Positions 1-64,000 of a DNA stretch of 64,000 nucleotides are shown one piece after another. A program made the position numbers and the translations under genes. Every line of letters starts with the position of its first letter. The first letter of the stretch is position 1. The DNA comes from Nocardioides scoriae (GTDB lineage Bacteria > Actinomycetota > Actinomycetes > Propionibacteriales > Nocardioidaceae). The DNA lies in assembly GCF_900104965.1 (NCBI RefSeq), contig NZ_LT629757.1, positions 2,728,001 through 2,792,000 of the forward strand, read 5' to 3'. Under the pieces are notes generated by a model. That model was not told the DNA's origin and made no database searches. It saw only the letters and a list, made by a program, of their open reading frames with translations.

Positions 1-2
1 GA

Positions 3-1235
3 GCAGGCACGAACTACTGCGACGAGCCGTCCGAGGACCGCCAGACGGCCTGCACGGTCGACCAGGAGGCACCCCGCATCCTGGAGGTCCGTCCCGACCG
101 GTCGAGCGTCGACGTCAGCACTGCCGCCCAGGTGGTCACCGTCATGGTCCACGCGGTCGACGACACCGGCATCCTCGTCGTGACGCTCGAGGCCACCTCG
201 CACGACGGCGCCAACAGGCTGCTGGCCAGCTCACGCACGCGGACGAGCGGGACGCCGCGCGACGGGTGGTGGCGGGTCCGCCTCGAGGTGCCGCGCTTCC
301 TGCCCAGCGCGACGTGGGACCTCCAGGCCTCCCTGCAGGACCGGTTGATGCGCGCCGGGGGCGCCGAGGTCACCCCCGAGCTGACCGTCGTCGACGACCA
401 CCCCGACCTCGCCGCACCGGTCGTGCGGTCGTTCGCGGCCACCCGGACCCGCGTGGACGTCCGGCAGGCGCCGGCCTCCCTGGCCGTCCGGACGCGCATC
501 ACCGACGACGCGTCCGGGGTCCACGACGTCCTGGCGTGCGCCGAACCCCTCACCGACCAGGGCTACGGACAGGGCACCGACCACTGCTGGGGCACCCCTC
601 GCACCAGCGGCACCGCCACGGACAGCTTCTGGGACATCCACTTCGAGATGTCGCGCCGGGCCCCGAGCGGGACCTACGCCTTCAGGATCTGCACGAGCGA
701 CCGCGCCCACACGGACCGGACGACGTGCTGGATCAGCCAGGCCGAGGCGGACTACCGGCGCTCGCGGGGCTGGCCGGTCACGGCGCCCCTCCTCCCCGGA
801 GGCGGCGGCACCCTCGAGGTGGTCGGCCTGGGCGAGGACGTCAACGCCCCCGTGCTGGGCACGGTCACCGTGAGCCCCGCGGTGGTGGACGCCTCCGCCG
901 GCGCGCGTCGGGCCTACGTGTACGTCCGCGCCACCGACGTCGAGGGGCTCGACCAGGGAGACATCCTGGTGAGCGTCTACCACGAGGACGGCAGGACCGT
1001 CCTGCAGAGCCGTTACTGGGCCTTCCCCCACGAAGGCACCCCACAGGACGGGACCTGGCGCGTCCCCCTCGACGTCCTCGGTGGAACGCCGCCGGGACGC
1101 TACGTCGTCGAGGTCACGCTGCGTGACCGGGCCCACGAGACGACGTACGCCCCGGCCGACCACCTGATCGGCACCGGGTGGGTGGCCTTCACGTCCGGCC
1201 AGGCCACGAACGGCGGCTACCTCGTGGTGCGCTGA
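3..1235 (+). CDS. Secreted/surface protein with tandem beta-sandwich-like repeats (5' end outside window)
   Basis: The reading frame is open from the first bases of the window, so the N-terminus, and any signal peptide, lies upstream. The visible 410 residues contain about three loosely repeated modules of roughly 120 residues. Each has a pattern of a V-D-V strand, an acidic 'DD/TD..G' turn, a W-R-V strand and a closing 'P.G.Y...V...DRAH' motif, as expected for extracellular Ig/FN3-like beta domains. Paired cysteines (for example in 'NYCDEPSEDRQTAC' and 'CWGT'/'CTSD'/'CWIS') suggest disulfides and export. I cannot name a family or a function. The frame ends 15 bases before the stop of the convergent TetR gene. 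Presence of a real gene is well supported by codon bias; function is unknown. Confidence 0.75.
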   Translation, partial: AGTNYCDEPSEDRQTACTVDQEAPRILEVRPDRSSVDVSTAAQVVTVMVHAVDDTGILVVTLEATSHDGANRLLASSRTRTSGTPRDGWWRVRLEVPRFLPSATWDLQASLQDRLMRAGGAEVTPELTVVDDHPDLAAPVVRSFAATRTRVDVRQAPASLAVRTRITDDASGVHDVLACAEPLTDQGYGQGTDHCWGTPRTSGTATDSFWDIHFEMSRRAPSGTYAFRICTSDRAHTDRTTCWISQAEADYRRSRGWPVTAPLLPGGGGTLEVVGLGEDVNAPVLGTVTVSPAVVDASAGARRAYVYVRATDVEGLDQGDILVSVYHEDGRTVLQSRYWAFPHEGTPQDGTWRVPLDVLGGTPPGRYVVEVTLRDRAHETTYAPADHLIGTGWVAFTSGQATNGGYLVVR

Positions 1236-1250
1236 CGGCTGCGACCAGCC

Positions 1251-1829
1251 TCAGGTCGAGGGCGAGGTGGCGGCGAACGAGGGCTGCAGCAGCGCCCGCT
1301 CGGCCATGGTCGAGAGCAGCGCGCGCATCTCGTCGGTCTCGAGGAAGGCGCTGTGGGGCGTGGAGTTGAGCAGGCCGAAGGTGGCGTGGACGGTGGCGCG
1401 GGCCTGCTGGCGCCCGAGGTGCGCGTCGAGCTCGAGCAGCTGGTCGGCCCAGACGTCGACGTAGGCCCGCTGGGTCTCGCGGACCTTCTCGCGGGCCTCC
1501 AGCGGCAGCGCGCCCCAGTCGCGGTCCTGCACGACGATGAGGGCCTGGTGCTCCAGGGCGAAGGCGACGTGCCAGTCGATGAGCCCGAGCAGCGCCTCGC
1601 GGGGCGAGCCGGCGGCGGCGACGCGGCGCCGTCCCTCGGTCAGCAGCTCGTCGCTGATGTTGACCAGCATCGAGGCGAGCACCGCGTCCTTGGAGCGGAA
1701 GTGGCGGTAGAGCGCCGGGCCGGAGAAGCCGCAGGCGGCGCCCAGCTCGGCGATCGAGACGCCGTGGAAGCCCTTCTCGGCGAAGAGCTCGGCGGCGATG
1801 GCCAGGATCTGCTGCCGACGCTCGCTCAT
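1251..1829 (-). CDS. TetR/AcrR-family repressor of the adjacent acyl-CoA carboxylase operon
   Basis: A 192-residue protein of normal TetR length. The N-terminal helix-turn-helix lies at about residues 24-46 ('GVSIAELGAACGFSGPALYRHFRSKDAVL'-type sequence), followed by an all-helical ligand-binding domain with no recognisable name. It is transcribed divergently from accD1-accA1-HMG-CoA lyase. In actinobacteria, TetR regulators in this position control leucine/isovalerate catabolism and are expected to sense an acyl-CoA. The ATG at 1829 is preceded by a TAACCT -10 box (1842-1837 on this strand) with only 7 bases between, so the message is probably leaderless. An operator-like sequence overlaps that -10, implying autoregulation. 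Family assignment is certain; ligand and target are inferred from position. Confidence 0.9.
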   Translation of the reverse strand: MSERRQQILAIAAELFAEKGFHGVSIAELGAACGFSGPALYRHFRSKDAVLASMLVNISDELLTEGRRRVAAAGSPREALLGLIDWHVAFALEHQALIVVQDRDWGALPLEAREKVRETQRAYVDVWADQLLELDAHLGRQQARATVHATFGLLNSTPHSAFLETDEMRALLSTMAERALLQPSFAATSPST

Positions 1830-1838
1830 TCGTCCGAG

Positions 1839-1854
1839 GTTATCGGTCGCTCAC
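1839..1854. promoter_or_regulatory. Probable TetR operator, copy near the tetR start
   Basis: GTTATCGGTCGCTCAC matches the near-perfect palindrome at 1911-1926 at 13 of 16 positions. It overlaps the -10 box (TAACCT on the minus strand) of the TetR gene and begins 10 bases from its start codon. Binding here would block RNA polymerase, giving autorepression. The site is inferred from symmetry and placement only. Confidence 0.6.
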
Positions 1855-1910
1855 CACGGACGGACGCGCGGACCGGCTGGTGACCTCGTGCGACCCGGCT
1901 GGCGCCGCGT

Positions 1911-1926
1911 GTTAACGATCGCTAAC
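1911..1926. promoter_or_regulatory. Probable TetR operator over the accD1 promoter
   Basis: GTTAACGATCGCTAAC is palindromic except for one position pair. Its last bases form part of the TAACCT -10 box (1923-1928) that sits 6 bases before the accD1 GTG start at 1935. With its partner at 1839-1854 it makes a mirror-image pair of operators over the two divergent promoters, as expected for a TetR repressor controlling itself and its neighbour. Confidence 0.7.
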
Positions 1927-1934
1927 CTCAGCGG

Positions 1935-3536
1935 GTGACCTCCTCCCCCGGTGACCTCCGCTCCCTCGTCGACGAGCTCCGGCAGCGCACCGAGCGGGTG
2001 CGCCAGGGCGGCTCGGAGGCGGCCCGGCGCAAGCACACCGACCGCGGCAAGCTGCTCGCCCGCGAGCGGGTCGACGCCCTGCTCGACCCGGGCAGCTCGT
2101 TCCTCGAGCTGAGCCCGCTGGCGGCGTACGGCATGTACGCGCCCGATCGCGGCCCCGACGCCCAGGACGCCCCCGACGACTTCGCGGTGCCCAGCGCCAG
2201 TATCGTCACGGGGCTCGGCACGGTCGAGGGCCGGCTGTGCGTGGTGGTCGCCAACGACGCCACGGTCAAGGGCGGCACCTACTACCCCGTGACGGTCAAG
2301 AAGCACCTGCGCGCCCAGGAGGTGGCCCGCGCCAACCGGCTGCCGTGCGTCTACCTCGTCGACTCCGGCGGGGCGTTCCTGCCGATGCAGGACGACGTCT
2401 TCCCCGACCGCGAGCACTTCGGGCGGATCTTCTTCAACCAGGCCAACCTCTCGCGCGAGGGCATCCCGCAGATCGCCTCGGTGATGGGCTCGTGCACCGC
2501 GGGCGGCGCCTACGTGCCGGCCATGTCCGACGAGACCGTGATCGTGCGCGACCAGGGCACGATCTTCCTCGGCGGCCCGCCCCTGGTGAAGGCCGCGACC
2601 GGCGAGGTCGTGACCGCCGAGGAGCTCGGCGGCGGCGAGGTCCACGCCCGGCTGTCCGGCGTCGTCGACCACCTCGCCGAGGACGACGCCCACGCGCTCG
2701 CCATCGTGCGCTCGATCGTCGCGACCCTGCCGCGGACCGCGGCGGGCCCGACCGACGCGGAGGTCGAGGAGCCCCTGGGCGACCCCGAGGAGCTCTACGA
2801 CGTGGTGCCCGCCGACACCCGCACGCCGTACGACGTCCGCGAGGTCGTCACCCGGATCGTCGACGGCAGCCGCTTCCACGAGTTCAAGCAGCTGTACGCC
2901 GAGACGCTGGTCTGCGGGTTCGCCTCGATCTGGGGCCACCGGGTCGGCATCGTGGCCAACAACGGCATCCTCTTCGCCGAGTCGGCCCGCAAGGGCGCCC
3001 ACTTCATCGAGCTGTGCAACCAGCGCGGGATCCCGCTGGTGTTCCTGCAGAACATCAGCGGCTTCATGGTCGGCAAGGAGTACGAGAACAACGGCATCGC
3101 CCGCGACGGCGCCAAGCTGGTCACCGCGGTGGCCTGCTCGGTCGTGCCGAAGTTCACCGTGGTCATCGGCGGGTCCTTCGGCGCCGGCAACTACGGCATG
3201 TGCGGCCGCGCGTACGACCCCCGCTTCCTGTGGATGTGGCCCAACGCCCGGATCTCGGTGATGGGGGGCGAGCAGGCCGCCGGCGTGCTGGCCACCGTCC
3301 GCCGCGACGGCATGGAGGCCCGCGGCCAGGAGTGGTCGGCGCAGGACGAGGAGGCCTTCAAGGCGCCGATCCGCGACCAGTACGAGCACCAGGGCTCGCC
3401 CTACTACTCCACCGCGCGGCTGTGGGACGACGGCGTCATCGACCCCGTCGACACCCGCCGCGTCCTCGGCATGGGCCTCGAGGCCGCCGCGCACGCGCCG
3501 ACCCCGGATCCCTCCTACGGCATCTTCAGGATGTGA
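1935..3536 (+). CDS. accD1: Acyl-CoA carboxylase beta (carboxyltransferase) subunit, methylcrotonyl-CoA type
   Basis: The 533-residue carboxyltransferase transfers CO2 from carboxybiotin to an acyl-CoA. It shows the two crotonase-like halves of the family. The N-terminal acyl-CoA oxyanion region '[10 protein letters not shown]' lies near residue 185, and the C-terminal biotin-side motif '[18 protein letters not shown]' near residue 413 is typical of methylcrotonyl-CoA rather than propionyl-CoA carboxylases. The next genes are its biotin carboxylase partner and HMG-CoA lyase, which together convert 3-methylcrotonyl-CoA towards acetoacetate and acetyl-CoA in leucine breakdown. The enoyl-CoA hydratase and isovaleryl-CoA dehydrogenase steps are not in the window. 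GTG start at 1935 is supported by the TAACCT -10 box 6 bases upstream (leaderless). Confidence 0.93.
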
Positions 3537-3543
3537 GGGGGAG

Positions 3544-5499
3544 GTGACGAGCATCCAGACCGTCCTGATCGCCAACCGCGGCGAGATCGCGCTCCGCGTG
3601 ATCCGCACCTGCGACCGCCTCGGCATCCGGTCGGTCGCCATCCACACCGACCTCGACGCCACCGCGCCCCACGTGCGCGCCGCCGGGGAGGCCGTCCGGG
3701 TCGGGTCCTACCTCGACGTCGACGAGGTGGTCGCCGCCGCGGTGGGCGCCGGCGCCGACGCCGTGCACCCCGGCTACGGCTTCCTCTCCGAGCGCTCGGC
3801 CTTCGCCCAGGCGCTCGAGGACGCCGGCATCGCCCTGGTGGGACCCACCGCCGCGGTGATGGAGCAGATGGGCCGCAAGGACCACGCCCGCGAGGTCGCG
3901 ATGGCTGCGGGGGTCCCCGTCGTCCCGTCGTACGCCGTGGACGACGACCCCGCCGACTTCGCGATGCCGGTGCTGGTCAAGGCCGCGGCCGGTGGCGGCG
4001 GCAAGGGCATGCGCGTGGTCCGCAGCACCAGCGAGTACGCCGACGCCCTCGCCGCCGCGCGCCGCGAGGCCGCCTCGTCCTTCGGCGACGACACCCTGCT
4101 GGTCGAGAAGTACGTCGAGCGCGGCCGCCACGTCGAGGTCCAGGTGCTGGCCGACCACCACGGCGCGGTCGTGCACCTCTTCGAGCGCGACTGCTCCACC
4201 CAGCGCCGCCACCAGAAGGTGCTGGAGGAGGCGCCCGCCCCGACCATCGACGAGGCCACCCGCGAGCGGATCACCAGCGCCGCGGTCGACCTGGCCCGCG
4301 AGGTGGGCTACCGCAACGCCGGCACGGTCGAGTTCCTGCTCGACGTCGACACCGGCGAGGCCTACTTCCTGGAGATGAACACCCGGCTCCAGGTCGAGCA
4401 CCCGGTGACCGAGGGCGTGGTGTCGACGGGGCCGAGCGGCGGGGCGATCGACCTGGTCGAGCACCAGCTGCGGGTCGCCGCCGGCGAGCCGCTGGCGCTG
4501 CGGCAGGAGGACCTCCACCTGCGCGGCCACGCGATCGAGGCGCGGGTCTACGCCGAGGACTCGTTCCACGGCTTCCTGCCCCAGGCGGGCCGGGCGACCC
4601 TGGTGCGCTGGCCCGACCGGGTGCGGGTCGACCACGCGCTGGAGAGCGGCCAGGTCGTCAGCACGGCGTACGACCCGATGCTCGGCAAGGTGGTCGCCCA
4701 CGGCCCCACCCGCGAGGCGGCGCGGCAGGCGCTGGTCGCGGCGCTGGACGACACGGCGATCCTCGGGCTCACCACCAACGCGGGCTTCCTGCGGGCCCTG
4801 GTGGCCGGCGAGGAGTTCCGCGACGCGACGATCGACACGGCGTGGCTCGACACCGCCGAGGTGGTCGAGCCGACCGCCGACGTCGCGCGCGTCCTCGCAG
4901 CCTGGACCGACGCGATGCTGCGCGCCGACCTCGGCCGCACCGGGCCCTTCCGGGCCGACGGGTTCCGGCTCGCGGCCCCCGCGGCGCCCTTCCTGGTCCA
5001 GCTCGACCGCACCGTCCGGGTGCACCGCGACCCCGGCGGCGCGACGGGCCGCGTCGACGACGTCGTGGTGCGGCAGCTGCTGGCCGACCCCGTCGCCACG
5101 GCTCGTCCCGCGCCGCCTCGTGACGGGCCCCACGTGGTGCGCCTCGACCTCGACGGCCAGCGTCACCAGGCCGTCGTCCACGCCGACCGCCACGCCGTGG
5201 AGGTGGTCCACCAGGGCCAGCGCTTCGTCTTCGCGCGTCCCGACGTCACGCTGCAGCACGGCCCGGCCGCCGGCGCCGGCACCCTGACCGCGCCGATGCC
5301 GGGCACGGTCCTGGCCGTCGACGTGGCCACCGGCGACCGCGTCGAGTCGGGCGCGCGGCTCGGCGTGCTCGAGGCGATGAAGATGGAGCTCACGCTCACC
5401 GCGCCCTTCGCCGGCACCGTCACGACCGTGGGTGCCCCCGCCGGGGGCCAGGTCGGGCTCGGCGACGTGCTCTTCGAGGTGGAGGCCGACGATGACTGA
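3544..5499 (+). CDS. accA1: Biotin carboxylase/biotin carrier alpha subunit (methylcrotonyl-CoA carboxylase)
   Basis: This 651-residue fused subunit carries the ATP-grasp biotin carboxylase domain (glycine-rich 'AGGGGKGM' near residues 150-157, 'EMNTRLQVEHPVTE' near 277-290). After a variable bridging region it ends in a C-terminal biotinyl domain with the site 'EAMKMEL', Lys613 being biotinylated. It carboxylates its own biotin using ATP and bicarbonate and passes CO2 to the AccD1 subunit. The GTG start at 3544 lies 7 bases after the accD1 stop and is preceded by a purine-rich ribosome site (GGGGGAGG), so the two subunits are co-translated from one operon. Full length, no lesions seen. Confidence 0.93.
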   Translation: MTSIQTVLIANRGEIALRVIRTCDRLGIRSVAIHTDLDATAPHVRAAGEAVRVGSYLDVDEVVAAAVGAGADAVHPGYGFLSERSAFAQALEDAGIALVGPTAAVMEQMGRKDHAREVAMAAGVPVVPSYAVDDDPADFAMPVLVKAAAGGGGKGMRVVRSTSEYADALAAARREAASSFGDDTLLVEKYVERGRHVEVQVLADHHGAVVHLFERDCSTQRRHQKVLEEAPAPTIDEATRERITSAAVDLAREVGYRNAGTVEFLLDVDTGEAYFLEMNTRLQVEHPVTEGVVSTGPSGGAIDLVEHQLRVAAGEPLALRQEDLHLRGHAIEARVYAEDSFHGFLPQAGRATLVRWPDRVRVDHALESGQVVSTAYDPMLGKVVAHGPTREAARQALVAALDDTAILGLTTNAGFLRALVAGEEFRDATIDTAWLDTAEVVEPTADVARVLAAWTDAMLRADLGRTGPFRADGFRLAAPAAPFLVQLDRTVRVHRDPGGATGRVDDVVVRQLLADPVATARPAPPRDGPHVVRLDLDGQRHQAVVHADRHAVEVVHQGQRFVFARPDVTLQHGPAAGAGTLTAPMPGTVLAVDVATGDRVESGARLGVLEAMKMELTLTAPFAGTVTTVGAPAGGQVGLGDVLFEVEADDD

Positions 5500-6439
5500 G
5501 ACCCCGGACGCCCCCGGGCGCGAGCCGGACCTGCCCGCCCGCGTCACGATCTACGAGGTCGGGCCGCGCGACGGCCTGCAGAACGAGTCCGGCCTGGTGC
5601 CGACCGCCGCCAAGGCGGAGTTCGTGCGCCGCCTGCTCGCCGCCGGCCTGCCGGTGGTCGAGGCCACCAGCTTCGTCCACCCCCGCTGGGTGCCGCAGCT
5701 GGCCGACGCGGGCGAGCTGCTCGACCTGCTCGCGGCGGACCTCGGCGACACCGCCCGCGAGCTGCCGGTGCTGGTGCCCAACGAGCGGGGCCTCGACCGG
5801 GCGCTGGAGCGCGGCTGCCGCCACGTCGCCGTCTTCGGCAGCGCCACCGAGACCTTCGCCCAGCGCAACCTCAACCGCTCCTTCGAGGAGCAGTTCGCGA
5901 TGTTCGAGCCGACCGTGCGGCGGGCCCGCGACGCCGGCGCCGACGTCCGGGCCTACCTCAGCATGTGCTTCGGCGACCCCTGGGAGGGCCCGGTGCCGAT
6001 CGACCAGGTCGTCGCGGCGGGCCGCCGGATGCTCGACCTCGGCGCCAGCCAGCTCTCCCTCGGCGACACCATCGGCGTCGGCACCGCCGGCCACGTCCGC
6101 GCCCTGCTCGCGGCGTTCGACGACGCCGGCCTCGGCAGCGACGTCCTCGCGGTGCACTTCCACGACACCTACGGCCAGGCGCTCGCCAACGCCCACGCCG
6201 CCCTCCAGCACGGCATCACCACCTTCGACGCCAGCGCCGGCGGCCTCGGCGGCTGCCCGTACGCCGAGAGCGCCACCGGCAACCTCGCCACCGAGGACCT
6301 CGTCTGGCTGCTCCGGGGACTGGGCGTCGAGACCGGCGTCGACCTCGACGCCCTGGTGGCGACCAGCACCTGGATGGCCGGCGTCCTGGGTCGTCCCAGC
6401 CCCTCCCGGGTGGTGCAGGCGCTCAGCCCGGCGGGGTAG
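5492..6439 (+). CDS. mvaB: Hydroxymethylglutaryl-CoA lyase
   Basis: A 315-residue TIM-barrel lyase of the HMG-CoA lyase/DRE-TIM family that splits 3-hydroxy-3-methylglutaryl-CoA into acetoacetate and acetyl-CoA, the last step of leucine degradation. Diagnostic elements are 'YEVGPRDGLQNES' near the N-terminus (catalytic Arg and metal-binding Asp) and the family signature 'GGLGGCPYA' with the catalytic Cys at about residue 255. The ATG at 5492 overlaps the end of accA1 by 8 bases and has a GGAGG site just upstream, which makes it the best start; a longer in-frame extension inside accA1 is not credible. It is the last gene of the operon and is followed by repeat-rich DNA. Confidence 0.93.
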   Translation: MTETPDAPGREPDLPARVTIYEVGPRDGLQNESGLVPTAAKAEFVRRLLAAGLPVVEATSFVHPRWVPQLADAGELLDLLAADLGDTARELPVLVPNERGLDRALERGCRHVAVFGSATETFAQRNLNRSFEEQFAMFEPTVRRARDAGADVRAYLSMCFGDPWEGPVPIDQVVAAGRRMLDLGASQLSLGDTIGVGTAGHVRALLAAFDDAGLGSDVLAVHFHDTYGQALANAHAALQHGITTFDASAGGLGGCPYAESATGNLATEDLVWLLRGLGVETGVDLDALVATSTWMAGVLGRPSPSRVVQALSPAG

Positions 6440-6442
6440 TCC

Positions 6443-6597
6443 GGAACCACCGGGTACCCGGTGGTTCATGGACTCCGGGGGCATTGCAACGGCCGAGAAG
6501 TCCAGGGAGTCCCTGAGCAATGGCCCGAGATGCGGCGTACGACCGGGATGTCCTGCCGGCGTCGCGGAACCACCGGGTACCCGGTGATTCATGGACT
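6443..6597. repeat. Two copies of a palindromic intergenic repeat between convergent genes
   Basis: Two 32-base direct repeats (6443-6474 and 6566-6597), identical at 31 positions, each contain a 24-base palindrome (half-site GAACCACCGGGT; perfect at 6444-6467, one mismatch at 6567-6590) followed by ATGGACT. Between them lies a small perfect hairpin (CAGGGAGTCCCTG) and an imperfect inverted pair GGCATTGC/GCAATGGCC. The unit sits between the convergent HMG-CoA lyase and EcsC-like genes and could end transcription from both sides. It looks like a dispersed repeat rather than a gene. The remaining bases up to 6694 show nothing else. Confidence 0.75.
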
Positions 6598-6694
6598 TCT
6601 CAGGCCCCGCACACCCCGAGAAGACCCTGAACCCCCTGGGAGGACACCCGGAGAACACCGTGAGGAACCCCCAGGGACACCCCCACCGCCACCC

Positions 6695-7384
6695 TCAGGG
6701 CGTGCGCCGCGGCAGCAGCTCGCGGTCGACGTAGCGGCCGATCTTCCAGGTCGCGTAGCCGTCGGTGCTCGCGCCCACGAGCCCGCCGACGACCGGGACC
6801 CGGCGGCCGACGGTGGAGGCCAGGCGCTTGCCGGCCACGCGGGTCATCAGCTCCGAGGCGACCTCGTTGGCGACCAGGGTGTCGAGGTGCGGGTCGTGGA
6901 CCGGCGCGGTGGCCAGCACCATCGGCGTGCCGGGCAGCTGGCGGCGGCGCACCAGCTCGTGCAGCTTCTCCTCGCCGAGCAGCGCGGTGAGCACGGCGTT
7001 GCGGGTGCGCGGGTCGGCGAGGTCGTAGCCGCGCAGGTGGGCGATCGCGGCGACCAGGCGGCACTGGAGCATCGCCAGACCGGCGATGTTGGCCGGCACG
7101 GCGACCGCCATGGTGGCCAGCCCGCCGAGGTTGGTGACGAAGCCCTGGGCCCCGGCCAGCCGGACGTGGTCCTCGATCAGCCGGGTGACGGTGGCCTCGA
7201 GGTCACCCCCCTGGGCGTCGCGCTCGCGCTCGGCGACCAGCGCGGCGCCGTCCAGCGGGCCGAACCCGTGGACGGCGCGGTCGAGGGCCTGCTGCACGAA
7301 CGTGGCGGCGTACTGCGGGGCCAGCTCGGAGACACTGGGCCCGAGCTGCTGGGCCGCCCGGCCCAGGCGCCTGCTCAGACTCAT
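6695..7384 (-). CDS. EcsC-family protein
   Basis: The 229-residue protein resembles the EcsC family: an amphipathic N-terminal helix, a central 'GGLATMAVAVPANIAGLAMLQCRLVAAIAHLRGYD'-type hydrophobic segment, and a glycine-rich C-terminal 'GRRVPVVGGLVGASTDGYATWKIGRYVDREL' segment. The biochemical role of EcsC-like proteins is not established; membrane association is likely from the hydrophobic stretches. The ATG at 7384 is preceded by TAGGCT (7396-7391) with a 6-base gap, the leaderless arrangement common in this window. It is divergent from aat, sharing a 57-base promoter region. Confidence 0.75.
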   Translation of the reverse strand: MSLSRRLGRAAQQLGPSVSELAPQYAATFVQQALDRAVHGFGPLDGAALVAERERDAQGGDLEATVTRLIEDHVRLAGAQGFVTNLGGLATMAVAVPANIAGLAMLQCRLVAAIAHLRGYDLADPRTRNAVLTALLGEEKLHELVRRRQLPGTPMVLATAPVHDPHLDTLVANEVASELMTRVAGKRLASTVGRRVPVVGGLVGASTDGYATWKIGRYVDRELLPRRTP

Positions 7385-7441
7385 GGTGCCAGCCTACGGT
7401 CCGGCCCCGACGCTGCGGGGGCGGTGCGACACCATGGGGGC

Positions 7442-8128
7442 GTGCCCGTCGAACCGTCACCGACCCCGTGGGCCTTCCCGCCTGCGGACTCGGTCGCCGA
7501 CGACCTCGTCGCGGTCGGCGCGGACCTGGCGCCGGGCACGCTGCTCGCGGCGTACCGCCAGGGGCTCTTCCCGATGGCGCTGTCCGAGCTGCCCGGCCGG
7601 ATGGCCTGGTGGTCGCCGGACCCGCGCGGCGTGCTGCCGCTCGAACGGCTCAGGGTCTCGCGCTCGCTGCGGCAGTCGGCCGCCCACTTCGAGGTCCGCG
7701 TCGACTCCTGCTTCACCGAGGTCGTCGCCGGCTGCGCCGACCCGTCGCGCGACGGCGGCTGGATCGACGACGAGATCGCGGCGGCGTACGTCGAGCTGCA
7801 CCGGCTGGGCTGGGCCCACAGCGTGGAGGCCTGGCGCGACGGCGAGCTCGCGGGCGGGCTGTACGGCGTCGCCGTCGGCGGGCTGTTCGCCGGGGAGTCG
7901 ATGTTCGCCCGGGTCCGCGACGCGTCCAAGGTGGCCCTGGTCGGCCTGGTCGGCCTGCTGCGCGACGCCCACGCCGAGGAGCGGCTGCTCGACACGCAGT
8001 GGCTCACCCCGCACCTCGGGACGCTGGGGGTGCTGGAGGTCCCGCGGTCGACGTACCTGCGGCAGCTCCGACGGGCGCTGGAGCTGCCCCTGCCCGGCGC
8101 CTTCGGCGGCCCGGGGGACGGCGCCTAG
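7442..8128 (+). CDS. aat: Leucyl/phenylalanyl-tRNA-protein transferase
   Basis: A 228-residue enzyme that adds Leu or Phe to proteins with N-terminal Arg or Lys, creating N-degrons for ClpS/ClpAP-type degradation. Family blocks are present in order: 'VGADLAPGTLLAAYRQGLFPM', 'WWSPDPRGVLPL', 'GWIDDEI..AY..LH..G.AHSVEAW', 'GGLYGVAVGGLFAGESMF' and 'LLDTQWLTPHLGTLGVLEVPR'. Upstream in-frame codons exist as far as 6461 but run through the EcsC region antisense, so the GTG at 7442, which starts 'PVEPSPTPWAFPP', is chosen. The 3' end overlaps the convergent rhodanese gene by 4 bases. Confidence 0.9.
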   Translation: MPVEPSPTPWAFPPADSVADDLVAVGADLAPGTLLAAYRQGLFPMALSELPGRMAWWSPDPRGVLPLERLRVSRSLRQSAAHFEVRVDSCFTEVVAGCADPSRDGGWIDDEIAAAYVELHRLGWAHSVEAWRDGELAGGLYGVAVGGLFAGESMFARVRDASKVALVGLVGLLRDAHAEERLLDTQWLTPHLGTLGVLEVPRSTYLRQLRRALELPLPGAFGGPGDGA

Positions 8129-8463
8129 ACGACGAGCGGGTCGGCGTCGCCCTCGGCGACCATCGGCCGGCCGGCGTCGGACCAGTCGAGCATGCCGCCG
8201 GCGAGGTTGATCGCCTCGAGGCCCTTCTCGCGCAGGAACGCCGTCGCCTGGGCCGAGCGGCCGCCCACCTTGCAGACCACGAGCAGCTGCTGGTCCGAGG
8301 GCAGCTCGTCGACCCGGTCGGGGACCTGCGTCAGCGGGACGTGCAGCGCGCCCTCGATGTGGCCGTGCTGCCACTCGATCGGCTCGCGCACGTCGAGGAC
8401 GGTCACGCCGGCCGGGAGCGGGTCGGGCACCTGGGCGACCTCGATGGTGGGGACCTCGATCAT
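8125..8463 (-). CDS. Single-domain rhodanese-like sulfurtransferase
   Basis: A 112-residue protein consisting of one rhodanese domain: 'VLDVREPIEWQHGHIEGALHVPL' at residues 22-44 and the active-site loop 'CKVGGRS' with Cys64 carrying the persulfide. Such proteins move sulfane sulfur in the cytoplasm; the partner is unknown. ATG at 8463 is preferred over a TTG nine bases further upstream, which touches the end of the glycosylase gene. The gene starts 10 bases after the glycosylase stop, so the two are probably co-transcribed. Confidence 0.85.
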   Translation of the reverse strand: MIEVPTIEVAQVPDPLPAGVTVLDVREPIEWQHGHIEGALHVPLTQVPDRVDELPSDQQLLVVCKVGGRSAQATAFLREKGLEAINLAGGMLDWSDAGRPMVAEGDADPLVV

Positions 8464-8473
8464 GGTCGCCAAC

Positions 8474-9358
8474 CTACTTCAGCAGGCGCGACATCCGCCG
8501 GTCGGCCAGCGGCTTGCCCCCGGTCTGGCAGGTGGGGCAGTACTGCAGGCTCGAGTCGGCGAAGCTGACCTCGCGCACGGTGTCCCCGCAGACCGGGCAG
8601 GCCTCGCCGGTGCGGCCGTGCACCGCCAGGTTGGTCTTCTTCTCGCCCTTGAGCTTGCTGGCGTCGAGGCCGGCGGAGCGGCGCACCGCCTCGCCCAGCA
8701 CCTCGCGGATCGCGGTCCACAGCGTCTCGAGCTCGCCCTCGGTCAGGCTGTTGGCCGGCTTGAAGGGCGACAGCCGGGCGGCGTGGAGCAGCTCGTCGGA
8801 GTAGGCGTTGCCGATGCCGGCGATGTTGCTCTGGTAGCGCAGCACGCCCTTGATCTGCGCCCGCCCGGCCGCCTGCAGGATGCCCTGGAGCACCTCGGGG
8901 GTGAAGTTGTCGGCCAGCGGGTCCGGGCCCAGCCGGGCCACGCCCTCGACCTGCTGCGGGTCGCGCACGACGTAGAGCGCCAGCCCCTTGCGGGTGCCGG
9001 CCTCGGTGATGTCGAGCGCGGCCTCCTCCCCGCCCTCGGGACCCGGGGAGAGCACCACCCGGGCAGCCAGGGGCGACTTCATGCTCGGACGCGGCGGGGT
9101 GGCCGGCACGGTGTCCTTCCAGCGCACCCAGCCGGCCTTGGCCAGGTGGAGCACGAGGTGGGTGCCGCCGATGTCGAGGTCCAGGAACTTGCCGTAGCGG
9201 CGGACCCCGTCGACCAGGCCCCCCGACAGCGCCGAGATCGGCGGGTCGTAGGTCTTGAGGCAGCTGATGGCGACGATGTCGACGCGGATGACGGCACGGC
9301 CCGCCAGGCGACGCGACAGGTCGCTGGCGAGGGCTTCGACCTCGGGCAGCTCGGGCAC
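8474..9358 (-). CDS. Fpg/Nei-family DNA glycosylase-AP lyase
   Basis: A 294-residue base-excision repair enzyme. The mature N-terminus 'PELPEVE' provides the catalytic Pro2 and Glu3. The helix-two-turn-helix region around 'NSLTEGELETLWTAIREVL' and a C-terminal four-cysteine zinc finger ('CPVCGDTV...CPTCQTGG') complete the family architecture. It removes oxidised bases and cuts the abasic site. The exact substrate class (Fpg, 8-oxoguanine, versus Nei, oxidised pyrimidine) cannot be set from sequence alone; its features suggest one of the divergent actinobacterial Fpg/Nei paralogues. GTG start at 9358 follows a TAGGGT -10 box (9370-9365) by 6 bases, again leaderless. Confidence 0.88.
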   Translation of the reverse strand: MPELPEVEALASDLSRRLAGRAVIRVDIVAISCLKTYDPPISALSGGLVDGVRRYGKFLDLDIGGTHLVLHLAKAGWVRWKDTVPATPPRPSMKSPLAARVVLSPGPEGGEEAALDITEAGTRKGLALYVVRDPQQVEGVARLGPDPLADNFTPEVLQGILQAAGRAQIKGVLRYQSNIAGIGNAYSDELLHAARLSPFKPANSLTEGELETLWTAIREVLGEAVRRSAGLDASKLKGEKKTNLAVHGRTGEACPVCGDTVREVSFADSSLQYCPTCQTGGKPLADRRMSRLLK

Positions 9359-9441
9359 GCCCCGACCCTACGGGCTGGGCGGCGCCCACGGGAGGCCCGC
9401 GATCCCTGGTCAAACCGAGGAGCCTCGGGTCAGACTGGGCC

Positions 9442-9675
9442 ATGAGCTCGGTAGTCCACCTCCCCCACGGCTCGGCGTGCTTCGCCGACGACCGTGGCGA
9501 GGGACGCCTGCTGCGGGCCACCTGGCACCACCGCGAGGACCTGGTCGTGCTCTCGCTGTGGCGCGGCGAGGAGTGCACCGCCACCTTCCGGCTGCCCCAC
9601 GACCAGGTCGCCGCCCTCGTGGCCACCCTCCAGGCCGGCCTCGACCCGGCGTACGACGTCCAGCAGCGCGCCTGA
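9442..9675 (+). CDS. Small conserved-looking protein of unknown function
   Basis: A 77-residue acidic/histidine-containing protein, 'MSSVVHLPHGSACFADDRGEG...', with alternating strands in the N-terminal half and a C-terminal helix ('QVAALVATLQAGLDPAY'). Codon bias is strong, the start is a clean ATG, and it fits neatly between two promoters, so I accept it as a real gene. No family recognised; the overall look (WHHREDLVVLSLWRGEECTATFRL) is of a small soluble alpha/beta protein. Confidence 0.6.
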   Translation: MSSVVHLPHGSACFADDRGEGRLLRATWHHREDLVVLSLWRGEECTATFRLPHDQVAALVATLQAGLDPAYDVQQRA

Positions 9676-9738
9676 TGCGTCTGCGACTCGCTACCGACGT
9701 CTACGGGATCTGCTAGAGACCTCGGTAGCGTCACGGGG

Positions 9739-10938
9739 GTGGACCCCGTGAGGAACCCCTACGCCCCCGGCGCCGGCCAGCGACCGCCCGAGCTGGCCGG
9801 GCGCGACCGCGAGCTCCAGCAGTTCGAGGTCGTGCTGGAGCGGGTCGCCGCCGGCCGCCCCGACCGCAGCCTGGTGCTCTCCGGCCTGCGCGGCGTCGGC
9901 AAGACGGTGCTGCTCAACGCGCTGCGCAGCCTGGCGGTGAAGCGGGCCTGGGGCACCGGCAAGATCGAGGCCCGGCCCGAGCAGTCGCTGCGGCTCCCGA
10001 TCGCCCAGGCCGTGCACGCCGCCGTCCGCGAGGTCGCCCACCGCCACCGCGACCCCGAGCGGGTCGACCACGTCAACGGCGTGGTCAAGGCCTTCGCCCT
10101 GCGCGCCGAGCTCAAGGACCGCAAGGCCGCCGGCCCCCACCGCTGGCAGCCCCCGACCGACGTCGACGCGGTCCGCGGCCGCGCCGACTCGGGCGACCTC
10201 GAGCTCGACCTGGTCGAGCTGTTCACCGACGTCGCCTCGCTGGCCGGCGACCTCGGCGTCGGGGTGGCGCTGTTCGTCGACGAGATGCAGGACATCGCCA
10301 CCGACGAGCTGGCCGCCCTGTGCGGCGCGGTCCACGAGATCAGCCAGCAGGGCGCCCCGCTCGTCGTCGTCGGCGCGGGCCTGCCGCACCTGCCGGTCGC
10401 GCTCGCCAGCTCCAAGTCGTACGCCGAGCGGCTGTTCCGCTACGTCCGCGTCGACCGGCTCCCCCGCGACATGGCCGAGCGGGCCTGGCGGGTGCCGGCC
10501 GCCGAGGAGGACGCGACCTACGAGCGGGCGGCGCTGGAGGAGCTCTACCGGCTGACCGACGGCTACCCCTACTTCGTGCAGGCCTACGGCAAGGTCACCT
10601 GGGACGTCGCCCTCGACACCCCCATCACCTGGAACGACGTCATGCAGGCCGCCCCCGAGGCCGAGGCCGAGCTGGCCGTGGGCTTCTTCGGGGCGCGCTA
10701 CGACCGGGCGACGCCGGCCGAGCGCGACTACATGGTCGCGATGGCCGACCTGGGCGGCGACACCGGCGACTCCGCGGTGGCCACGGCCGAGGTGGCGCGG
10801 CTGCTCGACCGCAAGCCGCAGTCGCTCTCCCCCGCCCGCGACGGCCTCATCAAGAAGGGCCTGGTGTTCTCCGCCGAGCGCGGCACCGTCGCCTTCACCG
10901 TCCCCCACTTCGGCCGCTTCCTGCGCGCCCAGCGCTGA
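9739..10938 (+). CDS. AAA/STAND-like ATPase with C-terminal winged helix
   Basis: This 399-residue protein has a Walker A 'GLRGVGKT' at residues 49-56, a Walker B 'VALFVDEMQD', a sensor-1-like 'APLVVVGAGLP', an arginine-rich lid region and, from about residue 310, a winged-helix-like domain ('TAEVARLLDRKPQSLSPARDGLIKKGLVFSAERGTVAFTVPHFGRFLR'). The order ATPase plus winged helix resembles ORC/Cdc6-like or archaeal-type ATPases found across actinobacteria, whose role is not known. The GTG at 9739 lies 7 bases after TAGCGT (9726-9731), so leaderless expression is likely. Downstream, after 32 bases, comes an AlkZ-like protein that may share the transcript. Confidence 0.78.
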   Translation: MDPVRNPYAPGAGQRPPELAGRDRELQQFEVVLERVAAGRPDRSLVLSGLRGVGKTVLLNALRSLAVKRAWGTGKIEARPEQSLRLPIAQAVHAAVREVAHRHRDPERVDHVNGVVKAFALRAELKDRKAAGPHRWQPPTDVDAVRGRADSGDLELDLVELFTDVASLAGDLGVGVALFVDEMQDIATDELAALCGAVHEISQQGAPLVVVGAGLPHLPVALASSKSYAERLFRYVRVDRLPRDMAERAWRVPAAEEDATYERAALEELYRLTDGYPYFVQAYGKVTWDVALDTPITWNDVMQAAPEAEAELAVGFFGARYDRATPAERDYMVAMADLGGDTGDSAVATAEVARLLDRKPQSLSPARDGLIKKGLVFSAERGTVAFTVPHFGRFLRAQR

Positions 10939-10970
10939 CGCGACGCCCCCGGCCCGATGACCCCGACACG

Positions 10971-12113
10971 ATGACCCTGGCCTGGGAGGAGCTCGCGGCC
11001 CGGACCCTGGCGCGCCAGTTCCCGGCGGTCGCGGGCCGCGACGCCGCCGCCGTCGAGCGGGTGCTCGACCTGGCCGGGCCGGTGCAGTCGCAGACCGCCC
11101 GATCTCCCTTCCTGTCGCTGGCCGCGCGGCTGCCCGGGGTGGAGCACCACGCGATCGCCGCGGCGCACGACGACCACGCGGTCGTGCGGGGCAGCAACCT
11201 GCGCGGCACCGTGCACACCTCGACGCCCGCCGACCACGCCCTCATGGAGGTGGTCACCCGGCTCGGGCAGCGCGCGCTGTGGGCCCGCACGCTGCGGCTG
11301 CAGGACACGACGCTGGAGCAGGTGTGGGCCGGCATCGAGGCGTCTGCGGCCGACGACTGGCGCACCGCCGCCGAGCTGCACGACCACCTCCGCGGCTGGC
11401 TCGCCGAGCACGACCCGGGAGCCGAGCCGCGGCTGGACGACACCCAGGGCCGCTACCTCGCCTTCGGCCACGGCGGCCTGCTCCGGCGGCCCCTCGGCGG
11501 TGGCTGGTCCGGCCAGGGCAGGGCGGGCTACCGCACCGCCTCGGCCGTGCTGGGCGACCGCTCCGCCGTGCTGGCCGACCCCGACGGGGCGGTCGACGCC
11601 CTGCTGCGGCGCCACCTCGGCTGCCACGGCCCCGCGAGCCGCCGCGACCTGGCCTGGTGGTCGGGCCTGGGCCTGCGCACCGTCGACGCCTCGCTCTCCC
11701 GCCTGGCCTCCGACCTGGTCGAGGACGACGCCCCCGACGGCTCGGTGGTCGTCGACCTCGCGGACGCCCCCGGGCCGGTCGACCTGCCCGGCACCCACCT
11801 GCTCCCCGAGTTCGACGCCCTGCTCTGCGCCTACGACCCGAAGGCCCGCACCCGGTTCGTCGACGCCGCCCACTACCGACGGCTGTGGGTGCAGGACAAC
11901 GGCCTGCTGCTCGCGCCCGTGCTGGTCGACGGGCGGCTCACCGGCCACTGGCGGCTGGAGGGCTCGGGCCGGCGCCGCCGCTGCGAGGTCGCGTGGTTCG
12001 CCGGGACGCGGCGACCGCGCCGCTCCGAGCTCGAGACCTGCCTGGCCGCCGTCGCCGCGGCGTACGACGTGGAGGTGACGGGCCTCGACGTGGCCCGCGA
12101 GCAGCCGGCCTGA
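10971..12113 (+). CDS. Winged-helix DNA-binding protein of the HTH_42 (AlkZ/YcaQ-like) family
   Basis: The 380-residue protein matches the HTH_42 family, whose characterised members (AlkZ, YcaQ/AlkX) are DNA glycosylases acting on bulky adducts and interstrand crosslinks. The catalytic Q-x-Q motif of AlkZ-type enzymes is visible as 'PVQSQTARSPF' with Gln39 and Gln41. Further family blocks are 'RGTVHTSTPADH', 'LLRRHLGCHGPASRRDLAWWSGL' and 'LLPEFDALLCAYDPKARTRFV'. Start: ATG at 10971 is the first suitable codon after the upstream gene's stop. Enzymatic activity here is inferred from the family and the intact motif; no antibiotic cluster accompanies it. Confidence 0.82.
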   Translation: MTLAWEELAARTLARQFPAVAGRDAAAVERVLDLAGPVQSQTARSPFLSLAARLPGVEHHAIAAAHDDHAVVRGSNLRGTVHTSTPADHALMEVVTRLGQRALWARTLRLQDTTLEQVWAGIEASAADDWRTAAELHDHLRGWLAEHDPGAEPRLDDTQGRYLAFGHGGLLRRPLGGGWSGQGRAGYRTASAVLGDRSAVLADPDGAVDALLRRHLGCHGPASRRDLAWWSGLGLRTVDASLSRLASDLVEDDAPDGSVVVDLADAPGPVDLPGTHLLPEFDALLCAYDPKARTRFVDAAHYRRLWVQDNGLLLAPVLVDGRLTGHWRLEGSGRRRRCEVAWFAGTRRPRRSELETCLAAVAAAYDVEVTGLDVAREQPA

Positions 12114-12139
12114 GGTCGTCGAGGCTGGCGGGCTGTCGG

Positions 12140-12200
12140 TGCTCGGTCGCATCCTGGTGCCACGTCGTCGAGCCGGCCCGTCGACGGGCCGCACCGAGCA
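12140..12200. promoter_or_regulatory. Nested palindrome ahead of the DinB-family gene
   Basis: A perfect 16-base palindrome (GGCCCGTCGACGGGCC, 12175-12190) sits inside an outer inverted pair, TGCTCGGT at 12140-12147 and ACCGAGCA at 12193-12200. The structure fills the short gap between the AlkZ-like gene and the DinB gene starting at 12213. It could be a terminator for the former or a control element of the latter; there is no T-tract to decide. Confidence 0.45.
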
Positions 12201-12212
12201 AGGGAGCCAGCC

Positions 12213-12779
12213 GTGTTCGCACCAGGTCGTCACACCGAGAGCGAGACCCTCGCGGGTTACCTCGAGGCCCAGCTGGAGTCGTTGCGCACGGCTGCCTTCG
12301 GCCTCACCGAGGAGCAGGCCCGTGCCACCCCGACCCGCAGCGCGCTGTCGGTCGGCGGGCTGCTCAAGCACGCGATCTACGTCATCACCGCCCGGGCCCG
12401 CCGCGAGTCCGGCGAGGAGATCACCCCCGAGACCCAGGCGCTGTTCACCGACAGCTTCGCGCTGCGCGACGACGAGACCCTCGAGGGCACCCTCGCGGCG
12501 TACGACGCCGCCGTCGCCGCCTACCTCGCCGAGGTCCGTGCCGTCGACCCCGGCGCCGAGAGCATCGAGCCGCCAGCCCCCTGGGACGGCATCCTCGAGC
12601 CCACCCCCATCCACGAGCGCTTCTACCTCGTCCACCACGTCGAGGAGCTGGCCCGCCACGCCGGCCACGCCGACATCATCCGCGAGCAGCTCGACGGCGC
12701 CACCGCCATCGAGCTCCACCACGGCGAGCGCGACCTCCCCGGCAACCCCTTCGTGACCCCCTGGAAGCCCGGGTCCTGA
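12213..12779 (+). CDS. DinB/DUF664-family thiol-dependent enzyme
   Basis: A 188-residue four-helix-bundle protein of the DinB/DUF664 group. The conserved histidines expected for metal binding are visible in 'VGGLLKHAIYVI' and in 'FYLVHHVEELARHAGHADIIREQL'. Related actinobacterial proteins are mycothiol-dependent transferases or detoxification enzymes; the substrate here is unknown. GTG start at 12213 is preceded by a GGGAG ribosome site. An ATG start is not available near the conserved N-terminus. Confidence 0.8.
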   Translation: MFAPGRHTESETLAGYLEAQLESLRTAAFGLTEEQARATPTRSALSVGGLLKHAIYVITARARRESGEEITPETQALFTDSFALRDDETLEGTLAAYDAAVAAYLAEVRAVDPGAESIEPPAPWDGILEPTPIHERFYLVHHVEELARHAGHADIIREQLDGATAIELHHGERDLPGNPFVTPWKPGS

Positions 12780-12885
12780 TCCGCCCCGGTCCCTGAGGTG
12801 CGACGGCCCCCGGACGAGTCGAGGTCGACCCACGGCGACCCGCGAGGTGCTGCCCAGGGCGGCGGTGCGGGTGCAAGATGGAGCC

Positions 12886-13686
12886 ATGGTCAAGCCACGG
12901 CCCCAGGTGGTCGCGCACCGCGGAGCCAGCGCCGTCAAGGCCGAGCACACCCTGGGGGCCTACGTCGCCGCCCTGGACGACGGCGCGGAGGCCCTGGAGT
13001 GCGACGTCCGGCTGACCGCCGACGGCCACCTCGTGTGCGTCCACGACCGGAGCATGCGGCGCACCGCGAGCCGCGCCGACGTGGTGTCGGCCATGGAGCT
13101 GGCCGACCTGGAGAGCCTGGACGTGTCGTCGTGGAAGACGCCCTGGGCGGAGATGGACGACGAGCGGCCCGACACCGACCCCGAGCTGGGCAAGGTGCTC
13201 ACGCTGCGTCGGCTGCTCGAGACGGTCGCCGACTACCACCGGCCGGTCGAGCTGGCGATCGAGACCAAGCACCCGACGCGCTACGCCGGGCTGGTGGAGA
13301 AGCGGCTGGTCGAGCTGCTGGAGGAGTTCGGGTGGACCGGGGCCGACGCACCGGTGCGGGTGATGTCGTTCTCCTGGTTGGCCCTGCGCCGCGTCCGCCG
13401 CCTGGCCCCGGATCTCGACCTGGTGATGCTGGTCGAGAACCGGCAGCAGTGGTACCGCGCCAAGCCGTTCCTCGAGCCCGACGCCGTCGCCGGTCCGGGC
13501 ATCGAGCTGGTGCGCGAGCACCCCGACCTGGTGCGCCGGATGATCGAGCTGCACGGGCGCCGCGTCCACTGCTGGGTGGTCAACGAGCCGGACGACGTGG
13601 AGCTGTGCCGCGACCTGGGGATCGAGGCCGTCATCACCGACACCCCGGGTGCCGTCGGACGGCACCTGGCGGGATCGGGGGCGTGA
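12886..13686 (+). CDS. Glycerophosphodiester phosphodiesterase
   Basis: A 266-residue GDPD-family TIM-barrel enzyme that hydrolyses glycerophosphodiesters to glycerol-3-phosphate and an alcohol. Catalytic features: 'VVAHRGAS' (first catalytic His-Arg), 'ALECDVRLTADGHLVCVHD' (metal-binding Glu/Asp and second catalytic His), 'AIETKH' and the C-terminal 'VHCWVVNEPDDVELCRDLGIEAVITDTPG'. No signal peptide, so cytoplasmic. ATG at 12886 is chosen because it directly precedes the core; a CAAGAT -10-like hexamer stands 6 bases upstream, suggesting a leaderless message. Confidence 0.9.
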   Translation: MVKPRPQVVAHRGASAVKAEHTLGAYVAALDDGAEALECDVRLTADGHLVCVHDRSMRRTASRADVVSAMELADLESLDVSSWKTPWAEMDDERPDTDPELGKVLTLRRLLETVADYHRPVELAIETKHPTRYAGLVEKRLVELLEEFGWTGADAPVRVMSFSWLALRRVRRLAPDLDLVMLVENRQQWYRAKPFLEPDAVAGPGIELVREHPDLVRRMIELHGRRVHCWVVNEPDDVELCRDLGIEAVITDTPGAVGRHLAGSGA

Positions 13687-13781
13687 CCGTGGCTGCCGAC
13701 GCCGGTGCGTTTCGTCCTGGTCCGTGCGGGGCACCCTCCCGAGCACCGTGCCGCGCGGTGACCCCCGACCCGAGGACGACG

Positions 13782-14207
13782 ATGACAATGACCTCCTCCC
13801 ACGCAGGCCCTGCCCCCGTGGACCCCGTCGCGCTCGCGCTCCCCTTCGCCCCCGAGAGCGCGGCCGTCGCCCGCCACCGGCTGCGCGACTGGCTCGACGC
13901 CCTCGGCGCCGGCCTCGACCAGCTCGACGACGCCCGCCTGCTCGTGAGCGAGCTCGTCGGCAACGCCGTGCGCCACGCCCGCCCACTGGCCGACGACACC
14001 CTCCAGGTCGCCTTCGACCGCCACGAGAGCGCGCTCGCCATCGCCGTCACCGACGGCGGCTCCGTGACCGCCCCGCGCCGGGTCGACTCCTCGGTGTCCG
14101 ACCTGTCGGGCCGTGGCCTGTCGATCGTCGAGACCCTGGCCAGCAGCTGGTGGGTCGAGTCCACCCGCTCGCGCACCACCGTGCACGCCGTCCTCAGCCT
14201 GACCTGA
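13782..14207 (+). CDS. Anti-sigma-factor-type serine kinase (HATPase_c, RsbW-like)
   Basis: The 141-residue single-domain GHKL ATPase has the N-box 'LLVSELVGNAVRHARP', a G1-type 'VTDGGSV' and G2-type 'GRGLSIVETLA'. Proteins of this size and type in actinobacteria act as anti-sigma factors or phosphorylate anti-sigma antagonists in partner-switching networks. No sigma factor or antagonist gene adjoins it, so its partner is unknown. ATG at 13782 (or the in-frame ATG six bases later) follows a GAGGACGACG purine stretch. Confidence 0.85.
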   Translation: MTMTSSHAGPAPVDPVALALPFAPESAAVARHRLRDWLDALGAGLDQLDDARLLVSELVGNAVRHARPLADDTLQVAFDRHESALAIAVTDGGSVTAPRRVDSSVSDLSGRGLSIVETLASSWWVESTRSRTTVHAVLSLT

Positions 14208-14234
14208 TCCCGGCGGCGCCTAGGCTGTCGCCCC

Positions 14235-15179
14235 ATGGGCAAGAAGTCACGCATCAAGCACCGCTCCACCGCCACCGTCGAGACCGCGCCCGACGCGGTC
14301 GGGCCGCGTCAGCCGTGCCCCTGCGGCTCGGGCCGCCGCTACAAGGCCTGCCACGGCAGCGGTGACAGCTCCTCGCCGTACGTCGCCCGCCCCTTCGACG
14401 GCCTGGCCGCCGAGTCCGACCTCGTGGCCCTGCGCGAGTTCGTCCCCGCCGCCACCGCACCGCTGCGGCTCCGGGAGCCCCACGAGCGCTCGGTGCAGGT
14501 GTGCTCGCTGCTGCCCGGCGCCGCGCCGGCCATGGTCCGCGACGACGGCAGCGTCTGGCTGGGCCTGCAGGTCCAGCACGGCTACGGCGACCCGAGCCGC
14601 GACCTCGGGGCCGTGCTGCTCGAGGCCCTGGAGGCCGAGCCCGGCAGCCTGGTCAGCCTCACCTCCCCGCCCGGCGAGGGCCCGCGCCTGGAGGACCTCG
14701 TGGTCGACGAGCCGCTCGAGATCACCGTCCACGACGGCTTCGACTACTGGGTCGCCGACGTCGAGGACCCCGACGGCACCATGGCCGGTGCCCTGGCCCA
14801 GGCCAACGAGGCGGCCGCGCCGACGCAGCGGATGACGTCGGCCGCGGCGGCGTACTGGACGCGGATGGGCGAGCGCGAGTACCTCCGCTGGGTGCTGCCG
14901 CACCCCGAGGACGCCGTGCTCGACGCGCTCGCGCGCATGCACGTCCTGGGCGACGAGTCGCTGGTCGAGGGCGACCGGCTGATCGGGATGTTCCGGGCGC
15001 ACGGCCTGGTCGTGCCGGTGTGGGACCTGCCTCGCGGCACCGGCCCCGACGCGGTCGACGAGCGCCTCGGGGCCGTCGCCGCGCGGCTGGAGGAGCTGCT
15101 CGCCGACCCCAGCCCGCTGACGTCGGAGGAGCGCTCCGCGCGCTCCGGCCTGGCGAGCCGCCAGCTCACCATCCGCTGA
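14235..15179 (+). CDS. DUF5926-type protein with N-terminal SEC-C zinc motif
   Basis: A 314-residue protein beginning with a basic tail 'MGKKSRIKHRST' followed by a SEC-C-like metal-binding motif 'CPCGSGRRYKACHG' at about residues 32-45. The rest is the uncharacterised DUF5926-like region, largely conserved in actinobacteria. The SEC-C motif in SecA binds zinc and contacts SecB or ribosomes, so a ribosome- or nucleic-acid-linked role is possible but unproven. ATG at 14235 lies 8 bases after a TAGGCT box (14221-14226), a leaderless pattern. Confidence 0.8.
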   Translation: MGKKSRIKHRSTATVETAPDAVGPRQPCPCGSGRRYKACHGSGDSSSPYVARPFDGLAAESDLVALREFVPAATAPLRLREPHERSVQVCSLLPGAAPAMVRDDGSVWLGLQVQHGYGDPSRDLGAVLLEALEAEPGSLVSLTSPPGEGPRLEDLVVDEPLEITVHDGFDYWVADVEDPDGTMAGALAQANEAAAPTQRMTSAAAAYWTRMGEREYLRWVLPHPEDAVLDALARMHVLGDESLVEGDRLIGMFRAHGLVVPVWDLPRGTGPDAVDERLGAVAARLEELLADPSPLTSEERSARSGLASRQLTIR

Positions 15180-15237
15180 CCCGCCGCACTGGGCCGACCG
15201 CAGTTGTCGGTGGCCCGGCGGATGCCGTACATTCGAG

Positions 15238-15295
15238 GTGCCCGGCCGATGTTGTCCCCCCCGTCAACACCGGCCGGGCACTTTCGTGCCCGGCC
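15238..15295. terminator. Bidirectional hairpin with two alternative stems
   Basis: GTGCCCGGCC occurs at 15238-15247 and again at 15286-15295, and its complement GGCCGGGCAC lies between at 15272-15281. The middle arm can pair with either copy, either as a stem with a 24-base loop or a perfect 10-bp stem with a TTTC loop. The element sits between convergent genes (SEC-C protein and DUF4333 lipoprotein) and is well placed to stop both transcripts. Confidence 0.65.
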
Positions 15296-15329
15296 CAGGT
15301 CGGGGGTGGCCGGTCTCCCGGCCCCGAGG

Positions 15330-15644
15330 TCACTGGACCTGGTCGTCGACCTTGACGTTGAAGTTCACCTTGCCGGCGTCGGTGACCGACGTCGTGGTGA
15401 CGGTGACGCCGAGCTTGTCCGAGCCCGCCGTCAGGGTGCACTCGGTGGTGGCACCCTTCTCGGCCTTGAGCTCGTCGGGGCACGACATGTCGTCGGGCGC
15501 CTGACCGACCTGCTTCTCCAGCGCGGCCGAGACCTGCTTCTCCAGCTCGCTCCCGCTGACCGCCTCGGGCTTGGTGCCCGCGGAGCACCCAGCGGCGGAC
15601 AGCAGGACGAGGGACGCAGCCAGGACCGAGAACGTGCGACGCAT
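15330..15644 (-). CDS. DUF4333-family lipoprotein
   Basis: A 104-residue secreted lipoprotein. The N-terminus is a lipoprotein signal peptide with lipobox 'LSAAGC' (lipidated Cys20). The mature part is a DUF4333 domain with a conserved cysteine pair ('SCPDELKAEKGATTECTLT') expected to form a disulfide, ending in alternating strands. DUF4333 proteins are common on actinobacterial surfaces; function unknown. It is divergent from the type VII secretion-type cluster starting at 15782, and lies convergent with the SEC-C gene. Confidence 0.85.
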   Translation of the reverse strand: MRRTFSVLAASLVLLSAAGCSAGTKPEAVSGSELEKQVSAALEKQVGQAPDDMSCPDELKAEKGATTECTLTAGSDKLGVTVTTTSVTDAGKVNFNVKVDDQVQ

Positions 15645-15781
15645 GGTTTCCTCCGATGTCGGGTGACCGCCGAGGTGTGAGGTTTGGCGCGTGCGGCGGC
15701 CGGGGACAACGTAGCGTGACTCGGGTCGCCTTTCGGGCTGATCCCGGGCGAATCGACCATCGAGCCGGGGGGCACGAGCAC

Positions 15782-16093
15782 ATGTCAGGTGAGTTCGACG
15801 TCGACACGGGCGAGCTGCGCGCCGCCGCGAGCGACATCAGGGCGGCGGTCGCCTCCGTCGCGGGCTGGACGATGCCGTCCGACGGGGCCAGCGCGACCAG
15901 CTTCGGGCACGACCAGGTGGCCCAGATGTACGTCGACCTGTGCGCCAAGCTCACCGAGACGGTGACGAGCACCGCCGAGGGCACGACGCAGGCGGCGGCG
16001 GACCTCGACTCCAGCGCCACGACGTACGACACGACCGACACCACGGCCGGCGCCTACCTCGGCGGCTTCGGGATCCCGGGGGTGACGCCGTGA
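15782..16093 (+). CDS. EspC/WXG-like small helical protein of a type VII secretion-type cluster
   Basis: The 103-residue protein reads as a helical hairpin: 'FDVDTGELRAAASDIRAAVASVAGW' at the N-terminus, a turn, then 'QVAQMYVDLCAKLTETVTSTAEGTTQAAADLDSSATTY'. It ends 'TTYDTTDTTAGAYL', similar to the Y-x-x-x-D/E export signature of ESX substrates. Size and layout fit the EspC/WXG100 superfamily. The stop overlaps the GTG of the next gene by 4 bases, so they are translationally coupled and probably form a pair. A TAGCGT hexamer at 15712-15717 is a candidate promoter. No ESX secretion apparatus is in the window. Confidence 0.68.
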   Translation: MSGEFDVDTGELRAAASDIRAAVASVAGWTMPSDGASATSFGHDQVAQMYVDLCAKLTETVTSTAEGTTQAAADLDSSATTYDTTDTTAGAYLGGFGIPGVTP

Positions 16094-17430
16094 GCATCCC
16101 GAAGGGGGCCGCGCTCGGCTCCACCAGCGACCCCAAGGCCCTCGTCGTCGGAGACGCGTCGAGCCTGGACAGCGCCGCCGACAAGCTCAAGACCGAGGCC
16201 ACGAAGATCCGCGACGTCGGCCTCGACCTCAAGGCCGTCAAGACCCCCTCGTGGACCGGGGCGGCCAGCGACGGCTTCTGGATGTTCTTCGGCGCCGAGC
16301 CCCAGGTCTGGCAGGCCATCGCCGACGTCATGACCACGTCGGAGGCCGCGCTGCGCGACCAGGCCGGCGCGCTGCGCACCGCCCAGGACAAGGCCCAGGA
16401 CGCCATCGACAAGTGGGAGGAGGGCGAGCAGGCGACGCAGACCGCCACCACCGCCTACAACGACCGCGTCGAGAAGCACAACACCACGATCGAGAACGGC
16501 GGCTTCTCGCTGCCGCCCGGCCCCTTCTCCGACCCGGGCGACGCCCTGCGCGAGGAGGCCCAGCAGATCCTCGACGACGCCGCCACCGCCCTCGACGAGG
16601 CCGGCCTGCAGAACGCCGGCACGCTCGCCGAGCTCGGCGGGCTGTCGTGGAACGAGAGCACCGGCGACGTCGAGGGCCCGGGGGTCGACGGCGAGGTCGA
16701 CGGGCCGTCGTTCAGCCACTCCGACCCCAACGCCTTCGGCGGCGACGACAAGCCGTGGAAGAAGCCCGGGGAGGACGGCTACTCCGCCTCGCTCTCCCTC
16801 GGCTCGATCTCCGGGTCGGCGTACCTCGCCCAGGTGTCGGGCTCGACCGAGGGCAACTACCACGGCATCGACTACGCCGCGGAGGGCGAGGTCTTCCTCG
16901 GGGCCGAGGCCGACGCCGGCATCAACGTCACCGACACCAGCGTCGAGGCCACCGCGAGCGCGACGGTCGGGGTCTCGGCCAGCGGCTCGGCCAGCGCCGA
17001 GTACGGCTACCTCGGCGTCGAGGCCGAGGGCAGCGCCATGGCCGGCGCCACCGCCGAGGGCACCATCGGCGTGGGCACCGACGGCGTGCACGCCAGCGGC
17101 GAGGTCTTCGCGGGGGCGCAGGCCGAGGGCTCGATCGGCGGCGACGTCGGCGGCGTCGGCGGCGCCGTCACCGGCGAGGCCTGGGCGGGCGTGGGCGCGA
17201 GCGCCGACGTCAACGCCGGGATGAACGACGACGGTTCCTTCACGATCGGCGGCCACTTCGGCGTCGGTCTCGGCATCGGCGGCCAGATCGGTGGTGAGAT
17301 CACCATCGATCCCGAGGAGGTCGTCGACACCGTGGGCGACATCGCGGACGGGGTCGGGGACTTCGCCGAGGACGCCGGTGGCGCCCTCGCCGACGGCGCC
17401 GAGACCGTCGGCGGCTGGCTCGGCCTCTAG
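16090..17430 (+). CDS. T7SS-type secreted protein with glycine/alanine-rich repetitive C-terminal region
   Basis: A 446-residue protein with three parts. Residues 1-150 form a helical domain with the WXG-like turn 'PSWTGAAS', resembling the T7SS signal domain of polymorphic toxins. Residues about 150-230 are an acidic Gly/Pro/Ser linker. Residues about 230-410 are a low-complexity beta-rich region made of 'G.EAEG.A.AGA.AEGTIGVG.DGVHASGEVFAGA.AEG'-like alternations, ending in an amphipathic tail 'VGDFAEDAGGALADGAETVGGWLGL'. No nuclease, deaminase or ADP-ribosyltransferase motif is visible, so whether the repeat region is a toxin, adhesin or structural part is open. GTG start overlaps the preceding gene by 4 bases. 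Confidence 0.72.
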   Translation: MSIPKGAALGSTSDPKALVVGDASSLDSAADKLKTEATKIRDVGLDLKAVKTPSWTGAASDGFWMFFGAEPQVWQAIADVMTTSEAALRDQAGALRTAQDKAQDAIDKWEEGEQATQTATTAYNDRVEKHNTTIENGGFSLPPGPFSDPGDALREEAQQILDDAATALDEAGLQNAGTLAELGGLSWNESTGDVEGPGVDGEVDGPSFSHSDPNAFGGDDKPWKKPGEDGYSASLSLGSISGSAYLAQVSGSTEGNYHGIDYAAEGEVFLGAEADAGINVTDTSVEATASATVGVSASGSASAEYGYLGVEAEGSAMAGATAEGTIGVGTDGVHASGEVFAGAQAEGSIGGDVGGVGGAVTGEAWAGVGASADVNAGMNDDGSFTIGGHFGVGLGIGGQIGGEITIDPEEVVDTVGDIADGVGDFAEDAGGALADGAETVGGWLGL

Positions 17431-17460
17431 CACCCCACGACCCACCACCCAGGAGCCACC

Positions 17461-17961
17461 ATGCCCACCACCTTCCCGATCCCGATCTCCTTCCGGCTGC
17501 CCGACGACGCCTGGCAGGCGGTGCAGCCGGAGTCGCTCGGCGTCACCAACGCGGCCTTCCTGGCCGTGCGCCGCGAGCACGTCGGCAGCGGCTACGCCCC
17601 GACCATCACCCTCAGCGGGGACGTCCTCGACGACGGGGCCAGCCTCGAGCAGGTCGCCGACGCGGCCGTCGAGGTGCTCGCGTCCCAGGCCGAGGACGTG
17701 CGGCTGGTGAAGCGGGCGACGTACGGCAGCCAGACCACGCCGGGCCTGCTGCAGCAGCTGGACTGCCAGATCTCCACCGAGGACGGTCCGCGCGACATCC
17801 GGCAGCTGCAGGCGCTGATCGAGCTCACCGACGTGGACGACCCGTCACGTCGCGCGGTCGCCAAGGTCGTGCTCAGCACCACCCGGGGCCAGCACGACGT
17901 CTACCTGCCGGAGTTCCAGCAGTTCCTGCGCACGCTGCGCCCGGGCCCCCAGGCGGGCTGA
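17461..17961 (+). CDS. LpqN/Mog1-PsbP-fold-like cytoplasmic protein paired with the T7SS-type protein
   Basis: The 166-residue protein, 'FPIPISFRLPDDAWQAVQP...', has the rhythm of the LpqN/DcrB (Mog1/PsbP) fold: an N-terminal 'P.F..P..W' strand, two central strand-helix units and a closing 'VLSTTRGQHDVYLPEFQQFLRTLRP' block. It lacks a signal peptide, so it would be cytoplasmic. It starts 30 bases after the putative effector with a GGAG site and is probably in the same operon. A chaperone or immunity role is inferred only from position. Confidence 0.6.
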   Translation: MPTTFPIPISFRLPDDAWQAVQPESLGVTNAAFLAVRREHVGSGYAPTITLSGDVLDDGASLEQVADAAVEVLASQAEDVRLVKRATYGSQTTPGLLQQLDCQISTEDGPRDIRQLQALIELTDVDDPSRRAVAKVVLSTTRGQHDVYLPEFQQFLRTLRPGPQAG

Positions 17962-17995
17962 GCCCGCCCGGGCGGCTCGGACGACGCGTCGCGGG

Positions 17996-18535
17996 TCAGA
18001 GCAGGACGAGCAGCAGCACGACGACCACGAGCACCAGCACGAGGGCGCCGACCGCGAAGGCGATGCCGATCTTCTGCTGCGTGCCGGCCTGCTCCTTCCA
18101 GCCCTGCTGCTGGGCGGGCTCGCGGATCAGCTTGCGGCCCTCGCTGGAGTCGAAGCTGTAGTCGACGACCTTGCCGAAGTCGCCGTCCTGGTTCACGGCG
18201 TACGTCTTCTCGAAGCTCTTGGACTCCAGGCGTCCCATGGAGCGCGACAGCCGGGCGCCCATGGTCGGGACGGGGGTGCCGCCGCTGACGTCGGCGCCGC
18301 GCTTCCAGGTGAGCTCGTAGCTGTCGTCGGTGATCGACATCGTCTGCGAGGCCTCGTCGAGCTTGACCCGGTAGGTGAAGGTCTTCTCGAGCTTCTTCTG
18401 GTACATCAGCGTGTAGTACGTCGCGTCGGCGAGGTCGATGCCGACGTCGAACCCGTCGGCGGTCTCCTCGAGCTTGTACGGCGTGCCCTCGGTGCGGGCG
18501 CGGACGGCTGCGATCAGCTCCTGCTTGGTGCTCAT
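17996..18535 (-). CDS. Tail-anchored membrane protein of unknown function
   Basis: A 179-residue protein: residues 1-150 are hydrophilic with several strands ('YYTLMYQKKLEKTFTYRVKLDEASQTMSITDDSYEL'), followed by one C-terminal transmembrane segment 'IGIAFAVGALVLVLVVVVLLLVLL'. The soluble part should face the cytoplasm (tail-anchored). No family recognised. ATG at 18535 is 6 bases after TAGGTT (18547-18542), a leaderless arrangement. A GC-rich palindrome CGCCCGGGCG between this gene and the convergent upstream gene may serve as a terminator. Confidence 0.7.
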   Translation of the reverse strand: MSTKQELIAAVRARTEGTPYKLEETADGFDVGIDLADATYYTLMYQKKLEKTFTYRVKLDEASQTMSITDDSYELTWKRGADVSGGTPVPTMGARLSRSMGRLESKSFEKTYAVNQDGDFGKVVDYSFDSSEGRKLIREPAQQQGWKEQAGTQQKIGIAFAVGALVLVLVVVVLLLVLL

Positions 18536-18555
18536 GGCACCAACCTAGCGGCGGC

Positions 18556-19785
18556 TCACAGCTCGTCGCGGGCGATCGGGCACGACATGCAGCGCGGGCC
18601 GCCACGACCCGAGCCGAGCTCCGAGCCGGAGATCGCGATCACCTCGATGCCGGCCTCCTCGAGGCGGGCGTTGGTCTCGACGTTGCGCTCGTAGGCGACC
18701 GCCACCCGCGGCGCGACGGCCAGGGTGTTGTTGCCGTCGTCCCACTGCTCGCGCTCGGCGGTGACGGGGTCGAGGCCGGTGTCGATCTGGTGCAGCGCGT
18801 CGATGCCCATCGCGCGGGCGGCGGCCACCAGGAACGGCGCGCTGTCGGAGACCTGGAGCTGGCCGTCCTCGGTGGCGGTGACCGTGTGGGCGGCGAGGTG
18901 GTCGGCGACGTTGGGGTACATCACGATCTTGTCGACGTCGACCATCGTGCAGACGGTGTCGAGGTGCATGGTCGCCCGCTCCTGGGCGATCGGGACGGCG
19001 AGCACGGTGTGGGCACCCCCGTCGGCGAGCAGCTGGCGGGCCAGGCGCTCGACGCCGGCGGGCGTGGTGCGCTCGCCCACGCCCACGGCCACCACGCCGG
19101 CCGAGAGCAGCAGCACGTCGCCGCCCTCGACGTGCTCGCGGTGCCAGCCGTGGATGGTCTCGATGCCGGAGAAGCGGGGGTGCAGGGTGTAGATCAGCTC
19201 GGTCAGCTGGGTCTCGCGGTCGCGGGCGGGCATCGCGAGCGAGGTGACCGCGACCTTGTCGCGGATCCACACGCTCGAGTCGCGGGTGAAGAGCAGGTTG
19301 GGCAGCGGGTCGATGAGGAAGTCGTCGCTGTGCAGCAGGCTGGTCACCAGCCCGAAGCCGCCGCGCACCTCGTCGTTGCGCAGGCCGGCGGTGAGCGCGT
19401 CGGTCAGCTCGGCCGGCGACAGCTCGCCCAGCCAGCCGCGCAGGTGGTCGCGCAGGGTGTCGCCGAGGCGCAGCGACTGGGTGACGCCGGCCACCGCCCG
19501 GGCGCGCGCCTCCTCGCTGGCGAGCGTCTCGGTGAGCAGCTCGGTGAGGTAGAGCACCTCGACGTCGCGCGAGCGCAGCGCGTCGGCGAAGGCGTCGTGC
19601 TCCTCCTGGGCCCGGCTGACCCACGGGATGCCGTCGAAGAGCAGCTGGTCGTTGTTGCGCGGCGTCAGGCGCTGCAGCTCGGGGCCGGGCCGGTGCAGCA
19701 TCACCGTGCGCAACCGCCCGACCTCGCTCGAGACCCCGGGCGGGCGGGTGGAGGTGGCGGGGGTGGCGGAGGACGCGTCGCTCAT
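18556..19785 (-). CDS. arcA: Arginine deiminase
   Basis: A 409-residue enzyme hydrolysing arginine to citrulline and ammonia. Diagnostic residues of the guanidine-modifying fold are present: '[11 protein letters not shown]', '[16 protein letters not shown]', '[13 protein letters not shown]' (catalytic His/Asp), '[12 protein letters not shown]' and the catalytic Cys399 in 'GGPRCMSCP'. Length is normal. The usual pathway partners (ornithine carbamoyltransferase, carbamate kinase, arginine/ornithine antiporter) are not nearby, so it stands alone. ATG at 19785 follows TAGGCT (19797-19792) by 6 bases, giving a probable leaderless message. Confidence 0.93.
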
Positions 19786-19828
19786 GGCGGCAGCCTAGGG
19801 CCAGCGGAGGTGACCCGGGTGGTCCGCG

Positions 19829-20431
19829 TCAGGCCAGCAGCTCGTACGCCGTCAGGGCCGCCAGCAGCAGGCACACGCCGGAGCCGAGGTAGTGGATCGT
19901 CGAGAGCCGGACGTGCCTGAGCAGCACCCGACCGACCAGGATCGCGAGGCCCGACACCGCGAGCAGCGCGCCCCAGGCGCCGACAAACACGCTCAGCGGC
20001 TCGCGGTAGCGACCCACCAGGCTGATCGTCAGCAGCTGCGAGAGGTCGCCCCACTCGGCGGCGAACAGCACGAGGAACGACGCCCCGACCGCCTTGAGGC
20101 CGGTGCGGGTCTCGGTCGCCTTGGCCGCGAACTCGTCCTCGGCCTCCTGCTCGCCGGCGTCGGCGCCCGGGGCCGCGCGGAACAACAGCACCGCGCCGGC
20201 CAGGAAGATCACCAGCGCGACGCTGGTGACCACCCAGTCCGGCAGGTACGTTGTCAAGTGGCCGGCCAGCACGGCGATGAGGGTCTGGACCAGGAAGGCC
20301 AGGCCGACCCCGATCCAGACCATGAGCGGCCGGTAGCGCGTGGAGAGCACCAGCGCGGCGATGAAGGTCTTGTCGGGCAGCTCGACGAGGAAGATCGCGC
20401 CGAACACGACGGCGACGACGGCGAGGTCCAT
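19829..20431 (-). CDS. GDT1/TMEM165-family cation (probably manganese/calcium) transporter
   Basis: A 200-residue, six-helix membrane protein with the duplicated family motif: 'VELPDKT' in the first half and 'AEWGDLS' in the second (consensus E-x-G-D-K/R-T/S). Members move Mn2+ or Ca2+ out of the cytoplasm against protons. The start codon overlaps the larC stop by one base (TGATG), so translation is coupled to larC. This pairing with nickel-pincer genes is unusual and hints at metal homeostasis around LarC, whose activity uses Mn2+. Confidence 0.85.
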   Translation of the reverse strand: MDLAVVAVVFGAIFLVELPDKTFIAALVLSTRYRPLMVWIGVGLAFLVQTLIAVLAGHLTTYLPDWVVTSVALVIFLAGAVLLFRAAPGADAGEQEAEDEFAAKATETRTGLKAVGASFLVLFAAEWGDLSQLLTISLVGRYREPLSVFVGAWGALLAVSGLAILVGRVLLRHVRLSTIHYLGSGVCLLLAALTAYELLA

Positions 20432-21681
20432 CAGGGCTCCTGAGGCGGGGGGTCGGTGAAGCGGTCGGTCGCGGCGGCGACCGCGCGGGCCATCACGGTG
20501 CGGGCGGGGAGCCCGAGGGCCCGGGCTGCGGCGGCGACGTCCTCGAACTCCGGCTGGGCGGTGAGCAGCTCGCCGTCGAGGCGGGCCAGCTTGACCGCGA
20601 CCCGCTGCCCGTCGACGTGCACCAGGCCCATCTCGCGGTCGAGGGCGTGCTTGCCCACGCGGTGCTCGCGCATGCCGATGGTCGAGGTGTGGCGGTAGAC
20701 CTCGCGCCGCACCTCCTCGCCCCGCTCGGGGGTGACCAGGACGCTGAGGGTGTGGGCCGGGCGGCCCTTCTTCATGAGGATCGGGGTCAGCCAGGCGTCG
20801 CTCGCCCCGGCCGCCAGCAGCGCCGCCAGCACGCCGGGCCACAGCCGTGGGTCGAGGTCGTCGACGTTGGTCTCCAGCACCACGGGCCGGGAGTCACCGG
20901 TGCCGAGCGCGCCGATCGGGGCCTGCTCGCCGGCCGCGGCCGTCGAGACCCCCACCAGGAGCCGCAGCACGTTGGCGTGGCCGGCGGGGTCGCGACCGCC
21001 GGCGCCGACCCCCACCTGCTCCACGCGCATCGGCGGCTGGGCGGCGAACTCGTCGGCCAGGGTGGTGAGCAGGGCGGCCCCGGTGGGGGTGCACAGCTCG
21101 AGGTCCACCGGCCCGCCGTACGACGGGACGCCGCGCAGCAGCTCGACCACCGCCGGCGGCGGGACCGGCAGCACGCCGTGGGCGGTGCGCACCGTGCCGC
21201 CGCCGACCGCGACCGGCGAGGCGACCAGGCTGCCCAGCTCGAGGTGGACCAGGCCCGCGACCACCCCGACGACGTCGGCGATGGCGTCCAGCGCCCCGAC
21301 CTCGTGGAAGTGCACGTCGGCCGGCTCGGTGCCGTGCACCCGTGCCTCGGCCTCGGCCAGCCGCTCGAAGACGTCGTGGGCCCAGGAGCGGACGTCCTCG
21401 TGGAGGCCGGCGCCGGCCAGCAGCCGCTCGACGTCGCGCCAGGTGCGGTGCGGGACGTCGTCGACCGACGGGTCGGCGACCTCCACGTGGCAGCGGGTGG
21501 CGGCGAACCCGCCGCGGGTGACGCGCTCGGAGGAGAGCCGCACCTGGCCCGGCGCCACCTTGTCGACGGCCTCGGCCATCACGCCGACGGGCACCCCGGC
21601 CCCGACCAGCGCCCCGAGCAGCATGTCGCCGCTGGCGCCCGAGGAGGCGTCGACCCAGGCGACCCGCCGGGCCTCAGCCAT
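20431..21681 (-). CDS. larC: LarC, nickel-insertion enzyme for the nickel-pincer nucleotide cofactor
   Basis: A 416-residue full-length LarC, the CTP-dependent cyclometallase that inserts nickel into pyridinium bisthiocarboxylate mononucleotide. Visible blocks are 'DASSGASGDMLLGALVGAGV', 'VHFHEVGALDAIADVVG', 'CTPTGAALLTTLADEF', 'LETNVDDLDPRLWPGVLAALLAAGASDAWLTPILMKKGRPAHTLSVL'. The two halves that are joined by programmed frameshifting in Lactiplantibacillus are in a single frame here. It overlaps larB by 8 bases upstream and the GDT1 gene by one base downstream, a tight operon. Confidence 0.92.
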   Translation of the reverse strand: MAEARRVAWVDASSGASGDMLLGALVGAGVPVGVMAEAVDKVAPGQVRLSSERVTRGGFAATRCHVEVADPSVDDVPHRTWRDVERLLAGAGLHEDVRSWAHDVFERLAEAEARVHGTEPADVHFHEVGALDAIADVVGVVAGLVHLELGSLVASPVAVGGGTVRTAHGVLPVPPPAVVELLRGVPSYGGPVDLELCTPTGAALLTTLADEFAAQPPMRVEQVGVGAGGRDPAGHANVLRLLVGVSTAAAGEQAPIGALGTGDSRPVVLETNVDDLDPRLWPGVLAALLAAGASDAWLTPILMKKGRPAHTLSVLVTPERGEEVRREVYRHTSTIGMREHRVGKHALDREMGLVHVDGQRVAVKLARLDGELLTAQPEFEDVAAAARALGLPARTVMARAVAAATDRFTDPPPQEP

Positions 21682-22381
21682 CGACGGCGCCCCGGGCGTT
21701 GCGGGCCACGCGGGCGGCGTGGACGCCGGCGCCGTACCCGTTGTCGATGTTGACCACCGTCACCCCGGGGGCGCACGAGCTCAGCATGCCGAGCAGGGCG
21801 GCGACGCCGCCGAGGGAGGCGCCGTAGCCGACGCTGGTCGGCACCGCGACGAGGGGCACGCCCGTGAGCCCGCCGACCACGCTGGGCAGGGCGCCCTCCA
21901 TGCCGGCCACCACGACCAGGCAGTCGGCGGTGTCCAGCCGGTCGCGCACGGCCAGCAGGCGGTGCAGGCCCGCGACGCCGACGTCCCGGACCTGCTCGAC
22001 GCCCGCGCCGTGCACGCGCACGGCGAGCTCCACCTCCGCCGCGACCGGGGCGTCCGACGTGCCGGCGCTCAGCACCAGCACCCGTCCGCGCGCCGGGGGC
22101 AGCGGGCCGAGCCAGGCGCAGCGCGCGACCGCGTCGGTGCGGGCGTCCGGCAGCTCGGCGGCGACGTGGGCCAGCGCGTCCTCGTCCAGCCGGGTCGCGA
22201 GCACGGCACGGTCGGGGTGGCGCTCGTGGAGGGTGCGCAGGATGCCGACGACCTGGGCGGGCGTCTTGCCCGCGCCGTAGACGACCTCGGGGTCACCGGT
22301 GCGACCGGCGCGGTCGAGGTCGACCCGGGCGTAGCCGAGGTCCTCGACGCGGTCGCTCGGGGGCTCGCCGGTCGCAGTCAC
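21674..22381 (-). CDS. larB: LarB, carboxylase/hydrolase starting nickel-pincer nucleotide synthesis
   Basis: A 235-residue protein of the LarB family (related to PurE), which carboxylates and cleaves nicotinic acid adenine dinucleotide in the first cofactor step. Family blocks: 'EVVYGAGKTPAQVVGILRTL', 'VLSAGTSDAPVAAEVELAVRVHGAGVEQVRDVGVAGLHRLL', 'LVVVAGMEGALPSVVGGLTGVPLVAVPTSVGYGASLGGVAALLGML' and 'VVNIDNGYGAG'. GTG at 22381 is chosen over GTG 22390 because a TAGCGT -10 box (22394-22389) overlaps the latter and leaves 7 bases to the former. LarE (sulfur insertion) and LarA (racemase) are not in the window. Confidence 0.92.
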   Translation of the reverse strand: MTATGEPPSDRVEDLGYARVDLDRAGRTGDPEVVYGAGKTPAQVVGILRTLHERHPDRAVLATRLDEDALAHVAAELPDARTDAVARCAWLGPLPPARGRVLVLSAGTSDAPVAAEVELAVRVHGAGVEQVRDVGVAGLHRLLAVRDRLDTADCLVVVAGMEGALPSVVGGLTGVPLVAVPTSVGYGASLGGVAALLGMLSSCAPGVTVVNIDNGYGAGVHAARVARNARGAVDG

Positions 22382-22412
22382 GCGGGCCACGCTATCGCCG
22401 GTGGCCCCGGGC

Positions 22413-23930
22413 CTACTCGGGGACGTTGCCGCCGTCGTCGCCGAGGCGGTAGGGCGTGGTGACGCCGTCGTACATGAGGTGGGTGACCAGGCCCTCCCGC
22501 GCGTGCGCCAGGTTGTGGCAGTGGTCCATCCAGATCCCGGGGTTGTCGGCCACGAACGCCACCTCGAAGCGGTGCCCGTCGCCCACGTCGAGGGAGTCGA
22601 ACCACCAGGGGCTGCCGCTGGCCGCGACGCCGTCGCGGGAGAGCACGACGGTGTGGTGGCCGTGCAGGTGCATCGGGTGGACCGTGCCGCTGTGGTTGGA
22701 GATCGACACCCGCACCACGTCGCCCTCGCGCACGACGAACATCGGCATGTCGGGCAGCAGCCGGCCGTTGACGCTCCACCACAGCCCGGGGCGCCCGTCG
22801 AGGAAGCCCGGCCGGCGGCCGATGGAGTAGCCGAACCGGCGGTCGGCCCGATCGGGGTCCAGGCCCAGGTCGGCGGGCTCGCCGTACGTCAGCAGGTCGA
22901 CGCGGTCCCCCGGCTCCGGCACCTCGGGGGCGCTCGCGCCCTCCGGACCGATGACCAGCCCGACGTCCCCGGGCAGGGAGACCCGCACGGCACTGCCGTC
23001 GGCGGGCACGTCCAGCTCGAGGTCGACCCGGCCACCGGCCGGCACCGCGACCGCGCGGTCGCGGACCACGCCGGGGCGGTGGACGTCGGTGCCGTCCACC
23101 GCCACCAGGCGGTACGCCGCGCCCGCCCAGACCGCGGTGGGCCCGTCGTCGGTGTTGACCACCCGCACCCGGACGCGCTCGCCGGGGTCCGCGACGACCG
23201 CCTCGACGCCGTGGCGGCCGTTGACGGTCGGCTTCCCGGCGTACAGGTGGGCCAGCGCGAGCACGTCGCGCGGCCCCCGGTCGCCCCGCGGGTGGACCAC
23301 GAGCGGGCCGAGCAGCCCGCCGACGACCTGCTCGTGGGAGAGCTGGTGGGAGTGGTACCAGTAGGTCCCGGCGTCCGGCGCCACCCAGCGGTAGGTGTGG
23401 GACTCCCCCGGCGCGACGGCGTCCTGGGTCACGCCCGCGACGCCGTCCTCGGCGTTGGGCACGTCGACGCCGTGCCAGTGCAGGGCCACCCCGCCCGCCA
23501 CGTCGGCGTTGCGCAGCGTCACCTCGACGAGGTCGCCGACCTCCGCCTCGACCAGCGGGCCGGGCGAGGAGCCGTCGAGGGTGTAGCCCTCGACCTGCTC
23601 GCCGTCGGCGAGCCGCACGGTGCCCTGCCGGGCCGTGAGGTCGACGACCACGTCGGGCTCCCCCGTCCGGGGCCCGGACAGCTCGGCGACGCTGGTGCTG
23701 CCGTGGCCGCCGTGGCTGCTGCTCCCGGGGCCGCCCCCGAGGTCCATCTCGCCCATCTCCGCCGCGGAGTACGACGCGGGCAGCAGGCTCGACCACCACA
23801 GCCACGCCAGGGGTCCGACCAGCGCCAGCGTGAGGGCGACCGCCACCAGGAGGCGGGTCCGGCCCCCGACCCGGCCCCCGACACGGCCGCCGAGCCGATC
23901 ACCGGCTCGACCCCGGTCCCGGGCGCTCAC
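22413..23930 (-). CDS. Membrane-anchored multicopper oxidase (laccase-like)
   Basis: A 505-residue protein with an N-terminal basic segment and one transmembrane/signal helix ('LLVAVALTLALVGPLAWLW'), a Gly/His/Ser linker and three cupredoxin domains. All copper ligands are visible: 'HWHG', 'HSH', 'HPMHLHGH' and the T1/T3 cluster 'HCHNLAHAREGL'. The residue ten after the T1 cysteine is Leu, suggesting a high-potential T1 copper. It probably oxidises Cu(I), Fe(II) or phenolics outside the cell. It overlaps the upstream membrane-protein gene by 4 bases, so the two are co-translated. Confidence 0.9.
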   Translation of the reverse strand: MSARDRGRAGDRLGGRVGGRVGGRTRLLVAVALTLALVGPLAWLWWSSLLPASYSAAEMGEMDLGGGPGSSSHGGHGSTSVAELSGPRTGEPDVVVDLTARQGTVRLADGEQVEGYTLDGSSPGPLVEAEVGDLVEVTLRNADVAGGVALHWHGVDVPNAEDGVAGVTQDAVAPGESHTYRWVAPDAGTYWYHSHQLSHEQVVGGLLGPLVVHPRGDRGPRDVLALAHLYAGKPTVNGRHGVEAVVADPGERVRVRVVNTDDGPTAVWAGAAYRLVAVDGTDVHRPGVVRDRAVAVPAGGRVDLELDVPADGSAVRVSLPGDVGLVIGPEGASAPEVPEPGDRVDLLTYGEPADLGLDPDRADRRFGYSIGRRPGFLDGRPGLWWSVNGRLLPDMPMFVVREGDVVRVSISNHSGTVHPMHLHGHHTVVLSRDGVAASGSPWWFDSLDVGDGHRFEVAFVADNPGIWMDHCHNLAHAREGLVTHLMYDGVTTPYRLGDDGGNVPE

Positions 23931-24391
23931 CCGACGGCGGCGGCCCCCGCCGACCGCTCGACGGGCTCGTCGGCGACGCCGGCCTGGCGCGCCGCCCGCA
24001 GGGCCACCAGGAAGAGCAGCAGCGCCCAGAACCCGTGCACGAACCCGAGGAACGGGACGCCGTGGGCGAACATGCCGAGCAGCACCTGGACGACCACCCC
24101 GCCGAACACCATGCCGGCGTACGCCGCGCCCTTCGGCACGCGGGCGAAGAACGACACGACGAGGAGCACCAGGGCCACGAGCGGGATCAGCACGGTGCCG
24201 CTGATGCCGTGGATCGCGAACCCGAGGACCTCCGGGAAGGGGGTCTCGTCGCTCTCCATGGTCGCGGTGGACAGGGTGTTGCCGTCCTCGACCCAGGCGG
24301 ACAGGCCGAAGACCGCCCAGGCGATGGCAGCGGCCTGGAGCAGGATCAGGGCGTCGATGGTGTAGGCGAGGTAGCGGTAGGCAGCACGCAT
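23927..24391 (-). CDS. Four-helix membrane protein, partner of the multicopper oxidase (DUF6220-like)
   Basis: A 154-residue integral membrane protein with four hydrophobic segments ('YTIDALILLQAAAIAWAVFGL', 'HGISGTVLIPLVALVLLVV', 'GMVFGGVVVQVLLGMF', 'GFVHGFWALLLFLVAL'). Conserved histidines lie in or near helices ('AIHGISG', 'FAHGV', 'FVHGF'), as in DUF6220-like or heme-binding small membrane proteins. An AGGAGG site precedes the ATG. The 4-base overlap with the multicopper oxidase suggests a joint role, perhaps electron or copper delivery; this is inference. The 107 bases upstream, to the pheA stop, show no further gene. Confidence 0.75.
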   Translation of the reverse strand: MRAAYRYLAYTIDALILLQAAAIAWAVFGLSAWVEDGNTLSTATMESDETPFPEVLGFAIHGISGTVLIPLVALVLLVVSFFARVPKGAAYAGMVFGGVVVQVLLGMFAHGVPFLGFVHGFWALLLFLVALRAARQAGVADEPVERSAGAAAVG

Positions 24392-24498
24392 GGGGGCCTC
24401 CTGTGGACGTGGGCTACCCGGACAGGGCAGCGTCAGGAGGCGTGGGCGCGCAACGCAGATACGCCCCGGGTGTCAGCTGGACTGGTCCGCTGACCTGG

Positions 24499-25365
24499 TC
24501 AAACGCCGCGATCCCCGTCGAACCGGAAGGCGTCGGCGGGGTAGACCCCCAGGATCTTCACGTCGGTGGTGAAGAACGCCAGCTCCTCGAGCGCCCGCTC
24601 CAGCGGCAGGTCGAGGGGATGCCCGTCGACCTCGGCGAGGAACTGGGTGGCGCCGGTGAACTGCCCGTCGACCATGTAGCTCTCGAGCTTGGTCATGTTG
24701 ACGCCGTTGGTGGCGAAGCCGCCGAGCGCCTTGTAGAGCGCGGCCGGCAGGTTGCGCACGTTGAAGATGAAGCTGGTCACGACCGGGCCGCCGCCCCGGG
24801 GCGCCTCGACGAGGTCGCGGGAGAGCACCACGAAGCGGGTGGTGTTGTGGTCCTCGTCCTCGACGTCGTCCTGCAGGATCCGCAGGCCGTAGGTGTCGGC
24901 GGCCAGCGGCGGCGAGATCGCGCCCTGGGTGAGGTCGCCGGCCTCGGCCACCTCGCGCGCCGCTCCCGCGGTGTCGCCGGAGATGACCGGGCGCAGGCCG
25001 TGCTCGCGGATCACCTTGCGGCACTGCCCGAGCGCGTGGACGTGGCTGTGCACGGTCTCCAGCGACTCCAGGGTGGCGCCCGGCAGCGCCATCAGCGCGA
25101 ACCGGATGCGCAGGAAGTGCTCGCCCACGATGTGCAGCGACGAGGTCGGCAGGAAGTGGTGGATGTCGGCGACCCGGCCGGCGATCGAGTTGTCGATCGG
25201 GATCATGGCCAGCTCGGCGTCGCCGCCCTCGACGACCGCGAAGACGTCCTCGAACGACGCGCACGGCACCGGCTCCCAGTCGGGGTAGGCCTGCTTGCAC
25301 ACGATGTGGGAGTTGGCGCCCGGCTCGCCCTGGTAGGCGATCCGACGGCGCGGCGAGTCGGTCAC
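24499..25365 (-). CDS. pheA: Prephenate dehydratase
   Basis: A 288-residue monofunctional prephenate dehydratase of phenylalanine biosynthesis. The catalytic domain (residues 1-185) includes 'AYQGEPGANSH', 'IPIDNSIAGRV' and 'DHNTTRFVVL' with the essential Thr-Arg-Phe. The C-terminal ACT domain (about 195-275) mediates phenylalanine feedback but carries 'LESYMVDG' where most actinobacterial enzymes have an ESRP motif, a variant I associate with alphaproteobacterial enzymes. GTG start at 25365; a weak GAAACT -10-like hexamer lies 7 bases upstream. Confidence 0.92.
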   Translation of the reverse strand: MTDSPRRRIAYQGEPGANSHIVCKQAYPDWEPVPCASFEDVFAVVEGGDAELAMIPIDNSIAGRVADIHHFLPTSSLHIVGEHFLRIRFALMALPGATLESLETVHSHVHALGQCRKVIREHGLRPVISGDTAGAAREVAEAGDLTQGAISPPLAADTYGLRILQDDVEDEDHNTTRFVVLSRDLVEAPRGGGPVVTSFIFNVRNLPAALYKALGGFATNGVNMTKLESYMVDGQFTGATQFLAEVDGHPLDLPLERALEELAFFTTDVKILGVYPADAFRFDGDRGV

Positions 25366-25445
25366 GGGGCCGAGTTTCCCACGGCCGGGTCGCGGGCCCC
25401 GCGCGTCGTCACCCCGCGAGAACGGCCGCTCTCTAGGCTCGGCGC

Positions 25446-25844
25446 GTGACGACCACCCTCGCTGTTCTGGCCCTCCTGGTCGCCCTCGCCGCGCTCGCCG
25501 TGGCGCTCACCGGCCGGCGCACGGCACCGCGGAGCGCCGCCGAGACCCCGAGCGACCTGCCCGAGGACGCCCGCGCGCTGCGCCAGGAGGTGGCCGCGCT
25601 CAAGGCCGAGTCGGGGCAGTCGCTGCGCCACCTCTCCGTCGTGCGGTACGACGCGTTCACCGACACCGGCGGCCAGCTCTCCTGGTCGCTGGCCCTGCTC
25701 GACGACGGCGGCAGCGGCGTGGTGGTCACCTCGATCCAGGGCCGCAACGAGTCGCGCACCTACGCCAAGAACGTCGACTCGTGGACCTCCGAGACCCAGC
25801 TGTCTCCCGAGGAGGAGGACGCGATCTCCCACGCCCGTCCCTGA
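25446..25844 (+). CDS. DUF4446-family membrane-anchored protein
   Basis: A 132-residue protein with an N-terminal transmembrane helix ('TTLAVLALLVALAALAVALTG'), a short coiled linker ('DARALRQEVAALKAE') and the DUF4446 domain ('LSVVRYDAFTDTGGQLSWSLALLDDGGSGVVVTSIQGRNESRTYAK'). Function unknown; the neighbourhood pheA-DUF4446-serS recurs in actinobacteria. GTG start at 25446, 6 bases after TAGGCT (25434-25439), so leaderless. Confidence 0.88.
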   Translation: MTTTLAVLALLVALAALAVALTGRRTAPRSAAETPSDLPEDARALRQEVAALKAESGQSLRHLSVVRYDAFTDTGGQLSWSLALLDDGGSGVVVTSIQGRNESRTYAKNVDSWTSETQLSPEEEDAISHARP

Positions 25845-25862
25845 GGGGGCGCCCCTGCCCGC

Positions 25863-27461
25863 TCAGCGGGGGACGCGCACCAGCAGCCGACCGTGCACGC
25901 AGCGGGCGATGATCTCGCGGCCCGGGGCGATCAGGTCGCCGTCGAGCTGGCGCGGGGCGTCGGTGTTGGCCCGGACCACGACCTCGCGGCCGGTCATCCG
26001 GGTGATCAGCTCGTCGGTGCGCCCGCTGCGGGTCAGCACCCGCGCGGCCAGCGGGACCCAGGACAGGAAGCGGCGGGGGTAGAGCAGCACCACGTCGAGC
26101 TGGCCGTCGTCGATGACGGCGTCGGGGATCAGCGGCATGCCGCCCTGGAGCAGTCCGACGTTGCCCACCACCAGGGTGCGGGCGCGGTGCCGGGTGAACG
26201 GCGCGCCGTCGACGGAGACCTCCACCCGGATCGCGGGGAACATCAGCGACTTCAGCGCCGAGAGCACGTAGGCCAGCCAGCCCACCTTGGCCTTGATGTC
26301 CTCGTTGACGCCCTCCATGATCGCGGCGTCGAACCCCATCCCGGCCATCACCAGGAAGGTGGCGTCCTCCATCTTGTCGCCGCTGACCTCGACCATGTCG
26401 ATGGCCCGGTCCTGGCCGTTGAGGGCCACGTCGACCGCCGAGCGCAGGTAGAGCGGGACCGCGAGGTTGCGGGCGAGCAGGTTGCCGGTGCCGGCGGGCA
26501 CGATCCCGACGGGGATCCCGGTGCCCGCGAGCTCCTCGCAGACGGCGCGGACGGTGCCGTCGCCACCGACCGCCACCACCACGTCGCAGCCGCTGACCGC
26601 GGCCTCGTGGGCCATGCCGTAGCCGGTGTCCTCGACGCTGGTCTGCCACCACGCCACGCCACCGGTGAAGCCCGACTCGGCCGCCATCGACTCCACCAGC
26701 GCCTCGAACTGGCCGACGTCGTCGACCTTGATCGGGTTGAGGATCACGGCCAGCTTCTTGCGCTGGGCGGGCAGCGGGTCGGGCAGGGCGGGCGCGAGCG
26801 AGGCGGCCTGGGCGATGGTCCGCGGCGTCGGGTCGTACGCCGCCAGCCACAGCAGCACGATCGCGGTCGAGAGCAGGTAGCCCGCGACCACGTCGGAGAG
26901 GTTGTGCACGCCCAGGAAGATCCGGTCCGCGCCGACCAGCAGGGTGACCGCGACGGCGAGCCCGGTCACCGCCCGGCGCACGCCGCGACGGCGGACCAGC
27001 AGGTGGGTCAGCACGATCGCCACCCCGGCCGCGCCCGCCGTGCCGGTCGCGTGGCCGGAGGGGAAGGAGTAGCTGGACAGCGTCACCAGCGGGTCCTCCC
27101 ACACCGGGCGCTCGCGGCCGACGAGGTTCTTCAGTCCCCAGGTGGCCAGCGCGACGGTGGCCATCACGCCGACCGTCCACCCCGCGGCGCGGCGGTAGGA
27201 CTTGGCGAACAGCGCCACCGCCGTCACGACCGTCGCCACCGTCAGCGGGACGGTCGCGAAGGCGATGCTCACGGCGCGCCAGAACCAGTAGACGGACTCG
27301 TGGCGCGCGGTGAACGACTCCGGCCACGAGCCGAAGTCGGTGTCGAGCTCGGGCAGCGGGGACCACGGCGTCGAGACCAGGACGGCCAGGAGCGCGAACC
27401 CGGCCAGGCAGGCGACGGCGAGGACGATCCGGCGGGAGCGCAGCTCCGCGTGCTCGGTCAC
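25863..27461 (-). CDS. Fusion of PAP2 phosphatase and diacylglycerol/sphingoid lipid kinase
   Basis: A 532-residue membrane protein. Residues about 1-220 hold six hydrophobic segments and a complete PAP2 acid-phosphatase signature ('KNLVGRERP', 'SYSFPSGHATG', 'RIFLGVHNLSDVVAG'). Residues about 240-530 are a DagK-type lipid kinase catalytic domain ('AVILNPIKVDDV', 'VVAVGGDGTVRAVCEELAGTGIPVGIVPAGTGNLLARN', 'GMGFDAAIM'). One chain could dephosphorylate a lipid phosphate outside and phosphorylate a lipid inside. GTG at 27461 is preferred because GAGGAG lies 10 bases upstream; an in-frame TTG at 27518 is less likely. Confidence 0.88.
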   Translation of the reverse strand: MTEHAELRSRRIVLAVACLAGFALLAVLVSTPWSPLPELDTDFGSWPESFTARHESVYWFWRAVSIAFATVPLTVATVVTAVALFAKSYRRAAGWTVGVMATVALATWGLKNLVGRERPVWEDPLVTLSSYSFPSGHATGTAGAAGVAIVLTHLLVRRRGVRRAVTGLAVAVTLLVGADRIFLGVHNLSDVVAGYLLSTAIVLLWLAAYDPTPRTIAQAASLAPALPDPLPAQRKKLAVILNPIKVDDVGQFEALVESMAAESGFTGGVAWWQTSVEDTGYGMAHEAAVSGCDVVVAVGGDGTVRAVCEELAGTGIPVGIVPAGTGNLLARNLAVPLYLRSAVDVALNGQDRAIDMVEVSGDKMEDATFLVMAGMGFDAAIMEGVNEDIKAKVGWLAYVLSALKSLMFPAIRVEVSVDGAPFTRHRARTLVVGNVGLLQGGMPLIPDAVIDDGQLDVVLLYPRRFLSWVPLAARVLTRSGRTDELITRMTGREVVVRANTDAPRQLDGDLIAPGREIIARCVHGRLLVRVPR

Positions 27462-27550
27462 TGGTGGGGCGCTCCTCGTCCTCGTCCGGACCTGCGGGTC
27501 GGTCCGGAGCAGCCGCAAGCATGACAGGCAGCCGTCACCGCGGGAGCACC

Positions 27551-28555
27551 TCAGTCGGCGTCGGGGTGCCGTTCGAGGACCACCACGCGGCTCATCGGCG
27601 CCACCTCGGGGTCGGGACCCAGCAGGTCGGCCACGACCTCGACCGAGGCCACGACCGAGCCGCGGGCCAGCGGCGCGTCCACCACCTGCACGTCGCGGAC
27701 CCGCCCCTCGTCGCCGTCGGTCCCCGCGGCCACGACGTCGAGCACCTCCTCCTCGGCGATGCCGAGGGTCTCGCGGTCGACCGCGTCGACCAGCACCACC
27801 CGCGAGCCGCGCCCGGAGACCCAGCGGTGGTCCAGCAGGTCGCGGCGCACGTCGTGGCGTGCGGCAGCGACCAGCGCGTGGTGGTCGTGGAGCGCGGCCA
27901 GGAGCAGGCTGCCCCGCGGGACCTCGACGGGCGCGACGGGCGCGTCCGGCAGCGCGACGACCGCGGGGTCACCCGGCACCGGGTGGCCGCGCAGCGCCAG
28001 CAGGCCGACCAGCTCGGCCACCACCGCCGCGGCGTCCCGCTGACCGGTGACCCCCCGGCCCCAGTGGGCGTGGACCAGCCCGGCCCGGCGGTAGCGCCGC
28101 GCCAGGGCCTCGAGCTGCCCGTCCGGCACCCCGGTGGCGGCGGCCCGGTCGCCGAGGACCAGCGTCTCGAGCCGGGCCCGGAAGGCCTCCAGGCCGGTCG
28201 TGCGCCGCGCCACGTGCAGCGCGTCGGTGGCCCCCGCCTCGAGCGTGAGCCGCGACAGCCACGCCAGCAGCAGCTGGTCGCTCCCGGCCCGCAGCTGCAC
28301 CAGCTCGTCGCGCCAGTCGCGGCGCAGCGTCTCGTGCCACGCCCGGCGGCGGCCACCCGGACCGGCGGCCCCGTCGAGCGGGTCGAGCTGCACGACGTAC
28401 GTCCCCGCGGCGCGGTCCGCACGCAGCTGCTCGCGCAGCCGGGGCCGGCCCTCCACCTCCACGCCGGCCACGAGCACCAGGTCGGGCGTGCGGGCGGACC
28501 ACGGGTGGGCGGACGGGTCGCGCGGCTGGTCGGGCACGCCCACATCCAAGCCCAT
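27551..28555 (-). CDS. Hypothetical protein divergent from serS
   Basis: A 334-residue protein rich in Ala, Leu, Arg and Asp with strong GC-type codon bias and no transmembrane segment. It begins with a Pro/Asp-rich tail, then a mixed alpha/beta region ('[40 protein letters not shown]'), a long helical middle and a C-terminal beta-rich part ('[28 protein letters not shown]'). I do not recognise the family. ATG at 28555 is the first start outside the serS promoter. Real gene likely, function unknown. Confidence 0.6.
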
Positions 28556-28612
28556 CAAGACCTCCGTCCACAGCGCGCGGGCCACGGTGCGGGCGGGCGC
28601 GGGCGCGGCGAC

Positions 28613-28618
28613 TATCCT
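28613..28618 (+). promoter_or_regulatory. serS -10 box (leaderless promoter)
   Basis: TATCCT with 7 bases to the serS GTG at 28626. Transcription would start at or next to the start codon, so the message has no 5' leader and no ribosome-binding site. This also rules out a T-box or other leader control of serS here. Confidence 0.7.
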
Positions 28619-28625
28619 CGCGAGC

Positions 28626-29936
28626 GTGATCGACCCACGCCTGCTTCGCGACGACCCCGACCGGATCCGTGCCGCCCAGGACAAGCGAGGCCTCTCCTCC
28701 GACGTCGTGGACCGGGCCCTGGCGGCCGACACCTCGCGGCGCACGGCGATCGCGGAGTTCGAGCGCCAGCGTGCCGAGCAGAAGCAGCTCGGCAAGCTGA
28801 TCCCGAAGGCGCAGGGCGACGAGAAGGCCGACCTCCTGGCCCGCACCAAGACCCTGGCCGCGGGCGTCAAGAGCGCCGAGGCCGACCAGGCCGCCGCCGA
28901 GCAGGAGTGGCGCGAGGCGCTGCTGGCCATCCCCAACCCCGCCGCCGACGAGGCGCCCGCGGGCGGGGAGGACGACTACGTCGTGCTCTCCGAGCACGGC
29001 ACCAAGCGCGACTTCGAGGCCGAGGGCTTCACGCCGCGCGACCACGTCGACCTGGGCCGGATCCTCGGCGCCATCGACATCGAGCGCGGCGCCAAGGTGT
29101 CCGGCTCGCGGTTCTACTACCTGACCGGCGTCGGTGCCGACCTCGAGCTCGCCCTGGTCAACATGGCGATGGACCAGGCCCGCGCGGCCGGCTTCACCCC
29201 GATGATCCCGCCGGCGCTGGTCCGGCCGCGGGCCATGGAGGGCACCGGGTTCCTCGGCCAGGCGGCCGACGACGTCTACCGGATCGAGGGCCAGGACACC
29301 TACCTCGTGGGCACCTCGGAGGTGCCGCTCGCGGCGTACCACTCCGACGAGATCCTCGACGCGGCCACCCTGCCGCGCCGCTACGTCGCGTTCAGCCCGT
29401 GCTTCCGCAAGGAGGCCGGCTCGCACGGCAAGGACACCCGCGGCATCTTCCGGGTGCACTGGTTCGACAAGGTCGAGATGTTCACCTACACCACCCTCGA
29501 GGACGCCGCCGCCGAGCACGAGCGGCTGCTCGGGTGGGAGCAGGAGTGGCTCGACAAGCTCGAGCTCGCCTACCGCGTCATCGACGTCGCCGCGGGCGAC
29601 CTGGGGCTCTCGGCGCAGCGCAAGTTCGACTGCGAGGCGTGGATCCCGACCCAGGGCCGCTACCGCGAGCTCACCTCGACCTCCAACTGCACCGACTTCC
29701 AGACCCGCCGCCTCGACATCCGCGGCCGCTTCCCCGCGGCCGAGGGCGCCGACGGGCAGGGCGAGGTCGCCCCGATCGCGACCCTCAACGGCACCCTGAC
29801 CGCGATCCCCCGCACCATCGTGGCGCTGCTCGAGACCCACCAGCAGGCCGACGGCTCGGTGCGCGTGCCGGCGGCGCTGCAGCCCTACCTCCAGGGCCGC
29901 ACGGTCATCGAGCCCGTCGCCCCGATCGGCGGCTGA
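28626..29936 (+). CDS. serS: Seryl-tRNA synthetase
   Basis: A 436-residue class II synthetase charging tRNA-Ser. It has the N-terminal long antiparallel coiled coil that grips the variable arm (about residues 25-105), motif 2 around '[34 protein letters not shown]', the serine-binding '[13 protein letters not shown]' and motif 3 '[16 protein letters not shown]'. Its substrates, two tRNA-Ser genes with long variable arms, lie 6-8 kb downstream. GTG start chosen from the TATCCT -10 box 7 bases upstream. It heads a four-gene run with HAD-GNAT-HAD genes. Confidence 0.96.
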
Positions 29937-29938
29937 GG

Positions 29939-30781
29939 GTGGTCGACCCCGTCCCCCACGACTGGCAGCCGAAGCTGGTCGCGCTCGACATCGACGGCAC
30001 CCTCCTCAAGTGGGTCGAGGGCACCGGCCAGCACTACGAGCAGATCTCGGCGCCGGTCCACGACGCCATCCAGCGGGCCGTCGACGCCGGCGCCCACGTG
30101 GTGCTCTCGAGCGGGCGCTCGCCGCACGGCATGACCGGCATCGCCGACCTGCTCGACCTGCCCCGCGAGGGCGCCGACCGGCTCTGGGTCGTGGCCTCCA
30201 ACGGCGCGGTGGTGTTCCGCTACCCCCCGCTGGAGATCCTCCACGAGGAGACCTTCGACGCCAGCGCCGCGGTCGCCGCCGTGCTGCGCGAGCACCCCGA
30301 GGCGCTGGTCGCCGTCGAGGAGCGCGGCGTCGGCTACAAGGTCAACCGGCCCTTCCCGGAGGGCGAGCTGTCCGGCGACATGATCGAGACCTCCATCGAC
30401 GACATCGTCGGCGAGCCCGTCAGCCGCGTCATCATCCGCGACCCCTCGGCCTCGGTCGACGACTTCGTCGCCCTGGGACGCCGGCTCGGGCTGCACGGCA
30501 CCGACTACGTCGTCGGCTGGACCGCCTGGCTCGACCTGCAGCCGATCGGCGTCTCCAAGGCGTCCGGGCTCGACCACGTGTGCCGCCACCTCGACCTGAC
30601 CTCCGACGACGTCCTCGCCATCGGCGACGGCCGCAACGACATCGAGATGCTGCGCTGGGCCCGCCGCGGCGTGGCCATGGGCCAGGCCGTGCCCGAGGTC
30701 CACGAGGCCGCCGACGCGACGACCGAGAGCGTCCACGACGAGGGCGTGGCCGTCGAGCTCGCCCGCTACTTCGGCTCGTGA
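29939..30781 (+). CDS. Cof-type HAD-superfamily phosphatase
   Basis: A 280-residue HAD hydrolase with the catalytic 'LVALDIDGTLL' (nucleophile Asp and general acid Asp), motif II 'VVLSSGRSPH', a type-IIB cap, motif III Lys in 'VSKASGLDHV' and motif IV 'AIGDGRNDIEML'. Such enzymes dephosphorylate sugar phosphates or nucleotides; the substrate is unknown. GTG at 29939 begins two bases after the serS stop, and its end overlaps the next gene by 4 bases, so this is operon-internal. Confidence 0.88.
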   Translation: MVDPVPHDWQPKLVALDIDGTLLKWVEGTGQHYEQISAPVHDAIQRAVDAGAHVVLSSGRSPHGMTGIADLLDLPREGADRLWVVASNGAVVFRYPPLEILHEETFDASAAVAAVLREHPEALVAVEERGVGYKVNRPFPEGELSGDMIETSIDDIVGEPVSRVIIRDPSASVDDFVALGRRLGLHGTDYVVGWTAWLDLQPIGVSKASGLDHVCRHLDLTSDDVLAIGDGRNDIEMLRWARRGVAMGQAVPEVHEAADATTESVHDEGVAVELARYFGS

Positions 30782-31332
30782 GCCCCCTGCCGGGCCCCGA
30801 TCAGCCCGCCACCGGGCTGCCCGCCCCCGGGCTGCCCGACGTGGTCGCCACCTCGCGGCTGCGACTGCCGCTGGTGAGCCCCGAGGACGCCGAGGGCATG
30901 CTCGCCGGCAGGCGCCGGGTCTCCTGGCACCCCGACTACCCCTCGCGTGCCGACCAGGACGCCGCGGCGATGGTCCGGCGCACGGCCCCCGAGGGCGACG
31001 CCTGCTGGGGGATGCGCCACCTGGTGCGCGCCGGCGACGGCACCACGGTCGGCTCCATCGGCTTCTTCGGGCCGCCCGAGCCCGCCGACGACGAGGTGCC
31101 CGAGGTGGAGGTCCGCTTCGGCCTGGTCCCGGACGCCCGCGGTCACGGCGCGGCGACCGAGGCGCTCTCGGCACTGCTCGCCCAGACCGACCGGCTCGGC
31201 ACCCGCGTCCGCGCCGGGGTCGCCCCCACCGACGCGCGCGCCCTCAAGGTGCTCGCCCGCTGCGGCTTCACCCAGCTGCGGGGCGCCGGCCTGGAGGGCG
31301 AGCTGGTCATGGTCCGGCCGCTGCCCGCATGA
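30778..31332 (+). CDS. GNAT-family N-acetyltransferase
   Basis: A 184-residue acetyltransferase of the RimJ/RimL-like branch: 'TSRLRLPLVSPEDAEGML', 'TTVGSIGFFGPP', the acetyl-CoA-binding 'FGLVPDARGHGAATEALSALL' and the C-terminal 'NxxALKVLARCGF'-like segment (here 'TDARALKVLARCGFTQL'). Its acceptor is unknown. GTG start overlaps the preceding HAD gene (GTGA) and its stop overlaps the next ATG (ATGA), indicating tight translational coupling. Confidence 0.85.
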   Translation: MSPLPGPDQPATGLPAPGLPDVVATSRLRLPLVSPEDAEGMLAGRRRVSWHPDYPSRADQDAAAMVRRTAPEGDACWGMRHLVRAGDGTTVGSIGFFGPPEPADDEVPEVEVRFGLVPDARGHGAATEALSALLAQTDRLGTRVRAGVAPTDARALKVLARCGFTQLRGAGLEGELVMVRPLPA

Positions 31333-32144
31333 CCGCGGCCCGCGACGCGCTGCCGGACGGCACCCGCCTGGTCGCCACCGACCTCGACGGCACCCTGCTG
31401 CGCAGCGACGGCACCCTGTCCGAGCGCACGGTCGCGGCGCTGGCCCGGGCCCACGACGAGGGCCTCGACGTCGTCTTCGTGACCGGTCGTCCGCTGCGCT
31501 GGGCCGCCCAGGTCTTCGACCACGTCGGCGGCCACGGCCTGGCGATCGTGGCCAACGGCGCCCTGCTGTGGGACGTCGACGGCGACCGCGCCCAGCTGGT
31601 CCGCGGCATGGCGCCCGACGTCGCGGTCGAGGTCGCCCGCACGATCCGCGACCAGGTGCCCGAGGTCGCCTTCGCGCTGGAGACCGTCGACGGCTTCGCC
31701 CTGGAGCACCGGTTCCTGCCCCGTCACCCGCTGGCCGTCGACGCCCGTCGCGGCGAGCTCGACGACATCGCCGACGCCGAGGTGCTCAAGCTGCTGGTGC
31801 GCCACGAGGGCGTCACCGCCGAGGACTACGCCGCCCGCGTGGTGGAGGCCGTCGGCGACGCCGCCGTCGTCACGTGGTCCAGCAGCGACTCGCTGCTGGA
31901 GATCAGCGCGCCCGGGGTCACCAAGGCCTCCACGCTGGAGCGGCTCTGCGCGACCCGCGGCCTCGGCGCCGAGCACGTCGTCGCCTTCGGCGACATGCCC
32001 AACGACCTGGCCATGCTGCGCTGGGCCGGCGTCGGCTACGCCATGGCCAACGCCCACCCCAGCGTCCTCGACGCAGCCGACCGCACCACGCTGAGCAACG
32101 ACGAGGACGGCGTGGCCGTCGTCGTCGAGCAGCTGCTCGGCTAG
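31329..32144 (+). CDS. Second Cof-type HAD-superfamily phosphatase
   Basis: A 271-residue HAD hydrolase with 'LVATDLDGTLLRSDG', 'VFVTGRPLRW', 'VTKASTLERL' and 'AFGDMPNDLAMLRWAG', i.e. all four motifs and a IIB cap. It is a different subfamily member from the one two genes upstream. ATG overlaps the GNAT stop by 4 bases. Its 3' end overlaps the convergent bpa gene by 4 bases, so no separate terminator exists between them. Confidence 0.88.
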   Translation: MTAARDALPDGTRLVATDLDGTLLRSDGTLSERTVAALARAHDEGLDVVFVTGRPLRWAAQVFDHVGGHGLAIVANGALLWDVDGDRAQLVRGMAPDVAVEVARTIRDQVPEVAFALETVDGFALEHRFLPRHPLAVDARRGELDDIADAEVLKLLVRHEGVTAEDYAARVVEAVGDAAVVTWSSSDSLLEISAPGVTKASTLERLCATRGLGAEHVVAFGDMPNDLAMLRWAGVGYAMANAHPSVLDAADRTTLSNDEDGVAVVVEQLLG

Positions 32145-32746
32145 AGGTACATCCCGCCGCGGTTGCCGTGGGAGCCGTCGTCCTCCTCGGCGCCGGGCTG
32201 GCCCGGCTGGCCGGGGGCCTGGCCGGGGACCGCGCCGGGCGGCAGCGCACGGCGCATCTGCTCGAGCTGGCCGCGAGCGGCCATCTGCTGGGCGTAGATC
32301 GCGGTCTGGATGCCGTGGAAGAGGCCCTCGAGCCAGCCCACGAGCTGGGCCTGGGCGATCCGCAGCTCCGACTCGCTCGGGGTGCCGCCCTCGAAGGGCT
32401 GGATCAGCCGGTCGAGCTCCTCGTCGAGCTCGGGGGCCAGGCCGTCCTTGAGCTCCTCGATCGAGGTGTGGACCACCGTGGCCAGGCGCTTGCGGCCGGC
32501 CTCGTCGATCGGCGCGGCCTTCACCTCCTCGAGCAGCTGCTGGACCATGCGCCCGATGCGCATCACCTTGGCGGGCTGCTCGACCAGGTCGGTGAGGTTG
32601 CGCTCGCCGCCCTCCTCGTCGTCCACCGGAGCGGGCACGGCGACCGGCTGGCCGTCCGGCCCGATCACCATGACGTGCTCGGCGCCGGGATGACCGGCCT
32701 GCCCGGCTCCGGGCTGCAGCGGGGACTCGTGGTCGTGGTTCGACAT
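32141..32746 (-). CDS. bpa: Bacterial proteasome activator Bpa
   Basis: A 201-residue helical protein of the Bpa family (DUF2587). It forms a ring that opens the 20S proteasome without ATP. The helical core spans about residues 48-165 ('LTDLVEQPAKVMRIGRMVQQLLEEVKAAPIDEAGRKRL...LVGWLEGLFHGIQTAIYAQQM'), followed by a flexible Pro/Gly tail. The extreme C-terminus 'GGMYL' corresponds to the proteasome-docking motif (GQYL in mycobacteria), with Tyr penultimate. This implies that the organism has a 20S proteasome. ATG at 32746 is 7 bases after TAGGGT (32759-32754), leaderless. Confidence 0.9.
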   Translation of the reverse strand: MSNHDHESPLQPGAGQAGHPGAEHVMVIGPDGQPVAVPAPVDDEEGGERNLTDLVEQPAKVMRIGRMVQQLLEEVKAAPIDEAGRKRLATVVHTSIEELKDGLAPELDEELDRLIQPFEGGTPSESELRIAQAQLVGWLEGLFHGIQTAIYAQQMAARGQLEQMRRALPPGAVPGQAPGQPGQPGAEEDDGSHGNRGGMYL

Positions 32747-32756
32747 GCGCTCGACC

Positions 32757-33731
32757 CTACCGAGCGACCGTGATGACGATCTTGCCGCTGTGGGTGCCGG
32801 ACTCCATGAGGGCGTGGGCGCGGCTCGCCTCCTCCAGCGGGACGGTCTCGTGCACGGTGGTGCGGATCCTGCCCTCGGCCACCAGCGGCCACACGTGCTC
32901 GACGACGGCCGCGCAGATCGCGGCCTTCTCCTCGGTCGGTCGGGCCCGCAGCGAGGTGGCGATGACCGCGCCCCGCTTGGACAGCAGCTTGCCCAGGTCG
33001 AGCTCGCCCTTGGTGCCGCCCTGCATGCCGATGACGACCAGGCGGCCCTCGGTCGCCAGCGCGGTGACGTTGCGGTCGAGGTACTTGGCGCCCATGTTGT
33101 CGAGGATCACGTCGACCCCGCCCTCGGCCCGGGCGACCTCGACGAAGTCCTCCTCGCGGTAGTCGATGCCGCGGTCGGCCCCCAGCGACTCGCAGAACGC
33201 GACCTTCTCGGGCGAGCCGGCGGTGGCCAGCACCCGGGCGCCCAGCGCCTTGGCCAGCTGGATCGCCACGTTGCCGATCCCACCCGCCCCGCCGTGCACC
33301 AGCAGGGTCTCCTCGGGCTGCAGGCCGGCCACCATGAACACGTTGGACCACACCGTGCAGGCCACCTCGGGGATCGCCGCCGCGGTCACGAGGTCCACGC
33401 CCGACGGCACCGGCATCACCTGGCCGGCGGGGACGGCCACCTGCTCGGCGTACCCCCCGGCGGCGAGGAGCGCGCACACCTCGTCACCGACCGCGAAGCC
33501 CTCGACGCCGGCGCCCACCTGGCTGATCCGGCCCGAGCACTCCAGGCCCAGCACGTCGCTGGCACCCTGCGGCGGCGGGTAGAAGCCCTGGCGCTGCATC
33601 GTGTCGGCACGGTTGACCGCGCTCGCCACGACCTCGATGACGACCTCGCCGGGACCCGCCTCGGGGTCGGGCAGGTCGGCGACGACGAGGGCGTCAGGCC
33701 CTCCGGGCTCCGGGGCGATGACGGCACGCAT
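32757..33731 (-). CDS. NADPH:quinone reductase-type zinc-independent oxidoreductase
   Basis: A 324-residue medium-chain dehydrogenase/reductase of the quinone-oxidoreductase branch. It has the GroES-like N-terminal domain ('NRADTMQRQGFYPPPQGASDVLGLECSG') and a Rossmann domain with 'VHGGAGGIGNVAIQLAKALGARV', typical of NADPH binding; zinc-ligand cysteines of alcohol dehydrogenases are lacking. It reduces quinones or alpha,beta-unsaturated carbonyls; precise substrate unknown. ATG at 33731 follows TAGGGT (33743-33738) by 6 bases (leaderless). The bpa gene starts 10 bases after its stop but has its own promoter box. Confidence 0.88.
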   Translation of the reverse strand: MRAVIAPEPGGPDALVVADLPDPEAGPGEVVIEVVASAVNRADTMQRQGFYPPPQGASDVLGLECSGRISQVGAGVEGFAVGDEVCALLAAGGYAEQVAVPAGQVMPVPSGVDLVTAAAIPEVACTVWSNVFMVAGLQPEETLLVHGGAGGIGNVAIQLAKALGARVLATAGSPEKVAFCESLGADRGIDYREEDFVEVARAEGGVDVILDNMGAKYLDRNVTALATEGRLVVIGMQGGTKGELDLGKLLSKRGAVIATSLRARPTEEKAAICAAVVEHVWPLVAEGRIRTTVHETVPLEEASRAHALMESGTHSGKIVITVAR

Positions 33732-33791
33732 GACGCCACCCTAGGACCCGGCCGAGCGGCCGGCCCGGTCCTGGTCGGCCGTCCCCGTCGG

Positions 33792-34118
33792 TCAGTCCTC
33801 GTCGGCGAGGACGTCCTCCTCGACCACGGCGTCGTCCTCGGCCTCGACGGGGTCTGCCACCTCGTCGTCGTCGACGCCCGCCGGCTTGTCCCACCGCGCG
33901 GCCAGCGCCGTCGCCAGGCCGGCGAGCCGCTCGACCTCCTCGGGGCGGCCCCCGGCCGACGCCGCGGCGTACCCCAGCAGGAAGGTGGTCAGCGGCGCCG
34001 CGGGTCGTTCGACCTGGTGGGCCACGTCGCGGGCCAGGTCGAGCACCAGCGCCTCGTCGAGGTCGATCTCCACGTCGAGCTCGTCGCAGAGCTCGTCGAT
34101 CCAGTCGTGCAGGTTCAC
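33792..34118 (-). CDS. DUF6457-type small acidic protein next to mobA
   Basis: A 108-residue protein with a helical N-terminal domain ('NLHDWIDELCDELDVEIDLDEALVLDLARDVAHQVERPAAPLTTFLLGYAAA') and a strongly acidic C-terminal tail. It resembles DUF6457 proteins, which are commonly next to or fused with MobA, so a role in molybdenum-cofactor handling is plausible but unproven. GTG at 34118 chosen as the first start matching the conserved 'NLHDW' N-terminus. Confidence 0.78.
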   Translation of the reverse strand: MNLHDWIDELCDELDVEIDLDEALVLDLARDVAHQVERPAAPLTTFLLGYAAASAGGRPEEVERLAGLATALAARWDKPAGVDDDEVADPVEAEDDAVVEEDVLADED

Positions 34119-34186
34119 CCCACCAGTCTCGGCACGCCCCGGACGCCTGTGCAACCGGTTCGGCGGATCTGCTCGGCACAGGTGCG

Positions 34187-34801
34187 TCAGGCCGGCGGTT
34201 CGCCGACCTCCGCACGCAGCCGCTCCAGGTCGGCCCACTCGTCGACGTCGCTCGCCTCGTGCGCGAGCGCCGGGACCTCCACGAGGTCGAGGTCGGCCAG
34301 CAGCCGCCGCACGGGCAGCCCGTCGCGCCCCTCGACCGCGCCGGCGGCCGCCCGCAGCGCGAGGGTCGAGTAGACGCCGCAGAGCAGCTGCCGGCGCCCG
34401 TCCGCATCGACCAGCAGGGCGCCGTCACCGGTCGCCGAGAGCAGCAGCCGGTCGACCGTGGCCGCGCTCACCAGGGGCATGTCGACGGCCAGCACCACGA
34501 CCGTCGGGGGGTCGCCGACCACGGCGTCGAGGCCCGCCAGCAGCGCCGCCGCCGGTCCGCCTCCGGGCGGGTCCTCGCGGACGAAGCGGACCGGTCGCGA
34601 CGTCGCGACCTCGTCGCCCACCACCACCACGTCGGGCACGGCCGCGAGCGCCGCCAGCGCCCGCTCCAGGAAGGTGGCGCCCCCCAGCTCCAGGGCGGAC
34701 TTGTCGGCGCCGTCGAGGCGGCGACCGGTGCCGCCGGTCAGGAGGACGGCCACGAGGTCGGGGCTGCTGGGGGGACGGCTGGGGGACGCGGCCGGGCTCA
34801 C
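34187..34801 (-). CDS. mobA: Molybdenum cofactor guanylyltransferase
   Basis: A 204-residue nucleotidyltransferase that links GMP to molybdopterin to form MGD. Features: the nucleotide-binding 'LTGGTGRRLDGADKSALELGG' near residues 14-34 (a variant of L-A-G-G-x-S-x-R-M-G-x-x-K), 'VREDPPGGGPAAALLAG' and 'VLAVDMPLVSAATVDRLL'. The GTG at 34801 gives a normal-length protein; extensions upstream run antisense through the next gene. Divergent from the amidase gene; followed on the same strand by the DUF6457 gene. Confidence 0.88.
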   Translation of the reverse strand: MSPAASPSRPPSSPDLVAVLLTGGTGRRLDGADKSALELGGATFLERALAALAAVPDVVVVGDEVATSRPVRFVREDPPGGGPAAALLAGLDAVVGDPPTVVVLAVDMPLVSAATVDRLLLSATGDGALLVDADGRRQLLCGVYSTLALRAAAGAVEGRDGLPVRRLLADLDLVEVPALAHEASDVDEWADLERLRAEVGEPPA

Positions 34802-34840
34802 GGCTCGAAGTGTGGCAGCCGGGCTGGCACGCTGGTGCCC

Positions 34841-35650
34841 ATGCCGACGTCTGCCGATCCTGCATCCCTGCGGGTGCACCTGGTCCAGCGGGCCTCGGCG
34901 CTGGACCCCGCCGCCAACCGGGCCACCCTCGACGCCGTCGCCGAGCGGCTCCGCGTCGACGGTGCGACCGCAGCGCCCGACCTGGTGGTGCTGCCCGAGG
35001 CCTTTGCGCGCGACTTCGGCCAGGCGGGCTCGGACCTCTCGCCCTTCGCCGAGGACCTCGACGGGCCGTTCGCGACCCACCTGGGACGGCTGGGCGAGCA
35101 GACGGGCACGGCCTGGCTGGGCGGAATGTTCGAGCGGGCCGACGACCCGGCACGACCCCTCAACACGCTGGTCCTGGCGCAGCGCGGGGCCACCTCGGCG
35201 TACCGCAAGATCCACCTCTACGACTCCTTCGGCTACCAGGAGTCGGCCACCGTCAGCCCCGGCGCGCTCGAGCCGAGCGTGGTCGACGTCGCGGGCTTCC
35301 CGCTCGGCCTGATGACCTGCTACGACCTGCGCTTCCCCGAGCTGGCCCGCACCCTGGCCCTGCGCGGGGCCGAGGCGCTGGTCGTGCCCGCGGCCTGGGT
35401 CGCCGGGGACCGCAAGGTCGAGCACTGGCGCACGCTGCTGCGGGCACGCGCGATCGAGAACACCGTGTGGGTCGTCGGGGTGGGCCAGCCCGGACCGCGC
35501 TACACCGGTCACTCGATGGTGGTGGCGCCCGACGGCGACGTGGTGGTCGAGGCCGGCCCGGACGAGGCCGAGCTGGACGCGGTGCTGACGCGCTCCGCCG
35601 TGGCCGACGTGCGCCGGACCAACCCGTCGCTGGCCAACCGCCGCATGTGA
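34841..35650 (+). CDS. Carbon-nitrogen hydrolase (nitrilase superfamily amidase, Nit-like)
   Basis: A 269-residue nitrilase-fold amidase with the Glu-Lys-Cys triad in 'LVVLPEAFARDF', 'AYRKIHLYDSFGYQES' and 'GLMTCYDLRFPELAR'. The 'SFGYQES' and overall length resemble deaminated-glutathione amidases and other Nit-type repair amidases; a substrate cannot be fixed from sequence alone. ATG at 34841, 40 bases from the divergent mobA start; a CACGCT hexamer lies 7 bases upstream and may be the -10 box. Confidence 0.88.
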   Translation: MPTSADPASLRVHLVQRASALDPAANRATLDAVAERLRVDGATAAPDLVVLPEAFARDFGQAGSDLSPFAEDLDGPFATHLGRLGEQTGTAWLGGMFERADDPARPLNTLVLAQRGATSAYRKIHLYDSFGYQESATVSPGALEPSVVDVAGFPLGLMTCYDLRFPELARTLALRGAEALVVPAAWVAGDRKVEHWRTLLRARAIENTVWVVGVGQPGPRYTGHSMVVAPDGDVVVEAGPDEAELDAVLTRSAVADVRRTNPSLANRRM

Positions 35651-35692
35651 GCAGGCCGCGCCCTAGACTCGGGTCCGGTCCTCCGGGACCGA

Positions 35693-35784
35693 GGAGGGGT
35701 GCCGGAGTGGCCGATCGGAACCGCCTTGAAAGCGGTCGCTGGCAGAGATGTCAGCCGCGGGTTCGAATCCCGCCCCCTCTGCCA
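35693..35784 (+). tRNA. tRNA-Ser (anticodon TGA)
   Basis: A complete cloverleaf: acceptor GGAGGGG paired with CCCCTCT (one G-T), anticodon arm ACCGC-CTTGAAA-GCGGT with anticodon TGA, a long class II variable arm (CTGGCAGAGATGTCAGC), T-arm GCGGG-TTCGAAT-CCCGC, discriminator G and an encoded CCA. Reads UCA and other UCN codons. A TAGACT hexamer at 35664-35669 is the likely -10 box. Confidence 0.97.
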
Positions 35785-35803
35785 CGGCGCTGAGCCGAGC
35801 CGG

Positions 35804-36208
35804 CTACTCCGAGCCGCCGAGGTCGAGCGCCACGGCGTCGTAGGCCAGGTCGTGGTCGCGCTGCAGCTGGTGCTCGAGGTCGTGGAGCAGCCGGGTCACC
35901 TGCCGCACGATCGTCGGCGCGTCGAGCCGGTCGAGGACCGCCACGGCGAGCATGCCGGCCCGCGCCTGCAGCTGGCGGGTGCGGCGCTCGCTGCCCACCG
36001 CCCGGGCGGTGAGCCACTCCTCGCCCTGCTCGGGCTGCTGGGAGGGGACCCGACCGGCCTCGCCCGCGACCGCGTCGGGACCGAGGGCGTCGCGGACCTC
36101 GCTGAGCCGGCGACGCACGTTCCACCGCCACTCGGGCGAGGTGGTGTCGGCGGCCAGGATGTGCCGCAGCTCGCGGACCGCTGCCTCGAGTCCTGAGGTG
36201 TCGCTCAT
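35804..36208 (-). CDS. Helical hypothetical protein between the tRNA-Ser genes
   Basis: A 134-residue, probably all-helical soluble protein ('LEAAVRELRHILAADTTSPEWRWNVRRRLSEVRDALG', then 'RAGMLAVAVLDRLDAPTIVRQVTRLLHDLEHQLQRDHDLAYDAVALDL'). No family recognised. ATG at 36208 has GGGGAG about ten bases upstream. Its stop lies 20 bases from the convergent tRNA-Ser, leaving little room for a terminator. Confidence 0.68.
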   Translation of the reverse strand: MSDTSGLEAAVRELRHILAADTTSPEWRWNVRRRLSEVRDALGPDAVAGEAGRVPSQQPEQGEEWLTARAVGSERRTRQLQARAGMLAVAVLDRLDAPTIVRQVTRLLHDLEHQLQRDHDLAYDAVALDLGGSE

Positions 36209-36303
36209 GGCTGCTCCCCTCCCCCGAGGTCCCGTCGGCCGGACGCACCGACGGTGCGTCGAGTCTGGTCCCGGCGGGTGCGTCCGGCAAGGGTGGATTT
36301 GGG

Positions 36304-36816
36304 GTGGGCACGCCCGGCGCGTTCAATTACACCGTGGCCCCCTCCCCCGCCCCCCTGACCGACGACGTCGTGCGCCGCGCGCTCGCGCCCGCCCTGCGGG
36401 CCCGGCTCCTGGGCGCGGGCCTGGTCGTCGTGGGGGTGGTGGTGCTGGTCGCGGTGCTGCTCGGCTGGCTGGTGTCGCTCCCGGGTGCCGCGGTGACCGT
36501 CCTGGTGGCCCTGGGCGTCCTGGGCGTCGTCGCCCTGCTGGCACTGCTGGGCCCCCGCCACTGGGTGCTGCGGATGGACGCCGACGGCTACCGCGTCCGG
36601 GGCCTGCGCTCGGCGCAGGCCCGGTCCTCGCGCTGGACCGACGTGCTGGACCTCCAGGCCGCCACCGTGCAGGGCGCGCGGTGCCTCGTGCTGCGCCTGC
36701 GCGACGGCCGCACCACCACGCTGCCCGTCGACGCCCTCGAGGGCGACCGCGAGGAGCTGACCGAGCTGATGACCGCCCACCTCGACCGCGGCCACGGCTA
36801 CCGCCGGCTGCGCTGA
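36304..36816 (+). CDS. Two-helix membrane protein with C-terminal PH-like domain
   Basis: A protein of 170 residues (GTG 36304) or 160 (GTG 36334). After a short N-terminal part there are two adjacent transmembrane helices ('LLGAGLVVVGVVVLVAVLLGWLV' and 'VTVLVALGVLGVVALLALLG'), then a beta-rich domain 'WVLRMDADGYRVRGLRSAQARSSRWTDVLDLQAATVQGARCLVLRLRDGRTTTLPVDAL' with the look of a bacterial PH (bPH) domain facing the cytoplasm. Which GTG is used is uncertain. Function unknown. Confidence 0.68.
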   Translation: MGTPGAFNYTVAPSPAPLTDDVVRRALAPALRARLLGAGLVVVGVVVLVAVLLGWLVSLPGAAVTVLVALGVLGVVALLALLGPRHWVLRMDADGYRVRGLRSAQARSSRWTDVLDLQAATVQGARCLVLRLRDGRTTTLPVDALEGDREELTELMTAHLDRGHGYRRLR

Positions 36817-36893
36817 GCACGCGTCCCGGAAGGTCCGGCGAGCCCGATTCGCCCGGCCAGCCCCGGCATGGGTAGCCTGTCGTCTGCTGTTCG

Positions 36894-36984
36894 GGAGGTG
36901 TCGCCTAGTGGCCTATGGCGCCCGCCTGCTAAGCGGGTTGAGGGTTGTGCCCTCTCGCGGGTTCAAATCCCGCCACCTCCGCCA
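36894..36984 (+). tRNA. tRNA-Ser (anticodon GCT)
   Basis: Acceptor GGAGGTG pairs with CACCTCC; anticodon arm CCCGC-CTGCTAA-GCGGG with anticodon GCT; long variable arm (TTGAGGGTTGTGCCCTCTC); T-arm GCGGG-TTCAAAT-CCCGC; discriminator G and encoded CCA. Reads AGC/AGU. TAGCCT at 36873-36878 is a likely -10 box. It shares its T-arm sequence and acceptor start with the tRNA-Ser(TGA) 1.2 kb upstream. Confidence 0.97.
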
Positions 36985-36987
36985 GCC

Positions 36988-37022
36988 CCGCCCCGGGTCC
37001 TCCTCGTGAGGGCCCGGGGCGG
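36988..37022 (+). terminator. Strong hairpin after tRNA-Ser(GCT)
   Basis: CCGCCCCGGG (36988-36997) pairs perfectly with CCCGGGGCGG (37013-37022), with an inner TCCTC/GAGGG extension and a CTCGT loop. It begins 4 bases after the tRNA's CCA and is not followed by a T-run, as is usual for high-GC actinobacterial terminators. The following 200 bases to the aminotransferase start hold no gene, only a TATCAT -10 candidate at 37212-37217. Confidence 0.7.
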
Positions 37023-37229
37023 ACCTCGTCCCGGGCCGGTCGCGCAGGCACCGCTCACCTGACCGCCACCTGACCGCGCCTCCCGGACCCCTCCGGTGGG
37101 GCCGCAGGGCCGGCACACCCGTCCACCCAGTGCCTGTTGTCGCAGGCCAGGGGGCTGCCGATGTCGTCCAGGTGGTCCAGACCAATCACGCACAGGGCGC
37201 TCACAGACGCCTATCATTGACGCGGCGTC

Positions 37230-38489
37230 ATGCTTCCGGCCTGGCGCCTTCTCGGGCGTGGCCTGGAGCGGCCACCACGACGTGAGGGGCCAGTCATCAC
37301 CGCCACCGCCGCCACCACCGCGTCCGTCCACGTCCCGGTCTACCGGCCCTACCTCGGCGAGGAGGTCCAGGAGGCCGCCCGCGCCGCCCTCGAGGCCGGC
37401 TGGCTGGGGATGGGCAAGCTCAGCCGCGACTTCGAGACCGGCCTCGAGGACTACCTCGGCCTCACCGACCGGCACGTGGTGTCGACCAACTCCTGCACCG
37501 AGGCGCTCCACATCGCGGCCCGCCTCATCGGGCTCGGTCCCGGCGACGAGGTCATCTGCCCCTCCTTCACCTACGTCGCGGGCCACCAGGCGCTGAGCCG
37601 CACCGGCGCCGACATCGTGTTCTGCGACGTCGAGCCCGACACGCTGTGCATCGACCCCGACCAGGTGCGGGCGCTCATCACCGACCGCACCCGCGCCATC
37701 CTCGCCGTCGACTACCTCGGGCTGCCCTGCAAGCTCGACGAGCTGATGCAGATCGCCCACGAGCACGGCCTGCGCGTCATCGAGGACGCCGCCCACGCCT
37801 TCGGCACCCTCAGCGACGGACGGCCCGTGGGCTCCTTCGGCGACATCACCTGCTTCAGCTTCGGTCCGGTCAAGATGATGACCACCCTGGAGGGCGGCGC
37901 GGTGGTGACCGGCGACCCGGCCGACACCCAGGTGCTGCGCGAGCTGCGCCACCTCGGGATCGACTCCGACACCGACGCCCGCTACCGCAACCAGCGCAAC
38001 TGGGACTTCGACGTCGTCCGCCAGGGCTACCGCTGCCACCTCGGGTCCGTGCCGTCCGCGATCGGGCTGGCCCAGCTGGCGATGGTCGACGAGTTCATCG
38101 GCAACCGCCAGGACTACTGCCGCTACTACGACGCGCAGCTCGGCGACCTCGACGGCCTGCAGCTGTTCGAGACCGACTGGGAGGGCATCGCGCCGTACAT
38201 CTACGTCGTGCGGGTGCGCGACCCCGAGCTGCGCCAGGACCTCGTCGAGCACCTCAAGAGCCGCGGCGTCGCGACCGGCATCCACTTCCTGGGCGCCCAC
38301 GAGTTCAGCTTCTACGCCGACGCCCGTCGGGGCCCGCTCGACGTGACGGAGCTGGCCACGCAGCAGGTGCTGACGCTGCCGCTGCACCCCTACATGGACA
38401 CCGCGACCCTCGACCGGGTGGTGTCGGGGATCCGGTCGTTCTTCGAGGCCGCTGCCGACGGCGCGGAGGGCATCGCTCAGACTGCCTAG
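37230..38489 (+). CDS. DegT/DnrJ/EryC1/StrS-family sugar aminotransferase
   Basis: A 419-residue PLP enzyme of the sugar-nucleotide aminotransferase family. The PLP lysine is Lys215 in 'FGPVKMMTTLEGGAVVTGD'; other marks are 'NSCTEALHIAARLIGLGPGDEVICPSFTYVAGHQAL', 'VIEDAAHAFG' and 'GYRCHLGSVPSAIGLAQL'. It aminates a keto-sugar nucleotide used in surface polysaccharide or glycan synthesis. The immediately adjoining flippase gene and nearby glycosyltransferase support this. The first 25 or so residues are not conserved, so the true start may lie slightly downstream of ATG 37230. Confidence 0.9.
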   Translation: MLPAWRLLGRGLERPPRREGPVITATAATTASVHVPVYRPYLGEEVQEAARAALEAGWLGMGKLSRDFETGLEDYLGLTDRHVVSTNSCTEALHIAARLIGLGPGDEVICPSFTYVAGHQALSRTGADIVFCDVEPDTLCIDPDQVRALITDRTRAILAVDYLGLPCKLDELMQIAHEHGLRVIEDAAHAFGTLSDGRPVGSFGDITCFSFGPVKMMTTLEGGAVVTGDPADTQVLRELRHLGIDSDTDARYRNQRNWDFDVVRQGYRCHLGSVPSAIGLAQLAMVDEFIGNRQDYCRYYDAQLGDLDGLQLFETDWEGIAPYIYVVRVRDPELRQDLVEHLKSRGVATGIHFLGAHEFSFYADARRGPLDVTELATQQVLTLPLHPYMDTATLDRVVSGIRSFFEAAADGAEGIAQTA

Positions 38490-39782
38490 ATGCACCTCGG
38501 CAGACTCCTGCGTCTCCCGCCCACCGCTCGGCGGGCGGGCTGGAACCTCCTCGACCAGGTCATCTCCGCCGGCACCAACGCCGCGTTGTCCTTCATCGTG
38601 GCCAACTCGGTCGACGAGACCAGCTTCGGCGGCTTCGCGGTGGCCTTCACCGTGTTCTCGCTCGCCATCGGTCTGAGCAGGGCGTTCTCGACCTCGCCGC
38701 TCGCCATCCGCTTCAGCGACGTCCCCGAGGGGGACTACCGGGCGGCCGCCGGCGCGGCCGTGGGCACCGCCGTCACGATGGGCCTCATCGGCTCGGTGCT
38801 GGCGCTGGTGGGAGCGGCGCTCGTCGACGGCGTGGCCGGCCAGAGCCTGCTCGCCCTGGCCGTCGTGCTCCCGGGCCTGCTCGCCCAGGACGCCTGGCGC
38901 TACGTCTTCATCGCCGCCGGGCGTCCGGCGGCGGCGGTGGTCAACGACGGCGCCTGGGCGGTCGTCCAGATCGCGGCTGTCGTGGCCCTGGTGACGGCCG
39001 GCGCCTCCTCGGTCGCCCTGCTGATCGTGGCGTGGGGCGTCTCCGCCGCCGCGGCCGCGCTCCTCGGGGTGCGCCAGGGCCGCAGCTGGCCGCACGTGCG
39101 GCGTGCGAGGAGCTGGTTGCGCGACCACCGCGACCTCACGGGCTACGTCGCGGCCGAGTTCGCGACCCTGCAGTTCCTGCAGCAGGGTGCGCTGCTGGTG
39201 ATCGCCACGATCGGCTCGCTGGCCACCATCGGCGCCCTGCGCGGCGCCCAGGTCCTGCTGGGACCGGTGGCGATCCTGGCCGTCGCCGCCTTCGGCTTCG
39301 CGGTGCCCGAGCTGTCACGACAACGGCGCCGCTTCAACCGCCGGCAGTGGCTGGTGTGGTCCGGCAGCATGTCGCTCGTGGTGGCCCTGCTGGGCCTGAC
39401 CTGGGGCCTGTTCTTCCTGCTCGCCCCCGACGTCGTCGGCGAGACCCTGCTCGGCAGCACCTGGCCGGGGACCCAGACGGTGCTGGTCCCGGGCATCGTG
39501 CAGAGCTTCTCCGCCGCCCTCGGGGTCGGCTTCGCCTCGGCGCTCTACGCCATGGACCGCGCCCCGCTGACCATGATCGTCCACGTCCCGCAGGCGACCC
39601 TGATGTTCCTGCTCGGCGTGGGCGGCGCCGTCCTCCACGGTGCCCAGGGTGCCGCGTGGGGCTTCGCCGCGGCGTTCACCGTGGTGCTGCCGATCTGGGG
39701 CTTCCTCGTCGTGCGCGAGGCCGGCAGGACCGTCGAGCGGTTCGCCCGCGAGGCGGCCGAGGAGTCCGCGGAGTCCGCCTGA
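38490..39782 (+). CDS. Polysaccharide/oligosaccharide flippase-like membrane protein (MOP superfamily)
   Basis: A 430-residue membrane protein with about twelve hydrophobic helices, beginning 'WNLLDQVISAGTNAALSFIVANSVDETSFGGFAVAF', which is typical of Wzx/MATE-like MOP exporters. Its ATG abuts the stop codon of the aminotransferase with no gap, so the two are co-translated. It probably moves a lipid-linked glycan across the membrane. The C-terminus is a charged cytoplasmic tail. It ends 13 bases before the convergent glycosyltransferase stop. Confidence 0.82.
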   Translation: MHLGRLLRLPPTARRAGWNLLDQVISAGTNAALSFIVANSVDETSFGGFAVAFTVFSLAIGLSRAFSTSPLAIRFSDVPEGDYRAAAGAAVGTAVTMGLIGSVLALVGAALVDGVAGQSLLALAVVLPGLLAQDAWRYVFIAAGRPAAAVVNDGAWAVVQIAAVVALVTAGASSVALLIVAWGVSAAAAALLGVRQGRSWPHVRRARSWLRDHRDLTGYVAAEFATLQFLQQGALLVIATIGSLATIGALRGAQVLLGPVAILAVAAFGFAVPELSRQRRRFNRRQWLVWSGSMSLVVALLGLTWGLFFLLAPDVVGETLLGSTWPGTQTVLVPGIVQSFSAALGVGFASALYAMDRAPLTMIVHVPQATLMFLLGVGGAVLHGAQGAAWGFAAAFTVVLPIWGFLVVREAGRTVERFAREAAEESAESA

Positions 39783-39795
39783 GCGGCGTCCCGGG

Positions 39796-40689
39796 TCAGA
39801 GGAACAGCGTCCGGTAGCGCAGGCTGCCCCGCACCCGCCCGACCTGGTGCCCGACCTGCGTCGCGACGCGCTCGCGGCCACCCGGCCGCCACGCGGTGAG
39901 CACCGCCAGCAGCACCCGGGCGCAGCTGACGAGCACCTGCGCCGGCCCCCGGCGCGGCATGCCGTGCGCGCGGTGGCGCCGGTACAGCGCGACCTCGCCC
40001 TCGCCGTAGCCCAGCTCCTGGTGCCAGACCTGCGAGGCGCCCTCGCGGTAGCGGTAGTGCAGCACCGCCTCCGGCACGAACTCCGCGCGTACGCCGGCCC
40101 GGTGCAGCCGCCAGCAGACGTCGAGGTCGTGCTGGGTCGGCAGCGAGGCGTCCCAGCCGCCCACCAGCTCCATCGCCGCCCGGGTCGAGCCCATCGCGGC
40201 CCCCACCACGGCGGGCAGGTAGTCGTCGTAGGTCTCGATCCGCTCGGTCTGGAGCGGACGCCGTCGACGCTGCACCTCGGGGCTGTTGAGCCGGGTGATG
40301 TCGACCTTGCCGCCGACCAGCTCGGCGGTGCGCAGGGCCCGTCCGAGGTGGAGCAGGTAGTCGGTCTCGACCAGGTCGTCCGCGTCGAGGAAGGCGATGA
40401 CCTCGCCGGTGCTGGTCGCGATGCCGTGGTTGATGGCCGAGGGCTGGTAGCCCGGGTCGGGGTTGCGGCGCAGCGTCCAGCGCTCGAAGCGGTCGGCGTA
40501 GCGGCCCGCGACCTCGACCGTGTCGTCGGTGGAGCCGTTGTCGACGAACACGACCTCCCACCAGCCCGGGTAGACCTGGGCCGCGAGCGCCTCGAGGGTC
40601 TCGGGCAGGGCGTCCGCACCGTTGCGGCAGGCCATCACCACGCTGAGCGAGGGCAGTGCGTCGGCTCCGGGTGCTGGGTCGGCGCTCAC
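39796..40689 (-). CDS. Family 2 glycosyltransferase
   Basis: A 297-residue GT-A-fold inverting glycosyltransferase with 'LSVVMACRNGADALPETLEALAAQ', 'VVFVDNGSTDDTVEVAG', the metal/nucleotide-binding 'AFLDADDLVETDYL' and 'GGWDASLPTQHDLDVCWRLHRAG'. It lacks transmembrane helices. Together with the convergent aminotransferase-flippase pair it forms a small surface-glycan locus. GTG at 40689 is the most upstream reasonable start. Confidence 0.9.
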   Translation of the reverse strand: MSADPAPGADALPSLSVVMACRNGADALPETLEALAAQVYPGWWEVVFVDNGSTDDTVEVAGRYADRFERWTLRRNPDPGYQPSAINHGIATSTGEVIAFLDADDLVETDYLLHLGRALRTAELVGGKVDITRLNSPEVQRRRRPLQTERIETYDDYLPAVVGAAMGSTRAAMELVGGWDASLPTQHDLDVCWRLHRAGVRAEFVPEAVLHYRYREGASQVWHQELGYGEGEVALYRRHRAHGMPRRGPAQVLVSCARVLLAVLTAWRPGGRERVATQVGHQVGRVRGSLRYRTLFL

Positions 40690-40732
40690 GGGTCCCCCGT
40701 CGTGGAGTGGTGAAGATCGTCGCAGGTGAGGC

Positions 40733-40885
40733 TATCGTCGGGTGCCAACAGCCCGGCGGCTCGGCAGTGCCCCGCCGGGCCATGTCTGCATCAACATGCA
40801 ATGCGCACTCGTGCAGCCCGTCGGCGGGGTTGCACGCCTGCGCAACGGGGGATCATCTTCTCGCCCCCTCGAGAAGGAGTTTCCC
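40733..40885 (+). promoter_or_regulatory. Promoter and structured leader of the secreted-peptide gene
   Basis: TATCGT at 40733-40738 is a good -10 box, giving a leader of about 140 bases, long for this genome. The leader contains a perfect 9-bp stem (GCCCGGCGG 40751-40759 with CCGCCGGGC 40772-40780). Next come an inverted repeat TGCAT-CAAC-ATGCA (40787-40800) and a run of related TGCA/GCGCA/GTTGC-GCAAC motifs. AAGGAG (from 40874) is the ribosome site of the peptide gene. These could be operator or RNA-control elements; which one cannot be told by eye. Confidence 0.5.
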
Positions 40886-41029
40886 ATGAGCTTTCGCCGC
40901 ATCGCCCAGTCCACTGCCGCCGCTCTGCTCGCCGTCGGGGTCTTCTCCGTCGGTGTCGCACCCGCCGGTGCCGCGACCGTCACCAAAGTGGGTGGCGGCG
41001 CCCACACCAGCGACACCGCCTGGGACTGA
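40886..41029 (+). CDS. Short secreted peptide precursor (47 residues)
   Basis: A 47-residue precursor with an excellent start: AAGGAG six bases before ATG. Residues 1-29 are a classical Sec signal peptide (basic 'SFRR', hydrophobic 'AAALLAVGVFSVGVAP', cleavage after 'AGA'). That leaves an 18-residue mature peptide, ATVTKVGGGAHTSDTAWD, with a single C-terminal Trp-Asp. It is too short to fold alone and has no cysteines. It lies tail-to-tail with a LuxR/TrmB-type regulator gene 63 bases away. A signalling peptide is a reasonable hypothesis; an orphan secreted peptide is the alternative. Confidence 0.72.
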   Translation: MSFRRIAQSTAAALLAVGVFSVGVAPAGAATVTKVGGGAHTSDTAWD

Positions 41030-41092
41030 TCCCGGGTCGCCTGGCGGGCGCTGATCTCGGGACGGCGCGGGGCGGAAGGATCGCCGAGTCGG

Positions 41093-42097
41093 TCAATTGT
41101 CGGGGGCCGACTCCGTGTCCTTCTGCCCCATCGCCAGTCCGAGCTGGAAGCGCGTCTGCACGCCGTACTCCTCCTTGAGCGCGGCGACGTACGACGCATA
41201 GGTGCGCGTGCTGACCCCCACCCGCTTGGCGCTGGCCGAGTCGCTGTGGCCCTCGGTCAGCATGCGCACCGTCAATTGCCGGATCTCCGCGGCGATCTCG
41301 CTCTCGGTGGTCCGGGTGGTCTTGTCGTAGTCACGGCCCCGCTCCCACGACCGCTCGAAGACGTCGATGAGGTACTCCACCAGCCAGCGGTCGTGGATGA
41401 TGACCGCCGTCTGGGTGGTCTCGCCGGGGATCATCGCGAGCCGCCGGTCGATGACGATGAGGCGGTTGAAGAACTCGTCGAGGGTGCGGATCTCCGCCCC
41501 CTTCTGGCGCATCACGTCGACGTAGTCGCGCATCGAGCGGCTGCGTCGCGCCGTGTGCTGGTAGAGCGTGCGCATCCGCACGCCCCGCTCGAGCGCCCGC
41601 AGGTCGCGCGAGGACGCGATCGCCAGCGCCTGGGCCCGGCGAGGTCCGGCCGGCTGCGCGGTGAGCAGCTCCTCCTCGGCGTCGTCGACGGCCCCCTCGA
41701 GGAAGCGGTTGATGGCGTCGAGGCCGCGGATCTCCTCGTGGGTCGCGCTGCTGGAGGGCGTACGCCGGAACGCACTGGCCAGCGACGACAGGGTGTCCGC
41801 CCAGGCCGCCGACTCGGCCAGCAGCTCGACGGCCTGGCGCCCCATCGGCGCCACCAGGCCCGCCTGGAGGGTGGCGGGGTCGACGGGCAGCCAGCCGCCC
41901 CGCTCGTCGTCGAGGCGCAGCAGCCCCAGCTCGACCAGCAGCTGGACCGAGGCGTGGGCGGGGTGCTCCTCGGCGAGCCGCTCGTCGTCGGGGCGCAGCA
42001 CGCCCTCGCGGACCACGTCGCGGAACAGCTGGCCGGCCTCGGCGTCGAGGAGCGTCCGCCTGCCGGTCCCGCCCTCGCCGTCCATGGACGCCATCAT
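41093..42097 (-). CDS. LuxR-type regulator with TrmB-like N-terminal part
   Basis: The 334-residue protein has an N-terminal winged-helix-like segment ('HPAHASVQLLVELGLLRLDDERGGWLPVDPATLQ'). A helical/TrmB-like sensor follows, containing 'RGVRMRTLYQHTARRSRSMRDYVDVMRQKGAEIRTLDEFFNRLIVIDRRLAMIP'. The C-terminal LuxR-type helix-turn-helix spans about residues 270-325 ('QLTVRMLTEGHSDSASAKRVGVSTRTYASYVAALKEEYGVQTRFQLG'). There is no receiver domain. This architecture is frequent in actinobacteria with unknown ligands. It is convergent with the secreted-peptide gene. ATG 42097 or 42094; a long upstream frame is antisense to nothing useful and is rejected. Confidence 0.8.
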   Translation of the reverse strand: MMASMDGEGGTGRRTLLDAEAGQLFRDVVREGVLRPDDERLAEEHPAHASVQLLVELGLLRLDDERGGWLPVDPATLQAGLVAPMGRQAVELLAESAAWADTLSSLASAFRRTPSSSATHEEIRGLDAINRFLEGAVDDAEEELLTAQPAGPRRAQALAIASSRDLRALERGVRMRTLYQHTARRSRSMRDYVDVMRQKGAEIRTLDEFFNRLIVIDRRLAMIPGETTQTAVIIHDRWLVEYLIDVFERSWERGRDYDKTTRTTESEIAAEIRQLTVRMLTEGHSDSASAKRVGVSTRTYASYVAALKEEYGVQTRFQLGLAMGQKDTESAPDN

Positions 42098-42123
42098 GGC
42101 GCCCCGGTGGACAAGACGCACGA

Positions 42124-42151
42124 GGACCCGCACCCCTGGGGGCGCGGGTCC
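42124..42151 (-). terminator. Terminator hairpin behind pckG
   Basis: GGACCCGC (42124-42131) pairs with GCGGGTCC (42144-42151), and the loop can extend the stem through ACCCC/GGGGC. It lies between the pckG stop (42187) and the start of the regulator gene (42097) and would end the pckG message. Confidence 0.65.
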
Positions 42152-42186
42152 GGCGTGGTGGTGCGGTGGTGGGTCAGCAGCGTCGC

Positions 42187-44004
42187 TCAGGCGCCGAGGC
42201 GCGCCTTGAGGCCGTCGAGCTCGGTCCAGAGCACGGTCGGCAGGTCGTCGCCGAACTTCTCGAACCACTCGGTGATCTGCGGGATCTCGGCCTTCCACTC
42301 GTCCACGTCGACGGCCAATGCCCGCGCCAGGTCGTCCTCGGTGACGTCGAGGCCCTCCACGTCGAGCGCGCCGGGCGCCGGCACGTGGCCGATCGGGGTC
42401 TCGACCGCGGCGGCCTGGCCGTCGAGGCGGTCGATGACCCACTTCAGGACGCGGCTGTTCTCGCCGAACCCGGGCCACAGGAAGCCGCCCTCGTCGTCGC
42501 GGCGGAACCAGTTGACGTAGAAGATCTTGGGCATCTTGGCGGCGTCGTTCTGCTTGCCCATGTTGATCCAGTGGCTGAAGTAGTCGCCGGCGTTGTAGCC
42601 GATGAACGGCAGCATCGCCATCGGGTCGCGGCGCACGACGCCGACCGCACCCGTGGCGGCCGCGGTCGTCTCGCTCGACAGGGTGGCGCCCATGAAGGTG
42701 CCGTGGGTCCAGTCGCGGGCCTCGGTGACGAGCGGGATGGTCGTCTTGCGGCGACCGCCGAACAGGATCGCGTCGATCGGGACGCCGCGCGGGTCGTCGT
42801 ACTCCTTCGCCAGCATGTCGCACTGCTTGATCGGGGTGCAGTAGCGGCTGTTGGGGTGGCTGGAGAGCTCCTCGGAGTCGGGCGTCCAGGGCTGGCCCTT
42901 CCAGGAGGTGGCGCGAGCCGGCATGTTCTCCAGGCCCTCCCACCACACGTCGCCGTCCTCGGTGAGCGCGACGTTGGTGAAGACCGAGTTGCCCTTGTTG
43001 ATGGTCTTCATCGCGTTGGGGTTGGTGTGCTCGTTGGTGCCGGGGGCGACGCCGAAGAAGCCGTACTCCGGGTTCACCGCCCACAGCCGGCCGTCGTCGC
43101 CGATGCGCATCCAGGCGATGTCGTCGCCGATGGCCTCGACCTTCCAGCCGGGGATGGTGGGCTCGAGCATGGCCAGGTTGGTCTTGCCGCAGGCGCTGGG
43201 GAAGGCCGCGGCGACGTACTTGGTGACCTGCTGGGGGTTGGTCAGCTTGAGGATCAGCATGTGCTCGGCCATCCAGCCCTCGTCGCGCGCGATGGCGCTG
43301 GCGATGCGCAGGGCGTAGCACTTCTTGCCGAGCAGCGCGTTGCCGCCGTAGCCGGAGCCGTAGGACCAGATCGCGCGCTCCTCGGGGAACTGCACGATGT
43401 ACTTGGTGTCGTTGCAGGGCCACGCGACGTCCGCCTCGCCCTCGGCCAGCGGCATCCCGACCGAGTGGATCGCGGGCACGAAGTCGGCCGACAGCTCCTC
43501 CATCTTCTCCAGCACGTGGGTGCCCATGCGGGCCATCACGCGCATCGAGGCGGTGACGTACGCCGAGTCGGTGACCTCGACGCCGAACATCGGGTGCTCG
43601 GCCTCGAGGTGGCCCATGACGAAGGGGATGACGTACATCGTGCGGCCCTTCATGCAGCCGGCGTAGAGCCCGCGCATGAGGTCCTTCATCTCGCTCGGCT
43701 CCATCCAGTTGTTGGTGGGGCCGGCGTCCTTCTCCTCGACGCTGCAGATGTAGGTGCGGTCCTCGACGCGCGCCACGTCGGTGGGGTCGGAGGCCGCGTG
43801 GAACGAGTTGGGCTTCTTCTCGGGGTCCAGGCGCGTGAACGTGCCGGTGGCCACCAGGGCGTCGGTGAGCTCGACCCACTCCTCGTCGGAGCCGGTGCAC
43901 CAGTAGACCCGGTCGGGCGTGGTCATCGTGGCGACCTCGGAGACGAAGTCGAGGATGCCCTGGTGGGTCGTGGGTGCGGCGGTGTCGGTCAGTTCGGCGG
44001 TCAT
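42187..44004 (-). CDS. pckG: Phosphoenolpyruvate carboxykinase (GTP)
   Basis: A 605-residue GTP-dependent PEPCK converting oxaloacetate and GTP to PEP and CO2, the entry step of gluconeogenesis. Key motifs: the kinase P-loop 'FPSACGKTN' near residues 268-276 with the hyper-reactive Cys, 'DDIAWMRIG' (metal), '[22 protein letters not shown]' and '[12 protein letters not shown]'. Length is normal. It has about 500 bases of non-coding DNA upstream, containing its promoter region, a hairpin and repeats; a TTACAT hexamer (44141-44136) is a possible -10 box. Confidence 0.96.
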
Positions 44005-44189
44005 GGGCGTGGCCCCTCTCGGTGCTCGGCCGGCTCCGAGGGCCGACCGACCGTCGACGGCGGTCGACGGGTGTGACGAATGAGTCGGTGCTGGGTGCCG
44101 CTCCGTTGCACCACCCGTGACGTGCTGTGCCGGGAAATGTAACTCGCTCTTGACAGCACGGGTATTTGATCGATCCAGCCACGCCTGGG

Positions 44190-44237
44190 CGGGGTTTGCG
44201 CCCCTCCCCCAACAAATAGGGGAGGGACTTTGCCCCG
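44190..44237. other. Two-tier hairpin in the long pckG upstream region
   Basis: CCCTCCCC (44202-44209) pairs with GGGGAGGG (44219-44226) around the AT-rich loop CAACAAATA, and an outer CGGGG/CCCCG pair (44190-44194 with 44233-44237) encloses it. The 520-base gap between pckG and tRNA-Arg (44005-44524) otherwise holds the pckG promoter area on its left side and the dispersed repeats on its right; I see no gene in it. The loop is strikingly A-rich for this genome. Confidence 0.5.
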
Positions 44238-44296
44238 TCGTGGTGCGGCTTACTCAACGGTAACTGGCAGGTGGACAACAAACCGAGGACCGTGGT

Positions 44297-44446
44297 CTCG
44301 GTCCCTGAGGAGGGACGAAGTCCCGCCGGCCCCGGTCCCTGAGCTCGGTCCCTGAGGAGGGACGAAGTCCCGTCTCGAAGGGCCGCCCATCCCCGGCCGG
44401 CCTCGGTCCCCGAGGAGGGACGAAGTCCCGTCTCGAAGGGCCGCCC
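44297..44446. repeat. Three copies of a 45-base dispersed repeat
   Basis: Copies start at 44297 (truncated after the first 28 bases), 44344 and 44402 (both full length, 45 bases, 58 bases apart, one mismatch in the shared core). The core GGTCCCTGAGGAGGGAC is followed by GAAGTCCC, so AGGGAC can pair either back with GTCCCT or forward with GTCCC. A fourth copy lies inside the MFS gene at 47245-47288. This behaves like a REP-type intergenic element. Confidence 0.8.
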
Positions 44447-44524
44447 ACCCCCGCGCACCGGCCCGATTCGCTCCCCCGGAGCGGGTCCGCTAAGGTTGTC
44501 CAGTCCTCGCGAGAGCGCGGACGG

Positions 44525-44597
44525 GCGCCTGTAGCTCAACGGATAGAGCATCTGACTACGGATCAGAAGGTTTGGGGTTCGAATCCCTACAGGCGCG
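44525..44597 (+). tRNA. tRNA-Arg (anticodon ACG)
   Basis: A 73-base cloverleaf: acceptor GCGCCTG with CAGGCGC, D-arm with GTAGCTCAACGGATAGAGC, anticodon arm TCTGA-CTACGGA-TCAGA with anticodon ACG, T-arm around GGTTCGAATCC, discriminator G. CCA is not encoded. Reads CGU/CGC/CGA after wobble modification of A34. TAAGGT at 44491-44496 is the likely -10 box. Confidence 0.97.
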
Positions 44598-44607
44598 CAG
44601 GACCGAG

Positions 44608-44637
44608 ACGGCCCCGAGGATCACTCCTCGGGGCCGT
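44608..44637 (+). terminator. Terminator of tRNA-Arg
   Basis: ACGGCCCCGAGG (44608-44619) and CCTCGGGGCCGT (44626-44637) form a perfect 12-bp stem with a six-base loop, 11 bases after the tRNA. The right arm also encodes the last codons of the convergent gene whose stop is at 44621, so one element serves both directions. Confidence 0.8.
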
Positions 44638-45016
44638 CGTCGCGTCCGGGCCCGCGTCCGCAGGTGACGGAGGCGCTGCGGGAGGACTCCAGGACCCGGC
44701 GGGAGACCTCGCCCAGGCCCTGACCGAAGTTGGCCGACGCCGAGGCGATGGTCGAGAAGGCGGCAGCGACGTCGAGGTCGTAGCGGTCCACCAGGGCCCC
44801 GACCGCGGCCTCGACGTCCGGCAGGTCGGCCACCGTGGCCTCGAGCAGCGCCACCTCCCGCCTGGCCCGGCCCAGGGCCGCCGCGAGGACGGTCGCGGCC
44901 GAGCCCTCGTCGACGGTCTCGGCCCGAGCGGCCTCGCGCTCGAGCGCGCGCGCGATCCGGCTGAGCTCGCGCTCGACCCACCCGGCGTACTGCTCGTGCA
45001 CCGCACCCGTGTCCAA
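44621..45016 (-). CDS. Helical hypothetical protein
   Basis: A protein of about 131 residues (TTG 45016) or 126 (GTG 45001). It is almost entirely helical: 'YAGWVERELSRIARALEREAARAETVDEGSAATVLAAALGRARREVALLEATVADLPDVEAAVGALVDRYDLDVAAAFSTIA', with a small polar C-terminal tail containing one cysteine. No family recognised. The TTG has AGGGG 8 bases upstream. Codon bias supports a real gene; exact start uncertain. Confidence 0.6.
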   Translation of the reverse strand: MDTGAVHEQYAGWVERELSRIARALEREAARAETVDEGSAATVLAAALGRARREVALLEATVADLPDVEAAVGALVDRYDLDVAAAFSTIASASANFGQGLGEVSRRVLESSRSASVTCGRGPGRDDGPEE

Positions 45017-45135
45017 ACCCTGGTCCCCTCGCCCCGACTCCCACCACGAGTCTCCGGCCCGCGCCAAGACCGTGACAGGGACCTCGGTCCCGAAGGCGGT
45101 GGCGCGCGGTCCTGGGGGGAGCGGCGCCGGGGGCC

Positions 45136-45963
45136 CTAGGACTCCCGGTCGTCGACGAACACGAAGTTGGCGTAGCAGAAGGTGTTGGCGTCCGGCGTCA
45201 TCGGATCGACGCGCCGCATGCCGTGCGGGAGCAGCTGGTATGGCGTGTAGCCCGGCAGCAGCCCGCACGCCGAGAGGAACGAGGTGTTGGACGTCAGCTG
45301 GTGCAGGTTCCACTCGATCTGGACGAACTTCGGCCGACAGGCGGCGATCATCCGCTGCGCACCGGTGAGCACCTCGTACTCGTAGCCCTCGACGTCGATC
45401 TTGACGAAGTCGAGCGCCCGCGTCTCGAGCAGCCGGTCGTAGGGGCCGGTCTCGAGCAGGCCGTCGAGGGTGATGACGTCCACCTGCATCGAGCGGGTGT
45501 TGCCCGCGGCCACGTAGTCGATCCGCGTCGCGTTCTCCGAGAGGGACGCGTGCTCGGTGGTCGGGTCGCCGTACCTCAGCTCCTCGGTGCCGGCCACCGA
45601 GCCCACCGCCGTGTTGAGGATCGTGAGGCGGCGGTCGTGGTCGGGCGAGGCGGCCTTGATCGCCCGCAGCCGGGCGGCAGCCTCGGGCAGTGGCTCGAAG
45701 GCCACGACCTCGGCGTCGGTGTGGCGGAGCAGCAGCTCGGAGTAGACGCCGACGTTGGCGCCGACGTCGAAGCAGGTCCGCGGTCGGGCGGGGGCGAGCA
45801 CCTCGCGGACGAACCACTCCTCGCCCGACAGCTCCGGCTGCCAGCCGTTGTTGTAGCCCATGCCGCGCAGCGCCAGGTGGTAGAGCGCGTGGTTGACCGG
45901 CTGCGTCCGCTCGTGGGCGAACAGCTTGGCGTACCCGCGTCCCACCAGGTCCTTGACGTCCAA
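45136..45963 (-). CDS. FkbM-family methyltransferase
   Basis: A 275-residue SAM-dependent O-methyltransferase of the FkbM family. SAM-binding motif 'CFDVGANVGVYSELLLRHTDAEVVAFEPLPEAAARL' lies near residues 64-98, followed by 'LNTAVGSVAG', 'ITLDGLLE' and 'DFVKIDVEGYEYEVLTGA'. Such enzymes often methylate sugars of surface glycans or polyketides; the target is unknown. The TTG at 45963 is preceded by GGAGG five to six bases upstream and starts the conserved N-terminus, so it is accepted. Confidence 0.88.
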   Translation of the reverse strand: MDVKDLVGRGYAKLFAHERTQPVNHALYHLALRGMGYNNGWQPELSGEEWFVREVLAPARPRTCFDVGANVGVYSELLLRHTDAEVVAFEPLPEAAARLRAIKAASPDHDRRLTILNTAVGSVAGTEELRYGDPTTEHASLSENATRIDYVAAGNTRSMQVDVITLDGLLETGPYDRLLETRALDFVKIDVEGYEYEVLTGAQRMIAACRPKFVQIEWNLHQLTSNTSFLSACGLLPGYTPYQLLPHGMRRVDPMTPDANTFCYANFVFVDDRES

Positions 45964-46035
45964 TGTCGCCTCCCGAAAGGTGGTCTTTCGCGGGACACTA
46001 GGCCCGCAGGCGTCCGCCGACCAGGGTCCGACCGG

Positions 46036-46617
46036 TCAGCGTCGAGGTGGGGTAGACCGGGGGGCGTCGAGGACCGCCGCCGCGACCTCGCGCGCGACCG
46101 TGGCGTCGTGGTGCTCGTCGCGCAGCCGCATCGCCAGCTCGCCGGAGACCAGCAGCACCAAGGCGTCGGCCACGGTCTCGGCGCGCGCTCCCACGACCGG
46201 CTCGGCCAGCTCGCGCAGGCGCGTGCGCAGCGAGTCGGACTCGCGCGCCAGGGCGGCGGCGAGCTCGGGCGGCGGGGCGGCGTACTCCGCCGCGGTGCCG
46301 AGGAAGGCGCACCAGCGGGCCCCGTCGGGCCGGCTGCGGAACCGGCCCAGCGCCTCGAAGACGGCGAGCAGCCGGCCCCGGTCGTCGGCGGCCTCGGCGA
46401 CGACCTCGTCCCACACCTCCAGCCAGGACCGGTGGCGGCGCTCGAGGGCCGCGGCGACCAGGCCCTCCTTGCTGCCGTAGGCGCGGTAGAGGGTCGCGGA
46501 CGAGACCCCCGCACGCTCCAGGACCCGGTCAACCGGGGTGGCGGCGACGCCCCGGGTGAAGAGGAGCTCGTCGGCGGCGTCGAGCAGCTTCTTCTCGCTG
46601 CTGGGGCGCACGGACAT
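46036..46617 (-). CDS. TetR-family repressor of the divergent MFS exporter
   Basis: A 193-residue TetR protein with the HTH at about residues 27-49 ('PVDRVLERAGVSSATLYRAYGSKEGLV') and a C-terminal domain of the type common to multidrug-sensing members. It is divergent from an MFS gene with only 23 bases between the start codons. ATG at 46617 follows TAGGCT (46629-46624) by 6 bases (leaderless), a -10 box that overlaps the MFS -10 box on the other strand. Confidence 0.9.
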   Translation of the reverse strand: MSVRPSSEKKLLDAADELLFTRGVAATPVDRVLERAGVSSATLYRAYGSKEGLVAAALERRHRSWLEVWDEVVAEAADDRGRLLAVFEALGRFRSRPDGARWCAFLGTAAEYAAPPPELAAALARESDSLRTRLRELAEPVVGARAETVADALVLLVSGELAMRLRDEHHDATVAREVAAAVLDAPRSTPPRR

Positions 46618-46623
46618 GGGGAC

Positions 46624-46655
46624 AGCCTAGGGTGGCCAACATGAAACGGTCGTTT
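46624..46655. promoter_or_regulatory. Overlapping divergent -10 boxes and TetR operator
   Basis: AGCCTAGGGT holds two opposed -10 boxes sharing two bases: TAGGCT on the minus strand (46624-46629, for tetR) and TAGGGT on the plus strand (46628-46633, for the MFS gene, 7 bases before ATG 46641). A perfect palindrome AAACG-GT-CGTTT lies at 46644-46655, in codons 2-5 of the MFS gene. That is the likely operator of the TetR protein. Confidence 0.65.
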
Positions 46656-47861
46656 TCGTTGAGGGAGCGTCGCGAGCCCGCCCTCGTCGTCGCGGGCACC
46701 GGCCTGGTGGCGGCGACGTACGGGCTGGTGCGGCTGGCCTACGGCCTCTACCTGCCCGACGTCAGCGCTTCGCTGGACCTCGGGCCGGCGGCCGGGGGGT
46801 ACGTCGCGTCCGGGGCCTCGATGGCCTACTGCGCGGGCGCGGTCGTCGCGGCGCTCCTGGGCCGGCACCCCCGGTGGCTGGTGGTGGGCGCGGTCGCCAC
46901 CGCTGCGCTCGGCTCGCTGGCCATGGCCCTGGCACCCGGGGTCGCGCTCTTCGTGCCCGCCGCCGTCGTCAGCTCGGCCGGCGCCGGCCTCGCCTCCCCC
47001 GCCCTGGTGACCGTCGTGTCCCGATCGGTCCCTGCCAGGCGCCGCGACGCCGCCCAGGCGGTCGTCAACTCCGGCACCGGCCCCGGCCTTGTCGCCGCCG
47101 GCCTCCTCGCCCTGGCGCTGCTGCCCGACTGGCGCCTCGGGTTCGTGGTCGCGGCCGCCGCCACCGCGGCCTCGGGCACGGCCGTCCTGCTGCTCGACGG
47201 CGGTCCCCGTCCGACCGCCGGCGCGGGAGGTCGGACCCGCCCCCCTCGGTCCCTGAGGAGGGACGACGTCCCGTCTCGAAGGGTCGCCGCCCTCGCCGCC
47301 CCCGCGCTCGCGGCCGTCCTCCTGGGCACCTCGTCCGCGGTGGTGTGGACCTACGCCCGCACCCACGTGGTCGAGCAGGGCCTCGGCGCGGGCGCCTCCA
47401 CGACCGTCTGGATCGCGATCGGGGTCGGCGGCTCCGCGACGGTCGTGACGGCCCGCCGGCTGAGCGGCCTGCCCCCGACCCTGGCCTGGCGGCTCACCAC
47501 CTCGGTGGTCGCCGCGACCACCGTCGCGCTCGGCCTCGGGGCGGGGACGCTGCCGGTGGCGCTGGTGGCGGCGACCGCGTTCGGGTGGGGGTTCGTCGCC
47601 GCCACGTCGGCCCTCATCGCCTGGGCGGCCGCCGTGCTGCCGGACCGCGCCGGCGAGGGCACGGCCGCCCTCTTCGTCGCCCTCGTGCTGGGCCAGTCGG
47701 CCGGCGCTGCCGTCGCCGGCCTGCTCGCCGACCGGCTCGACCTGGCCGCGGCGTTCGTGCTCCTGGCCGGCGTCGCGGTGCTGGCGGCCGCGTGCGGGGC
47801 GGGCCGGACCGCGGCCCGTCGTACGGCCACGGCCGGGCGTCGAGTAGACATGGACGCGTGA
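46641..47861 (+). CDS. MFS transporter (drug/metabolite exporter-like)
   Basis: A 406-residue membrane protein with twelve predicted helices and the motif-A-like loop 'GRHPRWLVVG' between helices 2 and 3. Two six-helix halves are joined by a central cytoplasmic loop. That loop (about residues 195-220, 'GGRTRPPRSLRRDDVPSRRVAA') is encoded by a copy of the dispersed repeat at 47245-47288, apparently inserted in frame without breaking the gene. ATG at 46641 is supported by the TAGGGT box. GTGA overlap joins it to the next gene. Substrate unknown; regulation by the divergent TetR is likely. Confidence 0.86.
   Translation: MKRSFSLRERREPALVVAGTGLVAATYGLVRLAYGLYLPDVSASLDLGPAAGGYVASGASMAYCAGAVVAALLGRHPRWLVVGAVATAALGSLAMALAPGVALFVPAAVVSSAGAGLASPALVTVVSRSVPARRRDAAQAVVNSGTGPGLVAAGLLALALLPDWRLGFVVAAAATAASGTAVLLLDGGPRPTAGAGGRTRPPRSLRRDDVPSRRVAALAAPALAAVLLGTSSAVVWTYARTHVVEQGLGAGASTTVWIAIGVGGSATVVTARRLSGLPPTLAWRLTTSVVAATTVALGLGAGTLPVALVAATAFGWGFVAATSALIAWAAAVLPDRAGEGTAALFVALVLGQSAGAAVAGLLADRLDLAAAFVLLAGVAVLAAACGAGRTAARRTATAGRRVDMDA
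47245..47288 (+). repeat. Dispersed repeat copy inside the MFS coding sequence
   Basis: Forty-four bases matching the 44344 and 44402 repeat copies with only a few differences, including GAA to GAC in the hairpin loop. It encodes part of the central cytoplasmic loop of the MFS protein and keeps the reading frame. Confidence 0.8.
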
Positions 47862-48517
47862 GTGACGCCCCCGCCGACCCTGCCCCCGAGCCCCGCGATG
47901 CCTCCGAGGTCGGGCCCGAGGCGTCCCGTGCCGCGTGGGCCGAGGCCGCTCGACCGGTGCTGCTGGAGGCGGCGGGGCGCTACCGCGCGACGGTGACCTA
48001 CAAGCAGCTCTCGACGGCCGTGCAGGCCGCGACCGGCATCACGACGGCCCGCCCGGTGGCGCAGTGGATCGGCGGCGTCCTCGACGTCGTCACCCAGGAG
48101 TCGCACGCGCGCGACGAGCCGCTGCTGTCGTCGCTGTGCGTGAGCATCCAGGGCAGCGTGGGCGAGGGGTACGCCGAGTCGGTCGAGCGGGCCCGCGGCG
48201 TACGCCCCGAGGACCCGGACGGCCACGCCGCAGAGGAGCGCCTCGCGTGCTACCGCCACTGGGAGGCCGTCGGCCTGCCCCGCGACGGCGGCACGCCGCT
48301 GCGCACCGCCCACTTCAAGCCGGCCCGCAAGGCCCCCGCGGCCAAGCCCGCCGCCGCCAAGCGGGCCCCCGCCCGCGTCCCCGGATCGTCGGCACCCCCG
48401 CGCAAGGTCGCCCCCTCCAAGACCGCCGCCCCCGCGCCGGAGGAGAAGCCGATCCGGCTCTGCCCCAACTGCTTCACCGCCGTGCCCGCGACCGGCATCT
48501 GCGACTACTGCGACTGA
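47858..48517 (+). CDS. Protein of unknown function with C-terminal zinc ribbon
   Basis: A 219-residue protein in three parts. The N-terminal domain (residues 20-140) is 'RYRATVTYKQLSTAVQAATGITTARPVAQWIGGVLDVVTQESHARDEPLLSSLCVS...VGEGYAESVERARG'. A Lys/Ala/Pro-rich linker (about 148-195) follows, and the chain closes with a zinc ribbon 'CPNCFTAVPATGICDYC'. The basic linker plus ribbon suggests nucleic-acid contact, but the N-terminal domain is not one I can name. GTG overlaps the MFS stop by 4 bases, yet the two functions look unrelated. Confidence 0.72.
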   Translation: MSDAPADPAPEPRDASEVGPEASRAAWAEAARPVLLEAAGRYRATVTYKQLSTAVQAATGITTARPVAQWIGGVLDVVTQESHARDEPLLSSLCVSIQGSVGEGYAESVERARGVRPEDPDGHAAEERLACYRHWEAVGLPRDGGTPLRTAHFKPARKAPAAKPAAAKRAPARVPGSSAPPRKVAPSKTAAPAPEEKPIRLCPNCFTAVPATGICDYCD

Positions 48518-48556
48518 GCTGACCACACCGCGCTCTCAGTCGCGCGGAGCCGGCGC

Positions 48557-48638
48557 AGACGCGCGGACACAAGTGCGTTCCCGGCATCCCGGCCACGCCT
48601 GCGGCTGTCGCCCGACCAGCACTTGTGTCCGCGCGTCT
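48557..48638. repeat. Perfect 20-bp inverted repeat between convergent genes
   Basis: AGACGCGCGGACACAAGTGC (48557-48576) and its exact complement (48619-48638) flank a 42-base spacer. The arms contain an AT-richer ACACAAGT core. The element lies in the 231-base gap between the zinc-ribbon gene and the convergent gene ending at 48749; nothing else is seen in that gap. It may act as a bidirectional terminator, a protein-binding site or a miniature mobile element. Confidence 0.75.
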
Positions 48639-48748
48639 ACGAGGTTCCCGGGTCTCACACCGCCAGCCGGAGCAGTGCGCCCATGGCGCACGGCCGCCGC
48701 CGCACGGGCACGCCCGAGTCTGACTCCCCACCGCGGCGGAGGGGAGTC

Positions 48749-49348
48749 CTAGCCGTAGGTCCTGCGAGGCACGCCGTACGCCGCCCGCTCGGCCGAGAGC
48801 CCGTCGGTCTCGAGCAAACGAGAGATCGCCCCGCTCGACGCACCCACGCCGGCGAAGTGCGACTCGACGTCGAAAGCGATGCACCACGCCCGATCCGCCG
48901 GCCAGACGAGCGCGGGGGCGAAGCCGCGCTCGTGGCCCCCGTCGGGCATGCCGCCCCAGTCCGTCCAGTCGTCCAGCGCCCCCATGGCGAGGGCGCAGAC
49001 CCGGAGACCAGCGACGTCGAACCGCGAGGTGGCAGGGAGGGCCGGGCGGTACGGATACCCCTCCCACAGCAGGAAGAACAGGACCTGTCGTGGATCCGGG
49101 CGCGACCGGAGAGCAGCGACCGTACGTCCGATGACCTCGGCGTCGGTGAGCATGTGGTCGATCACCTCGTCAGCCACCTCCGACTCGGGTTGCCGGTCGA
49201 ACTGCGGGTCGGGCAGCTGGAGCACGCGGGCGTACGACTCGAACGTCGGCGGTCCGAACCACAGGACGGCTTCGGCGGCCGTGCGGTCGGTGGTGCACGT
49301 CAGCAGCCACGTCGCCTCGCTGGTGTCGTCGACGAACTCCAGCGTCAT
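48749..49348 (-). CDS. Hypothetical protein
   Basis: A 199-residue soluble protein with some aromatic-rich stretches ('ATWLLTCTTDRTAAEAVLWFGPPTFESYARVLQLPDPQF', 'VLFFLLWEGYPYRPALP', 'WPADRAWCIAFDVESHFAGV'). It has the look of small actinobacterial proteins related to SMI1/KNR4 or other immunity-type families, but I cannot place it. ATG at 49348 has GGAGG seven bases upstream and is preferred over an upstream alternative. Confidence 0.65.
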   Translation of the reverse strand: MTLEFVDDTSEATWLLTCTTDRTAAEAVLWFGPPTFESYARVLQLPDPQFDRQPESEVADEVIDHMLTDAEVIGRTVAALRSRPDPRQVLFFLLWEGYPYRPALPATSRFDVAGLRVCALAMGALDDWTDWGGMPDGGHERGFAPALVWPADRAWCIAFDVESHFAGVGASSGAISRLLETDGLSAERAAYGVPRRTYG

Positions 49349-49391
49349 CGCATGCCTCCTCGGCGGCACTCGTCTCGCTATGGCCGCGGCC

Positions 49392-50273
49392 TCAGACCAC
49401 CAGCCGCAGCACCCGCTCCGCCACCCCGATGCTCACCTGTTGTCCCCACCGCAGCACGAGGTGGTCGGCCTCCATCCCGTCGCCGAAGGCCACCAGGCCG
49501 TCGGTCTCGACGGTGACCAACAGCGGGTCCACGAGGACGACGCCCTCGGTCGCGGAGACGCCCGTCGCCGGCGAGGGCCAGGCCTCGCGGACGAACCACG
49601 CCAGCCGCGCCTCGGTCGGCGCCGGCAGGGCCAGCTGCGAACGGCGCTCGAGCCAGGCCGAGCGGCACCAGCCGGTCGCGCCCGTACCGGTCGCCACCAG
49701 CAGCCCCGACGACGCCTGCCGCTCGGGCGCACCGCCGGGCGCGGCGAGCGTGTAGCGCGCGGTCTGGTGGCTGGGGTGGCCGACGTACACCTCGTTGAGC
49801 GCGACCAGCACCTGCCCGTCGTCGGTCCGCGCCTCGACCATCGTGCGCGGCTCGATCCGCCCCCGCCCCTGCAGCAGGGGCCCGACGTCGGCGGGCCGGT
49901 GCCGCACGAGCACCCCGGGGTTGCGGCCCGGCTCGGGGTCGACGCCGATGACCGGCTGGCCGTCGAGGTACTTCGCGACATTGGCCACCAGCCCGTCCTG
50001 CCCCACCACGACCACCAGGTCGTGCGGCTCGAACAGGAACCGGTCGAGGTCGCCCCGCTCGACGCTCCCCCGGCGCCAGTCCAGTGGGATCGCCGCGCCC
50101 ACCTCGGCCAGCGCCTCCCGCTGCGCCTGATCGCGGGCGTCCAGCTCTCCCAGGTCACGCCCCCGGGTGGTGAGGAAGAACGCCGCCTGCCCGCGGGTGC
50201 CGTGGCGCTGCACGAGCTCCTCGAGCTCGGTCCGCCGGTGCACCACGACCACCCGGGGGGCGAGCCCGGTCAC
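49392..50273 (-). CDS. NAD kinase-like protein
   Basis: A 293-residue protein with the ATP-NAD kinase fold. The catalytic GGDGT loop appears as '[17 protein letters not shown]' (Asp retained), followed by '[17 protein letters not shown]', the second-domain '[21 protein letters not shown]' and '[15 protein letters not shown]'. The altered loop (GQDGL) means activity on NAD is not certain. It overlaps the SPFH gene by 4 bases (GTGA) and is under the same NrtR-type control region, which fits a role in NAD(P) metabolism. Confidence 0.8.
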
Positions 50274-51277
50274 GCCGCGTCCTTCCCGGCGCCCAGCTTC
50301 GCGAGGACGGGCGCCAGCAGGTCGGGCGTCAGCACCAGGCTCTCGATGCGGGGCAGGTTGCCGGCCAGCTCCTTGACGGCCAGGCCGAGCAGCACGGCCT
50401 CGCTCAGGTCGGCGTACGCCGCGACCCGCGCCGCCTCCGCCTCGCCCTCGGCCACACCGGCCGAGCGAGTGGCCTCGGCCTTCGCGACCGCCAGTCGTTC
50501 GGTACGCCGCGCCTCGGCGTCGGTGGCGATCTCGCCGGCCGCCGCGGCCTCCTCGGCCTGACGACGGGCGTTGGCGCCGCGCTGGCTGACCAGCTCCTCC
50601 TCGCGCCGGGCGAGCTCGATCTGGGTCTGCAGCTCGTTCTGCCCGATCGCGCGCTCGCGCTCGACGGCCATCGCGCGCCGCTCGTACGTCGCCCGGTCGG
50701 CGTCCTGCTGCACCTGCTCGCGCGTCGGGGTGCGCAGCGCCTTCTCGACCTCCGGCTCGGGCCGCACGGCGACCACGCGGACCCCGATGACGGCGATGCC
50801 CGTCTCGCTGAGCCGGCCGTCGGCGGCCAGGCCCTCGGCGATCGCGGCCCGGATCGGCCGCACCCCGCCGGCCAGCACGGTCCTCAGCTCGGCGCCAGCG
50901 ACCAGGTCGACGGCGTGCTGCTGGGCGCTCTCGGTGAGCAGCCCCGCGACCTGGTCGAGCGGCGTACCCCTCCAGCGGCCATGCTCGGGGTCGATCGAGA
51001 AGTCGATGCGGCCCGCGGCCACCGACGGGTCGACGACGCGGAAGGTGACCGTGGCCTGCACGCTCACGTCCTGGAAGTCGGCGGTGCGGGCGTGCAGCAG
51101 CAGCGCGAGGTCGCGGTCGTCGACCGGCACCTCGGTGAGGACGGCGCTGAGCGGGCGGTACCAGAAGGCCGCCCCGACCCCGGCGTGGACGGTCTTCCCG
51201 TTGCGCACGTGGGCGACGTGGGTGGTGGCGTTGCCGCGCAGGTGGCGGACCAACGGGTAACGGGCGATGTCAGCCAT
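50270..51277 (-). CDS. SPFH/band-7 domain protein
   Basis: A 335-residue protein: residues 20-190 form an SPFH (stomatin/prohibitin-like) domain ('[61 protein letters not shown]'). Residues about 195-290 form a charged Ala/Glu/Arg coiled coil. It lacks an N-terminal transmembrane helix, so it may be a cytoplasmic oligomer. ATG at 51277 has GGAGG seven bases upstream. It is co-translated with the NAD kinase-like gene and divergent from the Nudix regulator. Confidence 0.85.
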
Positions 51278-51299
51278 GGTGACCTCCGGTCGGTTGTTT

Positions 51300-51352
51300 T
51301 CGTCATTTTGACGATAAGCCACTCAGGTAGTTCTCGTCAACTCGACGATTAG
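51300..51352. promoter_or_regulatory. Twin operators of the NrtR-type regulator
   Basis: TCGTCATTTTGACGATAAG (51300-51318) and TCGTCAACTCGACGATTAG (51334-51352) share the palindromic frame TCGTCA-x2-T-x-GACGAT-x-AG, spaced 34 bases (about three helical turns). They lie in the 91-base gap between the divergent SPFH and Nudix genes; the second ends just before the TAGGGT -10 box (51357-51362) of the Nudix gene, 6 bases from its ATG. Confidence 0.75.
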
Positions 51353-51368
51353 TCGGTAGGGTCGCCCC

Positions 51369-52058
51369 ATGACCTACGACCCGTCCGCCTTCGAGCCCTT
51401 CGCCGTCACCGTCGACCTCGTCGTCCTGACGATCCGCGACGACGAGATGTGCGCGCTGACGGTGGAGCGGGGCGAGGAGCCGTACGCCGGCCGGCGCGCC
51501 CTCCCGGGCGGGTTCGTCCTGCCCGAGGAGGACCTCGAGACCGCCGCCCTGCGCGAGCTCGCCGAGGAGACCGGACTAGGCGCTGCGGACGTCCACCTCG
51601 AGCAGCTGCGGTCGTACGGCGCCCCCGACCGCGACCCCCGGATGCGCGTCGTCAGCGTCGCCCACCTCGCGCTGGCCCCCGATCTGCCGACACCGCGGGC
51701 CGGCACCGACGCAGCGGCTGCCTCCTGGGTGCCGGTCTCGTCCGTCGGGGCCCTCGCCTTCGACCACGACGAGGTCCTCCGCGACGGCCTCGAGCGCGCC
51801 CGCGCCAAGCTGGAGTACTCCCCCCTCGCCACCGCCTTCTGCCCGCCGGAGTTCACGATCGGCGAGCTGCGGCGGGTCTACGAGGTCGTCTGGGGGGTGT
51901 CGCTAGACCCACGGAACTTCCATCGGAAGGCGACGGCGACGCCGGGGTTGCTCGTCGCTACTGGGGAGCGGACGAACCGGCAGGGTGGGCGGCCGGCGGA
52001 GCTGTTTCGGCGGGGGGAGGCCGTGAGTCTCTCGCCACCCCTCGTTCGCACGGCGTGA
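51369..52058 (+). CDS. NrtR-type regulator: Nudix domain with C-terminal winged helix
   Basis: A 229-residue protein. Residues 15-150 are a Nudix domain with a complete Nudix box ('GFVLPEEDLETAALRELAEETGL', all catalytic residues present). Residues about 160-229 form the winged-helix part typical of NrtR ('FTIGELRRVYEVVWGVSLDPRNFHRKAT...RQGGRPAELFRRG'). NrtR proteins repress NAD-related genes and respond to ADP-ribose or similar ligands. The intact box suggests hydrolase activity may persist. Leaderless start (TAGGGT, 6 bases, ATG 51369). Divergent from SPFH-NAD kinase-like genes that it probably controls. Confidence 0.88.
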   Translation: MTYDPSAFEPFAVTVDLVVLTIRDDEMCALTVERGEEPYAGRRALPGGFVLPEEDLETAALRELAEETGLGAADVHLEQLRSYGAPDRDPRMRVVSVAHLALAPDLPTPRAGTDAAAASWVPVSSVGALAFDHDEVLRDGLERARAKLEYSPLATAFCPPEFTIGELRRVYEVVWGVSLDPRNFHRKATATPGLLVATGERTNRQGGRPAELFRRGEAVSLSPPLVRTA

Positions 52059-52099
52059 TCTCCGCGATTCAGAAGCTGCCAGCCGGCACGAGCGCCTGA

Positions 52100-52294
52100 T
52101 CAGGTCGTACGGGTCAGCGCACGTCGAAGCGCGACGAGGTCGGCCTCGTGGTCCAGCTCCTCATCGACGATCCGAAGACCCGCGACGAGGACCGCGTCGC
52201 CGGGCAGCTTGTTGCGCAGGCGTCCCCACACGAGCCGTTGTGCTTCGTTGGCGAAGGTGGACTCGTCGCTCGGTACACGTGCGGTCAACTCCAT
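52100..52294 (-). pseudogene. 5' fragment of a NERD-domain gene
   Basis: A 64-codon reading frame starting at ATG 52294 closely resembles the beginning of NERD-domain (nuclease-related) proteins that are fused to UvrD-like helicases: 'FANEAQRLVWGRLRNKLPGDAVLVAGLRIVDEELDHEADLVAL'. It breaks off after the conserved 'DHEADLV' and ends in an unrelated tail. The remaining NERD and helicase parts are missing to the left, where the Nudix gene begins. It marks a deletion or insertion junction at the edge of the lower-GC region. Confidence 0.62.
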
Positions 52295-52309
52295 CCACCC
52301 CAAGCGACG

Positions 52310-52538
52310 GGTCCAGCAGCCACCTAACTTCCCTCATCGCTGTGCTCGAGCTCGGTGTACCGAAGGCTGAACTTCTCTCGCCAGTCGGCCTCTTCCTCGA
52401 CGCACTCGAAAATGCCCTCGATATAGGCGACTGCTACGCGAGGCTTCGGACCACGCCGATGGCACGCTGCTCATGGCGCCCGAGGAGATCGCGCTGATTC
52501 CGACCGACCGCAGCATCAGCGGACTAGAACTGCTGTAA
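52310..52538 (+). pseudogene. Frameshifted remnant of a small gene
   Basis: Two adjacent frames give gene-like peptides: 'LTSLIAVLELGVPKAELLSPVGLFLDALENALDIGD' in one, then 'DGTLLMAPEEIALIPTDRSISGLELL' ending in TAA (52536-52538) in the next. Joined by a frameshift near 52440 they would make one short acidic protein of about 75 residues. No intact start is seen. I do not recognise the family. The 52-base rest of the gap to 52593 contains only the ribosome site of the next gene. Confidence 0.4.
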
Positions 52539-52593
52539 AGATGGGCTCCGCAGGTAGCCGACACGCCGCCTCGGCTCACACAAGGGAGCATTG

Positions 52594-54273
52594 ATGAAGG
52601 ACCTGGCCGCAGGAGAGCTGCCGCTGCGAAAGATCTTCTCGAGCGATTTCGAGTTTGCTATCCCTGACTATCAGCGGCCTTACGCCTGGGGCAGAGAACA
52701 AGCTCTGCAGCTGCTGGACGACCTCGAGGGAGCCCTGTCCAGAGACACCGACGAGCCGTACTTCCTCGGTTCAATCGTTCTGGTCAAGAAGAGCGTCGAC
52801 TCTCGCGCCGATGTGATCGACGGACAGCAGCGCCTCACCACATTGAGCATCCTGTTCGCAGTGTTGCGAGATCTCACCAGCAACTCTCAGCTGGCGTCCG
52901 AGCTGGCAAGGATCGTCGTGGAGCCGGGCGAGATCATGGCCGGTACCAGCACCAAGCCCCGTCTCACCCTGCGGAAAAGAGACGCCACCTTCTTCACGAA
53001 CCACGTCCAGACCCCCGGCGCCATATCTCAACTGGTCTCGCTCGACGACTCGCAACTGGCAACAGACGCCCAGCGGGCCATCAAGTACAACGCCATGGCA
53101 TTCCAGCAGCGATTGTCAGCGTGGACTGACGACAAACGCCGCAGCCTCGCGGCGATGCTCGGCTCCCGGACCTTCCTGGTAGTCGTCAGCACACCCGACT
53201 TGAACAGCGCTCACCGGATCTTCAGCGTGATGAATGCACGTGGCCTTGACCTGACTCCGGCCGACATCTTCAAGTCCAAGGTAATCGGCGACATCGGGGA
53301 CACGGATGGCAACGCTCTGGAGTACGCCGAGAAGTGGGAACAAGAGGAGGTCGACCTCGGTCGCGATGCATTCGCAGAGTTGTTCGGCCACATTCGCACG
53401 ATCTTCCTGAAGGAGCGTGCCAGCAAGGTGCTTCTCCAGGAGTTCGACGAAGGTGTCCTGAGCCGTTATCTCCCCGGCACTGGGCGACAGTTCGTCGACG
53501 ACGTGCTTATCCCCTACTCGGACGCCTACGAGCGGCTTCTGACACAGAACTTCCCGGACGACGCCACCTGGGGACCGGTGAACAACTGGCTGCGGAGGCT
53601 CATGCAGGTCGACAACGACAGTTGGCGACCGCCAGCGCTGTGGGCCCTTCGAGAGCACAAGAACGATCCCCGGACGCTTGCTGACCTCCTCCAGAAGCTG
53701 GAGCGCCTCGCAGCCAGCATGTTGTTGCGACGGGTGTACGCGACCCCTCGAGGGATCCGGTATGCCGATCTGCTGAAGCAGCTGGAACGCGGCGAAGGCC
53801 TGAGCGCGGCCGCATTCGAGCTCTCGGAAGACGAGGTCAAAGACACGCGGCGCAAGCTCGACGACCACATCTATCTGGTGGCGCCCGTGCGCCGGTATGT
53901 GCTGCTCCGACTCGACGAGCTGCTGGCCAAGCAACCTGGGGTCAGTTATCAGCACAAGATGATCACCGTCGAACACGTGCTGCCGCAGAATCCGCGGACA
54001 GATAGCAGCTGGGTGCGCGACTTCACCGAAGAGCAGCGGCAAGACTGGACGCACCGCCTCGGCAATCTGGTGCTGCTGAATCGTGCGAAGAACAGCGAGG
54101 CACAGAACTACGACTTCGCGAAGAAGAAGGACAAGTACTTCAGTGGCAGCAACGGGAGCGCAGTATTCGCTTTAACGACCCAAGTCTTGACGACAGCCAA
54201 CTGGACACCAGCGGTGCTGCAGCAGCGGCAGGCGGATCTGACTTCTGCGCTGATTGCCGAATGGTCCTTGTAA
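52594..54273 (+). CDS. DUF262-DUF1524 protein (GmrSD-type modification-dependent nuclease)
   Basis: A 559-residue single-chain fusion. The N-terminal DUF262 (GmrS-like) has 'IPDYQRPYAWGREQALQLLDDL' and 'VIDGQQRLTTLSILFAVL' near residues 20-90. A long helical middle follows. The C-terminal DUF1524 (GmrD-like) HNH nuclease shows 'ITVEHVLPQNP' and 'HRLGNLVLLNRAKNSEAQNYDFAKKKDKYF' near residues 455-520. Family members cut glucosylated or otherwise modified phage DNA in an NTP-dependent way. ATG at 52594 (TTG just before is ignored) follows AGGGAG. It is convergent to the other island genes. Confidence 0.88.
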   Translation: MKDLAAGELPLRKIFSSDFEFAIPDYQRPYAWGREQALQLLDDLEGALSRDTDEPYFLGSIVLVKKSVDSRADVIDGQQRLTTLSILFAVLRDLTSNSQLASELARIVVEPGEIMAGTSTKPRLTLRKRDATFFTNHVQTPGAISQLVSLDDSQLATDAQRAIKYNAMAFQQRLSAWTDDKRRSLAAMLGSRTFLVVVSTPDLNSAHRIFSVMNARGLDLTPADIFKSKVIGDIGDTDGNALEYAEKWEQEEVDLGRDAFAELFGHIRTIFLKERASKVLLQEFDEGVLSRYLPGTGRQFVDDVLIPYSDAYERLLTQNFPDDATWGPVNNWLRRLMQVDNDSWRPPALWALREHKNDPRTLADLLQKLERLAASMLLRRVYATPRGIRYADLLKQLERGEGLSAAAFELSEDEVKDTRRKLDDHIYLVAPVRRYVLLRLDELLAKQPGVSYQHKMITVEHVLPQNPRTDSSWVRDFTEEQRQDWTHRLGNLVLLNRAKNSEAQNYDFAKKKDKYFSGSNGSAVFALTTQVLTTANWTPAVLQQRQADLTSALIAEWSL

Positions 54274-54358
54274 TTGAGGGATTCGCTGCCTCACCGACTG
54301 TGCGTATCCGTAGGGCTGGTCAACCTGACCATCAGAACTGGAGCGATCGAGCATGAGT

Positions 54359-54388
54359 AGGCGCTCCTCAGGAACGCCAGGAGCGCCT
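54359..54388 (+). terminator. Hairpin downstream of the DUF262 gene
   Basis: AGGCGCTCCT (54359-54368) pairs perfectly with AGGAGCGCCT (54379-54388) around a ten-base loop, about 85 bases after the stop codon. It lies in the 370-base gap (54274-54643) between two convergent genes. Apart from this hairpin I see no gene or other structure there; short reading frames in the gap lack coding character. Confidence 0.6.
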
Positions 54389-54643
54389 GCGAAGCAGATT
54401 TCAGTCGCTGAGTTTTGAACGGTCCGCAGCGTCGATTGCCGATAAAGCAACGGGGGACCGGCACGGAATCGGAGGCCGCGCCATCGGATCAAGCTTTTCC
54501 TCCAGGTCATGGCTCCGTGGTCCTTCGCCGACTAGCAGACGGGTGCTCGGCGACACTCCAGACCGCTCCAGGCCGCGACATATGAGGACTCAGTTGATGC
54601 CGAGCCGCACGGCCGCACCAGATGCTGCCAGCCGATGGCACCA

Positions 54644-57600
54644 TCAGTCGGTATTGCTGGTCTCAGACCAGAGGTAGTCGAACTCCGTGAATGCAAGCTT
54701 GTCACCGTACTGATCGATGTTGTCCTTCACGTTGACGATCAGCACACGTTCGGAACCACCGTTCAATGGTCCGCGCAGGCCACGCCCGATCATCTGCTGA
54801 TAGAGGTTTGCGCTGAAAGTCGGGCGCGTGACGTAGACGGCCCGCACCCTCGGAGCGTCAAAACCCTGTGACAACACGTTGTAGTTCGTGATGACGCGGA
54901 TGCGACCGGCTTTGAACTCGTCGATGTACCACCGCCGAACCGGGCCAGGCGTGCTCGCATCGATGGCAACGCTCGGAATGCCCTTGTGAACCAACTGCGC
55001 CGCGAGGGCACGCGCATTCTCGACGGAGCTAGCGAAGACGAGTGCTGGCCAGTCATCAGGGAGGCTCATCAGATCCTCGACGATGGTCTTGTTCCGCTCG
55101 ATGTCGGCGCCTAGCCGCGCTTCTACGTTCCGAGGCAGACGCCCGAAGCGTTCGACCTCTTCCTGCTCGAGCTTGCTGAGTCGAACTTGCGCGCCGTCGA
55201 TGACGCGCTGCTCGACTTGAGCGAGGATCCTCTTGGCTTGGAGCACCGGATAAGGCTCGTCGTCCTCGAACGCCTTGCCGTCCAGCCGGTTGCCGTCGTA
55301 CCTGTTGACGAGGCGTCGCGTCTCTTCGACGTTGGTGTTTCGGAAGGGCGTCGCGGTGAGCCCGATGAGCGGCCTGTCCTCCCTGCGCGTGCGAGCCTTT
55401 CGTCCTAACCACTCGAGCACTTTCGTGTACATCGGCGACACGGACGTGTGTGCTTCGTCGACGACCACCACCGAGGTCTCCGTCATCCAGGCGTAGTCGG
55501 GTTGAGCGTCCTTCTCCTTGAGCTTTTGAGGCGTAGCGACAACCAGTTGGATGGCTGACGTTTCCTCGGACACCTCGTTGTTGCCCCACAGGCGGCCAAT
55601 GGCCAGTGGTTCGCGGGGCCCTACCGACCGCCAGATGTAGGACCATGTCTCCACAGCCTGCTCGCACAATTCGTCGCTTTGGGCGATCCATACGATCGGC
55701 CCCCGGAGCTCGCCATCCCGAATTTCTTCGACCAGTGCCTGAACCGCCACCCGGGTCTTCCCGGCACCAGTCGGAAGCGAGACGAGGCCGCGGCGCGGTT
55801 GTCCTCCTTGAACCATGGACCGGATGTTCTCGACACAGATCTCCTGGTAGTCGTGCAGATCACCGAGTTCCGTCGGGCCCTCGACCACGAAGTTCGCCGG
55901 GCGAGGCTGGCCCGCGAAGCCAGCCAACTCGGGAGCGAACCCGAGCTCTGTGACCCAATTCCGAGTCGACCGCTGGCCCGCCCACGTTTGCGGGGGATTC
56001 AGCCCTTTCTCGTCCAGAACGGCTCGGAAGTGCGACAACGTCGTCACTCCCTGGACGGCAAGAACCAGGCGTGCCAGCTCGACCGGGTCCTCGATTACAC
56101 CTTGCTCGAGCTCGATTGCCTCGAGCGCAGCGCGTGGCAGCGTCCGGCGAAGCACCTCAGCGTCAACCAATAAGGAGAGCCTCGTCGCGTCGTCCGGAGC
56201 CCGTCTCAACTGTGTGACAAGCACTCGTCGGGCCTCGTTCTCAACTTGATCGAGGACCGAACGTACGTCTGCTGGGCCCATGTCAAGCCCCAACGACCGT
56301 GACACGCCCCGGAGAACGGCAGCAGGGTCTGGAGATGTGACCAGAACGGTTCCCTCATGCAATGCACTGTCTACGGCTCTTGCACGCTGCCCCTGGGGGG
56401 TTGCCGACACAATGCTGATCTCGGAACACACTTGGAAGCGCGTTTCCTGCTGCTCAGGTGACAGCCACAGCTTCATGGCGGGAAAGTGGAACACCACCGA
56501 CTCCGGGTCGCCGGTCGCGCTGAAAACAAGCTCCTGCTCGAGCAAGCGTGTTCCCTCAGCGAGACCCCATGATGCTTGTAGAGCCTCGGCGTCGCCCTCG
56601 TCCTCAACGAACACCACTGGTATCTGTTGTTCACGGAGTGACTGCAACACGTCCCTGTTGCGCACAACGGCCACCTCACGTGGTGGTCTCACACCGACCG
56701 TCGAACCGACGTGAGCCAAGATCCGCTGAGGAGCTTCACTGAAGTGCACGGCCCACGAGTAGAAGCGAGCCGAACGGTCCGGATCATCGTGCCAAGTCAC
56801 GGCGACACCGTGTAGGGCGCTCCACGCAAGAGCACTGAGGTCGATGGGGTCGGTCCTCACCCCCAGTTGCTCAGCAACCACCGTGGGAAGCTCCACGGTC
56901 GGCAGGACGTCGGGCGGCATGTCATCCGACGCAATGAGGCAGAAGCCTGGGACCAAGGGGCCGAATGAGGTTTCCAACCTCCCGTGCTCTCGAATCCGCT
57001 GAATGGCGGGGTTCCGGTATTTCTTCCGACCGTATTGAGTCTGAGTGGCGTGCCGCACCTGGATCGCGTCGGTCGACGCCAGTTGGAGGACCCGACGGGT
57101 GACAGCTTCCCGCGCTGGGTCGGGCAGGCGATCGAGGGACTGGAGCGGCCACGGAAGACCGCCCTCATCAAGTACAACCAAGCGGTCCATCTGCGGCTTC
57201 GCACCGTCGCACGACTCGACGAAGTGGTCTTTGATCTGGTCGTGGTAGCGATCCAGCCACATTTCCGCTTGACCCCCCTGACGCAGCAGCGGCTGATCGA
57301 CCGCGCCGAGGCTGCTGATCAGAGCCCGCTCCTGCTCATGGAAGCGGCTGTCGAGGCAGAACGGGGCGTTGGCGCCGATACCTGGCGCCAAGACCGGGCC
57401 CGGCAAGAAGGTCTCGTTCAACGGCCGGAATTGCCCGGTGAGGGTCCGCACCTGTACATGGTGCTCCACGGGCGCCGGCAGCTCATCGGCAAGGATTGTC
57501 CTGGCGACTTCGACCGTGCACTGTCGGGCAAGGGACCATGCCTTGGCCCAATCCACCGAGCGCGGGTCTCTTGCACGTGCCAGGACGTGGCGAAGTTCGC

Positions 57601-59278
57601 CTGCACGGTCCAGCACCTGTACACCCACCAGCGCGAGGGCCGCCAGGGCCACGGGCATCTTGGCAAGCTCCGGGTGGATGAACTGGAAGTTGCCGTCGTC
57701 AGGCGACGAACGGATGAAGATCTTTCCGCGAGCGGGTCTGGCCCAGGTCCCGTTCTCGAGGAGCACGACGCGTGCGCTGAGCGGGTCGCCGTCCCGACGG
57801 GCCCCACCTGGTGCGAGTGCAGCGAGGATCGCCAGTGCCTGCGCCGAGCCCTCAGCTGTGAAGCCCTCGCCTCTGGCAGCCTCGATCCACCGCTCAATTC
57901 TGGGAATGGGCGGTATAGGGCCCATGAGTCGCTCCGCCTTCGAGCGGCGTTCTGTGTTCGACACACACCGAGGGTCGATCCATCCGGGCAGTTTGCCGAC
58001 TCCGACCCTCCACAGGGCCATGACGTCGTCCGCGATGTCAGGTGGCTGCATGGCAAGGTCGCGAGGACGGCGAAGCGTTCCCGTGGTGTCCGGCAAGCTG
58101 GGGATTTCTCGTAACGCCTTGAAGACGGGCTCGTTCAGCACGCCGTCTGCCCAGGAACGAAGTTCCTTGCCGCGACCTGGAAGCAGATCGAGGCTCGTCT
58201 GCGGCGTTGCTCGATCGACCACCTTGTGCCATGCCGCGGCAACCATTGCCGGGAGGACCTCGGTCAGAATCTCCTGATTGAATCTGCCTTCGAGCAGCCG
58301 ACGACGGTCCTCGGACAGCTTCCACGTGGTGTTGACGATGCCTGCCAATGTGCTTCGGTCGTCAGTGGGAAAGAACGCCCAGAACTGGCCCTCTTGACGC
58401 CGCCGCCCCGATCTCGGAACGGCCCAGCTCACCTTCACTGCTTCCCTACGTGCCAGCTCACCTGCGTCCTCCAGCGCCAGCTTGGAGGGGCGGAATTGGC
58501 GATCGACCACGACCCACTCGGACCGCTCCTCACCGACGGTCAGCTCGTACACGTCTTTGCCCCTGGCCGCCACTCCGATACGGCGCGCAATCTCGTCTGC
58601 TCGGTTCTCAAGCACCAGCTCGCGGGCCTGAGGCGAGAAGAGCATGAACTCCGAGGGGAAGTCTGCGAGATCCTCCTTCACGCCCGTGGCGTCGCGATCG
58701 AGAGGAATGCGGATGACAGTGCTCGCCCAGTCCATCAATTCGGCCAGCACCCGATCCTGACGGGCCTCCGCTTCCGGATCGAGTGGCGTGGCAAGACGCA
58801 GGACGGGAAATCGGGGGGCATCCGGGACCACGCGCCGAATACGCTCCCTCGTGACCTCACGGTCGAAGCCGAACGAGCCTGAACGACTGAACACCTGCGG
58901 GCGATCACTCAGCGCGACGACTGACTTGAACCCGAGCCCGAATCGTCCGATCGACTCGTCGCGCTTGCCGGATTGGTGGGAGCCGAGGAGGGATCGGACC
59001 CCGTCCTCGGTGAGAGGTGACCCCTGGTTGGCGACGTAGAGGACGTCGTAGGTCAGGACCACATGAATGCGGCCCGTCGTGCCCTGGAGGGCGTCAGCGG
59101 CATTCTGGACGAGCTCGAAGATCTGCTTACGGCCGTACCCGCCCTCGAAGATCGTCGTCTCGATGTTCGCGTCCGACTCGACCCGGATCGGCTGCTCACG
59201 GTACGCGGCGAGGCATCGGTTCGACTCCGCTGTCACCAGCTCGGACAACCCACTGGTGGGTCCGGCCCAATCGGTCAT
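54644..59278 (-). CDS. Giant GHKL (Hsp90/sacsin-like) ATPase fused to DEAD/DEAH helicase
   Basis: A 1544-residue protein. N-terminal GHKL ATPase: N-box 'QIFELVQNAADAL' (Asn59), then 'SIGRFGLGFKSV' near residue 112, as in sacsin/Hsp90-type ATPases. About 900 residues of uncharacterised sequence follow. The C-terminal SF2 helicase occupies about residues 1140-1544, with 'LVSLPTGAGKTRVAVQAL', 'VVVVDEAHTSVSP', 'GLTATPFRN' and motif VI 'YQQMIGRGLRGP'. ATG 59278 follows GGGGG; a GTG six bases upstream is less likely. It lies downstream of UvrD and the cytosine methyltransferase on the same strand. Codon use is less GC-biased than the chromosomal genes. A defence ATPase-helicase is the likeliest role. 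Confidence 0.88.
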   Translation of the reverse strand: MTDWAGPTSGLSELVTAESNRCLAAYREQPIRVESDANIETTIFEGGYGRKQIFELVQNAADALQGTTGRIHVVLTYDVLYVANQGSPLTEDGVRSLLGSHQSGKRDESIGRFGLGFKSVVALSDRPQVFSRSGSFGFDREVTRERIRRVVPDAPRFPVLRLATPLDPEAEARQDRVLAELMDWASTVIRIPLDRDATGVKEDLADFPSEFMLFSPQARELVLENRADEIARRIGVAARGKDVYELTVGEERSEWVVVDRQFRPSKLALEDAGELARREAVKVSWAVPRSGRRRQEGQFWAFFPTDDRSTLAGIVNTTWKLSEDRRRLLEGRFNQEILTEVLPAMVAAAWHKVVDRATPQTSLDLLPGRGKELRSWADGVLNEPVFKALREIPSLPDTTGTLRRPRDLAMQPPDIADDVMALWRVGVGKLPGWIDPRCVSNTERRSKAERLMGPIPPIPRIERWIEAARGEGFTAEGSAQALAILAALAPGGARRDGDPLSARVVLLENGTWARPARGKIFIRSSPDDGNFQFIHPELAKMPVALAALALVGVQVLDRAGELRHVLARARDPRSVDWAKAWSLARQCTVEVARTILADELPAPVEHHVQVRTLTGQFRPLNETFLPGPVLAPGIGANAPFCLDSRFHEQERALISSLGAVDQPLLRQGGQAEMWLDRYHDQIKDHFVESCDGAKPQMDRLVVLDEGGLPWPLQSLDRLPDPAREAVTRRVLQLASTDAIQVRHATQTQYGRKKYRNPAIQRIREHGRLETSFGPLVPGFCLIASDDMPPDVLPTVELPTVVAEQLGVRTDPIDLSALAWSALHGVAVTWHDDPDRSARFYSWAVHFSEAPQRILAHVGSTVGVRPPREVAVVRNRDVLQSLREQQIPVVFVEDEGDAEALQASWGLAEGTRLLEQELVFSATGDPESVVFHFPAMKLWLSPEQQETRFQVCSEISIVSATPQGQRARAVDSALHEGTVLVTSPDPAAVLRGVSRSLGLDMGPADVRSVLDQVENEARRVLVTQLRRAPDDATRLSLLVDAEVLRRTLPRAALEAIELEQGVIEDPVELARLVLAVQGVTTLSHFRAVLDEKGLNPPQTWAGQRSTRNWVTELGFAPELAGFAGQPRPANFVVEGPTELGDLHDYQEICVENIRSMVQGGQPRRGLVSLPTGAGKTRVAVQALVEEIRDGELRGPIVWIAQSDELCEQAVETWSYIWRSVGPREPLAIGRLWGNNEVSEETSAIQLVVATPQKLKEKDAQPDYAWMTETSVVVVDEAHTSVSPMYTKVLEWLGRKARTRREDRPLIGLTATPFRNTNVEETRRLVNRYDGNRLDGKAFEDDEPYPVLQAKRILAQVEQRVIDGAQVRLSKLEQEEVERFGRLPRNVEARLGADIERNKTIVEDLMSLPDDWPALVFASSVENARALAAQLVHKGIPSVAIDASTPGPVRRWYIDEFKAGRIRVITNYNVLSQGFDAPRVRAVYVTRPTFSANLYQQMIGRGLRGPLNGGSERVLIVNVKDNIDQYGDKLAFTEFDYLWSETSNTD

Positions 59279-59363
59279 TTGCACTACCCCCGAGATTGAT
59301 CAGTCGATGTCGAGAAGTTGGTTCTTTCTATCAACAGGGTCCGATTTCTGTGGCTGAAGTCGC

Positions 59364-61076
59364 TCAGCGCAAGAACGTCGCCAACCCGGAGATGGTCGGC
59401 ACGGCGGCGAGCGATGGCTTCCCGGCTCGGTCCCGGACCACTCCGGTCACGACCCCCTCCACCCCGATGCCGCCGGCCAGATCGGGCCAACCCCATCGTG
59501 ACCCCACGGTTCCCGCCTCGACTCGGCGCGCGACCAGTTCTCCGAAGGCGGGGGTCGTGTGTCCGATCCGACGCTCTGCCGAGCGGACCTCCCAGACCGG
59601 AACCCCAAGTGTGGACGAGCGGCGATCGAAGGCCGCTGCAACTCGTCCTCCGATCACAATCTCGTCGGCCTCGATGTCCGGATCGATCGCGATGTCATCC
59701 GGCCTGAGCTCGATCGCCGCCGTCATCCACCGCTGATGGCCGCCGACGATCCAGCGGCCAGTGGTCTTGTCGTAATGGAAGAATCTCGGCCGGTCCAGCC
59801 CCGCTCCCACAAGCCTGTCCCGCGCGCGGGTGAGCGCGACATAAGCGACCGAACTGCCGTCCGGTTCTCGCATCCCGTCGGGATCGACCACGACGACGTT
59901 GTCGAACTCGAGCCCCTTGGCCCGATGCACCGTCGACACCACCACCGGGCCGGGCCCCGCACCGAGGGCAGCAGGAAAGTCACCGAGGTCCACCCGCATG
60001 GTCAGACGCGCAATGTCGATCCGATCTGCGACGCGCAGGTTGCGCTCGGTCGCCTTGAGTAGCCGCCAGGAGGCTTCGGGATCAGACACCACTCCGGTGA
60101 GACGATCAATCACATCGGTTTTGGTGATGGACGTGGTGGAACCTGAGACCGCTCGTGCGACCCAGGTCTCCAGAGGCTGCTTCTCGACAAGCGGCCGAAG
60201 TCTTGCCGTGACCTCCAGTTCGCGAAGCACTCCCGCGACGACGAGCGCATCACCGTTCGTTCGGCACAGAAATGCAGTGGTTCCAGGCCATCTGGCGACA
60301 GGTCGTGCCACACCCGCCACGTCACCCATCGTCAGGACAGAGCCGAGGTGGTCCTCCACCGCTTGCGTCCACTCCCCGCCGTCGAGATCGGTCGCGCCGA
60401 GTGACGCGACCGATCTCGCGTCTTCGGACCTCGCTCGGTACTGACCCAGGAGGCGAACGCGATCGACGGGGTGTCGCCCGCTGAGCAACGCCGCCTCGTC
60501 GAGGAAGTCACGCGCCGTCATGTCTGTTGCGTCGGTGAGCTGGAAGTCGTAGAGCGCCTGGCGCGGGTCCCCGAGCAAGGTGAAGCCTGCCCCCTCTGGG
60601 AGAGCTCGAAGAAGGTCGAGCACAAAGCGTGCACGAATCCCGACGAGGTCCTGGACCTCGTCGACCACCACGTGGCCGAGCAACGAGAGCGATTCGCTGG
60701 CTGCGCCAGCAGCCAGCACCGCGCGGATCCGCTCGATCCGGCCGTCGAAGTCGAGACCAGCCCAGTCGTCTGCCGCCACCTCATCGAGCAGCATGGTCGC
60801 GGTGCTGTCGATCGTCCGAATGGTCGGGAGCGGACGGGCCGATCGGGGACCGAGCCGGCTACGAAGCGCCGCGACGGCAGCCCGCGAGAAGCTCAAGACG
60901 AGAACTTCGTCGACGACGTCGAGGTCGTGCAGCTCAGCGAGTGCATCGACCCGGGCGGCGACCACCTCGGTCTTGCCGCTCCCCGGCGCCGCGAGCACGA
61001 TCTGCCGTGCGTCCGGCTCCGCCTCTGCGACTGCCACCTGCTCGGCGTCGAGACCGTGCGAGACCCCCTCACGCAC
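59364..61076 (-). CDS. UvrD/Rep-like superfamily 1 helicase
   Basis: A 570-residue SF1 helicase, shorter than housekeeping UvrD. Motifs in order: Q-motif 'LDAEQVAVAEA', Walker A 'LAAPGSGKT' (residues 28-36), 'VVVDEVQDLVG', 'LLGDPRQALYDF', 'LLGQYRARSEDARS', 'VSTVHRAKGLEFDNVVVVD' and 'VAYVALTRARDRLV'. A C-terminal extension of about 130 residues lacks recognisable nuclease motifs. GTG at 61076 lies 7 bases after the methyltransferase stop with GAGG upstream, so it is co-translated with the methyltransferase. It is followed after 85 bases by the GHKL-helicase. Confidence 0.88.
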   Translation of the reverse strand: MREGVSHGLDAEQVAVAEAEPDARQIVLAAPGSGKTEVVAARVDALAELHDLDVVDEVLVLSFSRAAVAALRSRLGPRSARPLPTIRTIDSTATMLLDEVAADDWAGLDFDGRIERIRAVLAAGAASESLSLLGHVVVDEVQDLVGIRARFVLDLLRALPEGAGFTLLGDPRQALYDFQLTDATDMTARDFLDEAALLSGRHPVDRVRLLGQYRARSEDARSVASLGATDLDGGEWTQAVEDHLGSVLTMGDVAGVARPVARWPGTTAFLCRTNGDALVVAGVLRELEVTARLRPLVEKQPLETWVARAVSGSTTSITKTDVIDRLTGVVSDPEASWRLLKATERNLRVADRIDIARLTMRVDLGDFPAALGAGPGPVVVSTVHRAKGLEFDNVVVVDPDGMREPDGSSVAYVALTRARDRLVGAGLDRPRFFHYDKTTGRWIVGGHQRWMTAAIELRPDDIAIDPDIEADEIVIGGRVAAAFDRRSSTLGVPVWEVRSAERRIGHTTPAFGELVARRVEAGTVGSRWGWPDLAGGIGVEGVVTGVVRDRAGKPSLAAVPTISGLATFLR

Positions 61077-61083
61077 GACGACC

Positions 61084-62136
61084 TCAGGCCAGACGGTCTG
61101 CGACGACGGTGGCGATCGACCGGGCGAGGGGCGGCGGCACGGCGTTGCCGATCTGACGGGCGATCGACACCTTCGTGCCGCACCACTCGAAGTCCTCGGG
61201 AAAGCCCTGGATGGACGCCGCCTCGGCATGGGTGATGGGCCGGTCCTCCGTCGGGTGGAGGTAACGCCCCTTCTCAGGCTTGAAGAACTCCGTGCGAATC
61301 GTCACCGACGGCCGGTCCCAACGCAAGCGGCCCATCACGTCGCCCGACCCGCTACGGTGACGCCGCCAGCAGGGGCTCGACAACTCGTCAGGTAGGTCGA
61401 ATCGATTGCCGCCCGGCGGAATGGCTGCGTAGCGGGCACGGGACAGGTCGCTCACGTCCCGCGTGATGTGCAGATCGCGCATCTTGAAGGGGCCTGGCAG
61501 CGTTCGACCGCGGAACTCGACCACACTGTCGGGCAGCTCGGTCTTCGTCACCCGGGGGGCGAGCCAGGCCGGGAAGGCGTCAGACAGCGAGCGGACGTCC
61601 CACAGCTCGGGGAGTCCGATCTCCCGGGTGCCGCGCCGTCGTCCGATCACAACCGCGCGGCGACGCGCCTGCGCCGCTCCGTGATCCGCGGCGTTGACGA
61701 CCTGCATTTCGATCTCGTAAGCACCCAGGCGGCCCCGGGCACGAACCAGGCCGGTGAGTTCGGCGAACTGAGTCGACTTGAGGAACTGCGGCACGTTCTC
61801 CATGACGAAGAAAGCGGGTCGGACCCGTTCCAAGGTCTCCACGTAGTGCTCCCACATCGCATTGCGGGGATCCTGCGGGTCGCGCGTGCCGAGTGAGGAA
61901 AAGCCCTGACAGGGGGGCCCGCCCACCACGACGTCGGCCTGGGGTAGCGAACCCCTGGTCCAGTCCGCGATGTCACCCACATGGATGTGGTCGCCGAAGT
62001 TCTGGGCGTACGTGGCCGCCGCGTGCAGATCCCACTCCACGGCGGCGATCGGGGCGAATCGCCCGGTCGAAACGAAACCCGAGGTCAGCCCCCCACAGCC
62101 GGCGAAAAGATCCATGAGCTTCGCTTCTCCCGACAC
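61084..62136 (-). CDS. DNA (cytosine-5)-methyltransferase
   Basis: A 350-residue C5-cytosine methyltransferase. Motif I 'MDLFAGCGGLTSGF' (residues 8-21), motif IV 'VVGGPPCQGFSS' with catalytic Cys76, 'VMENV' (motif VI), 'AQARRRAVVIG' (motif VIII), and motif X 'ARQIGNAVPPPLARSIATVV'. The target-recognition region lies at about residues 190-290. GTG at 62136 is 6 bases after TACGCT (62148-62143), a leaderless promoter of its own. Vsr lies upstream and two ATPase/helicases downstream; no ordinary restriction endonuclease is seen. Recognition sequence cannot be predicted. Confidence 0.94.
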   Translation of the reverse strand: MSGEAKLMDLFAGCGGLTSGFVSTGRFAPIAAVEWDLHAAATYAQNFGDHIHVGDIADWTRGSLPQADVVVGGPPCQGFSSLGTRDPQDPRNAMWEHYVETLERVRPAFFVMENVPQFLKSTQFAELTGLVRARGRLGAYEIEMQVVNAADHGAAQARRRAVVIGRRRGTREIGLPELWDVRSLSDAFPAWLAPRVTKTELPDSVVEFRGRTLPGPFKMRDLHITRDVSDLSRARYAAIPPGGNRFDLPDELSSPCWRRHRSGSGDVMGRLRWDRPSVTIRTEFFKPEKGRYLHPTEDRPITHAEAASIQGFPEDFEWCGTKVSIARQIGNAVPPPLARSIATVVADRLA

Positions 62137-62142
62137 GCCGGC

Positions 62143-62148
62143 AGCGTA
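62143..62148 (-). promoter_or_regulatory. -10 box of the methyltransferase gene
   Basis: TACGCT on the minus strand, 6 bases before the GTG start. It lies in the 41-base gap after vsr, so the methyltransferase can be expressed independently of the upstream genes, as needed to protect DNA before any restriction activity appears. Confidence 0.6.
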
Positions 62149-62177
62149 CGTGAGCGGGGGGACACTGTGCCGCAGGC

Positions 62178-62639
62178 TCACCACGGGCGCACGGCTGCGA
62201 CGACGCGCACGGCGGCCTCGCTCACCGCCTCGTGCTCCCACACCCGCACCACCGCCCATCCGGCGTCGATCAGCACGGCGTCCGTGTCACGGTCCCGCCG
62301 GACGTTTCCGGCCAGCTTCTCCGACCACCAGGCGCCGTTCGCCTTGGGCGACGTGGCGTGCTCCGGGCACGCGTGCCAGAAGCACCCGTCGACGAACACA
62401 GCCACCTGCCTGCGCGGGAAGGCGACGTCGATTGTTCTCCTGGGGCGGCCGGGGACCGGCCAGCCGATGCGGTAGCGCAGCCCGAGACGGTGCAGCTCAC
62501 GGCGCAGCGCCAGCTCCGGAACGGTGCCCAGCCGTCTCTGCCGGCTCATGCGTGACGCGACCTCTGCGGAGGACGCTCTGACGGGTCCGTTTCGTAGCGG
62601 CCCCGCCGCCGGCTCCCCGCCGTTCAGGCGAGCACCCAC
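62178..62639 (-). CDS. vsr: Very-short-patch repair (Vsr) endonuclease
   Basis: A protein of 153 residues (GTG 62639) or 123 (ATG 62549). The Vsr fold is clear: 'ELALRRELHRLGLRYRIGWPVPGRPRRTIDVAFPRRQVAVFVDGCFWHACPEHATSPKANGAWWSEKLAGNVRRDRDTDAVLIDAGWAVVRVWEHE', with catalytic Asp in 'TIDVAF', zinc-site His/Cys in 'CFWHACPEH' and catalytic His nearby. It nicks at T:G mismatches formed by deamination of 5-methylcytosine, matching the adjacent methyltransferase. The GTG start overlaps the upstream winged-helix gene by 16 bases. Confidence 0.92.
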   Translation of the reverse strand: MGARLNGGEPAAGPLRNGPVRASSAEVASRMSRQRRLGTVPELALRRELHRLGLRYRIGWPVPGRPRRTIDVAFPRRQVAVFVDGCFWHACPEHATSPKANGAWWSEKLAGNVRRDRDTDAVLIDAGWAVVRVWEHEAVSEAAVRVVAAVRPW

Positions 62640-62869
62640 GGGGTCCCGGGGCGCCGGCCGTTCGCCGGTCGCAGAACACCGCTGTCGCGCAGCGTCTGCG
62701 CCGCCCACCTGATGTCGTACTGCCAGGTGTAGAACAGGTCGCCGGAAGCGCGCAGATCATGCTCGTGACGCTGCCAGACCTCCCGTGCCACCTGCACCAC
62801 CGTCCCGCTCCCACCGAGGTTCTTCAGCGCCTCGATCACCCAGCTCTTCAGGTCACTCTTGGTCGCCAC
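62624..62869 (-). CDS. Small winged-helix protein (Mrr-N-like)
   Basis: An 81-residue protein that is one winged helix: 'SDLKSWVIEALKNLGGSGTVVQVAREVWQRHEHDLRASGDLFYTWQYDIRWAAQTLRDSGVLRPANGR..GTPWVLA'. This is the pattern of the N-terminal DNA-binding domain of Mrr-type restriction proteins, but without the nuclease. It could be a free-standing specificity or regulatory subunit for the neighbouring helicases. GTG at 62869 follows GGGGGAG. It starts 15 bases after the UvrD-like gene and overlaps vsr, so the three are co-transcribed. Confidence 0.78.
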   Translation of the reverse strand: MATKSDLKSWVIEALKNLGGSGTVVQVAREVWQRHEHDLRASGDLFYTWQYDIRWAAQTLRDSGVLRPANGRRPGTPWVLA

Positions 62870-62884
62870 CGCTCCCCCATTCGC

Positions 62885-64000
62885 TCACGACGTAGCTCGT
62901 TCGAAGAATTCGCTCGGGTCGCCCGTCCACAGCACAACGAGCTCGTCCCTTGCGCGCGTGGCCGCGACGTAGAACAGGGAGCGCTCTCGCAAGACGGCGT
63001 CGTCGCGTTCCTGATCGGTGAGTCCCTTGAGGACGTACTGCGCCGGCATGAGGCTGCTGTCCGCACCGAAGATGACGACACGGGAGAACTCCATGCCCTT
63101 GGCGCGGTGCATGGTCATCACGACGGGGTCCTTGGCCGTCTGCGCTTGGTTGGTCACCACGCGGACCTTGGTGCCGCGTTCGTCCAGACCGCGCGAAACC
63201 TGCTGAGCCTGGGTCGCGTCCCGCACGAGGATGCCGATCGAGTCCGGCGCCGCACCGGCAGTCACCCAGGCCCGCACCAGATCGGCGCAGGCGTCGAGCT
63301 CTTGGGTGAGGTTGTCCGCGCGGATGAGCTGTGGGGCGGGACCCAACCGGGCGGAGCGGTAGCCCGACACCTCGGCCGCGTCGGACTCCAGGTCGCTGTA
63401 GCCGCCGGTTTCGAGTACCTGGACCGCGAAATGGAGGTTTTGAGCCGTTGTCCGGTAGTTCAGCTGTAGACGCCTGGAACGCCCGACGATCTTGATGCCC
63501 AAGCGACCGAGCACCACTCGCTGGCCGTAGATCCGCTGATGGGCGTCCTCGGCTATGAAGAGGTCGTCCTGCCCCTCGGGTACGAGGGCTCTGAGAAACT
63601 GCCAGTGGGTCGGGCGGAGGTCCTGACCCTCGTCCACCAGCACGTGGTCGACGAGCGGCGATGACCTACGGCCGAGGGCCTCAGCGGCTACCGCCGCGGC
63701 CTCACCGAAGTCGATTCCTCCGTCGATACTCGATCGGGCGCGGTAGCTCTCGACGACCTTCCAGACCTCGGCGCGACGGACACGGTCCAGGGCGACGCCG
63801 CGGCCGGGTCGACGCGCCTTGAAGTAGCCGTCCCTCGACGTGATCCGACCGGGCACGACGACCATGTCGTACTCCGCCTGGAAGAACGCTGCGTGCCGCA
63901 GGTCTGCTGGGAGGTCGGCGTCGGAGGAGGCGACCGCGTCGCGCCACCGCTCGTCGCTGTCGACCAGGCGCGCTGCGATGCGTTCGCTGCGATCCCCGAG
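62885..64000 (-). CDS. UvrD-like helicase of the NERD-associated type (N-terminus outside window)
   Basis: The frame is open to the window edge, so only the C-terminal 371 residues are seen. They contain 'VDHVLVDEGQDLRPTHWQFLRALV', 'FIAEDAHQRIYGQRVVL', 'QLNYRTTAQNL', 'MTMHRAKGMEFSRVVIFG' and 'LFYVAATRARDELVVLW', i.e. helicase motifs II-VI. The Walker A part and any NERD domain would lie beyond 64000. The visible linker ('FFQAEYDMVVVPGRITSRDGYFKARRPGRGVALDRVRRAEVWKVVESYRA') is typical of NERD-UvrD helicases found in defence regions. It is the first gene of a run with the winged-helix and vsr genes. Confidence 0.85.
   Translation of the reverse strand, partial: LGDRSERIAARLVDSDERWRDAVASSDADLPADLRHAAFFQAEYDMVVVPGRITSRDGYFKARRPGRGVALDRVRRAEVWKVVESYRARSSIDGGIDFGEAAAVAAEALGRRSSPLVDHVLVDEGQDLRPTHWQFLRALVPEGQDDLFIAEDAHQRIYGQRVVLGRLGIKIVGRSRRLQLNYRTTAQNLHFAVQVLETGGYSDLESDAAEVSGYRSARLGPAPQLIRADNLTQELDACADLVRAWVTAGAAPDSIGILVRDATQAQQVSRGLDERGTKVRVVTNQAQTAKDPVVMTMHRAKGMEFSRVVIFGADSSLMPAQYVLKGLTDQERDDAVLRERSLFYVAATRARDELVVLWTGDPSEFFERATS

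Follow-up and report, generated by a model that had tools for sequence, protein, structure and literature searches.

The described systems closest to the locus analyzed here are DISARM, ARMADA type II (Bell et al. 2025, PMC12458937), and the restriction-modification (R-M) operons with MORC or paraMORC proteins (Iyer et al. 2008, PMC2292703). The accessible text of PMC10270631 gives drmABC as common to both DISARM subtypes, and that of PMC9142583 describes DrmC as dispensable and often missing. The latter text also describes DrmAB as autoinhibited and activated by 5′-overhang DNA, and it presents the arrest of phages by DrmAB without the PLD nuclease as an open question.

We analyzed a stretch of 64,000 nucleotides (the window; positions 2728001–2792000) of the Nocardioides scoriae genome, which is one contig of 4.06 Mb. 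A sequence-only reading of the window had singled out a GHKL/DEAD giant, a UvrD-like SF1 helicase, and a C5 methyltransferase as a set of three genes, and all three were found to be real and intact, with family matches and all searched motifs present. The GHKL/DEAH giant gene (54644..59284, minus strand) encodes 1546 aa from the first GTG and matches NF047352, PF04851, PF00270, and PF00271. The gene for the UvrD/Rep-type SF1 helicase, which has a C-terminal beta domain (59364..61094, minus strand; inferred start at GTG 61094 or 61076), occupies an open frame at 59364–61229 that probably starts within 61076–61094. The C5-cytosine DNA methyltransferase gene dcm (61084..62136, minus strand; PF00145; DrmMII/DruM2-like) probably starts at GTG 62136 in an open frame at 61084–62259. 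When the sequence was read past the window end, however, this trio proved to be the downstream end of an array of 11 open frames and about 29 kb on one strand, drmA-drmB-armA-armB-armC-armD-ORF81-vsr-dcm-uvrD-GHKL helicase, the start of which lies beyond the window edge.

Upstream of dcm are vsr (62178..62708; PF03852, TIGR00632; true start probably near 62549), an 81-residue open frame without a family match between armD and vsr (62624..62869), and the armD-like gene for a GajB/UvrD helicase of 734 aa (62885–65089 in extended window coordinates, with the 3′ part, 62885..64000, in the window). In the same extended coordinates, these are preceded by armC (65089–71388; YprA/DruE-type helicase with an MZB domain, 2099 aa), armB (71381–76009; PglX/IIG-type methyltransferase with NPPW, 1542 aa), armA (76010–79096; SNF2/BrxHII/DrmD-type helicase, open frame of 1028 aa), drmB (78904–80625), and drmA (80625–83708; 1027 aa), all on the minus strand. 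Neighboring frames in the array overlap, abut, or sit at most 79 nt apart (the largest gap).

The methyltransferase gene had been credited with its own promoter, but vsr ends about 41 nt ahead of the likely dcm start, and a sigma-70 scan, which other promoter types would escape, returned no site in 54–64 kb (shuffles, mean of 0.6). DrmA and DrmB had been reported as absent because the window ends before drmB and drmA, which lie about 15–20 kb beyond its edge on the same strand as the trio; the reported absence of a PLD nuclease holds for the locus. Family matches bore out Vsr and a GmrSD-type gene (52591–54273, plus strand, convergent with the GHKL gene) as neighbors. The lower-GC island was also recovered: the GC content is 0.739 over window positions 1–46000 versus about 0.61–0.69 over 52–64 kb, and it is 0.61–0.72 over about 52–88 kb in extended coordinates, with the array inside about 36 kb of lower GC.

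These results indicate that the trio is probably the downstream end of a DISARM-family locus with a core of the GHKL-DEAH giant, a UvrD-type helicase, DrmA, and DrmB, acting by the putative mechanism set out below. The locus represents a widespread and apparently undescribed DISARM-family variant, whose DISARM core is accompanied by an Hsp90-like ATPase-helicase and by a second helicase. From its gene content, it also appears to be what the sequence-only reading had proposed, an antiviral-type, modification-linked locus of motors with no classical endonuclease. The claim that the set is undescribed stands as well, in that no description of a GHKL-helicase set, or of a DISARM locus containing a GHKL helicase, was found in the literature covered, which was partial, with subscription papers mostly outside it.

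The giant protein comprises a sacsin/Hsp90-type GHKL ATPase (about residues 20–230; NF047352), an alpha/beta middle (about residues 230–1130), and an SF2 DEAH helicase (about residues 1140–1530; PF04851 ResIII, PF00270 DEAD, and PF00271 Helicase_C). All GHKL and SF2 motif patterns tried in the motif search were present, and the best PDB match of the SF2 helicase was the DNA repair helicase RadD. The middle, which had been suspected of hiding the effector, was predicted to have a confident fold, but no known fold and no nuclease fold were recognized in it by prediction and structure search. It also held few near-invariant polar residues in a conservation count over the best 79 loci described below minus two GHKL proteins with frames longer than 1720 aa. 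The proposal of a hidden effector thus gains no support. The full-length GHKL helicases of the class genomes were aligned in 18 rows. Among PADLOC families, TmtA matched the N-terminal part of about 410 residues (E 5e-47), whereas the middle and the helicase half had no match; the best TmtA matches reached residues 13–423 of 1546 at most.

Among the other proteins of the N. scoriae array, DrmA (962.5 bits versus a cut-off of 950 for NF038325) and DrmB (473.8 bits versus 240 for NF038324) passed the NCBI curated thresholds. DrmB, a DUF1998/MZB protein, also matched PF09369, and DrmA matched the solved Serratia DrmA 7s9v (E 1e-169) and contained the catalytic motif patterns searched for. Every SF1 motif pattern tried was present in UvrD. 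Dcm matched PF00145 (E 1.7e-59) and the PADLOC models DruM2 (5.5e-99) and DrmMII (E 1e-42), with motifs I, IV, VI, VIII, and X present. Vsr matched PF03852 and exceeded the TIGR00632 cut-off; its DGCFWHxCPxH and TIDVAF motifs were present, and a third pattern (TPEL) had no match. ArmB matched PADLOC DrmMI (E 3.5e-57), although its best PADLOC name was a type IIG enzyme, and ArmA scored 321.8 bits against DISARM_DrmD, under the cut-off of 610. The nearest PADLOC names for ArmC were DruE3/DruE1, and ArmD has about 255 residues ahead of its helicase match. In the motif search, ArmC and ArmD each showed both Walker motifs, A and B. ArmA showed Walker A together with motif VI and no match to the Walker B pattern, and ArmB showed NPPW and no match to the GxG pattern. 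DrmE was absent from the matches listed for the array proteins. The PLD nuclease DrmC is absent from the locus, the 10 PLDc_2 matches in the genome all lying elsewhere, and the domain search recognized no nuclease in the four core proteins (GHKL helicase, UvrD, DrmA, and DrmB).

The recurrence of the gene set was assessed by searching 394 genomes of the class for the full-length GHKL helicase. The search yielded 18 loci in 17 genomes, N. scoriae included, and the other proteins were 31–50% identical to that of N. scoriae. drmA was present at all 18 loci. In 16 of them it follows the GHKL gene within about 3 kb; it lies 21 kb upstream in N. scoriae and 29 kb upstream in G118, with other genes between. 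DrmA itself occurred in 64 of the 394 genomes, and 47 of these 64 had no full-length GHKL helicase, indicating that DrmAB does not require this helicase and that only a minority branch is of the GHKL type.

In a wider genome collection, we examined the best 79 loci among the matches listed, with neighboring genes identified by tblastn and a simple coding score rather than a full gene caller. All were from Actinomycetota except one Holophagae MAG (L162) and one Dehalococcoidia MAG (L175). The order GHKL helicase, SF1 helicase, DrmA, and DrmB on one strand was found in 70 of the 79, indicating linkage beyond chance, and the SF1 slot of these 70 held a UvrD in 67 and a NERD-helicase in 3. Of the 79 GHKL genes, 71 had DrmA and 70 had DrmB downstream on their own strand. 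As the nearest SF1 gene, 69 loci had one of the UvrD type, 3 a NERD-helicase, and 1 an ArmD-like gene, and none was found at the other 6. Within 10 kb of the GHKL gene, Dcm was present at 73/79 loci, Vsr at 49/79, and ArmA/B/C at 5/79. An HKD-type PLD motif occurred at only one of the 79 loci, as a loose match, which places DrmC outside the gene set.

Nine of these loci lacked the full order. Four (L115, L134, L159, and L179) were second GHKL copies beside another set, two (L163 and L165) kept the order up to the contig end, and one (L173) was the G118 locus, where drmA is upstream. In the remaining two, a DUF3800 gene lay beside the GHKL gene in the Holophagae MAG (1.6 kb readable downstream), and an opposite-strand HNH gene in the Dehalococcoidia MAG (4.5 kb readable downstream); these two loci do not support a link outside Actinomycetota. 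In N. scoriae, the core is noncontiguous, and UvrD precedes the GHKL gene, the reverse of the 70 full-order loci.

Co-inheritance was analyzed with a DrmA tree of 121 rows (FastTree with local SH support; long branches flagged for some rows). The tree took 67 of the 71 GHKL-linked DrmA proteins, four outside 1000–1300 aa being dropped, together with that of N. scoriae and one of G290 and without the other class-genome GHKL loci; L187, L188, and L190 were excluded by length, and L072 and L192 represent one gene. The results showed that the 66 DrmA rows with GHKL and UvrD, N. scoriae included, formed one group with a local SH support of 100. The labels changed 2 times on the tree compared with a shuffled mean of 39.5, and 0 of 500 shuffles were as low. 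The DrmA proteins of the three GHKL and NERD-helicase loci were on a different branch, grouped with DrmAB loci lacking GHKL, and this variant indicates that the SF1 slot can hold a nuclease-type domain of its own.

Furthermore, the Mantel correlations of GHKL distances were 0.91 with UvrD, 0.91 with DrmA, and 0.87 with DrmB (permutation maxima 0.33–0.37). The correlation with Dcm was weak (0.20), yet above all 300 permutations (maximum 0.17), and there was none with Vsr (−0.01). The sets were length-limited and thinned to <75% identity (UvrD, 59 to 29; DrmA, 66 to 33; DrmB, 63 to 32; Dcm, 49 to 31; Vsr, 36 to 18), and the r values include linkage and shared species history, for which the same-locus Dcm and Vsr serve as a rough control. 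Since the GHKL distances track those of UvrD, DrmA, and DrmB, those of Dcm weakly, and those of Vsr not at all, the heritable unit, as judged from these distances, is the GHKL helicase, the UvrD/SF1 helicase, DrmA, and DrmB, with the methylase and Vsr exchangeable.

In N. scoriae and several relatives, this cassette is physically linked with an ARMADA type II-like set. The armA–armD set of N. scoriae splits the four-gene core, and vsr and dcm also lie between core genes. On one strand in each case, G290 has the order GHKL-UvrD-DrmA-DrmB-ArmA-ArmB-ArmC-ArmD and G118 the order UvrD-DrmA-DrmB ... Dcm-ArmA-ArmB-ArmC-ArmD-GHKL. A whole-genome search with matching coordinates showed that ArmC adjoins L102, L103, L104, L106, and L107 on the same strand, and at L164 ARMADA genes including ArmC adjoin the locus on the opposite strand. 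The L109 and L172 genomes contained no ArmC match at E 1e-50, so that ArmC adjoins 6 of the 8 loci examined, most of which were chosen for existing Arm matches. In G104, the nearest relative by GHKL protein, ArmA and ArmB are present, with no ArmC within the stretch examined. The differing orders in N. scoriae, G290, G118, and L104 suggest repeated joining or shuffling, or selection to stay together, and the DISARM–ARMADA gene link is a recurrent physical one.

The strongest competing explanation, to which we give slightly less than an even chance, is that three separate systems, namely the four-gene cassette, the ARMADA set, and the Dcm/Vsr pair, merely occupy a common defense island, and perhaps share transcripts, without acting jointly. 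Dcm and Vsr show little or no co-inheritance with GHKL (r of 0.20 and −0.01), ArmA/B/C matches fall within the 10-kb flanks of just 5 of the best 79 loci, two genomes (those of L109 and L172) gave no ArmC at E 1e-50, and the ARMADA genes of L164 are on the opposite strand, all of which favors separateness. Joint action is nevertheless argued for by the consecutive, one-strand arrangement of both sets in N. scoriae, G290, and G118, by the same-strand adjacency at the five loci with matching coordinates, by varied gene orders that suggest repeated joining or selection for togetherness, and by the close spacing of the N. scoriae frames (overlapping, abutting, or at most 79 nt apart).

For the DISARM-family core, the following mechanism is proposed. 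Self DNA would be marked by Dcm, and perhaps ArmB, or by whichever methylase is present, and, judging from DISARM homology, DrmAB would load on incoming DNA that lacks the modification, at its single-stranded 5′ ends. The GHKL domain would then close as an ATP-dependent clamp and link UvrD and the SF2 motor of the same protein to the DNA bound by DrmAB, by analogy with MutL driving UvrD. The motors would strip and unwind the invading DNA, leading to a replication stop. Because no nuclease was recognized in the four core proteins, DNA cutting, if any, would come from Vsr, ArmC, or host nucleases. A bolder version envisages a nuclease-free DISARM in which the GHKL clamp-SF2 protein, the SF1 motor, and DrmAB work as a single machine that brings invading DNA to a halt by mechanical means and that, in one actinobacterial branch, has fused with ARMADA type II to give an eleven-gene defense complex with six helicase-type motors (GHKL-DEAH, UvrD, DrmA, ArmA, ArmC, and ArmD); we regard this version as doubtful. 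A widespread DrmC-less branch with an Hsp90-type ATPase-helicase and an SF1 helicase provides concrete candidate partners for DrmAB, and it would be a case, in bacteria, of sacsin-type GHKL ATPases acting together with DNA motors. It is possible, albeit unlikely, that the GHKL part instead serves to sense a phage protein or complex in the manner of a chaperone and releases the helicases on a trigger; its direct fusion to an SF2 helicase with RadD as the best PDB match, along with the constant presence of DrmA, DrmB, and an SF1 helicase as partners, suggests that DNA is the substrate.

The sequence-only reading had proposed that Dcm, UvrD, and the GHKL helicase form a new modification-dependent system distinct from DISARM, to be checked by a neighborhood survey. 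The three genes are adjacent in N. scoriae, the survey placed UvrD-type and Dcm genes near most of the best loci (Dcm within 10 kb in 73/79), and the weak Dcm–GHKL correlation still exceeds all 300 permutations. However, DrmA and DrmB follow the helicases in 70/79 best loci, drmA is present at 18/18 class loci, and the covariation of both proteins with GHKL is far stronger than that of Dcm (r of 0.87–0.91 for UvrD, DrmA, and DrmB versus 0.20). The GHKL and SF1 helicases are thus tied to DrmA and DrmB, the methyltransferase is a frequent neighbor rather than a tied partner, and a system distinct from DISARM is very unlikely. Dcm and Vsr, and likewise MutL and UvrD, are established partners in repair. 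A repair module of the very-short-patch or mismatch type (Dcm, Vsr, UvrD, and GHKL) would also fit the MutL-UvrD-Vsr parallel drawn for GHKL proteins in R-M operons in the accessible text of PMC2292703, but it is most improbable in view of the linkage to DrmAB and ARMADA-type genes, the patchy spread, the lower-GC stretch, and the scant co-inheritance of Vsr and Dcm with GHKL.

Compared with the described systems, the preferred reading of a DISARM-family variant places the locus as follows. The MORC/paraMORC R-M operons, in the accessible text of PMC2292703, share with N. scoriae a GHKL ATPase, here with intact ATP motifs, an SF2 helicase, a cytosine methylase (DCM), and Vsr. In contrast, the GHKL and SF2 helicase parts are one sacsin-type polypeptide in N. 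scoriae, which also has UvrD and DrmAB and in which no separate restriction endonuclease gene was recognized. A signature in the S5 domain is a further mark of the MORC type. With ARMADA type II, as described in the accessible text of PMC12458937, the N. scoriae armA–armD genes share the published strict order, a BrxHII/DrmD-like ArmA, a PglX/IIG-like ArmB, a YprA/DruE-like ArmC with MZB, and a GajB-like ArmD with an N-terminal extension. Further marks of ARMADA type II are a YprA helicase of its own ARMADA branch, carrying a Vsr-type nuclease at the C-terminus, and an ArmD that begins with a RelE-like domain. The N. scoriae set differs in sitting after drmAB and before vsr-dcm-uvrD-GHKL on one strand, and that accessible text holds no mention of GHKL, HATPase, MORC, or sacsin. 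DISARM combines DrmA, DrmB, DrmC, and a methyltransferase (DrmMI and/or DrmMII) with DrmD in class 1 or DrmE in class 2. The likeness to it lies in DrmA and DrmB over the curated cut-offs, with an adenine-type methyltransferase gene nearby and a helicase that resembles DrmD at a score under its cut-off. The methyltransferase component also appears to be present, since the C5 enzyme matches PF00145 and the DrmMII models and ArmB matches DrmMI. No DrmC PLD gene was found in the N. scoriae locus, and the usual DISARM set is therefore incomplete. With two of the three drmABC genes and a methylase but without DrmC, the locus is a variant of the DISARM kind rather than classical DISARM, and it is set apart by a GHKL-DEAH giant and an SF1 helicase as regular partners and by a separate tree branch for the DrmA of GHKL-UvrD loci.

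Neighbours recorded near the GHKL-helicase genes included an HTH_3 protein, roughly 700 aa long and matching PADLOC PDC-M33A (positions 9510-11648 of fetched locus L042), and a DUF6339 protein, matching PDC-M33C (L042, positions 7691-8554). Among the best 79 GHKL-helicase loci of the matches listed, flank matches were found at 49 for the HTH_3 protein and at 50 for the DUF6339 protein, often in Streptomyces, and in most cases the two genes lay upstream of the GHKL gene and divergent from it. These proteins could be a regulator or accessory pair.

The N. scoriae array has flanking genes of its own. A plus-strand GmrSD-type (type IV-like) gene (window positions 52591-54273) is convergent to the GHKL gene; it matched PADLOC Orf5 (E = 8.6e-156) and also HEC-06. 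An LRAT-domain protein gene (plus strand, L004 positions 2563-3486) lies on the opposite strand to drmA, less than 1 kb upstream of it and within the lower-GC stretch. At two other loci (L210 and L211), divergent DrmA-like genes were followed by vsr and by ArmA-ArmB with 59-63% identity to those of the window genome. A fusion of a Ser/Thr protein kinase with an FtsK/SpoIIIE motor (L061, positions 6996-9089; relatives at L059, with two, L062, and L065) was present near four class loci, as five copies in four genomes by blastp clustering, its domains being assigned by a Pfam scan of one of the five copies.

In some genomes, one region carried two GHKL-helicase genes, one of which was accompanied by the complete set. 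The two loci of genome G290 (L036 and L039) were about 43 kb apart, and further two-copy cases were L134, L159/L168, L115/L160, and L179. Separate frames of about 600 aa resembling the GHKL protein's helicase half and missing its GHKL part (L214, positions 6130-7473; L181, positions 10449-12257) were located near DrmB-DrmA in genome G057 and in the G290 region, and are perhaps a split or ancestral form.

The GHKL gene was absent from L199, L200, and related loci, where the order was NERD-helicase, DrmA, DrmB; some of these sets share Dcm, DUF6339, and HTH neighbours with the GHKL loci. This GHKL-less arrangement is an additional DISARM-like variant.
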